DNA of 64,000 nt from Tetrahymena elliotti 4EA. Lineage: Eukaryota; Ciliophora; Oligohymenophorea; Hymenostomatida; Tetrahymenidae. This document shows positions 1 to 64,000 of this stretch, in pieces (position 1 is the stretch's first letter; each line of letters begins with the position of its first letter). Below the pieces are notes generated by a model. The model saw only the letters and a list, made by a program, of their open reading frames with translations, searched no databases and was not told the DNA's origin. The DNA is taken from assembly GCA_000231825.2 (NCBI GenBank), contig JH720315.1, forward strand, positions 100,177-164,176. The letters run 5' to 3'. Position numbers and translations under genes: made by a program.

Positions 1-113
1 AATTGTTAACTAATTTTATTAATTATTTGTAAATAATTGCTAATAAATTAGGTATTACGCTAATTATTTGAATAAATACCCTAGGGCTAATAAAAAAACA
101 ATTTAATTTTAAG

Positions 114-1579
114 TAATAGCCCCATCGATAAAAGTATTTATTTTATTTAAATAAGAATACACATCATAGAAATATAAATATAATTTAAAAATTAATTTCA
201 TTCTTATATCATTTAATTTGAAGAGTTTTGTTATTTGAAAGTATGTTGATATTCTACATCCATATTCCCTTCTTTTTCTACTTCCATTGTAAAATTTACT
301 ATTCCTACTTCTAAATACTTTAATTGATATTATTCATAGATTTTTTTGATTTCATTAAATCCATTTATGATTTATTATTTGGAAATAGTAGACCATGCTT
401 GACTTACGATATTTATAATAGATTATCTTTCAAGTTTTTTAAAATATCCTTTTTCAGAAGTTTTTTAATTATTAATATACCATTCTTCTAAATAAGCCGT
501 TAATTTGGCCTTAAATGGTTTATTACTTATAAGCCCATTGGTTAAAAAATACTTGTTGTATTTGATTTAAAAAACCTATAATTTACCTCTGTTTCTTTAT
601 ATTCCCAATGAATGCTATCACACTTATCTAAGAAGAAGTAATGATTTGATAATTGATCATTAATCACTGTTTTTAAGAAACACATTATCTATCCATGTTT
701 AATGTCCTTCTTTGCTGTTGTATGCTGAGTTTGTATTCCGATTAAACCATATCTCGCAATCTTTCTTCTCTAATTTCTTTCTGAGTTTAGCACCTGACTC
801 ATTAAAGATAATCATTGGAGGTAATTTCTTCCCTTGTTCAATCTTGATAATATTACAGTGTATGATTATCTCATATCATTATTACTTCTATTCATTATTA
901 CAGATTTTGTTCCTATTTTAGTTATTATTTAATTTTCTATGATATCTAGCTCCACACAGTTTGAATTCTTTTATGCTTTCTTTCTGATTGAATCATCAAT
1001 TATATATATTTTATTACCTTTAAGCTATTTCTTTCCATGAAATTTTAGATATAACCATGAGAGAATTTACAATTAGCTTAAGGTAATTGCTTTTGTGTTT
1101 CTAAAGTTAATGCAAATTCTGCAATTATATCTTCTTATTAATCGATCCAATTCCTTACAGTCTTAGGAGGAATCTTTTCTCTAATAGCCACTGTATATGC
1201 ATTATCTTTTTGCTTTACCTTTTTTATAATTTCATGCTTTTATTTGAGAGAATATTTTCTATTTTTAGCAATTTTTGGTATCCTCAACTTCCATCTATTT
1301 ATTTACTTTTTGTAATTCCTACTTTTACTATTCGATGATATCCTAATTTTGATTAATCAGATTGCTTTGTTTTAAAGCTGATTATCTCTATATCTCTACT
1401 TCATGATTTAAATTATCATTTTAGAATATAACCTTTTCTACAAAAGTTATTGGTTTAAAGTACTGTTTAATGTTTTCTTAATTCATTTTTCTATTTAATT
1501 TTTGTTTTTGTTTTCTAAAATCTTAATTATCCATTAAAAATATAATTTTTCATAAAATTTTAAATTAATAGGGCTATTA
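114..1579 (-). mobile_element. Degenerate pogo/Tigger-like DNA transposon with short inverted ends
   Basis: The nine-base word TAATAGCCC at 114-122 recurs in inverted orientation at 1571-1579, bracketing the transposase remnant on the minus strand. The bracket of about 1.47 kb and the pogo-type transposase inside suggest a small Tc1/mariner-superfamily element. The ends are short and A/T-rich around the shared word, so the exact termini are uncertain. Confidence 0.5.
198..1486 (-). pseudogene. Pogo/Tigger-type transposase, frameshifted relic
   Basis: Read on the minus strand with TAA/TAG as Gln, the sequence starts with an ATG at 1486 and ends at a TGA at 198-200, but only after several frame changes. 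A CENP-B/Tc5-type helix-turn-helix is visible (RKYSLKQKHEIIKKV, then IPPKTVRNWI and a second segment ending FSHGYIQNFMERNSLK). The DDE_1 part has an IIDDS first-Asp segment, GTKSV, GKKLPPMIIFN, a LDKCDSIHW second-Asp segment, NTTSIFQPM, and then, in another frame, FKAKLTAYLEEW and IVSQAWSTISKQQI. The Asp normally following QPM is lost at a frameshift. Order and motifs match pogo/Tigger transposases; the frame breaks make it non-functional. Confidence 0.8.
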
Positions 1580-1639
1580 TTCAGTACTTTTTAAATTGGG
1601 GCTCATTTTATTTAGCATTCTTATTTAAATTCAATCTAA

Positions 1640-2560
1640 AATGTATGGATTGGAAGTAATGACTAATTTTTTAAGATTTTTAATGGTAAGAATTTGATTG
1701 GTGATTAATCTTTAATTGATATTCCGAATGTTAAACAAATTTATGTTTTTTATTTATTAATTTGTCTTTTTATTTTTATTGACTTCACACCTTTTAAATC
1801 ATAGGTGAACATTTGGTTATTTGAAAAATAAAAAGGACTTTCATCTATATTTTTAATTTAATAGTAATTTCTCATTACTTTCTTTTCATATTATTACCTT
1901 ATAAATGAGACTACTCTTTTTTCAAGTTCTGTATCATCAACAGTAAACACAACCTTTGTTTATCTTCTTAATGCTAATCCATGGTGAGAGAGCTCATCGA
2001 GGATCAATTTTTAGAGGGAGCAAAGTTATTAATATGTCTCTCTTCAGCAATTTAGTAAGCAATTTTCATTATCGTTTTCAGACTGATGGTGACTCCAGCG
2101 TTTCTCAATTCTACAATCTAACTGAAAATAAAATCTTTTAAATTTTAATACTTTAGCTGTGCTTTATTATACATTCTTTGGTCAGTAAAATCTTCATTTC
2201 CTAAGTACTTTTATCTTCAATTACGAATTTTTAGGTTGTTAGCTCTGTCAGTGCTATATTAAATGGCATATTATCTACAGTCATATTCTTTAATTCAGGA
2301 GTATTTAATTTACCCACAATCAGACTGTTAGTCTTGAACTTAGAATTTTAGTTCTTTTCTGTGCTTCTTTCGTAAATCATCTTATTTACTTATTAGCGGT
2401 CTTCTGAATCTACATTTTAGAATATCTCTTCTCTCTCTTTTTAATGAGAATTTTAGTAATTTTTGATGCTCTATGAGCTTCTCTGAATATTTTATAAGCA
2501 TTATTTGTTAAAATTTTAAACAAATCAACAAATTCTTTCTCTTATTCTTTATTTTTTTAT
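1640..2560 (-). pseudogene. Second pogo/Tigger-type transposase relic, 3'-truncated
   Basis: A separate minus-strand remnant immediately upstream of the first. Readable pieces are a helix-turn-helix-like segment (VTISLKTIMKIAYQIAEE), a remnant of the second DNA-binding segment interrupted by TGA where Trp is usual (APSKN then stop), and a clear start of the DDE domain, NIDESPFYFSNNQ, then TYDLKGVKSI and ICLTFGISIKDQSP. The catalytic-domain reading stops around 1640, next to the end of the first element, so this copy appears truncated there. The start is not identifiable. Confidence 0.7.
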
Positions 2561-3312
2561 TGCAAAGGGTAAGACTAATCATATCTCTGTTTAAAAAACA
2601 TTAACCATTACCATTATTTAGTCATATCTTTCTCAATATTAATCCTATGACTTATGAATTTAATCTAAAATGAGTGATAATCTCTTTCACTTAATTTTAT
2701 CTATCCCTAATGTTTAAGCAATCTATTTCTGGATAATATCTTGAAAATGCATTACAATTACCCTATATTTTATTAGGTTTATATTGCACTATTTTTCAAA
2801 TTTTTTTTAAATCCATATGAAAGATATTTTATTTATTTATTATTATTGTGAACATTGTCATATTAAATTTACATTAATTGATATAATTTATAAATAAATA
2901 ATAGATTGTTTCTAAATATGATTGTATAAAATATATAATATTTAAGTAACAATTCAATGTAAAATCTGCTTTCTTTAGTAATTTTCATTTTAACTGAAAA
3001 AAGAAATAGTTTTCGATAATATTCATTAATTAAAATTTTATTTATTGCAAAAAAAATAAATTCGTAAAGTTTTAAGGTATACTTATTCATAAAATAATTA
3101 TTGCTCTCATAAATAATTAAATAAAAATTAAAAGAAGATAGATAATCTTATTTTATATAAATTAAATTAATTCATTAATTAATGTTTCTAAATATAGGAT
3201 AACCCCGAGAATCTTCTCTAAAAATTAAAGATAATATTTGATTAGTTTATTAATTAATTAAATAAATTATAGTAAAGCTAAACAAGAAAAATAGAAAGGA
3301 AAGAATAAAAAA
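2561..3312. other. AT-rich intergenic stretch
   Basis: No coding exon recognised. Part may be the decayed upstream end of the second transposase copy (fragments of lysine-rich reading on the minus strand to about 2760). Confidence 0.5.
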
Positions 3313-4329
3313 ATGGAGAAATAAAGTAAAACATTTGACAATGTGAAGGATGTATTGCTTATTTTTTATCTAATTTATTGTTAAACTAACTTTTTTTTTA
3401 ATTAAAGTTTGTTAAATCAAATTTGAAAGTTCTTACCAGCATTGACCTATTGTTGAGGTAAACAAATTTTTTATTTAATTTTATTAATATTAACTAAGAA
3501 AACATCTTTTTCTTTGAGATGAAATATTTTTTGTACTAATCTTACTAATTTGGTATTTTATAACCCCTTTAATTTGTTATTTTTTTTGCAATTATTTGCT
3601 AGTAATTTTTTCTAAATCAAAATAAAAAAATCCTGAAAATATTTATTTTCATTTTCATTAATTCTATTTAACATGATTTTCAAAAATAAAAGTAACAAGA
3701 AAATTGGGAATGAAGAAGCATCACAGATAGGATTAGGCTTAAGTAAATGCACTCAACTTACAAATTTAGAATTTTACATGAAGTAACTTTTCTTTCTTAT
3801 CTTTAGAAAAATTTAATGATTTTTTTTATTTAATGTTATTTTCTAAAATTATAGCAACAACTAAATTGGGAATGAGGGAGTATCAGAGATAGGATTAGGC
3901 TTAAGTAAATGCACTCAACTTACAAATTTAGAATTTTACATGAAGTAACTTTTCTTTCTTATCTTTAGAAAAATTTAATGATTTTTTTTATTTAATGTTA
4001 TTTTCTAAAATTATAGCAACAACTAAATTGGGAATGAGGGAGTATCAGAGATAGGATTAGGCTTAAGTAAATGCACTCAACTTACAAATTTAAAAATTTA
4101 TATGGTGTAAAATTAAAAGAACTAAATATTTATAAATTTTCATTAATTTTATTTAAACTTTATTTTCTAAAATATAAGCAACAATTCAATTGGAGATGAA
4201 GATTGTAGTATGGCTTAGCATATTTCTAAACTCAATTCACTAAAGAAATTAACATTAGGCTTTACGTAAAAATAAATTTCTAAAGGCATCTCTTAATAAA
4301 CAACAAAATAAAAATAATAGAAACTATGA
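3313..4329 (+). CDS. Small leucine-rich-repeat (RNI-like) protein, 169 aa
   Basis: Six exons: 3313-3351, 3408-3457, 3693-3782, 3855-3944, 4017-4106, 4179-4329; the sum is 510 nt, in frame, ending at TGA 4327-4329. Exon 1 is 39 nt (13 codons) ending in Asp, exactly like two other LRR genes here (40304-40342 and 59770-59808). Exons 3-5 each hold one LRR of the ribonuclease-inhibitor type (IGNEGVSEIGLGLSKC, then TQLTNLEF), and the last holds a diverged repeat plus a short Gln/Lys-rich tail. Exons 3, 4 and 5 and their introns form a 162-bp unit that is nearly identical in successive copies. A protein-interaction role is usual for the family; the partner is unknown. Confidence 0.75.
3693..4106 (+). 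repeat. Three 162-bp exon-plus-intron tandem units
   Basis: The exon starts at 3693, 3855 and 4017 are spaced by exactly 162 bp. The second and third units are almost base-for-base identical through both the 90-nt exon and the 72-nt intron. Each unit adds one LRR without changing the reading frame. Confidence 0.85.
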
Positions 4330-5181
4330 AAAATTTCTAAAATCGAGAGAAATAATAAACTGTAGAAATTTCAAGATGTTAACACTTTTCGTTAAGTAAT
4401 TAATTAGTCTAAATAAAATTTAAATATTTAGATGAGCTAATTTTTTTATTCAATAAATCTAATATTTTTTAAAAAAAAATAAGATAAGACTAAAAAGCAA
4501 AGAACAAAAGATTAGCATAGAAGATAAAAAGATTAGTTAATCTAAAAATCCAAACTATTTATTGAATAATGAATATTGTATTCATATAGTTAAGTTAAAT
4601 ATCATTCAATATTAAAATATTTGAGAGTGAGTAAACTCATTCAACTTCTCACAAAAAAGTTTATATAAATATCAAAAAGTAGATCATATATTTTATTTAA
4701 GCTGTCTTTTTGACTAAAAAAAATTAATTTTTAAATATTTTAAAGTTACTTCTTTTATTTGTTTTAAAATCATTTTAATTCAAACATGAAACAAAAAATC
4801 ATTATTATTTACATTTACTTTAATGATAGTCTTTCTATTTTTGTAATTTTTTAATGATGAAGATACCAAGAAAAGTGGTTGGATTTAGCTACAAGCCTTA
4901 AGATACATTAACTTTTTTAACAATATTGATTGCTTTAAAATCACCACAAGAAATATAGATTCATTTTCAAATCACCACAAGAAATATTGATTAGAATTTA
5001 TTTGATTTTTTTATCTTTTAATTACCCTTACAATAATTGTTAGCTTTTTTCAAATAAATGAGCTATTTTTGTAATTTTTTTATGATGAAAATGTCTAATT
5101 TAATTATTTATATACCATAATTCCTTGATAAGGTTTGCTATCAGAATTGTGAGGGAAGCCAAAATTTGAGTTTTTTTATTT
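4330..5181. other. Spacer between duplicated LRR copies
   Basis: Mostly AT-rich. It includes the downstream flank of the first copy (about 4480-4635), which recurs at about 5800-5945. Around 4853-4995 a decayed LRR-like reading is seen, with a direct repeat of the word AATCACCACAAGAAATAT at about 4940 and 4970. Confidence 0.5.
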
Positions 5182-5640
5182 TTTAAATTGGGGATGTAGG
5201 AGCATCAGAGATAGGATTAAGTTTAAGCAAATACACTCAACTTACAAATTTAGAATTTATCCTCTAGTAACTTTTACTTATTATTTTTAGAAAAATTTAA
5301 TTATAGTTTTTATTTAATGTTATTTTCAAAAATAAAAGTTATAATTAAATTGGGAATGAAGGAGCATCAGAGATAGGATTAAGCTTAAGTAAATGCACTC
5401 AACTTATAAATTTAAAATTTGACATGAGGTAACTTTTATTTTTTATTTTAGAAAAATTTAATGATACACTTTATTTTCTAATTTTTAAGCAATGATTAAA
5501 TTGGAGATGAAGATTGTAGTATGGCTGAGCATATTTCTAAACTCGATTCACTAAAGAAATTAACATTAGGCTTTACGCAAAAATAATTTTGTATAAGTAA
5601 ATCTTAAAAAACAACAAAATAAAAATAATAGAAACTATGA
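5182..5640 (+). pseudogene. 5'-truncated tandem copy of the LRR gene
   Basis: Three LRR exons homologous to the last part of the gene at 3313-4329 (unit spacing again 162 bp) end with the same tail and TGA at 5638-5640. The 39-nt first exon and second exon are missing. The first repeat has lost its conserved Cys (SKYTQ instead of SKCTQ). The offset between equivalent positions is about 1.31 kb, and the duplication includes the 3' flank. It could still be an internal part of an unrecognised gene. Confidence 0.65.
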
Positions 5641-6890
5641 ACAATTTTAAAATAGAGAGAAATAATAAACTGTAGAAATTTAAAGACATCAAATCTTTTT
5701 GTTTAGTAATTAATTAGTCTAAATAAAATTTAAATATTTAGATAAGTTAATTTGTTTATCCAATAAATCTAATATTTTTATATCTAAAAAAAAAATAAGA
5801 TCAAACTAAAAAGCAAAGAACAAAAGATTAGCATAGAAGATAAAAAGATTAGTTAATCTAAAAATCCATACTATTTTTTGAATAATGAATATTGTATTCA
5901 ATTAGTTAAGTTAAATAGCATTCGATATTAAAATATGTATGAGTGAGTATCTATCTTTTAAAATTGTTTATTAAAAATTAATAAATATTATAAATACATT
6001 TATAAAGGTTTACCACAATAAAATGAAATAGAAATATAATTTAAATAATCTTCAAAAATGTTTAAATTAATGTCTCCAAAATAGCTTTAAGATGATAAGT
6101 AGTAAAACTAACTACCTGGGTTACCAATATTGAAGAATAAATATTTGGTTTTATTGATTTCTAATAATTTAAATCTTTTAATTATCTACTTACTAGAATA
6201 AACAAAAAAATAAAAATAATTTTTTTAATTCTACTTAAAACTGATTCATGGATAAAGATTTCAAAATTAATTTTTATCAAGTTTTTTATATTAAATATTT
6301 TAATCATAATTGTTAGGTGATAATTAGTGAAGGAATTGCTATCCAATTAGAAATTTCTCTAAGTTTAATCTATCCTCTTATAAAATACACCTAAGAATAT
6401 ACTGTATTTATCTAAACTCAGCCCTCTCTCTACTCAAAGCACTGAATACCTAAATTAATTATTTAATAAATTTTAAGTTTTTACAATAAAATATTTTAAT
6501 ATAATTTAAAAATATTAGAAATTATGTTAAGTTAATTAAATTTTATCAATAAAAATGAAAAATTAAATAAATTGTTATCTATTAAAATATAATTGAAAAT
6601 TTTATTTTTTAGTGATTTATTGTTATTTTTTTGATGAATCAAAACTTCTTAGTCTCTTTGATTCAGTTTAACAAATCTGATGAAAATGAATAATTTTTTT
6701 CTGTTTATATTTTTAGTAATAATTTAAATAATTGATGAAAACTTCAATATTCTAAAATAGATAGATAGATTTAATAATTCTAAATTATGATTGGGATGAC
6801 AAAGATTTATAGATATTCTAATAAATTTTTGTTATCAAATACAAAGAATTTAATTATTTAGGATTAATTAATCTAAAAAAAACAAAAAAA
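5641..6890. other. AT-rich intergenic stretch
   Basis: The first 300 bases are the duplicated 3' flank of the LRR copy. Nothing coding is recognised in the remainder before the TLDc gene. Confidence 0.5.
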
Positions 6891-8051
6891 ATGGAATAAA
6901 TTTCATAGATCTCAAGCCAATAAGAAGAATTTAGCAAGTGTGAGAGTACAAAGACCTCATTCTAATTTAAATTTGAAAATAAAAATTTTAACCTTTTCCT
7001 GCAAATGATTCAGTAAAGAATAGAAATTTCAGCTAAAGTTGAAGGTTATTCTTAGTAGAAGTGGAACAAGTTGATCTCGATTGAGCAGGCTTACAAGGCC
7101 CACAATTTTTTTTTGCAATTTTAAAATTTAGAAGATGTTTATCAAATTTTTTAAGAATTAATGAAAAATTCAATAAAAGCAATTTAATGTGAAGCAAATA
7201 AAATGGTTATTTCATTTGAATTTCAACAGATGCTTTCACTAGGCTCAATTAAATTTAGTATTTAACTAGATCAGTAATAGATGAATACTAATGATCATAT
7301 CTTTAACATAAACGAAAGAATTGATAAACTGGAGATTCAAACAAACAATCATCAAAGGTAATTAGATGAAAGTGCTAGATAAGAATCAAGCCAAGCATAA
7401 TAAATAAAAGAGTTTCTAGCGGAATAAATTTAATCATTGAAAACCACTTTTTAGAGAGAAACAGAAAACTTAAAAAGAGAGCATAGTAATGAAATTAATT
7501 AGTTGAAGAATGAAATAAAGCTGCTTTAAAAGCTCTCCAGCAATATCTTGGAATAAAATGAACAAGAAATGGTTAAAAAATGGATAACCAATTCATAAAT
7601 TAACTTACAACGGGTTTACAGAGCAACTGAAAATGGCTTTTAAATTGAAAGAATTTATTAAGTCTGCAAAAATAAAAGAAAATTGGTATTTTTTATCAAG
7701 ACTGATTAAAATAGAAGATTTGGTTTCTACACTGATTGCTTAGTTAAAAATTATAATGGATACATCAGGTAAAACCCTAACAATCTTTTTATTTTCTCTC
7801 TTGATCTCAAATAAAAGTACTCATCAAATGAACAGAATTACTAAGATGCTTTTTGCTCCTCTGCTGATTACTTAGCTTTAGGTGCCGGCCATGATTTAGC
7901 TCTATTTTCAAACTCAAATGCGAATAATAGCTCATATGTTGATTCTAATGGCTATGGAAAAAAAGAAGGACTCTCAAAATTTAATTTGAATGGAGGAACA
8001 AAAAATTTCGCTACAAAAGAGATTGAAATCTTTGAAGTTATAGACATTTGA
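6891..8051 (+). CDS. TLDc-domain protein with central coiled coil, 386 aa
   Basis: A single uninterrupted frame from ATG 6891 to TGA 8049-8051 (387 codons), with many in-frame TAA/TAG read as Gln. The N-terminal part (1-135) is Gln-rich with no recognised domain. Residues about 139-225 are rich in Glu, Lys and Gln in a heptad-like pattern, probably a coiled coil. Residues about 235-386 form a TLDc domain: LVFFIKTDQNRRFGFYTD, then FIFSLDLK, GAGHDLALF and the C-terminal KEIEIFEVIDI, corresponding to the family's GG/FGxY, FLFSL, GHDL and EIEVF motifs. Such modular TLDc proteins are common in Tetrahymena-type ciliates; elsewhere TLDc proteins bind the V-ATPase or act in oxidative-stress resistance. 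The function here is unknown. Confidence 0.85.
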
Positions 8052-8592
8052 ATAAAGCCTAAAGATATTTCTCAATAATCATAAAAAATTGAATGAAATA
8101 TTTACTGGCATATAATCTCATATGTATATTTACATAGCCTTCCTTAGATTAGATAAATGTATTTAATCTTTTTGAATTTATCTTTCCTTTTTTAAAAATA
8201 AAACAATAAATTTCTTCAAAACCCTTTTATTTTATCTGATTGAAAAATTTATTTTTTCTTTGTATCTTAATTTTTTAATTTAATAAACACAGCAACACTT
8301 CATAAACTTTACCTTTGCATAAAAACAAATATATGTTATAAAATAATTAATATTACCCTCCATTTGAAATATTTTTGAGTGTGTATTGGCAATCAGTATT
8401 ATTTTTTTTACCGTAACCTCTAGATCTCTGGTCTTGTTATTTTGGATAAAAAGAAATTAGAGTGAGAGATTACAAAATAAACATTTCATTTTTATTAGTT
8501 AGTTATTATTTCAGCTTCTTATGCTCTTCACTTCAATTAAGAAGAAAAAAGTTTTTTTATTTGACAAATTCCGAATTAACGGAAATTAAAAG

Positions 8593-8898
8593 ATGATACA
8601 CAAAACCATAGAAGAATTACAACAAATGACTAAAAAGATTCTAGAATAATTAGATAGTAAAGAATAACTACCAAATAATAAACAGCTAATTCTTACACTT
8701 TAGATAGGATTGTATTATCAAGGAAAGGTAGTGATTATTTATTTTACTACTAAATGGCTATTTCTTTTTGATCTCAAATATGATCCCATTAAAATTTTTT
8801 ATTTTTCATCCATTTTACTTGTAAATTTAAAAGAGAAATCCAGATTTTAATTAAAAAAAACCTAGGGTAAAAAGCTGAGTTTTTTAAGTCAGCATTGA
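8593..8898 (+). CDS. Possible small protein, 101 aa, hypothetical
   Basis: An ATG at 8593 opens a frame to TGA 8896-8898 with several TAA/TAG codons. The first 40 residues (start MIHKTIEELQQMTKKILEQL) look protein-like, after which composition becomes AT-driven from about 8728, where GTAGTG could be an intron start without an obvious partner. It may be a gene fragment. No family recognised. Confidence 0.25.
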
Positions 8899-9686
8899 CA
8901 CTCATTCAAAGTGCTTCTTTTTGTAATTATCAACGAAAAAATTTTAAAGTTTAAAAAAATTTCATAATAAAAAATTAAATATGATTTTTCTTCAATAATT
9001 ATATTTAATAGCAGAAATGGGGGCAAAGTTTAAAGAGAAGTTAACTTCGTGAACATAATTTATTAAGGAGAAAACTTGTCTATGGTGAACTGCGTTTTAA
9101 TACGAATAGGAACTTAAAACTTCAGCCAAGGGTTTTATTATTTTAGAAGAAAGTTAGGGAAGGAAAAATAATAAAAATAGATGGTGAAGTGGAGAAAGTT
9201 AATATTATGATATGAAAAATTAATTACCTTAAAGAGTTTATAGCTAGCTGCAGTATTTTTTTTGTTAATAGGCTATCAAAAGATAATAAATTAAATATAA
9301 GTTTGTTATATTTTATCATAAATAATTAAAAAAAAAAATTAATCAGGATAGACTTCGAATCTAGCATAGAAATAATAAAAAAAATGTTTAATTAAAAATA
9401 TAATTTGTTTTTGATGAAGAAATCTAAAATTTTTCATCAAACATTAAAAACTAAATTAAGGGTAATACAAAAATTTGTTAGCTTAAAATGAAAAACAAAT
9501 TTGATAAATTATTTACATTAAAATGAATAAAATCAGTAGCATTTAAACGATTGAGTGATATTCTATTTAAAACTTTTTGTTTTTTGTTTGTTTACATAAA
9601 AATAATCTTAGAATTATGATCTTTTAAAGAAGAATGTATGTAATAGTAGAACAAAGAATTGACATGAAAAGAAATGTAAATAAAAA
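8899..9686. other. AT-rich intergenic stretch
   Basis: No exon recognised. A more G-rich patch at about 9015-9200 shows no sustained reading frame. Confidence 0.45.
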
Positions 9687-10672
9687 TCATTTTTTAACTT
9701 AGAAATTATTATATCCCTTCATGACACTTTCTATATGTTTATCAGTGAAGGCTTGTAATCTTGAGATGTAGTCTTCATAGTAAATAACAGTTGCACTAAA
9801 TTAAATAAATTTCATGTTACAACAAAACTTAAGAAGCAAATTGATTAATTAATTTATAAATATATAAATTAAATTACTTAGGGTCTTTATTGGTAGCAAA
9901 TTCAATGAAAGACTTAGTTTCTTATTCTCTGAATTCGATACTATTTTTATTCAATAAAAAAATGGTGAATTGATGCATTTATTCATTCCTATTTCACTAA
10001 TAAACTTTTTATTTACCCTTATTTTTCTAAGAAAGTTTTCATCATGTCTATTTCAATATAACCTTTTCCTTCTTGATCTAAAAGCTATTTTAATTAGTAA
10101 AACTGTTTTCCTACAAATTCTTTTGCAAAAATTAAAATTAACCTTAAAGGCAGCAAGCAAGGCTTCAGGATCATCAGGCTCGTATTCTCTTTCTTTAAGA
10201 ACTATTAGATTATTTAAAAATGTTTGATCTTTTGTATCATTTTGCTGGTTAAAATATACCTTTTAACATATATGGTTCGAATTTACTGTATTTGATAAAT
10301 TCACTTGGCTCATCTTCTTCAATCTTTTTGTTTACATAAATAGATATAAACAATAATGAATAAAACAACTAAATTCATTTACTTCAGGTAAAATAGCATC
10401 TCTGACTTGTGCTTCAGAAGGGAATTGACCCAAATATCTCATAATATAAGGAATTTCTCTATATTAAATGATTTAAAATGAATGACATAAAAGTTAAATC
10501 TAATGATCTTAATCAAATTGCTTTAATTGCTAGTCTCATGAAACAATAATTACCTTTTATCAACAATACCCTTTTTATCTTTTACGAACAAATTGAAAGC
10601 TTCCTAAATCTTAAGCTTTAAAAATTCTTCTTGCTTTTATTTTTCAGTTTGGGAAGTGTTTGGATCGTACAT
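9687..10672 (-). CDS. EF-hand protein resembling DRC8/EFCAB2, 185 aa
   Basis: Seven exons on the minus strand: 10554-10672, 10383-10458, 10260-10323, 10143-10201, 10017-10084, 9878-9940, 9687-9795; total 558 nt, in frame to TGA. Protein order: KIQEAFNLFVKDKKGIVDKR (degenerate EF-hand), EIPYIMRYLGQFPSEAQV, IEEDEPSEFIKYSKFEPYML, KEREYEPDDPEALLAAFKLL, DQEGKGYIEIDMMKTFLEKQ (second EF-hand) and a C-terminal EDYISRLQAF segment. This follows EFCAB2/DRC8, a small calmodulin-like subunit of the nexin-dynein regulatory complex on axonemal doublets, so a ciliary role is inferred. Family identity rests on order and spacing rather than a search; another axonemal EF-hand protein is possible. Confidence 0.8.
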
Positions 10673-12970
10673 TGCTTAATTTCAAACCTATTTATTTCTT
10701 TATTAACTTGTATATTTTTTTTTGTAAAAACTGCCTAAAAATTTAGTATCTTATATCTAATAATTATTAATTTTTTAAAATTCATCAAATTAAACAAATT
10801 CAAAATTCTTGAACCTCAAAATAAATTAAATCATTTAATAACAAAAATAAACATCTCAATTAATCAATCAATTTATTATTGACAAATACTCTAAAGCCAT
10901 CTTTTTAAAAAACAAGCAAGCAAGCAAGCAAACAAACAAATCAATTTTTTTGATAACATTTATTTTAATCTTCTTAAATTTTTATGTTTTTGATAAAAAA
11001 AAAGTAAATCAATAAACTACTGGCTGTTGTTTTTGTTTTGTAATATATCAAATTACCAATTTATTTATTTAAAATAAATTAATAATGTTTCAAGTTGATT
11101 TAGTTTTGTAAGATTTGATTTGTAAAATTATAATATTATTTATTTATTGCTTGTGTAATTTAGTTTGGTAATTTGATATTAAGATTATCAGCTAATTTTT
11201 GCAATATGTTTAGCAATAAAATATCAATTTTGAGCTTTTGTAGAGAACAATAAAAGTATGTAGTCCTTTTATTAGTTAGGATTATTTTTGATGTTCATTT
11301 TTTATAAAAATATTTTATAGTTAAAAAAGTCAATTAGAATTAAATAAATAAGCAATATATTTTTGAAAGTCATCTTCAAACAAACAACAAGTTAAAAAAT
11401 TTGTTTATTTATTTAATTCACACGAAATTTAAATCTTTTTAAGAAAAAAATGGTTCTTTCTTACCTAAAAAACACAACATTTTCAACTTCTTTCAAATTC
11501 ATTAATTTTTTAAGCTAAATTGATGATTTTGATTAAAATTGAATTAAAAAAGAAATTTTGATCATTTATTTGTGTAATTTGGCTTTAAAAAACTCATTTT
11601 TACTGTAATTTTGCATAAAAAATTTTTTATTTTAAATAAAAATAGAAATTCATTTCAAAAGAAATAAAAAATTATTTAAAAATTTTGTATAGATTGAATA
11701 ATAAATTTAACACATTTTTTTGTGATTTTCAAAAGAAACAATTTATGTTTGTTTTTATGAATTAGCTATTGCTTTTTAGCCAATATCTTATTTGTTTATA
11801 AACACATATATTAAGCATTCTTAAATATTATTTTTATATGCCATAATTCATTTTAATTATTATTTGTTGAGAAACAATTTTTTAAGCATTGCTAAATATT
11901 ATTTTTATATGGAAAATCTGATTTTAATTATTATAATATTATATCTATTTCTTTTATGAATAAATGAATTATTCAATTTATTTTCTATCAAATAAATTTA
12001 AACATATTCTTAAATTACAAATGTTTACATAAGCAAATAATCTTAAACTTTAAAATATTTCATTTCTAACTTGCAATAAATTTAAAAGATTTTTAATTAA
12101 TTAATAAGTTTAATTATTTTATTTATTCTTTAAATATGCTCATAAATAAGATTTAATTTAAAAGGTGTAATTTGAATAACTTTTATAAAATAAAATTGAT
12201 TTTATAATCAAAAAATTTTGAGTAAAAATATTTTTATTTTTCAAATTCAAATAGAATTTATTTTCTATGTTAGGAAGGATTTAAAAAATAGGGAGAAAAT
12301 ATTTTTAAAAGAGGAGTAAATGAAACCAAAGTAATTAAATAAAAAATTTAATTAATTTTAAAATTCAATGTTGATTTTAATTTTAGAGTTAAGAATTTTA
12401 TTTAGTGACTGTCTGACTGAATATGAGATTTTTGTTAGAATACTTGCTTGGAAGAAATGAAGGAAAGATATAAATAAAAGATTGATTTGACAATTAGTAT
12501 GAATAAAAGAGAACACTCTATATATTAATTATTAATAGTAATTTATAATTATTAAGCCCAAGGATTCTATTTAATAAGTTTGGGACGGCCTTTTGAGGAA
12601 GGAATAAATGCCAATATTATTGAGCAGCAAGTGATTGTTTGCTATTTAGTTAGATTTCCATTTATCTTTTATTTATTAATTGATTTATTTGTTTGTTTGT
12701 TAGATGGTTTGATTGATTGTTTGTTTATGAGTTGATTTGAGGGTCAAGTTGCTAGATTATTGATAATTACAGGAATGAATTGGAGTTAAAAATTATCAAA
12801 AAAGAAAGAAAAGAAAATAACAAAAAGAAGAAGAAAATATAGATAGATTTCAATAAATATAAGAAAATAAATAGAAATTCCCTCCTAAAAAATTAAATCA
12901 AGCAAAGAAAGATATACATATAGATTGTTATATAGATTATACATATTAATAAAGAATTTACTAATAAATT
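10673..12970. other. Long AT-rich intergenic region with simple repeats
   Basis: No coding exon recognised on either strand. It contains a short tetranucleotide tract of AAGC/AAAC type at about 10912-10940 and a GTTT/TGAT-rich tract at about 12680-12740. Promoters of the flanking genes presumably lie here, but no motif can be named. Confidence 0.5.
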
Positions 12971-12992
12971 ATGGAAGAGGAGAAGCAAACAG
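12971..12992 (+). other. Possible upstream exon (MEEEKQT)
   Basis: ATG GAA GAG GAG AAG CAA ACA G followed by GTAAAATTTC, a good ciliate 5' splice site, and by an AG and an open stretch to about 13100. It could be an alternative first exon of the PHD gene or a separate small gene. I could not find a splice that joins it in frame to the exon at 13411. Confidence 0.3.
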
Positions 12993-13410
12993 GTAAAATT
13001 TCTTTTCATTTTTAGATTTATTTTTAGAATCGTCACTCATTCGCATAGCTACAGACCAGCAGTTGTATTAAGAAGACATTTTTTGGCCAAACAAGTTTTA
13101 TTGAACAAAAAAATTAGCCATCTTTAAAAAACAGTTTAAATTATTCAAGTTAGATTAATCATAATTATCTAATAAAATTGAAGCAAATTTTATCTTTTGT
13201 TTTACTTGTTTAATGCACCATTTTTTTTCATCAAGTATTTTAAGAAAGGTTTTAACAAGCTAAAGCAATTCATCAACATTAAATGAAGACGAACAAGTTA
13301 AAATAAGTTCAAACCAAGCGTTTAAACTAGTGATTTTATTAGCTTTTTTAACCAATTTTTTTAAAGAGACACTACTCGCTGACTTACTTACTTACTTTGT
13401 AAATAATTGA

Positions 13411-16400
13411 ATGAAAGTTTTTATTAATGATGCTGGAAATGGTTTTGTAGGGATGAAGGATGAAATAAAATACAAAGATGAAAACATTAAATTTATTATT
13501 GTTATTAATGAAATATAGATATTATTTAGAAGCTTGAAGAATCTAATTTTAAAGTTAAATTTACTCGAATATCTTATAAAGACTATGAAGTAAATATTTA
13601 TTTATTTGTTTCATCATGAGCGTCAAAATGTTACAAAAAAAGAGTTTGCTAAATAATAAACAACAAAGAGATACTAAAAAGTATTAGCATCAATTGAAGT
13701 CTGCATAAAATAGCAATTTTTTAGATTGGGATAGACGCTTTTGTAGAATTATTGTATTGATTTTAATTATATAAATATCAATTAGAAATCACATTGCGAA
13801 GTTTGCTTTCAAAGTAAGGATAAAAGTTTCCCTCCATCTGACGATGAAGAAAAAGGTAATTTAGATAATTTGCTTTTTAAATAAAAAGGATAAATAAATA
13901 TTCTTAATGTGTTAAATATTTAGGTGTTAGAATGATGGTTTGCTATGGATGCAGCTTGAAATGTCATTAATATTGTTATGGGATAGACACCTAAACATAA
14001 GAAGAATCAATCAAAAATAATCTAGACTAAAAAGTCATTTATTTTTTATGTCAAAAGTGTAGGATTGAGCCTAAAAAGCAATTAGTAAATGATTAGATCA
14101 ATTATTTAGCATTTTTCATTTATTTGGATTCCTTAAAATATTTATTTAGATCAATTAAAATCTTCATTTGCATTCATTCATTCAATCAATCAATCTATTA
14201 AAATATTAACTTAATTATTTATTGAAACGAATAAAAGTATTATTTCTAAAGAAAAAAAAAAAACATGTTTATTCAAACCCAAAAAATATTAACTCAACTA
14301 AATTTAGAATTAGAATTAATTCAAAGAATTTATTAACAAGAATAAATAAAATTATAAGTTTGCTATCAGTTAAAATATTAGGTAGGGAAACTCAATTTAA
14401 AATACTTAATTTAAATGAATTAAATACTATGTTAGAATGAATAGAAAGATAAGCTTAGAATGAACAAAAATAATAAAATATTAGCTTAGAATCAAGGAAT
14501 AATAAAAATAATAGTGATCAATGAATATAAATTTTAGTTTAGATTGAATAAAAGCTTAACCAAATATTAGTTTAAAATGAATGAATTATAATATTAGTTT
14601 AGAATGAAAAAATTGAAGAAAAAATTAATTTTGATGGATAAAATATTAGCTTAGCTTAGAATTAATAAAAATATTAGTTTCAAAGATATGAGCTCAGATC
14701 AATGAAAAATGGAATTCTGGAAGAATAATTTTCGCTTAGAATGAACCAATTAATAAAAATATTAGCTTAGAATGAACAAAAATATAAATTTAGAATGAAG
14801 ATAAATTGAATTTCTAAAGAATAATTTTAACTTAGAATGAATGATAAAAATATTAGTATTAGTATTAACTAAAATGTTAATTCAAACCAAAGAAAAATTG
14901 ATTTTGATTAACTTAGAAGGAATGAATGAATGAATAAAAATATTAACTAAGAACGAACCAAAATATTAATTAAGATTTAAGAAAAATGTTGATAATGTTA
15001 TGAAGAATAATAAGATCAGTTGAATTCAAACAAAATATTTTATAAAGAATGAGCAGATAGATATACATACTTTGATAATTGAATTAAAATTTCGATTTAG
15101 AATAAATAGATAAATTGATTTAGGATAAATGAAATTCTTATTTGAATTTAAATAAAAAATGAGTGAATGAAAAAAAACATGACTTAATAAATAATTTTTG
15201 AATGAATTTGATTTTTTTGAACCAAATGAAATTTGTTTAGAATGAAAATATTTAATTTTTTTTGAAAATTTAATGAATAGGGCTGTGTCATTTGTAATTA
15301 GAAAAAGGGAGCATTAAAAAAGATAGAGAATTCATAAACGAATGAATGGGTTCATATAACTTGTGGATTATTTAATAAAAGTATAGTTAAAATAGAGAGT
15401 TATAGAACGATGACATTTGTAAAACAGAGTGATGCTCCAATTGAAAAGGATAAAAAAGCTACCAAAATTTGTTTTTTCTGCAAGAGTGATGTTGGTATTC
15501 AAAGTTGTGTATCTGAAGGATGCTAAAAACATGCTCATTTTTATTGCATAATGATTTATATGAAAGAAAAGGAATCCAAGTAGGCTGATATGGATAATAA
15601 AGAACAAGTTTAATGGTTTGTTCGTATGAATTATTTAAGCAATACAAGATTCGATATAAGCAAGGGAGAAAATGATACCAACAACCTTTCTAAAAATGTC
15701 TACTTTTAATCATCTATGAAACACAGTTTTAATGAAATTTCCTAAGTTTTATTAGGTGAATCTATTTATTAATTAGAAAATGCAGCATCTTTTGCTCAGT
15801 CTGCAGAAGTCATTCCAGCAGATCAAAAAAAGAGCAAAATATCTTCAGCTGCAAAGAAAAAAAATAAAAGAAAACAAAGTGAGGATGATAACCAAGAATA
15901 AAATTAGGAAAGCACCCATTTATCCAAGCAAGAAAATTAGCTCATATCTGAAACTACCAAACAAAATAAAGCTAAATATCATGATAAATTAGTAGAATTA
16001 GGAAATCTGGTCATGAAAAATTTTGTCCTTAATTCTGCAATTATTGAAAATCAAAATGGCCAGTAAGAAGAACAATCAGTTACAGCAATAGATTCAGAGA
16101 CAACTGCACAAGCTTAATCCAAACTGAACTCTTCAACTCTTAAAAAAAATGGCAAAAAAAATAAAAAATAAAATCCCGAAATCCCCATAAAATCTGAAAT
16201 TGAATCTTTCAACCCAGAAATCCATCTCAGAGGAGGAGAAATTTTAATAGAATGTCCAGATCACAGAAAAGAGACAGTTTACTGTGTTTGTTAAAAAGTT
16301 GATTCCTTGGATGATTAGGTCTTTTGCAACCTTTGCAGTAATTTATTTTCCCTTTTATTCGGTCAATTCAAAATAATTTTTAAAAATCCATCTATCTATT

Positions 16401-19400
16401 GATTAATCTACTTTTAAATACAAATTTAATTACATCCAAACCAATTGAAATGTAAAAGCAAATTTAGTAAATTTAGTGAATAAAACACTCTATCGATAAC
16501 TAATAAACTTAATTTAGCATTTGTTTTCTAAATTTTAATTTCATTCTTTCTGAAGCCTTTTGTTTGATTTTAATAAAAACTTATCAATTTAATTAAGTTG
16601 CTCACTTCACTTCCTTTTTAGTTAATTTTCATCCAAAGCAGAAATACATAGATTTATTTACATAAATTGCAACAACATTTGATTTTGGTTTCAATTTGGA
16701 AATTTTATATTTAAGATTCAAATAGATTGTTCACTTTTTTCAACTTAAATAGACTCAAACATTTAATTAATTCATATATTATCAAATGAATTATATTGAG
16801 TTTATTACTTTTATTACTGATTTAAAGAATATAGATTTTATTATTGAATTATTTAATTTTTTTAATTTTACCACAAAAAAGCTATTTCATCTCATTCAAT
16901 ACTAATTTTGAAAGTATTAAATAAATACCTTTTTATTCATTTTATCCATAAATGGAATAGTCTGAATTCAATTATCGAGAAAATATTTACAATAAATATA
17001 ATATAATAAATAATTTTTCAAATAAATGAATGTTAAAAATTTGCTGAAATGATGATAGATAGATAGCATAACAATATAGACTAATTTTAATTTATTCATT
17101 TAGATAATAGCTGATTTTAATTTTTTATTAATATCAATTTAGATGACTGGTATCACTATGGTTGTGTGAAGTATCAACCTAAGACAAATGAAGATGAGGA
17201 TGAAAATTATACATGCTCTATGTGTGAGGAATGGTATGCTCATAAGAGGAAGAAGTTGTTAAAGGAGTTTTACAGCGGTAAAGTAGAGAGCTTTGGCATT
17301 TTGACTGGAAATTTGCCTAAATTTAATTTAATGGATTTCATTTCAATTATTTTGATGATTGATCAAAGAATTTAAAATTTGCTTTTCACTTAAAAGAAGG
17401 GGAATATTGATACTTAGATTAATGATATGGTTAATTCATTAAGCTACATTCCTTTGTTCTCAACTAAGATTTAAGAAATTACTGTTTTTAAATAAAGAAA
17501 ATACTTGCACTAAGCTGCAAATGATTTCTTGTAAAAAATTTTAGAAGAAACTGATTTGTTGAAATTAGTTTCTGCTGTCTAAATTGATGAAAACAATCCT
17601 GTCAAATACATGTAATTTTTTCATTCATTTATTTTATTTTAAATTAAAATTTATATTTAAAAGAGTCCTTGAAGAAAATTTAAAGAAAAACGAGGAACTT
17701 AAGAGATTGATTGATGGGATTAGTGCCTTGTTCCAAAGAAATAAAACAAAAGAAAAGGGAATATTAGTTAACTTAAAGAAACCTATTAATTGGATTTTGA
17801 AGGTACATTCAGCCTTTTTCAAAAAATAAGAAAAGATATCTCCTTTGATTTTGTAGGAATTAATGAAGGATGAGGAAGAAGATGTTAAAAATACTGTTGA
17901 ATATTAATTGTTAGATTAATTTGTTCAAAGATTGAAGGCATGGAATACTAAAGTTTTTAATTTCTATGAAAACATCATTTAAAAAGCTAACAATGCAATG
18001 GAACAAGAAAAATCAGAAACTGAAGCAATTGTTGAAAAGAGTATTTTTCTTTTAAATGATGATTTTTTGTTAAAATTGTTTTGATTAATAATAGAATAAA
18101 TTGAAGAAGATGAATTTATCTATTTGAAATACAAGCAGTGGAGAGATAGATTAAACACAAGACCAACAATTGAAGATTTAGAGCAGATCTTGCAAGAAGG
18201 AAGAGAAATCCCAGTTGATTGTTCATAAGAAATTAAGAAACTTGAGTCTGAAAAAGATGAAGTTTAGATTTGGTTTTAGACTTTGGATGAAAAAGAGAGA
18301 ACAGCTAATTTGCTTCTTTCTTAAAAGCTTAAACAGGAAGAAAGAGTAAACAAGAGCAATCATGTCACAACAAATGACTAAGATGGTAAAATCAAAAAGG
18401 AATCTTCTCAAAGTGCCTCAAAAACTAATACTCAAGAAGGAGAATAAATTTAGCAAGAAATGAATGGCTAATCTATTCAAGCAGAAGAAGAAGTTGCAGC
18501 TGCAAAAGATGCAGGATAATAGAATTAGGTATAAAAATAGGCAGAATAAGAAAATAATTAAACCAATCAAGTTCAAGCAGAATCTACTAACAAAGAATAA
18601 ATGAATGTTGAAGAGAATGAGTAAAATGGTAAAGTAGAATAAACTGAATAGGAAAAAATGAATGAATAAAATGGTTAACCAAAGGAATCTGGTTAGTAAG
18701 AAACTGCTATGGAAATAGAAAAAGGTTCTGAAAAAGAAGAATAAAAAGAAAATAACAGCAGCAACAAGCAAGAACAAGAAGGATAAGCAGAAGGAGTTAA
18801 AGTACATTTGGATAATGAAATTTATTAAAAGATATATAAGAATTAATAATTGATGAGCAAGGGAGATTTCGAAATATTTGCTAATTAAATGTTCACAAAG
18901 GTTGTATTGCAAGTGCCTAGAATGAGTACAATTATTGATATGTTATAGCAATATGAAACTAATGAGATTTAATGGGAAAGACTTTTAGAATTCATTAATG
19001 AGAAAGAGCAAGAAAATGTTAAAAAATAACAGTAAGAATAAGAATAAAATGTATTACAAGATGAGTAAATTCAATAACAAATAATCCTTAGTTAATATAT
19101 CAATAACAATACAAGATTTGAGTTAATTGAATATTAAGAACTTTAGGATTTATTAGATTCTTGTTTGAAACTTGAAATTAAAGTTCCTTTCTTGAATTCA
19201 ATTGCTCAGTAAATGAATGGTTATTTAGAACAAAAGGCACAATTCCAATCAATTTTGAATTCAAATTTTGATGAAACAAACTATTTCTAATAACTTAAAA
19301 AGATTTAAGCTCTTCCCTTTGTCTTCGAAGAAGAAAAAACATTTTATGAAAGAATTATTTATTTTAAAGAGATTTAAGATATTAGCAAAAATGGTTTCAA

Positions 19401-22400
19401 AAAGGTTTACAATCTTGATCAATTACAAAAGCTATCAGAAATATGTCAATCATCCAAATTCCCTCAAGAAATCACTTCTGAATTTGATTAAAAAACAGAA
19501 TTAATAATCTCAATCTCCAAACGTTTCAATAAAATCGTAGAAACTGGCTTGATAGAAAAGGAACAACTTGAAGAAGCAAAAGAACTAACTGACCAAATTA
19601 ACCAAATGAAAAACATTAAAATTGACTTCAAAAGAGAGCTAGATATCTTCAAATTAGTCCAAAAATCCTCCCAATTATTCAGATCCCTCCACAAATTCTT
19701 CTTCAACCTCAATGAAGAGTAAATTAAATTAGACCCATCTATGCGTGTCCAAGAAATCGATCTCGAAGTTGAAGACATGTTAGAAGCTAAGGTAATTACA
19801 AAACAATTTTATTTCCTTTTAATCTCCAAAATTTTAAAATGAAATTAATCTCATTTTTTATGATTTTTACAACTTTACTCACAAGCAAATAATAAAAAAC
19901 CTTAAATCTGTATCAACTCAATGATGAATCAAAGCGTTTTTAATGCATTTCAAAGCAAAATTATTTTTTATTTTCTTTTGATTCAAATCTAAAGCCTACT
20001 TTTATAATATTAAATAACAATTTACTATTAAGTATCTCGTTTTAAATGTTTTACCCATATAAACCAATGATAAAAAACTTAAATTGAATTAAATTTAGTA
20101 TGAACCATCATACATAAATCGCTATGTTTTTCATTCATACATTTACATTATTTTTGAATTCAAATAATTTTATGATGATTTATTGAATTGATATTTGAAA
20201 CAATTTAATTGGTTGTATTGATTAAATTTTTGTTAAAAATTAATTTTACTCAACAAATAAAATAAGTAAAGTAACTTCATGTAAGATTGATTAAACTAAT
20301 TAGATAATTAATTATTTATCATTAGTTTAGAAATACCTATTATTTAGATTATTTTTTTACTAAAGTGATTATTCATACATAAAATCTTATTAACAATTAT
20401 CTTATTTAAAAAATTTTTTGAAATAAAATATATTTTTTTAACAAATCCGAGTTAATTTAAAAATTTTAAACTTTTTGAGCAAAATTATTTTTTAAAATAC
20501 TTGAAATTTGATTAGATTTTTTGAATTAAGAGATTTTGAAATAAAAATAGAATATTGACGAATGCTTAGCTGATATTTAAGAGAAATGGAGTTTAGTTTG
20601 CTCTAATTTAAATTAAGTGAAGGGAGAATTGTTCTCTTTTATAAAAGAAGGACTTGGTTTTGAGCATCATTATGATAAGAGGATTAATAAAATATTCAAA
20701 AATTTAAGTGAAATGTATTGGGTGAATGATTCAAAAATATTACTGAGCTAGCAAGATCCTAAGATTGATTAAATTTATCAAATATATCAAAGTGCTTTAA
20801 TGTTTAAAATAAACTCGGAAAATGAAACATTTTAAAAAGTGAAAGAATTGTTTGAAACAAAAAAGAAGGAAGAGGAAATACTACAATAAAAGTAAACAAA
20901 TTTTATTTTAGATATTTGATTAATATTATATTTAATTAATAGGTAAAAGTAATAATACTAAGAAATCCAACAATAGTTTCAAAAGGAGTAGGAAAAATTA
21001 AAGTTATAGCAGATGCAATAATAGCAATAGCTTTAAAGTAAAAATATAAATCTTGTTGTCAGTGATGACAGTATAAATGAGTCTTAAAAATCTGATTATG
21101 AAGAAATCGAGGATGATGAAGATGACGAAGATGATGACGATGAAGAAGAAGATGAAGATGACGACGATGAAGAAGAAGAAGATGATGAAGACGATGATGA
21201 TGATAAAGATGATAGCAAAACTGATAAAGATGGTAGAGATGATAATAATGATGATGATGATGAAAATGGTAGAAACAACACAAATTAAAAAGGGAATTAG
21301 AAAAAGAATGATCTTTGCTAGATTGATAGTGATATTTCATTGATGAATGAAGAAGAATCTCAATAAAATTAACAATTAGAATCTGATACTAATAATTTGA
21401 ATGAAGCGTAAAAGAGTTAGTATAATACTTTGTTTGAATAAGGTCAAAAATGGAAGAATGAAGTTAAATAGGCTTATTAAATCATTAAGAATTGTTCAAA
21501 TTAGGATTCTGGTGACAACAATAAAATGGATATTGAGAAATTTGCAGATGATCATTTGGTTACTTTCTAATAACTAAAAAATCTTCTTTAGGAAGGATAT
21601 AAATTAACACATGATATTATTCAACTTAACAAGAGTGTCTAGTTCATGAAATCGAAGATGATTATACTTGAAAATATATTCATTTAGATACACAATAGCT
21701 TAGATCAATTCAATAAAATTAAAAATCCTGACTTGGTTGATGATTCTGTAAAGATATAGAATTGCATTGATATTAGTGATATCCTCATTGAATACAAAGT
21801 TAATCTCTCATCAGATTCTCAAGAAAAGCTTAGCTTTAAGAATATGATCAAATTCCCTTTCAAGAATTTGAATAAATTTGCTTCAACTTACAAAAAGGAA
21901 GAAGACCTTAGTTACTTTGTTAAGGAGACTGATACTACTGCTGCTATTAAAGGTACTGCTAAAAACGCTGCTAATAAAAACAAAGATAATTCTAAATCGA
22001 AAGAAGGAGCAGCTGGTTCTGCATAGTAGAATTATAAATAAAAATAATAACAGAAATAGTAAGATTAATAGTTAAATAAGAGAAAGCAAAAAGTAAATAA
22101 ATAGAGTTCTGTTATTGAATTGGAAAGTCAAGATAATACATAAGATGCAAATAACAACAATAATGAATCTAAGAGTGAGAAATCTGGTTAATAAATGACA
22201 ACTGGGTTGAGACAGAAAAGTACAAGAAATAAAACAAAGCTCGTAGACTCAGATTTTGTTTACTTCACAAAGCATTCAGGTAAAGAGGAAGTTGTTGGAT
22301 CAGCAGCTGCTGCAGTAGCCGAGAGTAAATAAAAACAAAAGGCTAAGTAGAACAATAAGCATACTGCTGCAGAGAATAAGAAAGCAGTTGAGAGTCAAGA

Positions 22401-25400
22401 TGAAAATAGTGAAGATGAAGGAGATGATGATCATGATAGCGCTAACTTAGAATAAAAGGCAAAGAGAGAACAAGTGAGTGATGGAGATAGAAGTAAAACA
22501 GCTGAAAACTTAAGAAAAGCATTTATACAAAATGAAGCATTTTCAAAGAGTTTGCAATATATTAAGGCAATAGAAAATTAACTTTTTGGCGAATTAAATA
22601 AAGATAGGAAGAAATATCTAACTAAAGCTCAACAATTTGCAAATCTTTTTATCAAACTAAGCGCTTATCCTCAGATCAGTAAAAAACTAATTTCAAAAGG
22701 GTTCCAAATCTCTGCATTAGAAAAGCTGATGAGTTAGAATGACCAAAAGTTTGATTCTTTCGAGAAATCAATCAAGGAATAGTAGATGCAATAGCAAGAA
22801 AACCAAGCAGCTCTTCATAACAATAACAAAAGCGTATAGTCTTCGTCAGCATTAAATAATAAAAATGCATAATAAACATAAAGCTAATAAAATAATAATT
22901 AGAATTAGGTTTAGAGAACTCCATCACAGTAGAATGTTTAGTCTACCTCATAGCCATAAAAGAATCTCAATTCAGCAAAAGAACCTCAGCTTTAGAAGAA
23001 AGTAAAGCCATTTGATTCTTTTGTTTCCATGCCCGGATTAACTTAACCTGCAAATTCATCTTCTTAGAGTGCATAAGTAATTCAAAATATGATGTTTTTT
23101 CTTTTTCAATTATTCTTATTTTAAATATAATAATAGCAAAGTACTCACAATTCAAATAGCGTTCTTTCAATGCTGATTCAGAAAACTGACAGCAGCAAAA
23201 ATAATAGCAATAGCAACAACAATAATAGCAATAATAGGTAGAAAGATGGTAATAAATATAATAGCAATAACGCAACTAGTAGTTTAAATAGTTTCTAAAA
23301 TAAATTCAAAGAAGATCAACTAAACAAGAAAAATAATCAAAACTACATGCAAACAAACAACCGCAAGAGAAGAAACCAACAAGCTAATTTCTCAGAAGAA
23401 TCTGAAAATGAAGAAGTTTAGAGCAAAAATGATAGTTAACAAGAATTTTCTAAGGATTTATTCAAAAGCAGAAACTAAAGTCTTAATTTTGATGATGATA
23501 TCAAAATCAATAAAAAGAGTTCTTACCTCGATTATGAAAAGTAAAAACAAGAATAAAAGCAACAGTCACCTGAGAGCGTAAGCCAGGCTCATCAAGTATC
23601 AAATAAATTTAGCACCTTCATAAAATATTCATTTTATTTTACATTTAAACAGACCGTAACAGAAGACAAATAAACTCCTAAATCAAGCATTAACAAGCAA
23701 GACGATGAAAATATAGAACAAATTTAGAATATTTTTAATTCTGAGAGCAAAATATATACATTTGACAAGACTTGTAATAGCAATTAACAAAGTCAAGGAA
23801 CAGAGCTATTATATAATCCCGATGAAGAAGAAGAGGAAGGAGGCTAAGGAGGAGAAGTAGAAATATCAAAAATTAACTAATAATATTTCGATTTCGACTA
23901 TGACATTAATCCTCATGGAAATTCTTCTGAAACAAACCAAAACAGCTAACAAAATAATGGTAGTTCTAATTATCAAAATGAAGGAGAAAAAGATAGTTTA
24001 TATTAAAAGAATTCAAGCAATATTAAGTAAAAAAGCGATTCTTTCATGAATAAGCAGTCATCATATCAAAACTAAATGGAAGAAGAACCTACTGATATTC
24101 CAATCCCAGAAGACTGCATTGTTAGATTCGGTTAAACTAAATTCAAGCCACCTTACAAAGATGCAGATTAACAAATCTGTTTGAACGTCTCCATGTACAC
24201 TCTTGAACCCATCAAAAAACTTAATTAATTCCCTCTCGCAGAACTAACTTAGTAAGTTGACAAATTCTCTACAGTTGAAGCTAATGAACTTAACAAATAC
24301 ATTTCAAAAAACCTTAAATCCAAATAACTCATTATACTCAAAGGTTGGATCGAAATTCAAAACTCCAAAGACGACTTAGAGATTTTCAACAAATCAATTA
24401 AAATGCAAGAAAAAAATAAAAGAGTAATAATTCTTATCTTTTTTAATCTATTCACAAATAAATTTTCTTTCCTTTAAGTGTATCATGTTCAAATTAAGAT
24501 AACTAATTTTTTTTGTTTAAAATTAATGAGAATTTTTGAATTAATAATTTAAAATGTAATTAAAGGTTTTAGGATTCAAAATTCCTGGATACAACTTTAA
24601 CATCTTTACAGAGAATTAAATTAAGAACACAGACTTTTAATTTGAAATTAAGCCTTTTAACTCAGAAGGCCTTCCTGTTTAGCCTTTTATTTTAACAAAG
24701 AAAGTTGGTGCTCCAAGACCTACTCAATAGAATGCTTATGAATTTGTTAAGTTCTCCACTAACACTATTTCACAATAAGTTGTTAGTCCTATGATTTCAG
24801 ATAATGAAGATGATGATCAAATGATGACAAAGAGAGATTCTATTTTTGAAGACAAGTACAATTTTATTTTACAAAACTACTTTAAAAATCATTAAAATTA
24901 ATTCATATTAGGTACAATGATAACGTTCAATAAGATCTTAAATTAGACATCATTGATTTCAATTAAGTAAAAAAATATAATTATATTCATTAAATGATTT
25001 AATAAATATTGAAAATAAAAAATAATTTTAGTTGCAACAATAAATTTAAGAGCTTCCTACTGCAGATAACCCCCCACCTAGTTTAGATGATAAGGCTTCA
25101 TATGATCATTCAAACTAATAGCATGGCTTTTAGCATCACGGACATCATTAATAATTGAATTACTAAGGATAATTTAATAGCTATTAGAGACCACCACCTC
25201 CTCCTCCACAAATCCCCCATATAAACTAACAAGGATACCCTGGTAATGTTACTGTTCCCCCTTAGATACCATTCAATCATTAGAATTATTAAAATAATAT
25301 TCCAAATTACAATATGAATTCAACTCCCACTCATATGCAATTGGGAGTAGCTCATCAATAACAACATCATCACCTCCATCCTGCTAATCCTTTGAATTTT

Positions 25401-26977
25401 AATTAGCAAGTACCTCCTGTAACTAATCCCTCTCATATTGCTTAAAACAACTAAGATGATAGTGAAAAGAAAGAATAACCATAAGACTTGGATGATATTA
25501 TTAATGATACAAACTTAGATTTAATCGATTTTAGTGCTTTAGATGAAATCTAGATGATATTAGAAAGTGAACCTGCTGGAACACCCTCTACTTAAAACAC
25601 TATTTTGCAATCTAACCAACCAACAAGTGCACCTGCTTAAATTCCTCCTGCACCATAATAATAACAATAGCCAATCTAAATGGGTTAACACTTCCACAAA
25701 ATGAATTCTAGCTAAAAATAACCACCTTTGCCTGGTTAAACCCCTCCTTATATGCATCACCCCCAATCTTAATAGAACTTAAGTGAGTCAGGTTCAGCTT
25801 AAAACTAAAATCCCAATATAGATCCTAATCTTTAACAACTGTTAATCAGCTAACGTTCCAAACCTGCTTATGAGATGAATCCTTAAATTTAACCTCCTCC
25901 TTTCAATAATCAACCATAACAACAACAACAACCACCACCACCACAATAATAATAATAATAAACACCTTAATCTCAATAAATCCCCAATTACCCTAATAAA
26001 TATCCTCCTCAACAATAATCTAATTTAATTCCTCCTCATCAAATAGGTAATTAAAACTAAATGCAACCACCTCATCCCTCACAATATCATGGTCATTAAT
26101 AGCAAGGATCGATGTAAGGTCAATAGTGGAACCAATAGAATCCTTAAAATAACTCTTAGTATATGAGAAATCCTTAAAACTAAAATAAAAATTAATAATA
26201 TGGAATGAACAACCAAAACTCTAACTCATATTAAAAAGGAATGCCCAACATCCCACCTCTTCCTCATGCTGGATAAATGCCTAATCAACAATAAAATATC
26301 AATGCACCACCAAATTACAATAACCAAAACATGGGTAGACAGTACTCTCACAATCCATAACATAACTAAAACAATAACCAAAGCGGAGGTAACAACAATA
26401 ACATGAATGTAAAATCCCTTTTCTTCTTCAATAATTTTTTTAATTTAATTTCTTAAACCTTCAACAGAGATAACCCAGATACTAAAACAACAATTAGGGT
26501 TATGGTAATCCTCAATATAACAGCAACAACCCCAATAATCCAAATAACTAGAATCAACAACAACGTAAATTTCAATTAATAAAAATTTATTTTAAAAATT
26601 AATCTAAAAAAATAATAGAAAACTTCAATAAATTCCCAAGAGTAAACCCTAATGCCATGAACAACAACAATAATAATAATAATAATAACGGAATGGCTTC
26701 TAACAAAGGTGGACATGGATATTAACAAAATAAAAACCCATTTGGATCGTAAATTAATAAAGATTAATTAGCTTTAAATTATAAAATATAAAATATAAAT
26801 AGGAGATAGCAAGCCCATTACTAAAGAAACAACTAACCCTATACAGCTCACAACCCAGTTCCCTTCTAAGACCCCAATACAATGGATAACTAGATGATGC
26901 CACAATAATAAATGTAATATCACCCACAACAACAACATGATAACATGGGAGATTTAGATCAAAGAGACTACTCTTGA
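13411..26977 (+). CDS. Giant multi-PHD (PHD-ePHD-PHD) chromatin protein with SPOC-like segment, ~3,344 aa
   Basis: Sixteen exons: 13411-13855, 13924-14084, 15281-16337, 17143-17611, 17664-18040, 18095-19791, 20551-20891, 20943-23076, 23137-23595, 23653-24423, 24566-24855, 24912-24966, 25032-26408, 26468-26564, 26619-26748, 26803-26977; total 10,035 nt, divisible by three. PHD1 (residues ~129-200) has CEVC, MMVCYGC, KCHQYCYGI and CQKC. The extended PHD (~204-305) has CVICNQKKGALKK, NEWVHITCGLF, then CFFCKSD and GCQKHAHFYC, as in BRPF/JADE/AF10. PHD3 (~536-580) has YCVCQK, FCNLC, DWYHYGCV and YTCSMC and is split by a long intron. Then come coiled-coil and Q/E-rich segments, an acidic D/E tract (~1566-1630), Q/N-rich linkers, a SPOC-like region (~2540-2700, NELNKYISKNLKSKQLIIL) and a P/Q/N-rich tail. 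Probably a histone-reading scaffold in the nucleus. The start is the first ATG after an in-frame TGA at 13408, so upstream exons cannot be excluded. Confidence 0.8.
14085..15280 (+). repeat. 1.2-kb intron with degenerate TTAGAATGAA repeats
   Basis: This intron separates PHD1 from the extended PHD. From about 14,429 to 15,245 the ten-base word TTAGAATGAA or a close variant recurs some 15 times at irregular 25-60-bp spacing, often next to AAAATATTAG. The splice sites are inferred from the exact junction of the two zinc fingers. Confidence 0.7.
16338..17142 (+). other. Unusually long (805-bp) intron inside a PHD finger
   Basis: The third PHD finger is split after the CNLC cysteines; reading resumes at DWYHYGC at 17143. 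The intron is AT-rich and shows no reading frame, repeat or RNA gene that I can recognise. Confidence 0.7.
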
Positions 26978-29900
26978 AAAAAATAAGCAAAAATACTTGG
27001 TTCATTTATTCATTTAATTCAATAAATTTACTTTTGAAATTTACTTATTTCCCCTGCCCCTCATTAATTGATTAAAAATTACACTCATCTTAATATTAAT
27101 TATTATACACATTCATTCATTTATGACTAAATATTTATTCTGTATTTATCTCCAATAACCTATAAAATCAAAATTATATTTCTTTCTTTCTTAATTTATA
27201 ATTAAATATTTTTTCTCTATTTATATTTCCATTAATTAATAAAGTAAAAATTATTTGTTTTTATTTCTTTCATTTTTTCTGTTCAGCTTTAGAGTTTATT
27301 TGTATTTTAAAAGAATCATTTCTAATAATAATGAATAGATTATAAAGTTTATAATATTTGTCTTTTATCATAATTAAATAAGAAATTGCATGTTAGCAAT
27401 TTATTAATTTATAGCTATTAAATATTAATTTGAGTTGCTGAATTTCTTTTTCTAATTTTCATTTGTAAAATTTTTTTTTCAACTACATTAATACTATTTT
27501 AAACATTCATTTTTAACAATAAATTGTGTATGTTAAAATTAATGATGAAATTTCTTTCGAATCTTAAAATTTTGTACAGGTTTAGGGGAATAGTTGTTAA
27601 TTAATAGAATGATTTTCTTGCTCATATGAGTTTATTTTTGAATATTTTTTATTGGATTAAATATGTTTTTTTCTTGGAATTAAGAGGAAGAAACTGAAAT
27701 TATAAATTGATTCTTATTATAGAAATATTGGTTTTTTTCAATTTACTTTTCTTTGGCAAAAAATATTTGATGAGAAATAACTTGGTAAATTAATGATAAA
27801 AACAAGATAATTGCTACTTTTATTTTAGTAATAATGAAATAAACATCCAATATTTTTTGTTTTTGCTGTAAAATGACTAATTATTTCAGAACGTACTTTT
27901 TAACTTTCGAAAAAAAAAATTATCTCTCTTTTTATTTAGCTTACTTAAAATATCTTTTTTATTTAAACTATTTGAATGTTTTTATTCTTCTGATTCTAAG
28001 GAAGCAATTATTAGTTTATGGTTATTCTTTTATATCTTCTTTAATTTTTGATTAATTATTTTTATTATTGTTAAGCTATTAATGATAAAAGAATTGAAAG
28101 CTTTCATGATTAGATCTATAAAATTTCTTTAGCAAAGAACTACTAAATGTAAAGAGTAAATTATTGATAGAAGAAAATAAAGTTTGGCTGAGTTTGTTAA
28201 ATTTAGTTTTTCTTAGCAATAAATTCTTAAATTTCAATAACTAATTCTTACTATTCAGATGGTTCTGTATAAATTTTCATTTTAATACTCTAAAAAATAT
28301 ATTTTATTTTTAATCTATCTTCACAATATTATAAATTGATATCTTCTATCAAATTTATCTTAATCGTCTGGACATTATAAATGAATTAAGATTCTCTAAA
28401 GATAATTCTTTTTGTGGTAATGAACTTTTTCTAAAAATAATAACCTCTAGGCTTAAAGTCACTAGTTCTATTTAGTATCTTTTTCTTTGCTATAAATCAA
28501 ATAGCTGACTTTTAATTTTACAAAAATTCCTTGAAATCTTCTATCTTCATTTTTTTAATCTTTAATTCTTATTCAAATCACATCAAAAGCATATTCTTCA
28601 AGAGCCCCCCCCCCCCCTCTTCTACCATATTAAAAATTTCATTACAAATTTTGTAAAATAAAAATTGAGGGGATACTATTAAGAGGAAAGATATCAAATA
28701 AAAATCAAAAATAAGAATTTCTTTATTCTAAATCTTAGCTTACATTAATTTATTTATCAGTTGATTTCATAATAAAAATATATTAATTTCTTATTTTTAC
28801 TACCTAAAAAATCTCTATTTTTCTTCAAAAGTTAATTATTAATTGGTAGTACGAAAATAATTATTGTAAGTTTTGATGTTTTTAATTAAATAACACATCT
28901 TTCTAAAAGCGATCTTAAAATTAAGTTTCTTGATAAGTTTAATAGACTATTAACATATTTTCGAGTAATATTATTAAATTTACCTATGTACTAAAAGGAA
29001 AACAGTATCATAAACAGGCAAGAAATATCTGATAGATAACAAATAAGTAGACTGCTTAAGCTTTCTAAGTTAAAATTGAAATAAATAAATAAATTGTTTT
29101 TATTTTTGCTTTGAAAGATGAAGAAGAAAATTTACTTTCAAATTATTTTATTAGAGATATTTGAAAAGTAGTTCTTGATGAAAAAGGTGGGGTGAGATAC
29201 TTATTAAATAAAATAATAAATTAATCTAATTTTCTCAATGAGCAGTTAAAATGAACAATTATAATTTCATAAAAACTCTTTTACCCACCTTTTAGATGTC
29301 ATTCAAGAAAAAAAGATTTTGAAAGTGTAACATGGATTTAGAGGCAATATTTTCAAATTTCTAAGAAGGTGAAATGATTTTAAATCACATAATCATGAAT
29401 TTGACATATTTTATAAAAAATCTTCTTCCTCCTTTTCTCTCTAATTTTGACATTTTTAATTTAAAAAAATAAAATAAACCATTTTGTGTTTGGGAATTAG
29501 CTGATGATAAACTTGGGAATATTTTTATCAATAAAAAAATTAATATTGATTAATACAATTTTTACTTTCCTTTACTTTATTCTGCTTACTGTAAAATGTG
29601 TGGTAAAATCAATAAAGCTTCAAGAAGTATAAGAAGTATGAGCTTTTTTTAAATATCTTTATAATGAATTTCTAAATGATTGTAACTTTGAATGTTATCT
29701 TCTAATAGATTTGATGAGTTTGTTTGTGAATATTTAATCAAAATTATAGATTTTCAATATGAAATATTCAAAGATAAAATGAGTTAGAATCTTTTATGAT
29801 ATTGTTATCAGCAAAAAAAAATGGTTATAATATAAAGAGAAAAGTAATAGTTTAAGAAAATTAAATATTAGTACTCAAATAAACAAGTTAATTGACAGAT

Positions 29901-30110
29901 ACGAAGTTAAAATCAAATTTATTGATTGTTTCGAACAATAATAAAATCTGATTGGTCTATTTCTCTAAAAATTAATTTGATAAAATCAAAATTATAAATT
30001 TCTTCAAATATCTCTTGCTGAAAGCTTTAAATTGCTAAAGTGATTAAAACATAATTCATAAAATTTAATTAAAAAAATAAAAAAACAAACTATAAAAATT
30101 CCCTTAATAA
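26978..30110. other. Intergenic, part of a diverged duplication; poly-C run
   Basis: AT-rich with no confident gene. Segments at about 27,385-27,500 and 27,900-28,070 resemble about 31,740-31,860 and 32,455-32,660, indicating a diverged segmental duplication that includes the surface-antigen genes. A 13-base poly-C run lies at 28605-28617, unusual in such AT-rich DNA. Short readable bits near 29,120-29,400 do not form a gene I can support. Confidence 0.5.
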
Positions 30111-30494
30111 ATGAAATTCTCTACCATTACCTTATTTGCTTTAATTGCCATTAGCACTGTTTAAGCTGGAACTATTGCTGAAAATGAAACTTACTAAAAG
30201 TGTATTCTCTCAGTTGGAACTTTAGATTGCTCTACTGCTACCAATTCAAGTAATTGCTCAGATTCAAAATCAGCTTATAGAGCATGCACAAAATCTGATT
30301 AAAATAAGGCTGCATGCGATATCAATACATAAACTGATTACTCAGCTTATGTTAAGTGTGTCTAAGGATGCTACTCTAAGGCCACTGATGCTGATGCTAA
30401 GAAATTCTATGATAAGATGAATGACTGTCTTAGTGGATCTATCTTAGCTTCTGTTGCTATGCTCTTATTCAGCTTGTTTGCTTTACTATTCTGA
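30111..30494 (+). CDS. Small secreted/GPI-type Cys-containing surface protein, 127 aa
   Basis: One exon, ATG 30111 to TGA 30492-30494. The N-terminus is a signal peptide (MKFSTITLFALIAISTV, then QAG). The mature part carries regularly placed cysteines (YQKC, LDCS, NCSDS, RACTKS, AACD, VKCVQGC, NDCLSG). The C-terminus ends in a hydrophobic stretch (SILASVAMLLFSLFALLF) preceded by small residues, as in GPI-anchor signals. It resembles short surface-antigen-like proteins of ciliates; no specific family name is claimed. Degenerate copies lie downstream at 33072 and 34108. Confidence 0.85.
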
Positions 30495-33071
30495 TTGAAT
30501 ATAAAAAATAAAATTATTTTAAGATGAATATTTAGATATTATGAGTAAATCAATATATATCTAGATGTATTTGTTTAGTAAATAATCTTTAATTCATTTT
30601 CTTTCACAAAAATAATACTTCAAATTATATATTTGCTTTAGAAAAATGCTTTTTAAACTTAAAATTTTATCAATATGCCAAAAAATTAAATATAAGTATG
30701 CCAATATATTTTTTTTCTTTTTCCTTTCAAAGATTTTAAGTTTTGTGATAAGGAAGAGAATAAAAATAATTAAATTGATAAGTGTACTTTTATTTCTATT
30801 TGAGAGAACCAATTTTTCAAAAGTGAAATCTCAGCATAAAACTTGAAATAAATAATTTTAATTTCCTAAAAAACTGATTAAAATTTTGATGTGAATGAAT
30901 TAAAAAATAATGTAATATTTATTAGTAAATTAGAATAAAGTTATTTTAATGACAAAAATATTTTTTAAGACTAAATCTTTTTATTTATTTTGGATTCATT
31001 CAAATGCTAAAGTGGCACATTATTTTTAAAAAATGCATATATTTTCACATTGATTAATTTAGATTATTATTTTAATATTAATTTTAAAATTCATTTAATA
31101 TAATATAAAAATCATTTCTAGTTGAATTCATTTTTTAAAGTTTACTTCACTTTTAAAATTCATATTTCTAAAAATGGATAAGATTGAATTATTAACAAAT
31201 ATTGTAAGTTGCTAACTCATAAAATTTAGTTCTAATAAATTTGGTTTACTTTTTAATTAATTATTTCCTTTTATTGATTCATGAATTTAATAATTTAGTT
31301 CTATCAAATTTAAGCAATAATTTCTGAACAAAGATATATCATATTTAATCAAATTAATTTTATGTATTAATTTAGCTTGAATCTAAATTTATACTCTTTC
31401 TTACATTTTGTAAATAAACAGCTTCATAAAATTTAAAAAATTTTTATTTTTAATAAAAATAACATCTAAAATTTTATCTTATTCTTCCTTAAGATCCCAC
31501 TATAATAAGACTCCTATTTTGAAATCTCCAAAATATAAGGCAGAGAGAGGGGGGGGTCTTATTATAGAGAGTTTGCAGTACTTAATTAATTATTTGTTTC
31601 TTAGTTTTTTTCAGTTATTTGTTTAGTAAAATTAATTAAATAAAGTTAGTTTCATAATTTATTTGTTCATTAATTTACAAGTCAGGTTCTATCTAGCATC
31701 CTTAATTATAGTATTACCCGATTATTTAGAAATAAGATGAGGGATATGTTAGCAAATTTATTAATTTATTAACAAATAATTTTAATACATCTCATTTCAT
31801 TTATTTTTTTATCTTAAAATTTTCTTATTTTCATTTGTAGAATTTTTTTTAACTTCATTTATATCAGATCCAAAAAATTTATAAATGTAAAATAAATATT
31901 TTTGTTAAACAAAATACCTTTTACTTATTAAAATTTTTCTAAATCATTGATTTGAAGGTTACAATTATAAAAAGACTATTTCATTTTATTGTTAAGGAGC
32001 TCTTTACTTTAAAAAAATATTCATTTAATAATTTACACATATGAATATCTACAAATTTATTTTAGTTTTTTAATTTTTCAATATTATCTGTCAAATTTTG
32101 TTATAAAATTGGGATTATTCATATTAAAAATACTTGACTTATCATTAAAGTTTTTTTCTAACCTAAAATTATTTTTTGTACAGATTTACTAGAAATTAAT
32201 AGAATTTACTTCTTACTAAAAAAATTTAACTCTCATATTAAATTTGATAAATTAATTGCATTACTGCGAAGTAAAATTTAGTTTTATTTGTTTTAATTTT
32301 CTTTGATTTTAATTATTGGATTGAATAAATTTTACAAATTTTAGATAAAACAAAATTACTTTACTATTATTTCAATTGAAAAATGAAGTATAAATCTACA
32401 ATTTTTTATTTCAGTAAGTAGTAAGATAATTATTTTAGAAATTAATTTCTTCCCTTTAGAAAAAAAAAATTATCTCTTTAGAAATGTAGCTTTTCTTAAA
32501 ATGAATATTGACTTCAACTGTTTGAATTTTTAGACAATTAATAATTATTCATCAAAATAAAGCTTTAATTTAAATTCTTTTGCTCTACTGGTTGTAAAGA
32601 AGATATTATTAGTTCACGAAGATCCATCATTTTATATCTTAGGTTAAATAAATAATTTAAGCTTCAAGATACTAATAAATAGCTTTTTTTCAAACTCTTC
32701 GATAAACTTCTAGTATTTACTAATGCTTCTTTAAAGTTAGTTAACAATTGGAATTGCATGAAGATTTAAAAAAAAAAATTATTTTGCAATCATAAAAATT
32801 TTTAAGATAAATGGAACAATATTAAAATACTTTCCTTGAATAACTTAAAATAGATTTATAAAAAATGAAAAGTGATAGATTTATAATCAATAAATTAAAT
32901 TAATAGTAGAACAAAAAGATTATAAATAAATATTAATTAAAGTTAGGTCTAGTCTTATTGCTTATTTGAATAACTAAAAAATCTCATGGATTCTATTTGT
33001 TTATACGTTGATTTACTAAATTATAAAAGTGTTGAATCATTTAATACTTTAAGTCAGCTTTAAAATGCAAA
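30495..33071. other. Intergenic, AT-rich, duplicated flank with a G-rich hairpin
   Basis: No gene recognised. It contains the hairpin at 31500-31567 and the 31.7-32.7-kb segment similar to 27.4-28.1 kb. The last 140 bases upstream of the broken antigen copy recur at about 33,897-34,045. Confidence 0.5.
31500..31567. repeat. Inverted repeat / hairpin with G8 run
   Basis: A 15-base arm CTATAATAAGACTCC at 31500-31514 is the reverse complement, with one mismatch, of the arm at 31553-31567. The spacer is 38 bases. The right arm includes part of an eight-base poly-G run (31549-31556). Confidence 0.75.
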
Positions 33072-33454
33072 AGAAACTCTGCTCTCACCTTACTTGCTTT
33101 GATTGCTATTAGCTTTGTTAAAGCTGGAGTTGTTGCTCAAAATGAAACCTACTAAAAATGTGCTCTCTAAGATTTTACTGATGGTGATTTGAACGTGCTA
33201 CTGCTACCAATCCAACTACTTGCAAAACTTCTAAATTAGCTGTTTATGATTGCTAATTTACTGATGCTAATAAGGCTGCTTGTAATGAAAACAAATAAAC
33301 TGATTTCTCTGTCTACGTTAAGTGTATGTAGGGTTGCTATGCTAAAGCTACTGATGCTAAGAAATGCTATGATAAGAAAAGTGATTACCTTAGTGGATCT
33401 ATCTTAGCTTCTGTTGCTATGGCTTTATTCTGCTTATTTGCTTTATTATTCTGA
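33072..33454 (+). pseudogene. Frameshifted copy of the small surface protein
   Basis: Close homologue of the gene at 30111 (LLALIAISFVKAGVVAQ near the start; SGSILASVAMALFCLFALLF at the end, stopping at TGA 33452-33454). The start codon is out of frame with the signal peptide, and a one-base loss near 33190, between the codons for DL and ATATN, breaks the frame. Cysteines downstream are conserved, so decay looks recent. Confidence 0.75.
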
Positions 33455-34107
33455 TTTATATATATATATATATGTATAGTACCCTAGGGTACTGCCTATT
33501 AAGGCTACATACAGTTATAACAAGTATTATTAATTTATTATGTAATTTGAGGTCCTCTATAATAATAACTATATAGCAGTCCATGATTAGCTCCTTTTAT
33601 ATATTATATAAAAAAAATGACAGGCCTTTTCTAACAGTCTAAGTATAAAGTTTTAAGTTTGACAACTGAACTAATGGAGACTGATTATTCCTATCATTAA
33701 ATTAAAGAATTAAATTTTTCTGAAGATTTTAAAAATAATAATATTGTGTGATCACATAAATTCATAAAATAAATGGAAAAGCAAAGTTACACTTTCTTTC
33801 TAACATACTAAATATCAGATTTATTAAAAAATTAGCAGCACTAACTTTATAAGCAACAAAGTAAATTAATAATAGAACTAAAAGGATGGTAAATAAATAT
33901 TGATTTAAGGTAAGTCTGGTTTTATTGATTATTTTGAATAACTAAAAAATATGATTGATTCTATTTGTTTGTCAGTTTATTTACTAAATTATAAAATTGT
34001 TGAAGCATTTAATGCTTTGAGCTAGCTTTAAAAGGCAAAAGAAATTAAAACAAAAATAAAATTTAATTAAAAAAAATAAATCTACTAAAAAAATATCCTT
34101 TTCAAAG
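33455..34107. other. Spacer with TA repeat, palindrome and duplicated promoter-side sequence
   Basis: A TA dinucleotide run at about 33456-33474 is followed by a perfect 16-base palindrome AGTACCCTAGGGTACT at 33478-33493. The segment 33,897-34,045 repeats the region just upstream of the previous antigen copy. No gene seen. Confidence 0.6.
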
Positions 34108-34233
34108 AGATTCTCTACTATCACCTTACTTGCTTTGATTACTATTAGCTCTGTTAAAGCTGAAGTTGTTGCTCAAAATGAGATTTACTAAAAATGGGCT
34201 ATTTAAGAATTAAATCATTGTGATTTTAACTGA
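34108..34233 (+). pseudogene. Truncated third copy of the small surface protein
   Basis: RFSTITLLALITISSVKAEV and a short following part match the signal peptide of the gene at 30111. The start Met is missing, one Cys is changed to Trp (YQKW), and a TGA at 34231-34233 ends it after about 40 codons. Only the 5' portion is present. Confidence 0.75.
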
Positions 34234-34615
34234 ATAATTTACTTTGAAAAATGCTTCTTTAAATCAAAATGATTTTTTTTTTTTGAGTCAATTAAAAATA
34301 TAAATATCAGATGTATTATTCTGCTAGAGAATTGAAAAATATAAGGATTTCAAATAAAATTTTTAATAAATACTAAATCTCTTAACACTTTTTGACAAAA
34401 ATTATGATCAATATAAAGATATCTATGTAAAATAGATAGAGTTCTTAACTAATCTTTTGAATCTGTTAAATTTTTATCTTAGTTTTTACATTTCTAGAAC
34501 ATCGAAATCGCTAAAGCTTTTTATAAATTAAAGAACTTTAAATTACAAATTAATATTTTTATTTAAGTTATTTTAATTTTTTTTCTCAATAATTTCAATT
34601 CAGAAAATCAAGCAA

Positions 34616-37600
34616 TCAATTATGTAGCTAAATTGTTAAAAATATTAATATAAAAATAGATAAAAATTTTGTTTTTCCTACATTAGTTACACTCGTTGTT
34701 ATTGCTTGGTTTTCTGCAAAAATAAAGACAAATTAAATTTACTTAAAGTAAATATTTAAAGCTACCAACTTTGAACACTTTGATAATCCAGAACATAAAC
34801 CAGATGCTCCTTTGAAAGAAATATTATTTTAGCTTCTATATTTTATAAATATTTTATTGATATTTATAATAATGTTAATAATTGTTTAGATATTTAACTG
34901 TTTGATTATTTTTAATTAAATAATCTAAAAAATTAACAGTTTTTGTCAGAAATAAATAAAATTTGTTTACTATAATTAGATTTCTAAATTAATCAGATTT
35001 GGAATATTTTGCAAAGCATGACCAATATTCTATGCCCCATCTTCTTCAATTACTATGAATCTTATAAATTATCAATTAGAATCAGGAAAAGTTAAAACTT
35101 TACTATAAAATAAATTACTAAAGATTTATTGTTAAATATGAAAGAGTTTTGCTATCGGTCAAAGGCGAAAACAAGTTCTAAAAGCCTCTAGCACTGATTA
35201 TATTTCCACTTTATTTATATTATTAAAATATTTTATAATTTTGGCAAGAAAAGTTCTTTAGAAGAAAAATATATTTTTTAGGTTTTTTGGTTTACCTTAA
35301 ATCCATATACAATTTAGATAAATTTCCTAGCTTAGCTAAAGAGCTTCCCATATTGATTATTTCTTCATCAACTATTTTACTCTTTCTATTTGTAAAAACA
35401 TAAATGAATATTAAATATAAATTGATTTTAACAAGCATATTCTCTAAAATTGTTCAAAAATCTATCTCTTTTTTTATTTAAAATCTTACATTAAATTAAT
35501 GCTAAAACCTGAAAGATTTAAACAACTAGATAGACCCTCACATAAATATGTTACACCTTTTGTTCCAATATGATTTTAACTTTTTTAAAGAAATGAGTTA
35601 AAATTAAATCCTCTTTTTATCTAATTAATAATTCAATAAAAGCATGAACTGATGAACAGGTATAAATGTTACGGAAAACCAAGTTAAAGATCTCTTAGCT
35701 AGATACATTTAGATATACCTTAGCCCAATCCCTAAGTACCTAAATGGCCTATGTTGTTATAACTAAATATATTTTTTTAATTAAATGTTTTAATCTAGTA
35801 TAAAAACTAAAGAAATAATTTTAATAATACTTATAATTTTTTTAATATATTATTTAATTTCTGAAAAAATTTTCTAATTGATTTAAGAATTTAACTACTA
35901 GAATTCAATGCTCAAAAAAGTAAGTTCAAAACATTTAGATAAAGCCTAACCCAAGCCTATTGCTCCCTCATTTCCAATATTACAAAATCTATTAGTTAAA
36001 ATAGTTAATAGTATTAACATAAATTGATAATTTCTTATTTACAAAAAGTAATTTGAATAATTGTAATAATAATATTTATCCAAACCAAAAAGATATTGCT
36101 ATTTCAATAAAATTTAATGATTACGAAAAGTCTAAGACCAATGCAGATAAATTTAAACGATTTGCTATTCCAGTTGATAAATCAGTAATTCCTTTTGAAC
36201 CAATATTATTAGAGCTATTAGAAGTTTAAAATAAAATTTAAATTATTTTTTAATACTGTAAGTAAGTAATTAATTAAAAGGCCATTAATGTGTGTGTTAC
36301 CATAAATTTAAATTTAATTGCTTAAGGTTTTTGCAATTAGAGAGAAAAGAGCCTAAGATATGAGCTCCTGTTGAACTGATTTTGTTATATCTATTAATTA
36401 GTTATCGACATTTATTTTTAATTTAAAATAGAATAATCAAAATTTATTTTTTTTATAACAAAAATAGCTTTGAGGAAAGTTAAAATAATAAAGAAAAAGA
36501 ATTACTTTAAATTAAGACTTAAACTTTCTAGATTATTGCAATTAACTAAAGCTTATCCCAAATTTGGAACACTCTTATCACCAATCATTTAGTTTCTTTT
36601 TAGCAGATTTTAAAATGTTATTATTTAAAAAGGAATTATATTTTTTTATTATTCAGTTGTCTATTTTATATTTAAAATGGGGTATCAAAAATCTTTACAG
36701 GAAAATTGTTGTGTAAAAATGTTATTATGTAACCATCTAGCAATAAAATATTTAAAATATAAAAGAGTAAAATAAAAAACCCCCGTTATTATAAATTTTA
36801 TTTACTAAAAAGTACTATTAATTGAATGTATTTCTAATTTTAGGATTGATGAAAAATTATCTAAGTATTTTGAAGAAGAAATAAATAATTATGATAAAAA
36901 GTATACTTAAGATCAACTTAGAGGTTAGTTTCATCTGAAAATTAAAAGTTTTGTATCTTTTGCTATAATATAATGAAAATTAATTATAGTATTTCAAACT
37001 ATTTTGTTACATCTTCTTCAGGATTATAATATATCACTTGCTAATTCTATTTTTATTTTTATTTGTTACCCATTTTTATTATATCTACTTTAATGTATAA
37101 TTTATTAAAGTATTGTCTAATTTTATTCCTGAAGTGGGTAATCTTTTGATTACAAAAAACGAAACTCTATTAATTAATTAAAAAATTTTCTTAAGTACAC
37201 AAAAGAAAATATTAATGGGAAATATATTTTTTTTTGTTGATGATTTGTAGTAAAAATAACAATTTAAGTTATATCTTGTATATTATAAAATATAAAATGT
37301 ATGTATTCCCATTAAGTAAAGTAAATATTTATTTTCATTAATCATATTCATTTTAATAATTTAAAGTTTTTATTTTAATTTAAATTAGGGTGAAAAATAT
37401 TTTAAGAATTAATATTTTGTGAATAAATTTAAAAACGAAAAAATTTAAATTAAATTTTAATTAAAATGTTTTAGATTTAAATAAATTTAAAGAGCAAACA
37501 AAATAGTTGTTACTATTATGTTTTTGAATAAAATATAGAGTTAACAATAAAAAATAAGTTAAATATTTTTCTAATGAATATCAAGAAAACTTAGTTTTAG

Positions 37601-40342
37601 TTATGCTATTCTGATAGATCTAAAAAGTCTTTTTCTCAACATTGCTTTTTGGAATGTACTTAAAGTGTTCTAGCTTTAAAAGTTTGATTATTTATTTATT
37701 ATTAATTAGATTGTCTTGAAATTAAATAATTTACGATAAATCTAAGTTTAGATAATAAAGTTTGGTGTACTATCTAGCAATTATGTTCCCTAATGTAGAA
37801 ACATCCTAGAATCCAATATCATTATTACTTTTTAAAAAAATTATTTAATAAGCTAAAACAATTTAATTTCTTAAAAGCTATTAAAAGTGCATGGTTTATC
37901 ATTTAAAATTTTCCATTACCTAAAGAGTAAATAATCTAAAGAAATTTACTAAAAATGAAGAGCCAAGAACATAAGTTCACTACAATTTGAGACAGAATCA
38001 GCTAAATCTAGAACACCTTGTGATTTAATTTTATTATTCCTTTATTTATTTAGTAATAGTTTATTAAGTATCTTATTTTATTTTTGAGTATTTTATTTAA
38101 AATACAAAATAATAAAAATAAACAAAAAATCTAAAATGGTTTTATGATTGATCTTCGTATTTAAAAGTCAAATATTTTTACGAAAAAACAAGCTAAAGTG
38201 TATTCAGAGAAGGACATTTTGCTAAACCTTAACCTGCCTATGCTACTCCATCACAAGTTACTAAGTTTTTTCTTTTAATAAATTTATTAATAAAATACAA
38301 TCTAAAATAAATTTTAAAAAATTGAAATCTAAAAATGAGTGGTTGAACAATAAATAAAAATAATTTGATTACTCAAAATTAATTTCCAATTTAAATAGCT
38401 TTGGTATCTTAGCTAATCCTTAAGATAAATCAGAAATACCTTAATTCGATATTTTATTTTCTCTATTTTGAAATATAAAATGTTTAAGTTATTATTAATA
38501 AGTAATTAAATTAAAAAAAAAATTAAATTCTAAAGAATGATCATTCAAGAAACATAGTGGTTATATTTTTGCATTTACTTAAACCAATGCCCAAGCCTTT
38601 TGCTCCATTAGGCCCAATTTCATTTTCTCTTTTTAATGAATAAATTATTAAAAAATATAAAAAATAGGATTTTAAGGTTTATTAACTAAAATAAATAACT
38701 CAATTTCTAGCTAAAGCTTTTAAATTTTAATACAACACCCAATTGCTTCACCTATACAAATTGCTCCTTCATCCCCAATGTTTTCGCTTTTAATATAAAT
38801 TTTTCAATTAAAAACAAAAGGTAAATAATTTGAAATAAAATTAAAAAGTTTCAATACATTTATTTAAAAATTTTAATTAATTTTTTAAAGAAGAGAAATA
38901 AGACTTATTTTATTTTACTTTCTCTTTAAGTCTAGTTTAAGTTGTACAAGATTTCGGCATTTCGCTAATCCAAGAGATAAATTTTTGGCACCATTTGAAG
39001 AAATTTTATTGCAGCTTTTAATTTTATAATAAAATAAATTTATTAAAATCATTAAAAAAATAATATTTCAAAAAATTAATTTGATAAAAATTATTTTAGT
39101 TTAATTATTTTTTGGTTTAATTTTGATTGATAAAATAAAGTTACCTTAAATCTAAATATAAATCTTCAAGAATTAAGCAATTTGCTAAAGTTTGTCCAAT
39201 TTCTAAAGCACCATTTTATCTTACTGAATTATTTCTTTTTAAAAATTAAATTTAAAATAAAATAAAAATGACAATTTAATTAAATAAAATATTTATAGGC
39301 TAGAATCTTTCTAATTTAATCTAAATTTTTAATAGTTTTTTATTTATTTTAGAAATTTTTAATTTTTTGACCTCCTTACTTGTATTTTGCTAAATACTAG
39401 GTAGGAGGTTGGAGTTGATATGGTATTTAAATTTGAAATAATATACTAATAGTAGACATATTAAATAGTATTTAAATTTTATAATAAATTATAATATTTA
39501 CCCCATGGCATATTCTCAAGTTTTAAGTCTATCAAACTATTGCAAAGCAAAATTAAGAGTCAATAACCCATTATCATTTATATCATTACAGCTTATTAGT
39601 TATTAATGAATAAAAAAATTAATATTTAGAATTGATTTCAAATAAAATATTCATTTGTTGATACAAATTGTAAATTTTCATAAATATAGTCATTAAATAT
39701 CATATAAATATGAATATTACTAGAGGCAAATTTTTAAGCATTCTATATTCTTGCATTATGCTAAATCTAAGCCAAATCTTAATAATGCATCATTACAAAT
39801 ATTGTTTTGTCTATATTATTTATTAATTAATTGTATTGATAAAATTAATTTAAAAAAAATTATGAAATAATTTTAAAATTAATAAAATTTAAAAAAAACT
39901 ATTTTACTAGAGAAGTAATGTTAAATATTTGACTTTTTAGCATCTTGCTAAAGCAATACCTAATTGCTAAGTTCCATTAATTCTCAATATTGACCTCCTT
40001 TTTAGTTAAAGTAAAGTAATAACAAGAAAAATCAAAGGAAATTAAAAATTTTTGAAAAGAGAAAAAAGAAATATTTTAGTTCTTTAAAATGAAAAAAAAT
40101 ATATTTTAAATTTTTTAAAACAAGAGAAGCAATATTTTAATTCTTTAAATTTTCTAATTAATTTGATATGATTATTAATTTATCTAGCTTTACATTAAAA
40201 CAAGTTCAAGATTAGCGTGAGATGGTGGTAATGAAGAGCCAAAAAACTTTTTTTTTGCAAAAAAAGTTAAATTAAATGACTTGTAAGTAAAATTTAAAAT
40301 TACATCTTGTAGATTTTTAAAAACTGTTGTATTTTCAGCCAT
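34616..40342 (-). CDS. Long leucine-rich-repeat protein, one LRR per exon, possibly decaying
   Basis: Minus strand. Exon 1 at 40304-40342 is 39 nt (MAENTTVFKNLQD); exon 2 at 40194-40246; then about 20 exons of roughly 80-90 nt, each with one RNI-type LRR. Recognised repeats lie near 39960 (INGTQQLGIALARC), 39760 (CNDALLRFGLDLAQC), 39200 (NGALEIGQTLANC), 38970 (NGAKNLSLGLAKC), 38740, 38600 (NEIGPNGAKGLGIGLSKC), 38430, 38220, 37990, 37780, 36570, 36340, 36160, 35960, 35730, 35550, 35330, 35030 and 34790. The exon near 39500-39590 has an in-frame TGA, and 36.6-37.7 kb shows no recognisable repeat. It may be a pseudogene or have more splicing than I can see. LRR proteins of this kind are a large, expanded ciliate family of unknown function. 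Confidence 0.65.
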
Positions 40343-40818
40343 TATTTATAATCTTTCTTTTATTTAGTTTTTAGATTTTGATTTTTTTGATATTTATTTG
40401 TTTGTTAATTAATAAATTTTCTTTTTATTAATTTAATAAAGTCATTTATTTTAATATTTTTTTTGAAAATCCACCTTTTCTTATCTAAATTCTACTTTTA
40501 TTGATTAGCAAATATATTTTCAAAATAAATTTTAAATTTATTTACTGTATTTGGTAAGGCTCTAGTAAATTTTTCAGCAAAAAAAAATAAATATTTCTCA
40601 ATTTATTTCAGCTCATAAAAAATTTATTTTAATTTAACAAAAAATTCTGGCCTTTAAATTTTTTGTTATTTTAGTACTGCTCAAAATTATTTAATTTTAA
40701 TAAAAATGTAAAATAATATTAAATGATTTGAAAAAAAAATTGTATTAATAATACTGTATTAACTTCAAACTCGTACCTAGTATATCTTGAAATACAAGAA
40801 AGGAGGTCAAAAAATTAA
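39359..40818. mobile_element. TTAA-ended element with ~68-bp terminal inverted repeats
   Basis: The sequence from 39359 (TTAATTTTTTGACCTCCTT...) is matched in inverted orientation by the sequence ending at 40818, with about 80% identity over about 68 bases. Both outer ends are TTAA, the target and end motif of piggyBac-type elements. The 1.46-kb interior encodes no transposase that I can see. Instead it contains the first exons of the minus-strand LRR gene (40342 down to about 39500). Confidence 0.65.
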
Positions 40819-41441
40819 GGTTTTGTCTGAAACATTCTTAAATTAAGCTAAATTTTAATAGCCGTTTTTTTTATCATTACTTAAAAACAAATTGAATAAA
40901 AGTCTAAATCGAAAACTAAAACTAATAATATGACCTCTCTAGCATCTTATAACTTCTTACTTTAAAATATAGTGATAAACATATTACTACATTGTATAAT
41001 TATTGATTTTAAATAAATACCTCACTTCTCTTTTTTCTTTTTTATTTTTATATAAAAATATCAAAACCTCCCTTTCTTTATGTAAGAAAAGAGTACCAGA
41101 GAGAAAGGGAATAGGTATTAATAGAATAGACCTTTTAACATTTATGAAGTATTTTTGATGATTTGTCTATTTTAAAAACATAAAATAGAGGAAGTAGTTT
41201 AATTGGAATATGTTGGTAAAAGTTTAGTTCGATATAATTAACTCATTGATTTTCTAATTAATAAAGGTAGATATGTGGTTTGTGAATATAAATAATATAA
41301 ATAACTTAAACTAAATCAACAAAATAATCTTGATTGTATTTGAGGATAAAAAGTTAGATTGAAACTTTGATAGATAGAGATATAGATAAAAGTTAATATT
41401 TAAATTGATCATTTCTTTAAGAAGCTGATTATTATTAGATT
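40343..41441. other. Intergenic, includes right arm of the TTAA element
   Basis: No coding exon recognised. A short imperfect inverted repeat (ACCTCCCTTTCT against AGAGAAAGGGAATAGGT) lies at about 41066-41118. Confidence 0.5.
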
Positions 41442-42825
41442 ATGGGAGATTTTTTTAAATAGACTTATGTTAAGCACTTTATTTGGACTCAGATATAGGC
41501 TTTAATAGCATTTGTATTTTTTACTTACTTGCTTATTTTAGGCACTGATGCAGCTTGGCAAATATACCATTGGATACTTGTATTATTTCTCTACATATCT
41601 TTTCAGTTTTTTTTAGTTTGGTAGCCTGAAACAGACTAAACTGAATGCTTTAATGTCTGCAATATTGTCATTTTGATATTTTGCTTGCCAGTATTTTTAT
41701 ATTATTATTTTGCTATCCTAATGCCTGCTGGTTAGACGACTGATTTATCATTTTAGCAGGTGGAAAAGTGTGTTGTTTCAGGAATTTCCAAAACAAGTTT
41801 AGATGGAAATGAAGCTTATTCTCTCACATATGTTAATTTTATGTAAAATGGAAATTCCTACCTTGGTTCAGGATGTCTAACAAATGAATACTAAGCATAT
41901 TCTCTAAACCCTATTCCTCCTTATAAAATTATGCAATTTAATGATACATTTGAGTAATTTCATTCATTCAATTTTAAATTCTTTATTTCTACTTATATAA
42001 TAATCAAGATGTGGTCCAGGAATTATAGATTATCCTAAAGGAAATCCCTATAATAACACAAATATAACTGACGTTTCTCATAGAGAGAGAATTTTAAGAG
42101 CAGGAGGAAGTGGTGGCCATAGTAGTGGTGGGCATAGTAGCAGTAGTAGTAGTCACTCTCACTCTTCATCTTCATCAAGAGAAAAATATATAACTCCAAG
42201 ACCCTCTGATAGAGTATATTCTTATGACAGTTATTATGGTAGCAGATACCATCCCTATCCTTACTATGGTATTTTTATTTTATTAGATCTAAAAAAAATT
42301 TTTATTTACAAATAAACATTGAATATTAAGAGTATTTTGAATTAAAGCATTTTTGAACTTAAAAATAAATTTAATTATGTATTAGGTATTCATTCAACAT
42401 GTTAACAGTAGTACACATTCAGTTAGATAAAAATACCAACATGGTTGTGCTCTAATGAATAAAATAATTTTAAGGATTTGATAACACCTAAAACTTGCTG
42501 GGTTCATTTTTATAATTAGGAAACAGGATTGGCTGTATAGAATTCAAAAAACAGATTAAATTAGAGAGAATTAAAAGAATTAGCTTTTGTAACTTTTGAA
42601 TACCCAATTTATTACCCAAAAAGAAGTTTTAACATTATGATATTATTTACTTATTATCCTTTGATATTAGCTTTGAACAGTATATTTTAATATACAGCAA
42701 ATACTATTGTCTTGAAGTTGTATAATGAAGACAACTAAGCATAAACAGATAAATTAAATTATTAAACAGAATCTGAAAATCAGCAAAATGTAGGTGTTGA
42801 AATGCCTTTAATGAATTAACAATGA
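41442..42825 (+). CDS. Membrane protein with four predicted TM segments, 403 aa, family unknown
   Basis: Three exons (41442-41953, 42009-42268, 42386-42825) sum to 1,212 nt in frame. N-terminal half: two hydrophobic pairs, around ALIAFVFFTYLLIL, ILVLFLYISFQFFLVW and IVILIFCLPVFLYYYFAIL. A large loop follows with a His/Ser/Gly-rich patch (GGSGGHSSGGHSSS) after IIDYPKGNPYNN. Near the C-terminus a further hydrophobic stretch is seen (MILFTYYPLILALNSIF), then a Gln/Asn-rich tail. Several Cys lie in the loop (SGCLTNEY, STCQQQ, TWLC, KTCW). I do not recognise the family. Confidence 0.75.
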
Positions 42826-43384
42826 TTATTTATTAAATGCATCTTTATTTATTAAGTATATGTTATGTTATAAGAAAAAAATACAAAATATATTAATTAA
42901 TTCTTATTCGCAAGAAATTAAGAATTAAACTTATTTTTTATGGATAAAAATATATTAATGTTGTGTATTTAATCTTTGTTAAAATATTTATAAGTTTGTG
43001 TTTAGACAACTCAAATATGATTTTCAATTTAAAAATAATTTTGTAGTTGGTAATTTTTACAAGGTATTTAGTCAGTTATAGTTTATAGTCAATATTTAAA
43101 AGATATTTGTTGAGTGAGTATATGTGAAAATGATAATTAATTAAATGAATCTTTTTTTAATATTCTATTTGCTTACTTGGTTGCTGCTTTATGTATTTAG
43201 GTTTTATTATTTCTAACACATTTTTGGAGAAGGATTCAAAATATTAATTGAATAATTTAATAAGCAAAAATATTAGAGAAAAAAGTGAGTAGAAATGGAT
43301 TAAAAAAGTTAAAATTAATAAAAATTGAGATAAATCAAATAGAAGATTATTGAGCATATTTAAAATAGGCAAAAGATTAAGGAA
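42826..43384. other. AT-rich intergenic stretch
   Basis: Between the membrane protein stop and the kinase start; no exon or RNA gene recognised. Confidence 0.5.
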
Positions 43385-46300
43385 ATGTATGCGAGCAAGA
43401 ATATTTAAATGCTAGATAAGCAATAACTATTAGGTAAAAGCATTTTTATATTAGGTGATTGTTTTATTTTGTTGAGTAATCTTATTAATAGCTTTGAAAT
43501 CACTTTATCCTAAAATATATAATCAAGCAATTGGACAATAAAAATATGAATTACATTTAGAGTTTTTTATTAAAATTAAATATTAAGTTTAAGACATTCC
43601 AGATCAATAATTGAATTCAACTTAAAGCAATTTATATGAAAGTATGGTTGAGGAATTATCTCAAAAAGGATATAATGAGTTCAAGTTCTTAGGATAAGGA
43701 GCACAAGGATTAGTAGTTTTAGCAAAGAATAGCTTTAATAATAAGAGATATGCTATCAAGGGTGTTCATGTTCGTAACAAAAAAGGAATTGTTGATTAAG
43801 TTGCATCGAATTAAGTTGAAAAAGAAATTAAATTACTAAATACATGTAAAGGGTGTCCATATGTAGTTAACTTTTTAGACAGAATTGAAGGAACAGAGTT
43901 TACTTACTTAGTTCTTACAGAATGCTTAGGTAAAATGTTAACTAACACTTAATAAATACATTTCTCTATTACAAGCTAGCTAGCTAGCTAATTTTAAGAA
44001 ATTAAAAATAGGAACTCTTAATGAAATTATTTTAAGAAGCTAAAACAAAAAATTAAATGAGTTATCTGCAATAAAATATGCAAAGGATATTGCTGAAGGT
44101 CTTTACTATATACATGAAAAAGAATGTTTAGTGAAAGATTTGAAGATGGATAATATTCTAATAGATTACAATGGAAATGCTATTGTTTGTAAAAATATTA
44201 TTAAATCAAATTCTATTTTTAGAAATTTATGAAAAAATCAAAAAGCTGATTTTGGGTATGCAAACAATCTGACATAATATTCAGGATACTCTTTAGATGT
44301 TTACGTATTATCAACATTGATGAATGCATATAAAAATATTTATAAATTTAATGAAAAAAATAGAAAGGAAATATGTTGTGCTAAGCACCAGAATGCTATG
44401 ATCCAAATTAGTTTAATTATTCGACAGAATATTAAAACATAAATGTTAATGTGTAGACATTACCTAGTTCTAGAGTATTTTTATTCTTTATTTTTATCTA
44501 TTTTAATTCATAAATTATTTTCTAGAGTGAAGCATGTTCATTTGGTATATACAACTTAAATTTATGTAGACATGGATTAACATTTATTTATATTGATAGG
44601 ATATCTAATTTATACAATGATTTTTGGGTTTAACCCAAATTTGATATTCAACAAGCATAGAACTTTAGAGTATAGTCCTGATTTCTAAGATTTTGTTTAC
44701 TATAAGTAACTGAAATACATTATTGAAGGCTTAACTAAGTTCATCCCAAGAGATAGGTTAAAGATAAAGGAAGTTTTAATTTTATTAAAAGGAATTATTT
44801 GTTTTGAATTTTCTTTAGATAGTAAGTAGATTGAAGTCATTGATGATGAAGAGGCCCAGTAATTTATTAGATAGTTCAAAAAAGAAGTTGAGTTTGTCCA
44901 AGGCATTGAGAACTCATTCTACCCAATAGTGTAAATCATTAAATACCAATTAAGCTAAAAAAATACTTAAAATGATATAAAGTTAAAATGAAGAGGATTT
45001 TATATCATAACTCAATCAAGAAATAGAAGAGAACAAATAAAACAATGTAGATACTTTAATCATTTCATAGATTTATTATTTTTAATTAAGGATATTTAGA
45101 ACCTAATTATCTTAAAGTTGCAATAAGAAAAAAAGGGATTAGATGAAACAATAAATGATTTAATAACCTAATAAGAATAATTATTAAATTCATAACAGCA
45201 AGGAGTTAGTTAGTAATAGAAGGTAATAAATCTAGTTTAATAAGATAATTTAAATCTTTTCAAATTAAGGGAAAAAAAGATGATAAAAATTCATTGGCTT
45301 AAAATGTTGAAGGCAATCAAAGCGTAATTAAGGGAACATAGTAATTGAATTAATTATTTTAGATAAGCAAATAACTATATACTTTAATAAAAAGACCGTA
45401 ACTAATCTTTATTTAATTTAAAATGAAAGATTTAAATATTATGTAAAAAATTAGGGGGTAAAATCTAATTTTTTTTAATTTTTAATAATTAATTTAATTT
45501 ATATTTAAAAAAAAAGATAGTAAAATTATTATCATAAATAAGTCTTTTTGCTTATCTAAATAAATATCTTTTAATTAAGCATGTAAATGAATTATAAATC
45601 TATGATGATTTTTTAAGCTTGATAGAATTTAATTACCTAATTAAAATAAAAAAAGAACGTAAAATTTAGATTAATTTTAATTCTCTTACTTGAATGATCT
45701 TTTTGCAAATTAGTGAGTAATTAATATAAATTTAATTTATCTTAACAAATTAATTTATTTTTTTATTTAAAAAGATAGTAAATATTAGTTTGATCAAATC
45801 TGAAGAGTTATAAGCCTGTAATTAGCATGATTGAAGACAAATCAATTAACAACTATTTTTAATTTTCAAAAAAGATAGTAAGACATAACCACAAATTGAA
45901 AGATAAACTTATTTGATCTATTAAATAGCTAGTAAAAATTTTGGTGGGAATATTATCTTATTATTTTTCAACTTTAATTAGGATGTAAATATTTACTTCT
46001 ATTCAAGATTGAAAATAAGAGGTTACTTTTATGAATATAGCTAGTAAACAATTTAACAGAATTATTAAAGAAGATTAATTTATTGAATTATTATCTGAAG
46101 CAAGTAATATCTTTGTTAAGAAAAATTTAAATCATTAATGTCAAATAAATTAAAGCACGTATCATTATAGATAGTCATAACAATTGAATTCTTACTGATA
46201 GATTTTAAACTAACAAAAATTAGAAGGTAATTTTAGATTCATTTTCTTATAAATTTTATTAAGGTATTATATCTTAAATATAGAAAGTAAAATTTCATCT

Positions 46301-49300
46301 TACCTAAGCAAAGAAAGTCTTAATTTAAATTTCCAAAAAAGGAGGTAACTTTTTGAATTGCTTGTTTAAATAGTCTCAATAACTAAAAAATTATTTATTT
46401 GCTAAATAATAAATAAATAGACAGTAATGAATTTTTCCAGCTAAAGCTTATAAAAAGATGATTTACTCTTATTTAAAAAGAATGTAAGTTATCTAAGATC
46501 TAAAAAATTATCAACCTATAAAATATATTAATAGAGGGTACCTATTTAAAATTATTAAAAAATATATTTCATTTTAAACATTTAACAAAAATAATTTTGA
46601 ATTTTTATGATGCTAACTTAAATAATCGTTCCCCTATATAATTAGATAGTAAATTGATGAAGAAAGATATTTTTAAAGCTTAAATATATTTTTACATTAC
46701 TAGCATGTAAAAATAATTTTTATTGGTAAAATCTAATAGTTTTAAACATGAAAATAGAATGTAATTAATTAATTTTATTTTTTTTAATTTAAAACTATTA
46801 ATCAAAATTAAAAAATAGGGAGTAATTTTTTAGTAAAAATAAATTTTAAACGAAATAAACCAAAAACAAAAAGAAAGTAAGTAGTTTTGAAGATTTTAAA
46901 GCAAGTTAAAATAAAATCTTAACTGTGATTAACAGGGATATAACGTAAATGTTTTAGAAATAGTTAAAAAAGTAATAAATGTTTTGTTTATAATAGGAGA
47001 GAGTAACATTATTATCCAAAATATAAGAAACTTACTAAAATAATATATGATATACAGTTTGTAAGAAACACCTCATTTCTTCTTTATTTCAATATAAAAT
47101 ATAATTTTAGAAAGTAAATATTTACTTTTGAATTAAAATAAAGATATTAAAATAAAATAATTACTTAAAATAGGAAGTAAGTTTTTCTTTGAAGAGAGTT
47201 TGGATTATGTTTCTAATCAATTTTGATGGAATTTAACAGCATGTAAATTTTTAATCAGATTTTACCAAAAATAAAAATAAATTATTGTTAATTATTAAAA
47301 AAAGGAGGTAAATTAAATAATCATTCAAATTTGCACTTCTTAAAAAACAAATATATAATTTAAATGCCAAAAGAATGTAATTTTCTTAGATATTAAAAAA
47401 AAATCTCTAGTGTTAATCTTACTAAAAAGAATGTAATTTTATCACTTTTAATTTTCATCTTGAAAGAAATTCTTTTTATCAATAAGTGAGTAATTTTTTT
47501 GATCCTTCTTAGTTTGGAAGATTTTGACATTTTTGATTTACTTTTTACAGCTGCATGTAACATTTTTCTTTTATTATGTAGAATTTTTATTAAGCCTTTA
47601 TTAAAATAGGTAAATACTTTTAAAAATAAGTTGACTGATATCAAAAAGAGATATTTTTAAAAGGAAGTAATTATAGTTTTACATGGCGAAAAGATCTAAT
47701 CAAAAATTCTTTTTAAAATAGCCAGTACTTTTTTTCTTATAAAATTGGTATTTTAAAATTTTTTTACAGCTAGCAGTAACAATTTTCAGAATAAGAAGTA
47801 TCATAAATATTAAGATGTCTTCATTATAAATTAGCATGTGAGCATTTAAACTACTATTAACAAATATATAATTAAAATTAATTTTTTTAAATAAAGAGGG
47901 TACATTTTTGAAATAGTTTTAGAGAATTTCTGAATCTTATTTATAAAAAAAAGAACGTAATAATTAGATAATATAGCATAGTAGAAATTTAAACTAAATA
48001 AAATAAAATTTTGCATAGGGTGTAATCTTTTAAATTCCATATTTATTTTTTAATTTTATTTTTAAAATAGGTCGTAATGCATTTAATTACTTTTGATAAA
48101 AAATTATTAATAAAAAACGAATCTGTTTGATAAAATTGAATCATTCCTTATTTTAATATGTCAAATTTAACTAAATACTTATAGGCTGTAAATATTAAAG
48201 GCATTTTTAACAACAATCAGTTAACCTTTTAAATGTTTTAATAAAGGAAGTAAGCAATTAAAAAGCAGATTTAATTTGAAAATAAACTATGAATTTACAA
48301 TTTAATAGTTTGTAAGAAATAATTAGAATTTATGGGTAGAAATTGATAAATCTATATTATCATTTATGAATAGCGGATAGTAAAATTAAAAAAATGCTTT
48401 TTTTTAAATAAGACTATTTTGTTAATTTTAATAGGGAGTAACAAATAAATTTTAAGACATTCATTAAAAATGAAATAAATTAATCACTAGATTGTAATTT
48501 CTTTACTGAGTTTTGATGAAAAAATAGAATCTAATTCTTCTTTATTATCAATTAGGGTGTAATTTTTTAATCTTTTTTCAAACAAACTTAGTTAATATAA
48601 AAATAAAAATTAGGGAGTAAACACAGATCAATTAATTGAGAAGAATATTTATTGACTTTTATCAACAAAAAGTTGGAGGTAGATTTTTTAAGATTCAAAA
48701 TATGCTTTATTTTATTTATTTTCAATAATAAAAGCTCGTAAAACAATTTAAAATTTAAACCCAAATACTTCATTCATTTATTTACATACAGAGAGTAAAT
48801 AATTTAATTAATCTTCAAAAATTGGTGATTAAATCTTGTAAATTAAAATAGCAAAACGTAATTGCTTTAAGCTTAAAAATCATTTGAAAAATGACATGAT
48901 TTTGTGAATAAAAAAGATGGAAGTAAAATATTTGAATTTCTTTTAAAAAAATTTAAAATAATTTATTTTTAATAGGGAGTAAATAACAAACATATTATTT
49001 AATTACTAACTAATTAATCATATAAAAATGCGATTTACCTATCCTAAAATAGACCGTAACACACACATTGCTGCTAGCCATAATATAAATATTAATATTG
49101 TTAATATTTTAAAAAAAGAAAGTAAAATATTAGTCTAATTTTAAAAATTAATTTAATTCAATATAATTAACTTAAATAGTTGGTATTCTGTTTAAAGATC
49201 TAAAGATTATTATAAAAATTATTATATTACAAAAGCGAGTAAAATATTTATTTAAAAAAACATGATAACTAACATAAGATAAAATTTAATATAGATAGTA

Positions 49301-49595
49301 ATATTCATTTTAGAGAAAAAAGTCTGAAGAATTTTATAAACAAATCTTAATAATCAATATATTTAGCGAGTAAAATATAAATTATGTTTAAAAATAACTG
49401 ATAATTTTTTATGAAAAAGACTGTAAAATTGATTGAAAAAATTTGATAAATCTCCATAAAAAATCTAAAAAAGATTGTAAAAAGACTTCTTTATCCAGAT
49501 AAAAATGATATGAACTTACTTTATTTTAATATTAAGTTGGTAAGATTTTTGAAATGTATTTTCTAACTAATTAAAAAAAATAATTTAATAAAAGA
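43385..49595 (+). CDS. Protein kinase with coiled coil and micro-exon-encoded C-terminus, ~559 aa
   Basis: Ordinary exons: 43385-43433, 43492-43929, 44012-44188, 44246-44298 (or -44304), 44364-44474, 44526-44544, 44600-44772, 44819-45046, 45091-45222, 45270-45340; then about 67 micro-exons to 49539 and the last base of the stop at 49595. The sum is 1,680 nt (560 codons). Kinase motifs: GQGAQGLVVLA glycine loop (~83), AIK lysine (~105), VKDLKMDNIL catalytic loop (~203; His-Arg of HRD replaced by Val-Lys, but Asp, Lys and Asn kept), SDFGYAN (~223), APECYDP (~247), SFGYLIYTMIFG, and PRDRLKIKEIVSRLKSL closing the C-lobe. Residues ~370-470 are Q/E/K-rich and probably coiled coil. The last ~76 residues (from PGYITEYLYQIYN) come from micro-exons and match no domain that I know. 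A local frame would stop at TGA 44989-44991 if the 44773-44818 intron were retained. Confidence 0.75.
45341..49594 (+). other. Array of ~67 codon-sized micro-exons in ~55-nt introns
   Basis: The pattern AG-NNN-GTA recurs about every 60 bp. Micro-exon starts: 45395, 45455, 45517, 45580, 45656, 45714, 45775, 45815, 45875, 45929, 45982, 46041, 46101, 46156, 46224, 46284, 46342, 46421, 46481, 46535, 46646, 46704, 46758, 46819, 46874, 46936 (9 nt), 46997 (6), 47058, 47111, 47174, 47240, 47305, 47374, 47430, 47487, 47551 (6), 47664, 47722, 47770 (6), 47835, 47897, 47954, 48019, 48071, 48185, 48247, 48309, 48374 (6), 48435, 48491, 48556, 48614, 48673 (6), 48735, 48792, 48852 (6), 48917 (6), 48976, 49053, 49119, 49180, 49236, 49295, 49367, 49420, 49474, 49537; the rest are 3 nt. 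Introns begin GTA (one GTG at 47838), are mostly 45-76 nt and are all phase 2. Three are about twice as long (107-111 nt). Confidence 0.75.
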
Positions 49596-52068
49596 CCAAG
49601 AGTAAATAAAGAATATTGTTAAAAAGGACTTAATTAATTTTAGATTAACATAAACAAAAGTGATAAAGAGTAAATTTTTCATAATAAAAATTTCAAGATT
49701 TAAAAAAACTACATAAATTCTAATTATTTAAACATTTTAAGTCAAGAAATCAGGAAGGTAGGTAGATAATCCAAACTCAATTAGATCAAGGAAGCCAGTT
49801 TCCCAACAAAATATAAATAAAATTTTAATTGTATTTAATTTATATTTATATATTTGTAACAAGTCTTTTAGTTTTCTAAATCTTTTTTTACTTTCTGTTT
49901 AGTTCAATAAGTTGAATAAGTTGTATATAATTATTTTAATTAAATTTAATTTTTTCTTAATGCAAAATATTAAATTACAAATATAAATTATCTTTAACTT
50001 TTTAATACAATTTTAAATGTCTGATCCAATAAAATTTGTTTTTCATACAAAAAGTTTAAAAAAAAGAAACAAAAGATTAAAAAAATATTTTAAATTGGAA
50101 AAAAGAACTATGAAATATTTTTTTGTGATCAAATTTGATAATTACTTTTCAAAAATAAAAATCTGAATAAATAAACTAACTTTGAGTTTTTTTTCCAGCT
50201 ATCATAAACTAACTAATAGGAAAACTTTTTAGGTATAATTCAGTCTTCAATATATTTGATTTTTTTTGGTTTGTTTGGAAATTGAGAAAAAATAAAAAAT
50301 AGTTTTGGATTATTAAAAAATATCAAATTTGAGAGGAAAATAAGATTCAATTAAAAAATTTCGTTTTTAATTAAATTTTTCTTACTTTCAGATATTAATT
50401 TGCTGACTATTAATCACCAAATAACTTCATATTCAAATAGATTATCAAATAATAGTTAGATCAAAAAATCATACAAGATTAATTGATTTTAATAGAGTGA
50501 AAAAAGCATTTATGCATAATAGTTTATTTTTCTAAATATGATTTTGAACTTATAAAAACGTTATTAATTCTTAGCATAAAACATTTTCATTATTATTTCT
50601 AAGTTATTAAAGTTTCAAAACTCTTTTTTAATGATTGATTTAAGTATTTTCCTATATAAAATAATATTATTTACATTACTACTTTCTTTCCTTTTTTATT
50701 ATTAAAATAATGGCATTTTTTAAAGTGTCCAAACTCCTTTACCCTAAAATAAAAATTGACTAAAGTTAGATAAAAAATTATAAATTTTTAAATCTAAACT
50801 AACAAAAACAAAAATGTTTTTCTACTAATTTGCTTATTTGAGTTTAGAGGATATAGATTAAAAAGATATACATCATTAGATTATTTTCTATATGCCAGAA
50901 ATTAGCTGCTTTTGATGCTAAAATGATTAGGACCAAGAGCAGAAATATAATTATTTAAACCTAGTTTTATGAATTATCTAAGATTTCTTTGGTAATTTCC
51001 CCTTTCATTAACTTTTAATTCACTAAAATAAGCCATTTAACATTTTTATTGATATAAAAGGTAAGTCTACTTTCTAAATAATAAACTAAAGAGATTGTTT
51101 GTTTTCAAAAGTTTTATTACTATTATTTTACAATAAAAAAAGTAAATAGTGTAAAAAATAGCATGGATATTCTATTGATATGTTCATTTCACTGTATCTC
51201 CTATCATTTTAAATTGTTAACGTAGCAAAAAATACATTCATCATTATTGTAAATCTAATTAGTTTGAATGATTTACTTTCTTTGCTGATAAATACATTTT
51301 CAAAGTTGAATGCTTTATCCTCGAAATATGATACGAGTGAAATTTATTTTTACAGCTAAAGAATGTATTTATTTATTTATTTATTTTGTTATCAATTAAT
51401 GCTACTCATTGGAGATTTATTGAAGAAAGAAATTTAGATAATCTAATAAGCATTTTTACTGATCTTTTTTTTGTGATTATATTAATAATTCAGGTATTTT
51501 AAAAGACTAAGTTCCTATTTTTAATTTAATTTTACTCTTTTTAAATCCTTCCCTCTAATTTTTTACAAGTCCAATTTAGAGTATAGAACCTGAATACAAT
51601 TATTCTATAATTGCTCTCTCTATTAATAAAAAAATAAAAACAAAGAGATTAATTTTAAAAGGGAGGCTAATATTTTCAAAGTTTGCTAAAGTGTTAAATT
51701 CCTTAATTCAATCAAAATAAACATAGCTTTAATTTTCATGGCAAACAAGAAAGTTATTTATTCCATTAAAATTTATAGAAATAGTTTTTTTTAAAATGTT
51801 ATTTTTATTTTATAAAATTATTTAACTTTAAAAAGGCATACAGGCTAGGCTGCAAAAAATTAAAAGAATTTAATTATTTTAAATGGTGGTTTTAATCAAT
51901 TTCCTTCATAAAAAATAAGTTGGGATTTTGTTTTTTTGTATTTTTTGTTAATTAACAAATTAATTGCTTTTGCATCAAAATCCATTAAATTTTAATTAAA
52001 GCAAAAAAAGTAATAATTTTTTAATTTTGAAAACAAATAATATTATTGAAAAATAAAAAGTAAAAAGG
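49596..52068. other. Long AT-rich intergenic region
   Basis: No exon, RNA gene or clear repeat recognised; short ATTT-type tracts near 51,365-51,385. It holds the 3' end of the micro-exon gene and presumably the promoter of the next gene. Confidence 0.5.
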
Positions 52069-55000
52069 ATGAGCTTGTTTAAAAATCTTCCTTTTTTCTT
52101 GGCTGTTTTGTGTAAGATTATTTTTTATGAAAACATAAAATCATTATTTATTTAAATTAAAAGGGATTTTCAGCATGCTGAAATATTCTTTATGTCTAAG
52201 ATATAGAATATTTACTTAATCCTCTGATTGTTCACTAGGAGCTAATAGTTGTGGATTTGATTAAGGTTCTTAATTATATACTGATTGTAGCGGTTATTAA
52301 TATATTGAAAATGGTTCAACAACCTTAAATTTTTCTTAGGATTTTAGGTAAAAAATTTATTTTTAAAAACTAAAAAAATATTTACAAATTTTTAATGATT
52401 GAAGTTACTTGGAAATAAGACATATCTACTTTAATTACGATATTATTACATTTTCTACAAGTACTCCTAATTTTACAGTTTGCTTTTATTAGTAAGCAAA
52501 CAAATGTAAAAGTTATACTAATCTTTCTGGAAATTTAGTTTGTACAGATAGCTAAAGTAGGAATGTGTTAAAATCAACTGATTTTATTGATGTAGGCCCT
52601 AGTTCTCCTGTAGTATAGCTTTAAATAGAATTTACTTCAAATATATAAAATGTTAAAATCAGTAATATTGTAATTGATGCTGATATCAATACTTCTACTT
52701 TAAATGTAAATTTTTTTCAAAATCTTAGAAAAAGATTGACCATTCTTTTCAAAATTAAATTAAATAAATTAACTTTCAATAAAATAAAATAAATTAACTT
52801 TCAATAAAATAAAATAAATTAACTTTCAATAAAATAAAATAAAAACAAAATAAATTAACTTTCAATAAAATAAAATTATTTTTATTTTATTTAAAGGGTA
52901 TCTTTGGTTGTAATTCATGGGATAATACAAATTGTTAAGCTTGTTACATAGGTTTTAATTAAATTACACTAAATGGAAAACAAATTTGTTAATTATAATG
53001 CCAAAGTGGTAAATACCCTTATATTTCAGATAGCACTTATTTTATTTAATATTGTAGATCTTGTTCTTCAAACTGTTTGAGTTGTACAAATAACTTAAAT
53101 TGTTTGACTTGTGACTCTAATTATGATAAAATTAATACCAAATTAGGAGAAAATTATTGTTTTTTAAAATGTGATCCAAAATAATTTAGAAATAGCAACA
53201 ATATTTGCTAAAATTGCATCTAAAACTGTAATTAATGTGTTGATAGTTAGACATGTTAAACTTGTGATTCTCTTTATGATAATGTTACTATTTCAGTTGG
53301 AGTAAATGAATGTAAGTTAAAATGTAATTCTAATTAATTTAGAAATAGTAATAGTGATTGTTAAAATTGTATGGCAGGATGTCTTTAATGTATTGATGGG
53401 TAGAGTTGTTAAAATTGTGATTCAAGCTATGATTAAATTATTGTTTCACCAGGAATGATTCAATGCTTTCAAAAATGTGCTTCTAATTAATTTAGAAATT
53501 CTAATCTTCAATGCTAGAACTGTGTGCTTAATTGCACATCATGTGTAGATGGGGATAGTTGCTCTTCTTGTTAATCTTAATACTAATTTTCCTCTTCAGC
53601 TAAATATTGTGTACCTATATGTGCTTCAAATCAATATCATGATTCTAACTTTTTGTGCTAAAATTGTGTATAAAAATGTGATTCATGTAGTAACGGATAG
53701 AGTTGTACAAGTTGTTAATCTGGATACCAATTTTTATCAGCAGCTAATTATTGTGTTTTAATATGTGGAGTAAAAAAATATTATGATTAGAATTTCTAGT
53801 GCTAAAATTGTGTTTAAAATTGTGACTCTTGTCATGATGGACAAAGCTGTTCCAGTTGTTAGAGTGGATATATATTCTCATAATAAGCAAACTATTGTGT
53901 ATAGATTTGTAATTCAAATTAGTATAGAGATCAAAACTATATTTGCTCAAATTGTGATTAATCATGTAGTACATGTTAAGGACCAGGTATTAATAACTGT
54001 TTATCGTGTAAGTAAAATTGGTTTTTTTTGAATTATCGATGCTATTAAGTGTGTCCAAATAATTATATTGTTGCTTAGGCTTCTTAATGTGTAGAATGCC
54101 AAAAATACACATCATAATGCTAATAATGTGCTGCCACATGTAGGTCTTGTCAATATGGAGACAAAAACATATGCTTAGACTGCTATTAAACTATGAATTT
54201 TTAATAACAGAGTTAAACATGTATTTGTAAAAACAATATCGACAACAGAAATATATTTTATGAATGTAGTCATGAAAATGTCGCTGTTGTTTAGGCTACT
54301 TTATCAAGCGATTCTCCAAAATTAACTCTAGAATTTGGAGTTCCTTTAGTTTTAATTTAAAATATTAACTGCAATTAAATTTTTGAGAAAAACACTCTAG
54401 ATTTATTGGGATAATCTACTTGCATAATAAATTCATCATAGATTGTAATTTCTCTAAGTAAAGAATTTTAACACCTCATTTTTATTTTTCTCTCAAAATT
54501 TTAAATTAAAACTTTAGAATTTAAATCTAATTTTTAAAAAATAAAGAAAAATAATATTTACAATAATAGGTTAAGATTCATTTATAATGAGTAATAACAC
54601 TCTATCGTTCAAGAACAATATTCTTTAGTATGAATATAATTAGAATAATAATATTAAGATTGACACATTTTATTTGGCATCGTTTACTTAACTAATGAAT
54701 TAAAGTCCTTAAATAAATTATCAGCACTCATAAACACAAAGTACCTGTAATGATGCAATCTTCAAGATATTGGCAAATAACATTTTGAATGATGCAAAAA
54801 GAGGTTTTTATTCATTTTCTTGGAGTATTAGTACTCAACCTAATGTAGATTAATCAACACAGGCAAAGTTAAATTAAATTATATAAAATGCAAATTAATT
54901 GAATAGTACAACATTATTAATTAACAAATATTTAATACCTGATGGAACATAAGTTTCTGCTTATTTCTCATACACTCTTAAAATTAATTACTAGGGAGTT

Positions 55001-58000
55001 TTAAATTTGTAAACATAGATAATGAAGGAAAAAGAAATAATTATTTCTTCAATTCAAAATAGATATCCTCCGATTTACAGGTATATTTACTTTAAAATTG
55101 ATTAATTTTAATATATTTATTACTCTAAAATATAGATATATGGATTTATCTTTTTACTTTGCATTTTAAGTTCAAACTTGTGATTAAGCTGGTCCTACTG
55201 CTTTTATAGAGCCTTTAGATATTAAAATAACCTCTTAAATTATGCCTGACTTAAATAAAATTATTAACTCATCAGCTTCTTAATAAATTTAAATAGATGT
55301 TAATAAATATTTAATACCATTTAACACACAGTTTGATCTATTAGTAAAAATTTTCCAAATAATTAATTCACTAAATAAATTTTCTTAATTATGAGAAACA
55401 AGCAAACAAAAAACAAACAATAAGAATTTTTGTAATTGAAAAATGTAATAATAGAATAATATTAGGATAGATTTTTTATTTTTACTATCCTTCAATAAGA
55501 AAAAGAGTATTTTGTTAAAGAAACTTTGATTAATTTTAAACAAATAAATTTTCATTACAAATAAATATGATTAAATAACTAAAAAGTTTCTTTTAAAAGC
55601 AAATAAATAAATAAATTATCTTTAAATAAATAAAGGTTGAAGTATCTTTGCACAGTAATTAAGCAATAAATTAGAAGTCTTAGATTTAATTTACTCCTTA
55701 GCTTTCTGATCTTTTAGTTTATATACAAGGAGGAGAGAGCAGATAGTTTAACTATAAAAAGGAAATAAGTTTGACAGGAATAGGGCGAGATTATGAAGTT
55801 GAAGATTCTAATTCACCTTAAGGTATCAATTTAAACTGGGAATGTAAATCACTTGTAAAAAATAATGGAGATTTTCAATGCTATGATTATTTAAAAAATG
55901 TTGTTAATATACCTTAAAATGTGGCAAGTATTTCAATTGCTGGATCAACTTTCTTGCCTTATTAGACTGTTTAGTTTACATTTACTGGCAAAAAAGATAC
56001 AAGAGAATCTACAAAAACACTAGTAGCAATATTATCTGAAGTAGATATACCACCTTTAACAATCATGATTGAAAAATAAACTTAACTAGTTTAAGTAAAT
56101 ATGAATGAAGACATTAATGTATCTATTGAATATGATACTAATATTTCTTCTGATACTCTTACGTATGCAGGGGCTGTTTTATATAACAATGAAGTTGTTG
56201 GAACAATTAAATTTGATTTCTATAAAGTTAGATTTAGAATTTGGGATTTTTTTAATAATGTTTTACCAATAAATCCAGTTGTTCAAGTTAGATTTACTGT
56301 TTACAATCCTGCTTACATTATGCCAAGTTTGAGCATTACGAACTTTAACATCAATTTACCTCCAACAAATTGTTAATTTACTGTTACTCCTTCAAGTGGA
56401 GAAGCATTTGTGACAGTTTTTTAAATTTAAATGATTGGATGCTATAGTAAAAATACTCCTTTAACATATTAATTCTTTTACTACACAAATTCTAATGATT
56501 TCAAAGAAGAAAAAACTCATCCAACTAATATTTTAAGAAGAATAATAATAGATTAAACTACTGATTAATAATTTAATACAGTATTACCTTCTGGGAATCT
56601 TTTAATTATGGGATAAGTCATGGATTCTTTTTTAGCCACTTTCAATTCAACTGTTTAAGTTACTATTAATAACATCTAATAAGGTGAGTAATAATTATTG
56701 AATACTATTGATACAGCTTTGTAGATCAACACTTAGCAAATAACCAAATAAAAACTACTTAATTTATGCATTTTAGGAGAAGAAATTTCAAAAAACATTC
56801 CTATTTATAACTTGAATTCTGTGAATTAAAGAAAACCATAGCTGATTGAATCAATTATTAGCTTGTAAAATAATATTCCCACAAGATCATTCTTGCCAAC
56901 ATTTTCAAATAAAGTAATATCATAGATTAAGTTTTCAATACCTAATTCTTAGTAGAGCTCCAGCTAGAATATTTTAGACTAGATCTTCAACATTTTATAG
57001 AAGAATTAATAGATTAGTGAAACTAGCAATTAATTGTAAAATAATAACAATATTGATTTATAGAATTTAGTTGATTCTTTTAAGATGCTGAATTCAACTA
57101 CTTAATCCTTCTCAGATAATTTAATTAATTAATAGATGAATATTTCAGATAAAATATGCAATGACATGAGCAAATTATCACTACCAAATACAGGAGGATT
57201 ACAATTAAAAGGAAATCTGATTTCACTAAATTGTTAATAAATTACATAAAAAAATCTTGAATAATATGTTATGCAGTTTAATGACGATCAATAAACATAA
57301 ACTCAAGTAACAAATCTGTATAGCATAGAATATTCAACATACAGTTAAAATCCATATATTTAAACACCTGCATTCTAGAACTACACATAGGAATTAATTA
57401 AATATGATCCTTAGATTTAATTAACATAAAATAAAGTAATTAAACCTACTATTATTAATTTATAAGCAAGTAGGTATCTTAGTGATACAGCTAATACAAA
57501 TTAAAGCTATATTTTTAAATTTCCTAATGCATTATTATCAAAAACTAATTAAACATGTCTACAGAAGTTAGAAAATACTTGGTCCTCTTCCAATTGTTAG
57601 ACTGTTAATTTTAATTAGATGAATAGTTATTATTGCTACTGCAAAAAATTAAGTTCTACAACAGTGACTGATGATTTAGAGTCACTTATTTAAAATAAAA
57701 ACTTACAAACAGCATTTGGATCTTAAGGAATAGAGAACTTATCTAATTTTTCTAATTTTTATAAATTTGCTGTTGTTTGGATTCTTTTTTCTACCACCAT
57801 TCTGCAGATTGGTTTATATTTTTTTGGGCAAAGATTAGATTAAAAACAAATTCTAAGTGGAGATGTACAAATTCTAAGTGGAGAGGTACAAATCAAACAG
57901 CTTGATAAAGTTTATCCTATTTAGAATGAGAAGGAAAAACAAGATAATATTTCCATTAAAATCAATGAAGAGACTTCCAAATAAGGAGAAGATCAATAAA

Positions 58001-59034
58001 TTTTATAAGATGATAATGAAATGAAAATTTAATAATAAATAAATGATAAAAATCGTAGAAAAGAGTCAGAATTAATGTATATCTAAGAAATAAATATCGA
58101 TGAATAATTTGAAGCTAACAAGATAGCTAGCATTTAAAAATAAGAAGATAATCTATTAACAACTTAAAAATCAGAAAATAAAATGTTTTCAAATTAGAGT
58201 GATAAATTAATATAAATTGATTAATAAAATAATGGTTCAGATGACTATAATTTGCAATAATAAAATTTAGAATAAACACAAAAGTAAAGCTTCTAATTTA
58301 CAAATAGATTATAATTTGATAATATAATATATAAAACACCTCAGTAAAGTGCTCTCTCTAAATTAATTTCTCAGTAATCAAACAATAAAGATAATTAAGA
58401 ATAAGTTAAATAATCATCTGCAAAATCTTCAGAAGACACTAAGAATTCTTTGGATGATTTGTAAAATGTAATCTTAATTGATAAATTTAATAAACTTATT
58501 AGTAAGGGCTTGTTATTTTAATTACTTATTTTCCATGATTTCTTTAGTATATTTTATATTTTTGATGATAAAGTATCTAGAAGTATAAGATTTACCTTAT
58601 TTTATTTAAGAATAATACACTCTTTAGCTATATCAACTATCTTTGACGAAAGTTATACTATTGAAATGAAGATTGTCATATCTCTAATAAGCTCAGTTAT
58701 TTTAATTGTAGGAGATTAAATTGTTACCTTATTCCATAAAATTAAAAAGGTTGGACATCAATTATCTGCTATAATCATAATCAGCCTTCTTTTATTTTAC
58801 TATTATATTATTTTATCTATTACAAGTGGATAAGAACCAAGCACATCAAATTTTAGAATCGTTTATTTCTTGTTGATGGTAGGAGTTGATTTTTTTGTAA
58901 TGCTAAATTTGAATTCTTTGTTAAAAATAAAATTAGTAATTGAAAAGATAAAGTATAAAAATAAAGACAATCTTTTTAGTAAGCTTTATTCACTCTTAAG
59001 CTTAGATATAATTCTTCTAAATCTAAATATTTGA
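52069..59034 (+). CDS. Polycystin-1-like Cys-rich/REJ/GPS membrane protein, ~2,053 aa
   Basis: Seven exons: 52069-52109, 52207-52347, 52405-52705, 52897-54457, 54570-55080, 55136-55343, 55636-59034; total 6,162 nt, divisible by three, to TGA 59032-59034. The first intron's borders are the least certain. Signal peptide MSLFKNLPFFLAV. Residues ~170-600: about nine furin/EGF-like Cys repeats of ~47 aa (CQNCVQNCDSC, then GQSCSSCQSGY). Residues ~640-1100: REJ-type region, including VYIQGGESRQFNYKKEISL and NLNWECKS. At ~1560-1605 is a GPS-like motif (CLQKLENTWSSSNC, then YYCYCKKLSS). A TM follows (~1632, FAVVWILFSTTILQIGLYFF), then a charged Q-rich loop, then about four TM segments near the end (FHDFFSIFYIF, IVISLISSVILIV, LSAIIIISLLLFYYYIILSI, VYFLLMVGVDFFVML). 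This order recalls polycystin-1/REJ receptors but lacks a recognised PLAT domain. Probably a cell-surface or ciliary protein. Confidence 0.8.
52755..52876. repeat. Four ~25-bp tandem repeats in an intron
   Basis: AAATAAATTAACTTTCAATA plus AAATA is repeated about four times within the intron between exons 3 and 4 of the Cys-rich receptor-like gene; the last spacing is slightly longer. Confidence 0.85.
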
Positions 59035-59769
59035 TGTTTTTTATTGTCTAACTTTCTACATTGGATTTATAAAGTTTATATCAAAATTAATGTTACTTAA
59101 ATAGAATCAATATTTTTTAAAAAGATATAAATGTTTACATCTATAAATGTGTTATATTTTATTTTAAGATAAATAATTAGCTCTATTACTTTAAAATCTA
59201 ATAGAAATAAGCAAATTAACTAATTAGGAATTTTACAAATTAGTGAGGTTTTGCAAATTTTAAGTATTTCCCAATACTAAAAATACTGTGGATTCTCATA
59301 TATTAAGAACTTCGTTAATTAAGGACTATTTTCATAAAAAAATAAATTAATAAAAGATATTTTTTTATTTCCTAAATTAAAAATTAAAGAATATTAACAT
59401 TTTCACCAATTCTAAAATTTCTACAAAAATTTTAATAATAATGTCACTCTCACTCATTTGTTTTTCTACATTTTTTTTAAATAAAAGATTTAAGTTTTTG
59501 TGTTAGAAATGTATTTTCAATGTTTATTCCTAAACTGCTTGCTTAATATATTTGTATGTATTATATTATTCAAGTTTTATTTTCTCTATATACAAGCAAT
59601 TAATAACCTGCTTATACTTTCATAATATTTTAATATGAAATCGCTCTCATAATAAAATACATGAAAAATTTAACATATGATTATGAAAACTCTTTTTGAA
59701 TTAATTTTTTCATTAGTCTTTAAATTTCTTATTTTTACAAATCCACTCAATAATTGAAAATAAAAAAAA
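59035..59769. other. AT-rich intergenic stretch
   Basis: No exon or RNA gene recognised between the receptor-like gene and the LRR gene. Confidence 0.5.
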
Positions 59770-61923
59770 ATGACATCAGAAAAATCTTATTTTAACTGTT
59801 TAGAAGATGTAAGCTACTTTTTTATATTCTATCTTTTAAATTGAAACTTTTTATTAATAGTTTTTAAACTCTTCTTTATCTTCTCACATTGAGCTTGAAA
59901 TTGACTTAAGGTACACTATTTTATTAAATATTATTTAGATTTCTCAATGTTATAATTACAATCATTTTAAATAGCTAATATTTTAAAAAAATACATGAAT
60001 TTTTATATAAAAAACTAAATCTTTTAAATTATTATAACTTCAAAATTGTTAAGTTCATTTATTATCGTTTAAATTTTTGAGCTGAGTTAGTAAAAATAAT
60101 AATAATATATTACAATAGTTACTAATAAATGAGTAGAGAGGAGACTTAAAATTTGATTTCAGCTATTGAAAAATGTACTTTCTGCTCTAATTTCGTACTA
60201 TTTTTGAGGTAAAATTCAATTTTTCTTTGGCTAATTTCAAGATTGTTCTCAGAAATGTAAAATAAGATTAAAATTTTATCTTATTATTTACTTCCTAAGT
60301 TTAAAGTTTTTGAATTTGAAGAATAGTTATTTTATTTTACTAATATATTTATTTTAACAAAGTGATAATTTATTGGATGTAAATGGAGCCTAAGCCTTAA
60401 GCTCTGCCTTAACAAAATTAAATAAAATATAATAATTAGAACTCTATTTAAAGTAAATAAAATTTATTTCGAGTATGAATAATGTTAATAACTAAACTAC
60501 TCCCTCTCTGAAGCCTAAAAATTGATATTTTAAATAGTGTAGTGAAAATCAAATTATTGATGAGGGTGTTGAAGCATTAAGTAATGCTTTAATAAGTTTG
60601 GAAAATGTTAAAATTTTAAAATTAGATCTCAGGTAAATTTATTAGAAACAATTAGATTTATTTCATTTATAATTTAAAATTTGAAATCTAAAAAGTGATA
60701 ATCAAATAAGTGGATCAAGTTGCATTTCAGCTTTAAGTTCTTCACTAAGAAAATTTAATAACTTGTAAACTCTAATACTATCATTTAGGTGAAATATATT
60801 TTTTACCATACAATTGATAAACTTCAAACTTCAAAAACTAAATTGAAAAGCTATAATTAAATTGGAGAAATTGGTGCTTCAATTTTATGCTCATCAATTG
60901 CAAGCTTAGTTAATCTAGAAATTTTAGAGCTCTATCTTCGGTAAATAATTTTCTTTGAAATTAATTTTTAGAGATAAAAAATACTTAATTTAGCATAAAT
61001 GCTTTATTTATGTTTAGATTTAATTATGTGCTAATTCAGATGATAAAATTATTTATTTATTTTTATAAGTTTGTAAAATAAAACTCTAATAATTTTATAA
61101 TTTTAATAGTAGTAATTTTATTGGAGATTAAGGTAGTCAGTCTTTAATTTAAATTGTCAAAAACTGCAAGAAGCTATCTAATTTGGATATTTTCCTGAGG
61201 TAAAATTCAATTAAGTTAAAAATACTCTTCTTTTTTTACTATTTACAAAATTACTTTAAAAAAAGTAAAAATAACATTACTAAGTAAGGTGCTTAAAATC
61301 TATTTATTGCTTTGTAAAGCTGTATTAATCTTACAAGTTTGACAATTTCTCTTAGGTAAAAGTGTTTCTATCCAATTTTAAATAATTTTTCTTCATTTAT
61401 TTTTAATTTTACGAATGTTAAAATTAAATCAAATTTTTACCATATAAAAAGTGAAAATGACATAGGAGATGAGTGTTTATCTAATCTAGGTTTTACTTTG
61501 ACTAGTCTTCCAGCATTATTTGCATTAACTTTATAATTTAGGTATAAGACAAATATTTAATGAACTATTTATTTATTCATTCATTCATTTTTATTAATAT
61601 TTTTGTTACTTTTTTCAATCAATAAATGCAATTTTAATATTAAAGCGAATGTTAATTAAGCAAAGAAGGAGCATATGCTTTAGTTAATGCTTTAGCAAGC
61701 TGTTCCATTTTAACTAATTTTTATCTTTATTTTAGGTAAATAATCTATTATTTAATAATATTCTTTTTCTTATTTACAATTTTTTGATTTTTTAATCTAA
61801 CTTTCAATAATTTGAAAATTAATCATAAAAAGTGACAACAATCTTAATTAAGAGCATTAGAATAAGCTATAAAATAAAATATTTAAGTTTAAGAGATTGG
61901 TAGTAAATGATGTATATCTATGA
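59770..61923 (+). CDS. Leucine-rich-repeat protein, one LRR per exon
   Basis: Exon 1 is 39 nt (59770-59808, MTSEKSYFNCLED), then FLNSSLSSHIELEIDL, then about nine exons of 80-95 nt, each with one RNI-type LRR and each beginning with Ser split across the intron. Examples: NGAQALSSALTKL (about 60390), DEGVEALSNALISL (60560), GASILCSSIASLVNL (60880), GDQGSQSLIQIVKNCKKL (61125), KQGAQNLFIALQSC (61290), GDECLSNLGFTLTSL (61460), KEGAYALVNALASC (61660). The last exon near 61830 departs from the consensus and runs to a TGA at 61921-61923 or is frameshifted, so the true end is uncertain. Same family as the loci at 3.3 and 34.6-40.3 kb. Confidence 0.7.
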
Positions 61924-62201
61924 TCAATTCAAATATAATATAAAATGCTGTTTCCTTAACATATTAAAAATAAATTGTTTTTTTATATTACAAAAATATA
62001 TTGAAAATATTTATAATAAAATCTATTATGACATATTGTTAAAAAATGAAATGTGATGGTATATAAATACTTAATAATTGTTTATTAAGTTATTAATTTT
62101 TTATTGTTTATGCTTCTTTCTTATTTTTAAAATTTGACATGCACTAAATATAAAAAAAATTCAGCAGCAAAAAAATTAATAATTTAGAAAAGATAACATA
62201 A

Positions 62202-63864
62202 ATGTCAAAAAATAAAACTCTTAAATAGATTAGAATTAAATATTAAGACATACTTAGTGTAATTAATATTTTCTTTAACATTTGTTAAAACATTTTTTGG
62301 AAACAAAAGTTACTTGAAGAAGATTTAACTGGTTATAAAAACATTTCTTTAGGATTTGAGTAAGTTTAATATTATATTAAATATGTTAAAAACTAATTTA
62401 AAGCTCTTTTCTTCATTTTGATTATGATTAAATATCAGATTTAAAGATTATAATTTAAGATAGTTTGATCAATAAATTTAATTTAATATTTTAAAAATAA
62501 AAGTTATTATGGACATTATGGTCTAAAACTTATTTCATAAATTTATACAAAATGTCCAGATCTTGAGGAACTATAAATCAGTCTAAAGTAAATTTTAACT
62601 ATTTAATAAATTAATCTTATAATTAAAAGTTAATTTTTAAAATTGCTAATATAAAATATTTTAAAGAGTTTATCTTTTTATTGAAAGGTATTAAAGAGTT
62701 GATGAAGAATATGTTAACTAATTAGGCTAAACTCTTAAAAAATTCTAAAATCTTTCAAAGCTTTCTATAAACCTAGAGTAATTTTTATTTTTAAATCAAA
62801 TTTTCTTCTTTTTATATAATTTTTGTAAAAATTCTATGATTTACTAATTTTTTATTGAAAATAAATTATTTTATGCACTTATCATCAATAGGAGTAATCA
62901 AATTGGAGCTAAGGGAATGACTTATTTTGGTTCATTTTAAAGCTGTTAAGAACTTTATCTAAATTTAAGGTTTTGAATTATTTGTTTTAAACAATATTAA
63001 AAATAAAATTCCAAAAAAAATAATTGTTACATTTTTAGAAATAAAGATTTTACAAATGAATAAATATATTTAAATAAAAAGCTTTAACAAGATTGAAGAT
63101 TTAGGAGCAAATTTCTTAGGCCTAAATTTATCAGAAAGCATTCATATTTAATCTCTAACACTTAATATTCAGTAATATCTATTAATCTTTTATAAATAAA
63201 CAATTAAATTTTTTAAATTGTAATAAATTTGTTTGTAAAAAAGAGAAAACAAAATAGGATTTGAAGGAATGTCTAATTTAAGTTTAGCATTTAAGAAATT
63301 AGTTAATCTGTCTATATTAATACTGATACTATAGTAACAATTATTTCATTTTCAAGACTATTTTTTGTCTTCTTTCTTTCAAATAAAAGGAGGGCTAATC
63401 AAAATTAGGACTACTTTATGCTTTATTAATATTTTTTATTCAAAAAATTTTAATCTAAATCTTTTTTGTGGATAGATAACTAACTAAACCCTCCTTTAAA
63501 TATAATCAATTTACAAAAAAAGTTATTTGGTTTTAATGTTTTTTGAAACTCCTAAAATAAAAACAGATAGATCATAATTACTATTCTTTAAATAAATTAT
63601 TTTTTACTAGAGGTAATAATATAGAAGACAAAGGAGCACATATTTTAAGTGAAGGATTAGCTTGCTGTTAAAATCTCAAAGAATTAGAAATTTACCTTTA
63701 GTAAATTAATAACTGATATTGATTTTCTTATTTCTATTATTTTATAAATTAGAAAGAACCGTATTCAAGAAGGGCTTTTTGCTTTATCAAATGGATTTGC
63801 TAACTACTTAAAAATAAAATATTTGCTAATCAATCTTTCGTATGATTTCATTTGTTAATTTTGA
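62202..63864 (+). CDS. Second leucine-rich-repeat protein, one LRR per exon
   Basis: Starts at ATG 62202 (MSKNKTLKQIRIKYQDILS) and ends at TGA 63862-63864. After a short second exon (LLEEDLTGYKNISLGFE) come LRR exons near 62510 (GHYGLKLISQIYTKC), 62700 (VNQLGQTLKKFQNL), 62900 (NQIGAKGMTYFGSFQSC), 63090 (DLGANFLGLNLSESI), 63250 (NKIGFEGMSNLSLAFKKL), 63620 (EDKGAHILSEGLACC) and 63755 (QEGLFALSNGFANYL). Repeats are more diverged than in the preceding gene, which it follows head-to-tail with a ~280-bp gap, suggesting an old tandem duplication. Function unknown. Confidence 0.65.
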
Positions 63865-64000
63865 TTTGTCTTTCTTCTTTTATAAATTATGAAAATGTAT
63901 CAAAATATATCAAATAAATTGAACTTAGAATTTTTTATCAAAAATAAAGATAATAATTTTAAAAAGATTTTCTATGAATCTTTAGTATAAAAAAAAATGA

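Follow-up and report, generated by a model that had tools for sequence, protein, structure and literature searches.

Splicing factors are thought to need a longer stretch of exon than 3 nt. In the 64,000-nucleotide stretch of Tetrahymena elliotti DNA analyzed here (the window), a protein kinase gene is followed by a region in which the motif AG-NNN-GTA recurs, as if single codons had been set between a 3' and a 5' splice site. Are these units exons of the kinase gene and, if so, how would they be joined and in which phase would they be read? Exons of one codon would test current ideas on how splicing finds exons.

Kinase gene upstream of the array

The exons upstream of the array encode a protein kinase domain (Pfam PF00069, E 1.7e-30). 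Thirty-six related proteins were retrieved at E<=0.001, of which 33 were named Tetrahymena, and the closest was 57-65% identical; the gene belongs to a large, Tetrahymena-expanded PF00069 kinase family. Our gene model begins at 43,593 on the + strand with exon A (43,593-43,929) and continues with exons B (44,012-44,188), C (44,246-44,304, containing SDFG), D (44,364-44,474, containing APE), E (44,526-44,544, only 19 nt) and F (44,600-44,930, the 3' end set by homology to P0004). These are followed by exon G, a coiled-coil-like region (44,983-45,046, the start set by homology), exon H (45,091-45,222) and the last large exon (45,270-45,340), which ends in phase 2. An additional N-terminal kinase-family exon was located by tblastn at 43,253-43,432 on the same strand (ends approximate; residues 15-72 of P0001, 58% identity). 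A search of genome_contigs for related loci returned 0 of 80 stretches, and that of viral_contigs returned two weak, unrelated kinase matches with 22% identity. Scans of the window for tRNAs and Rfam families gave no matches.

Codon-sized units and their splice signals

Counting of the pattern identified 60 AG-NNN-GTA units on the + strand of positions 45,341-49,600, compared with a mean of 2.7 and a maximum of 8 in 1,000 dinucleotide shuffles, which bears out the recurrence reported in the original prediction; the minus strand of the same region contained one. When the number of nucleotides between AG and GTA (k) was varied from 0 to 15, the + strand counts were 6, 4, 2, 60, 1, 0, 7, 1, 2, 2, 2, 1, 1, 2, 2 and 1, and the spacings k=3 and k=6 alone were in excess. 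The remaining 57 kb examined contained 20-49 matches per k (36 at k=3). In a stricter count, a unit had to have no AG in the stretch leading up to its acceptor, a donor located 45-79 nt before it and a further acceptor 45-79 nt after it. At 45,341-49,600, this splice context retained 48 units with k=3, 6 with k=6, 1 with k=9 and 5 others; outside the array region, 2 matches with k=3 remained.

The curated chain, at 45,395-49,539 on the + strand, consists of 67 predicted micro-exons (59 of 3 nt, 7 of 6 nt and 1 of 9 nt, the last at 46,936-46,944) separated by spacers of about 57 nt. In the curation, the k=3 matches at 46,878 and 47,000 (the latter nested in a 6-nt unit) and the k=9 match at 48,327 were removed, and the unit CAT at 47,835-47,837, which has a GTG donor, was added. 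The first array intron (45,341-45,394) is 54 nt and the last (49,540-49,594) is 55 nt. The expected number of about 67 exons was thus recovered. The claimed lengths of 3, 6 or 9 nt for all internal exons held for these 67, although the chain also contains one zero-length exon (AG|GTA), and the pairing of AG with GTA held for nearly all units, the exception being the one with the GTG donor. A run of 67 consecutive predicted units of 3-9 nt would fall within the general sense of a micro-exon gene, that is, many consecutive exons of <=30 nt.

The array spacers resemble the upstream kinase introns in their GTAA 5' ends and A-rich positions -6 to -4. At their 5' ends, A occupies position +3 in 99% and position +4 in 91%. 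AG is almost missing from about -6 to -20; the 20 nt that precede the 3' AG contained no further AG in 59 of the 68 introns, compared with 15 of 48 internal AGs. We then described the array by a one-parameter rule (from a GTA to the first AG at >=45 nt, then to the next GTA) and let it walk blindly from 45,341 to 49,594. In 66 steps it yielded 55 exons of 3 nt, 7 of 6 nt, 1 of 9 nt and 1 of zero length, together with two failures of 52 and 65 nt, at a 37-nt intron and at the GTG donor, respectively; among 774 control steps elsewhere, 9 yielded 3-nt exons, and the median was 60. When the zero-length exon was counted, the 3' site coincided with the earliest AG at >=45 nt in 68 of 69 introns, whereas 39 were expected from AG density and the maximum in 200,000 simulations was 56. 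Seven of the eight kinase introns obeyed the same rule with 44 nt.

The 68 array introns had a median length of 57 nt, with 56 of them at 45-62 nt; they are GT..AG introns of the length (near 45-70 nt) of the short spliceosomal introns of Tetrahymena, for which a mode of 56 bp is given (PMC5014332). Published short introns of Tetrahymena show a 1.3-fold underrepresentation of 3n lengths; no such deficit was seen here, where 24 of 68 introns, a small sample, were 3n. Several irregular points had escaped the original prediction. One is a 37-nt intron (45,778-45,814) followed by the unit CCT, ending at 45,817, the sole intron that breaks the first-AG rule. The others are three intron-like gaps of about double length: a gap of 107 nt that contains the zero-length exon, and introns of 108 nt (46,538-46,645) and 111 nt (48,074-48,184) without an AG before their ends, each of which may have lost a unit. 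A branch-point motif search in the array introns gave nothing convincing.

Chance or low complexity as the source of the array was ruled out by the unit counts, the shuffles, the strict-context counts and the blind walk. Recent tandem duplication or an introner family was rejected on spacer likeness, the mean of which was 16.81 compared with 16.68-17.11 in ten shuffles; the array may nevertheless be of ancient tandem-duplication or introner origin. The same lack of relation among the spacers bears on a reading in which the array is a DNA-level repeat or a series of protein-binding sites that only resemble splice sites. The regular spacing near 60 bp would suit such an array, but the unit lengths of 3, 6 and 9 nt, the depletion of AG before the 3' sites and the intron rule shared with the kinase gene also argue against it, and we regard it as extremely improbable.

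Reading phase and predicted tail

Joined after the exon that ends at 45,340, the units are open in phase 2 for 76 codons, up to a TGA completed by the first base of the terminal exon at 49,595 (+ strand), and the two other phases contain 2 and 3 TGA, in agreement with the original prediction. Phase 2 was also open in 37-38% of unit-order shuffles, and an open phase together with a stop at the last junction occurred in 1.9%. The codon likelihood of the real unit order was reached by 78% of 5,000 shuffles, position composition slightly favored phase 0 (-238.4 vs -240.1), and TGA within the array introns showed no preference among the phases (26, 24 and 22). GC was more frequent at the middle base of the 3-nt units than in the spacers (21 of 59 vs 17%, p 0.0005), but only marginally more frequent than at that of chance AG-NNN-GTA sites elsewhere (21 of 59 vs 20 of 86, p 0.08). 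From the window alone, phase 2 is weakly supported.

The predicted tail was compared with 5.8 billion proteins, which gave 11 candidate homologues, none at E<=1, and with solved structures, which gave one match (E 0.53). An alignment of 14 sequences placed the tail of the window beside no relative. The 5-fold beta-flower family (PF21785) was rejected for the tail, with 15.4-15.7 bits against a curated cut-off of 38 and weak matches also in 2 of 9 shuffled tails. Other tails yielded only matches below cut-off.

Arrays elsewhere in the genome

Pattern searches covered the 134 contigs (90 Mb) of the genome. A pattern of three chained units matched at 658 places, compared with 52 for the reversed control, and a pattern anchored on the unit GGA matched at 23, compared with 1 in the control. 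Twenty-four further stretches of the genome were fetched and parsed for chains. These were present in 21 loci (26 chains with 815 predicted micro-exons, 6-84 per locus), and none was found in L013, L022 and L034 or on the opposite strand. The window and the 21 loci together contain 310 of the 658 genome matches. Because the chain parser favors 3n exons, their share in the parsed chains (805 of 815) is no evidence; the raw counts are, and in 55,697 array bases they amounted to 653 at k=3 and 112 at k=6, compared with 26 and 13 on the opposite strand. The raw counts at k=0 and k=1 were also raised in the array loci (44 and 78 vs 18 and 17), which we read as partly due, in an uncounted share, to units such as GAG and AGN that themselves contain AG.

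In L011, L012, L020, L021, L025, L026, L028 and L033, the array is preceded on its own strand by a kinase. L016 and L027 carry tail-like arrays, with no kinase match upstream at E 0.01, and the remaining array loci either belong to other genes or are unassigned. Among these, L014, L017, L019 and L023 are open in phase 0, so that each unit there would be one codon. The description of the array as a single odd gene segment was therefore too narrow, and since similar runs occur at 21 other fetched places of this genome, exons of one codon probably recur in it as a gene design.

Paralogue tails and conservation

The tail of the window was compared with those of 16 arrays in all nine phase pairs by BLOSUM62, with 300 unit-order shuffles each. 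Scores of 103, 72, 70, 57 and 55 were obtained for L033, L012, L028, L025 and L011, respectively, and each was reached in 0 of 300 shuffles, figures that are mildly optimistic because nine phase pairs were searched. The matches to L033, L012, L028 and L011 pair phase 2 with phase 2. That to L025, which shares the end NCEYELF, uses another frame of that locus, owing to odd-length pieces in its parse. For L012, the eight other phase pairs scored 18-31, and 72 was reached in 0 of 2,000 shuffles. L027 scored 43, which was reached by 2 of 300 shuffles, and the other ten arrays showed no relation to the tail of the window. Exons of 3n length preserve any frame trivially, and the five paralogue tails supply evidence beyond that; they support the joining of codon-sized exons after 45,340 in phase 2, and this similarity of predicted tails settles the reading phase of the predicted chain.

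The units might instead be included alternatively, so that one gene produced many tails of differing length with the frame kept. As almost every unit is 3n, skipping would not disturb the frame, and the introns of double length suggest that units can be lost; nevertheless, the splice sites are uniformly of the GTAA type rather than weak, and the paralogue tails align along their length. We therefore think it unlikely.

For the analysis of conservation, 231 pairs of array loci were compared, and the 11 pairs with >=8 matched exons, which are not independent of one another, were used. Exon length was equal in 360 of 379 matched exons. Identical bases were counted at 815 of 875 positions of GT and 818 of 876 of AG, that is, 93% for the splice dinucleotides, at 19,570 of 26,415 intron positions (74%, a value overstated by AT-rich alignments) and at 862 of 1,299 unit positions (66%). 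In each of the 11 pairs, identity was lower for the units than for the introns (p<0.05 for 3 of them). As intron identity is overstated, we take the pattern to mean that the tail evolves fast while its splice sites are strictly kept, and do not regard it as proof of positive selection; since unit bases were less identical than introns, strong purifying selection was not seen. Among the predicted chains, the splicing signals appear to be conserved and the encoded letters not strongly so. Pooled identity rose from the first to the third base of the unit (N1, 265 [61%]; N2, 286 [66%]; N3, 311 [72%]; each of 433), which fits the order of codon positions 3, 1 and 2 predicted by phase 2, although the L011/L012 pair departs from it.

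These data also bear on the possibility that the array is spliced yet yields no useful translated tail, being a decaying or untranslated 3' region in which 3n lengths are a relic. Unit bases that are conserved no better than introns, the weak phase evidence inside the window and the in-frame TGA in parsed L011 would be expected of such a region. Odd or long exons and in-frame TGA are in fact included in the parsed chains of L011, L025, L027 and L028. On the other hand, the tail resembles those of five other arrays, the N1<N2<N3 order agrees with phase 2, exon length is kept, and other arrays are open in one phase (for example, L014 and L017 in phase 0). A tail without use is accordingly improbable in our judgment, and the array is probably translated, as an extreme form of micro-exon gene.

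Zero-length exon and proposed order of splicing

The zero-length exon, a candidate recursive splice site at 47,608-47,612 (+ strand), cuts the 107-nt gap at 47,557-47,663 into 53 and 54 nt. Its junction, at 47,609/47,610, reads AG|GTAAAT and has intron-sized DNA on both sides, the form expected of a recursive splice site. A zero-length exon follows the same residue in the window (NMRIIDC|MNHQHIGT) and in three paralogues, L011 (NMKIWDK|DNLKYFG), L012 (NMMIEDL|NNDKYIGT) and L033 (NIPLFDW|DLNKEIG), and none was found at that residue in the parsed chains of L025, L027 and L028. L016, L025, L027 and L033 have a further zero-length exon after the stop. At the threshold used, no other array locus had spacers that could be aligned with those of the window, so recent copying alone does not explain the shared site. 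If it is used, the conserved zero-length exon needs recursive splicing, and its presence in the window and three paralogues fits stepwise splicing of the predicted chain.

Zero-length AG|GTA sites, and tiny exons that look like ratchet points, would also be expected if the whole 4.2 kb were one intron removed by recursive splicing, with the 3-nt units absent from the mRNA. We consider this very improbable, because the units carry a tail that matches those of the paralogues, and their near-universal 3n length would be without reason if they were discarded.

It is much more probable, and we propose with considerable confidence, that the 67 units are exons joined by the removal of about 68 minimal introns and that they spell, in phase 2, a 76-residue C-terminal tail of the kinase. 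Under intron definition, the likely mechanism, every donor would pair with the first AG about 45 nt or more downstream, and a minimal intron with such a choice would explain the splice grammar described above. As each acceptor is only 3 nt from the next donor, simultaneous assembly on neighboring introns is unlikely in view of the spliceosome footprint, and adjacent introns would be removed in succession or in alternating sets. Every step would bring the next GTAA beside the growing 5' exon. The zero-length exon would be a natural member of such a chain, since it can work solely by recursive splicing. That the RNA is spliced in this way, the order of its splicing and the translation of the tail are what we infer from the DNA.

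Discussion

The present findings suggest that a kinase gene of this ciliate is continued by dozens of sub-minimal exons in a row; if it is spliced as predicted, the distance from acceptor to donor would be 3 nt throughout most of the array. Exon-size limits, the order of intron removal and recursive splicing could thus be tested in an organism amenable to mass culture. A wider reading is that this ciliate has, across its genome, a class of codon-by-codon genes, in which runs of up to about 70 single-codon exons, zero-length exons included, pass through an obligatory processive ratchet that removes one minimal intron at a time. The spliceosome would in effect assemble the coding sequence codon by codon, and tails would grow or shrink by gain or loss of splice sites rather than by changes of the open reading frame. 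We advance this tentatively, as a plausible reading whose chances fall a little short of even. The arrays also point to a blind spot: protein segments of this kind would be lost by gene finders and read mappers that impose a minimum exon size, and we note alongside it that no tail motifs were found in the last 40% of the 36 retrieved kinase relatives. That unit bases change fast while the splice sites are kept prompts the question of what purpose the architecture serves.

Several known systems can be compared with the array. The micro-exon genes of schistosomes, which encode secreted proteins, contain runs of short symmetric (3n) exons of 6-36 nt. They resemble the array in that skipping of an exon keeps the frame, but 59 of the 67 exons here are 3 nt, shorter than any in that range. 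In recursive splicing of the Drosophila Ubx type, zero-length exons subdivide long introns. The AG|GT junction between two introns and the stepwise removal are alike, whereas the site described here is surrounded by minimal introns and predicted exons of 3 nt, and 3 nt would remain from most units. Exons of 3 nt that occur in isolation, such as those of Ncam and Drosophila TnT, indicate that single-codon exons can be spliced; as described in that source, they lie singly between ordinary exons and not in runs (PMC8042270).

Within the genus, the tandem exon arrays of Tetrahymena have exons of a fixed 90 bp in phase 2 (PMC6564038). They share with the present array the fixed 3n exon length and the phase, but young arrays of that kind have units alike in DNA (PMC6564038), whereas the exons here are 3, 6 and 9 nt and the spacers unrelated, so the array is not one of these LRR exon arrays. 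Exons of the 90-bp LRR type are also present within this window. The bicycle genes of aphids, with a mean of about 17 exons, have numerous tiny internal exons that are nearly always in phase 2, and the megacycle gene has more than 100 micro-exons (PMC9168663). The likeness lies in the many tiny phase-2 exons, a phase that the internal exons of the array would share judging from paralogue similarity, and in a fast-evolving protein. The difference is that bicycle genes are salivary effectors of insects whose small exons are not reported as single codons (PMC9168663), whereas the array here is the tail of a kinase gene with minimal introns; the comparison is one of architecture. Arrays of single-codon exons were not found in the published, mainly open-access literature searched. 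Micro-exon genes are a known class, and we regard the predicted array of single-codon exons as a new form at the extreme end of it.

Predicted junctions around and beyond the stop codon

In four other loci of the same genome (L016, L025, L027 and L033), a second zero-length exon, that is, an AG|GTA junction between two introns, was found at the stop codon or just 3' of it, flanked by introns of about 71–74 and 67–70 nt. In the window, the blind walk (from GTA to the first AG at least 45 nt away and on to the next GTA) ran past the predicted TGA stop over 49,595–49,757 (+), giving exons of 7, 9 and 16 nt, the 7-nt exon being the first whose length is not a multiple of three. Because the walk continues beyond this stop, the sequence suggests that splicing may extend into the 3' untranslated part of the kinase gene.

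Micro-exon arrays in other genes

The arrays of L014, L017, L019 and L023, which lie in genes other than the kinase, were open in phase 0, so that a 3-nt exon would equal exactly one codon. The L016 and L027 arrays were relatives of the kinase tails, and no kinase domain was found in the 7–9 kb searched upstream of them (E 0.01); these are possibly kinase-type tails standing without a kinase.

Other features of the window

Three ciliate-code ORFs on the forward strand gave domain matches: a TLDc domain (6,690–8,048; E 2e-19), a PHD-like zinc finger (15,266–16,399; E 7e-13) and a REJ domain (55,102–59,031; E 8e-35). A cysteine-rich ORF (52,684–54,630, +) contained tandem repeats of 144 and 153 bp and gave a weak match to growth-factor receptors.

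At 3,693–5,430 (+), 34,800–40,000 (-) and 60,360–63,700 (+), 90-nt segments bounded by AG and GTA follow one another in runs and, when translated, look like LRR-type repeats; the window carries both these runs and the 3-nt array (45,395–49,539, +). The 90-nt runs correspond to the phase-2 90-bp exon type published for Tetrahymena (PMC6564038).
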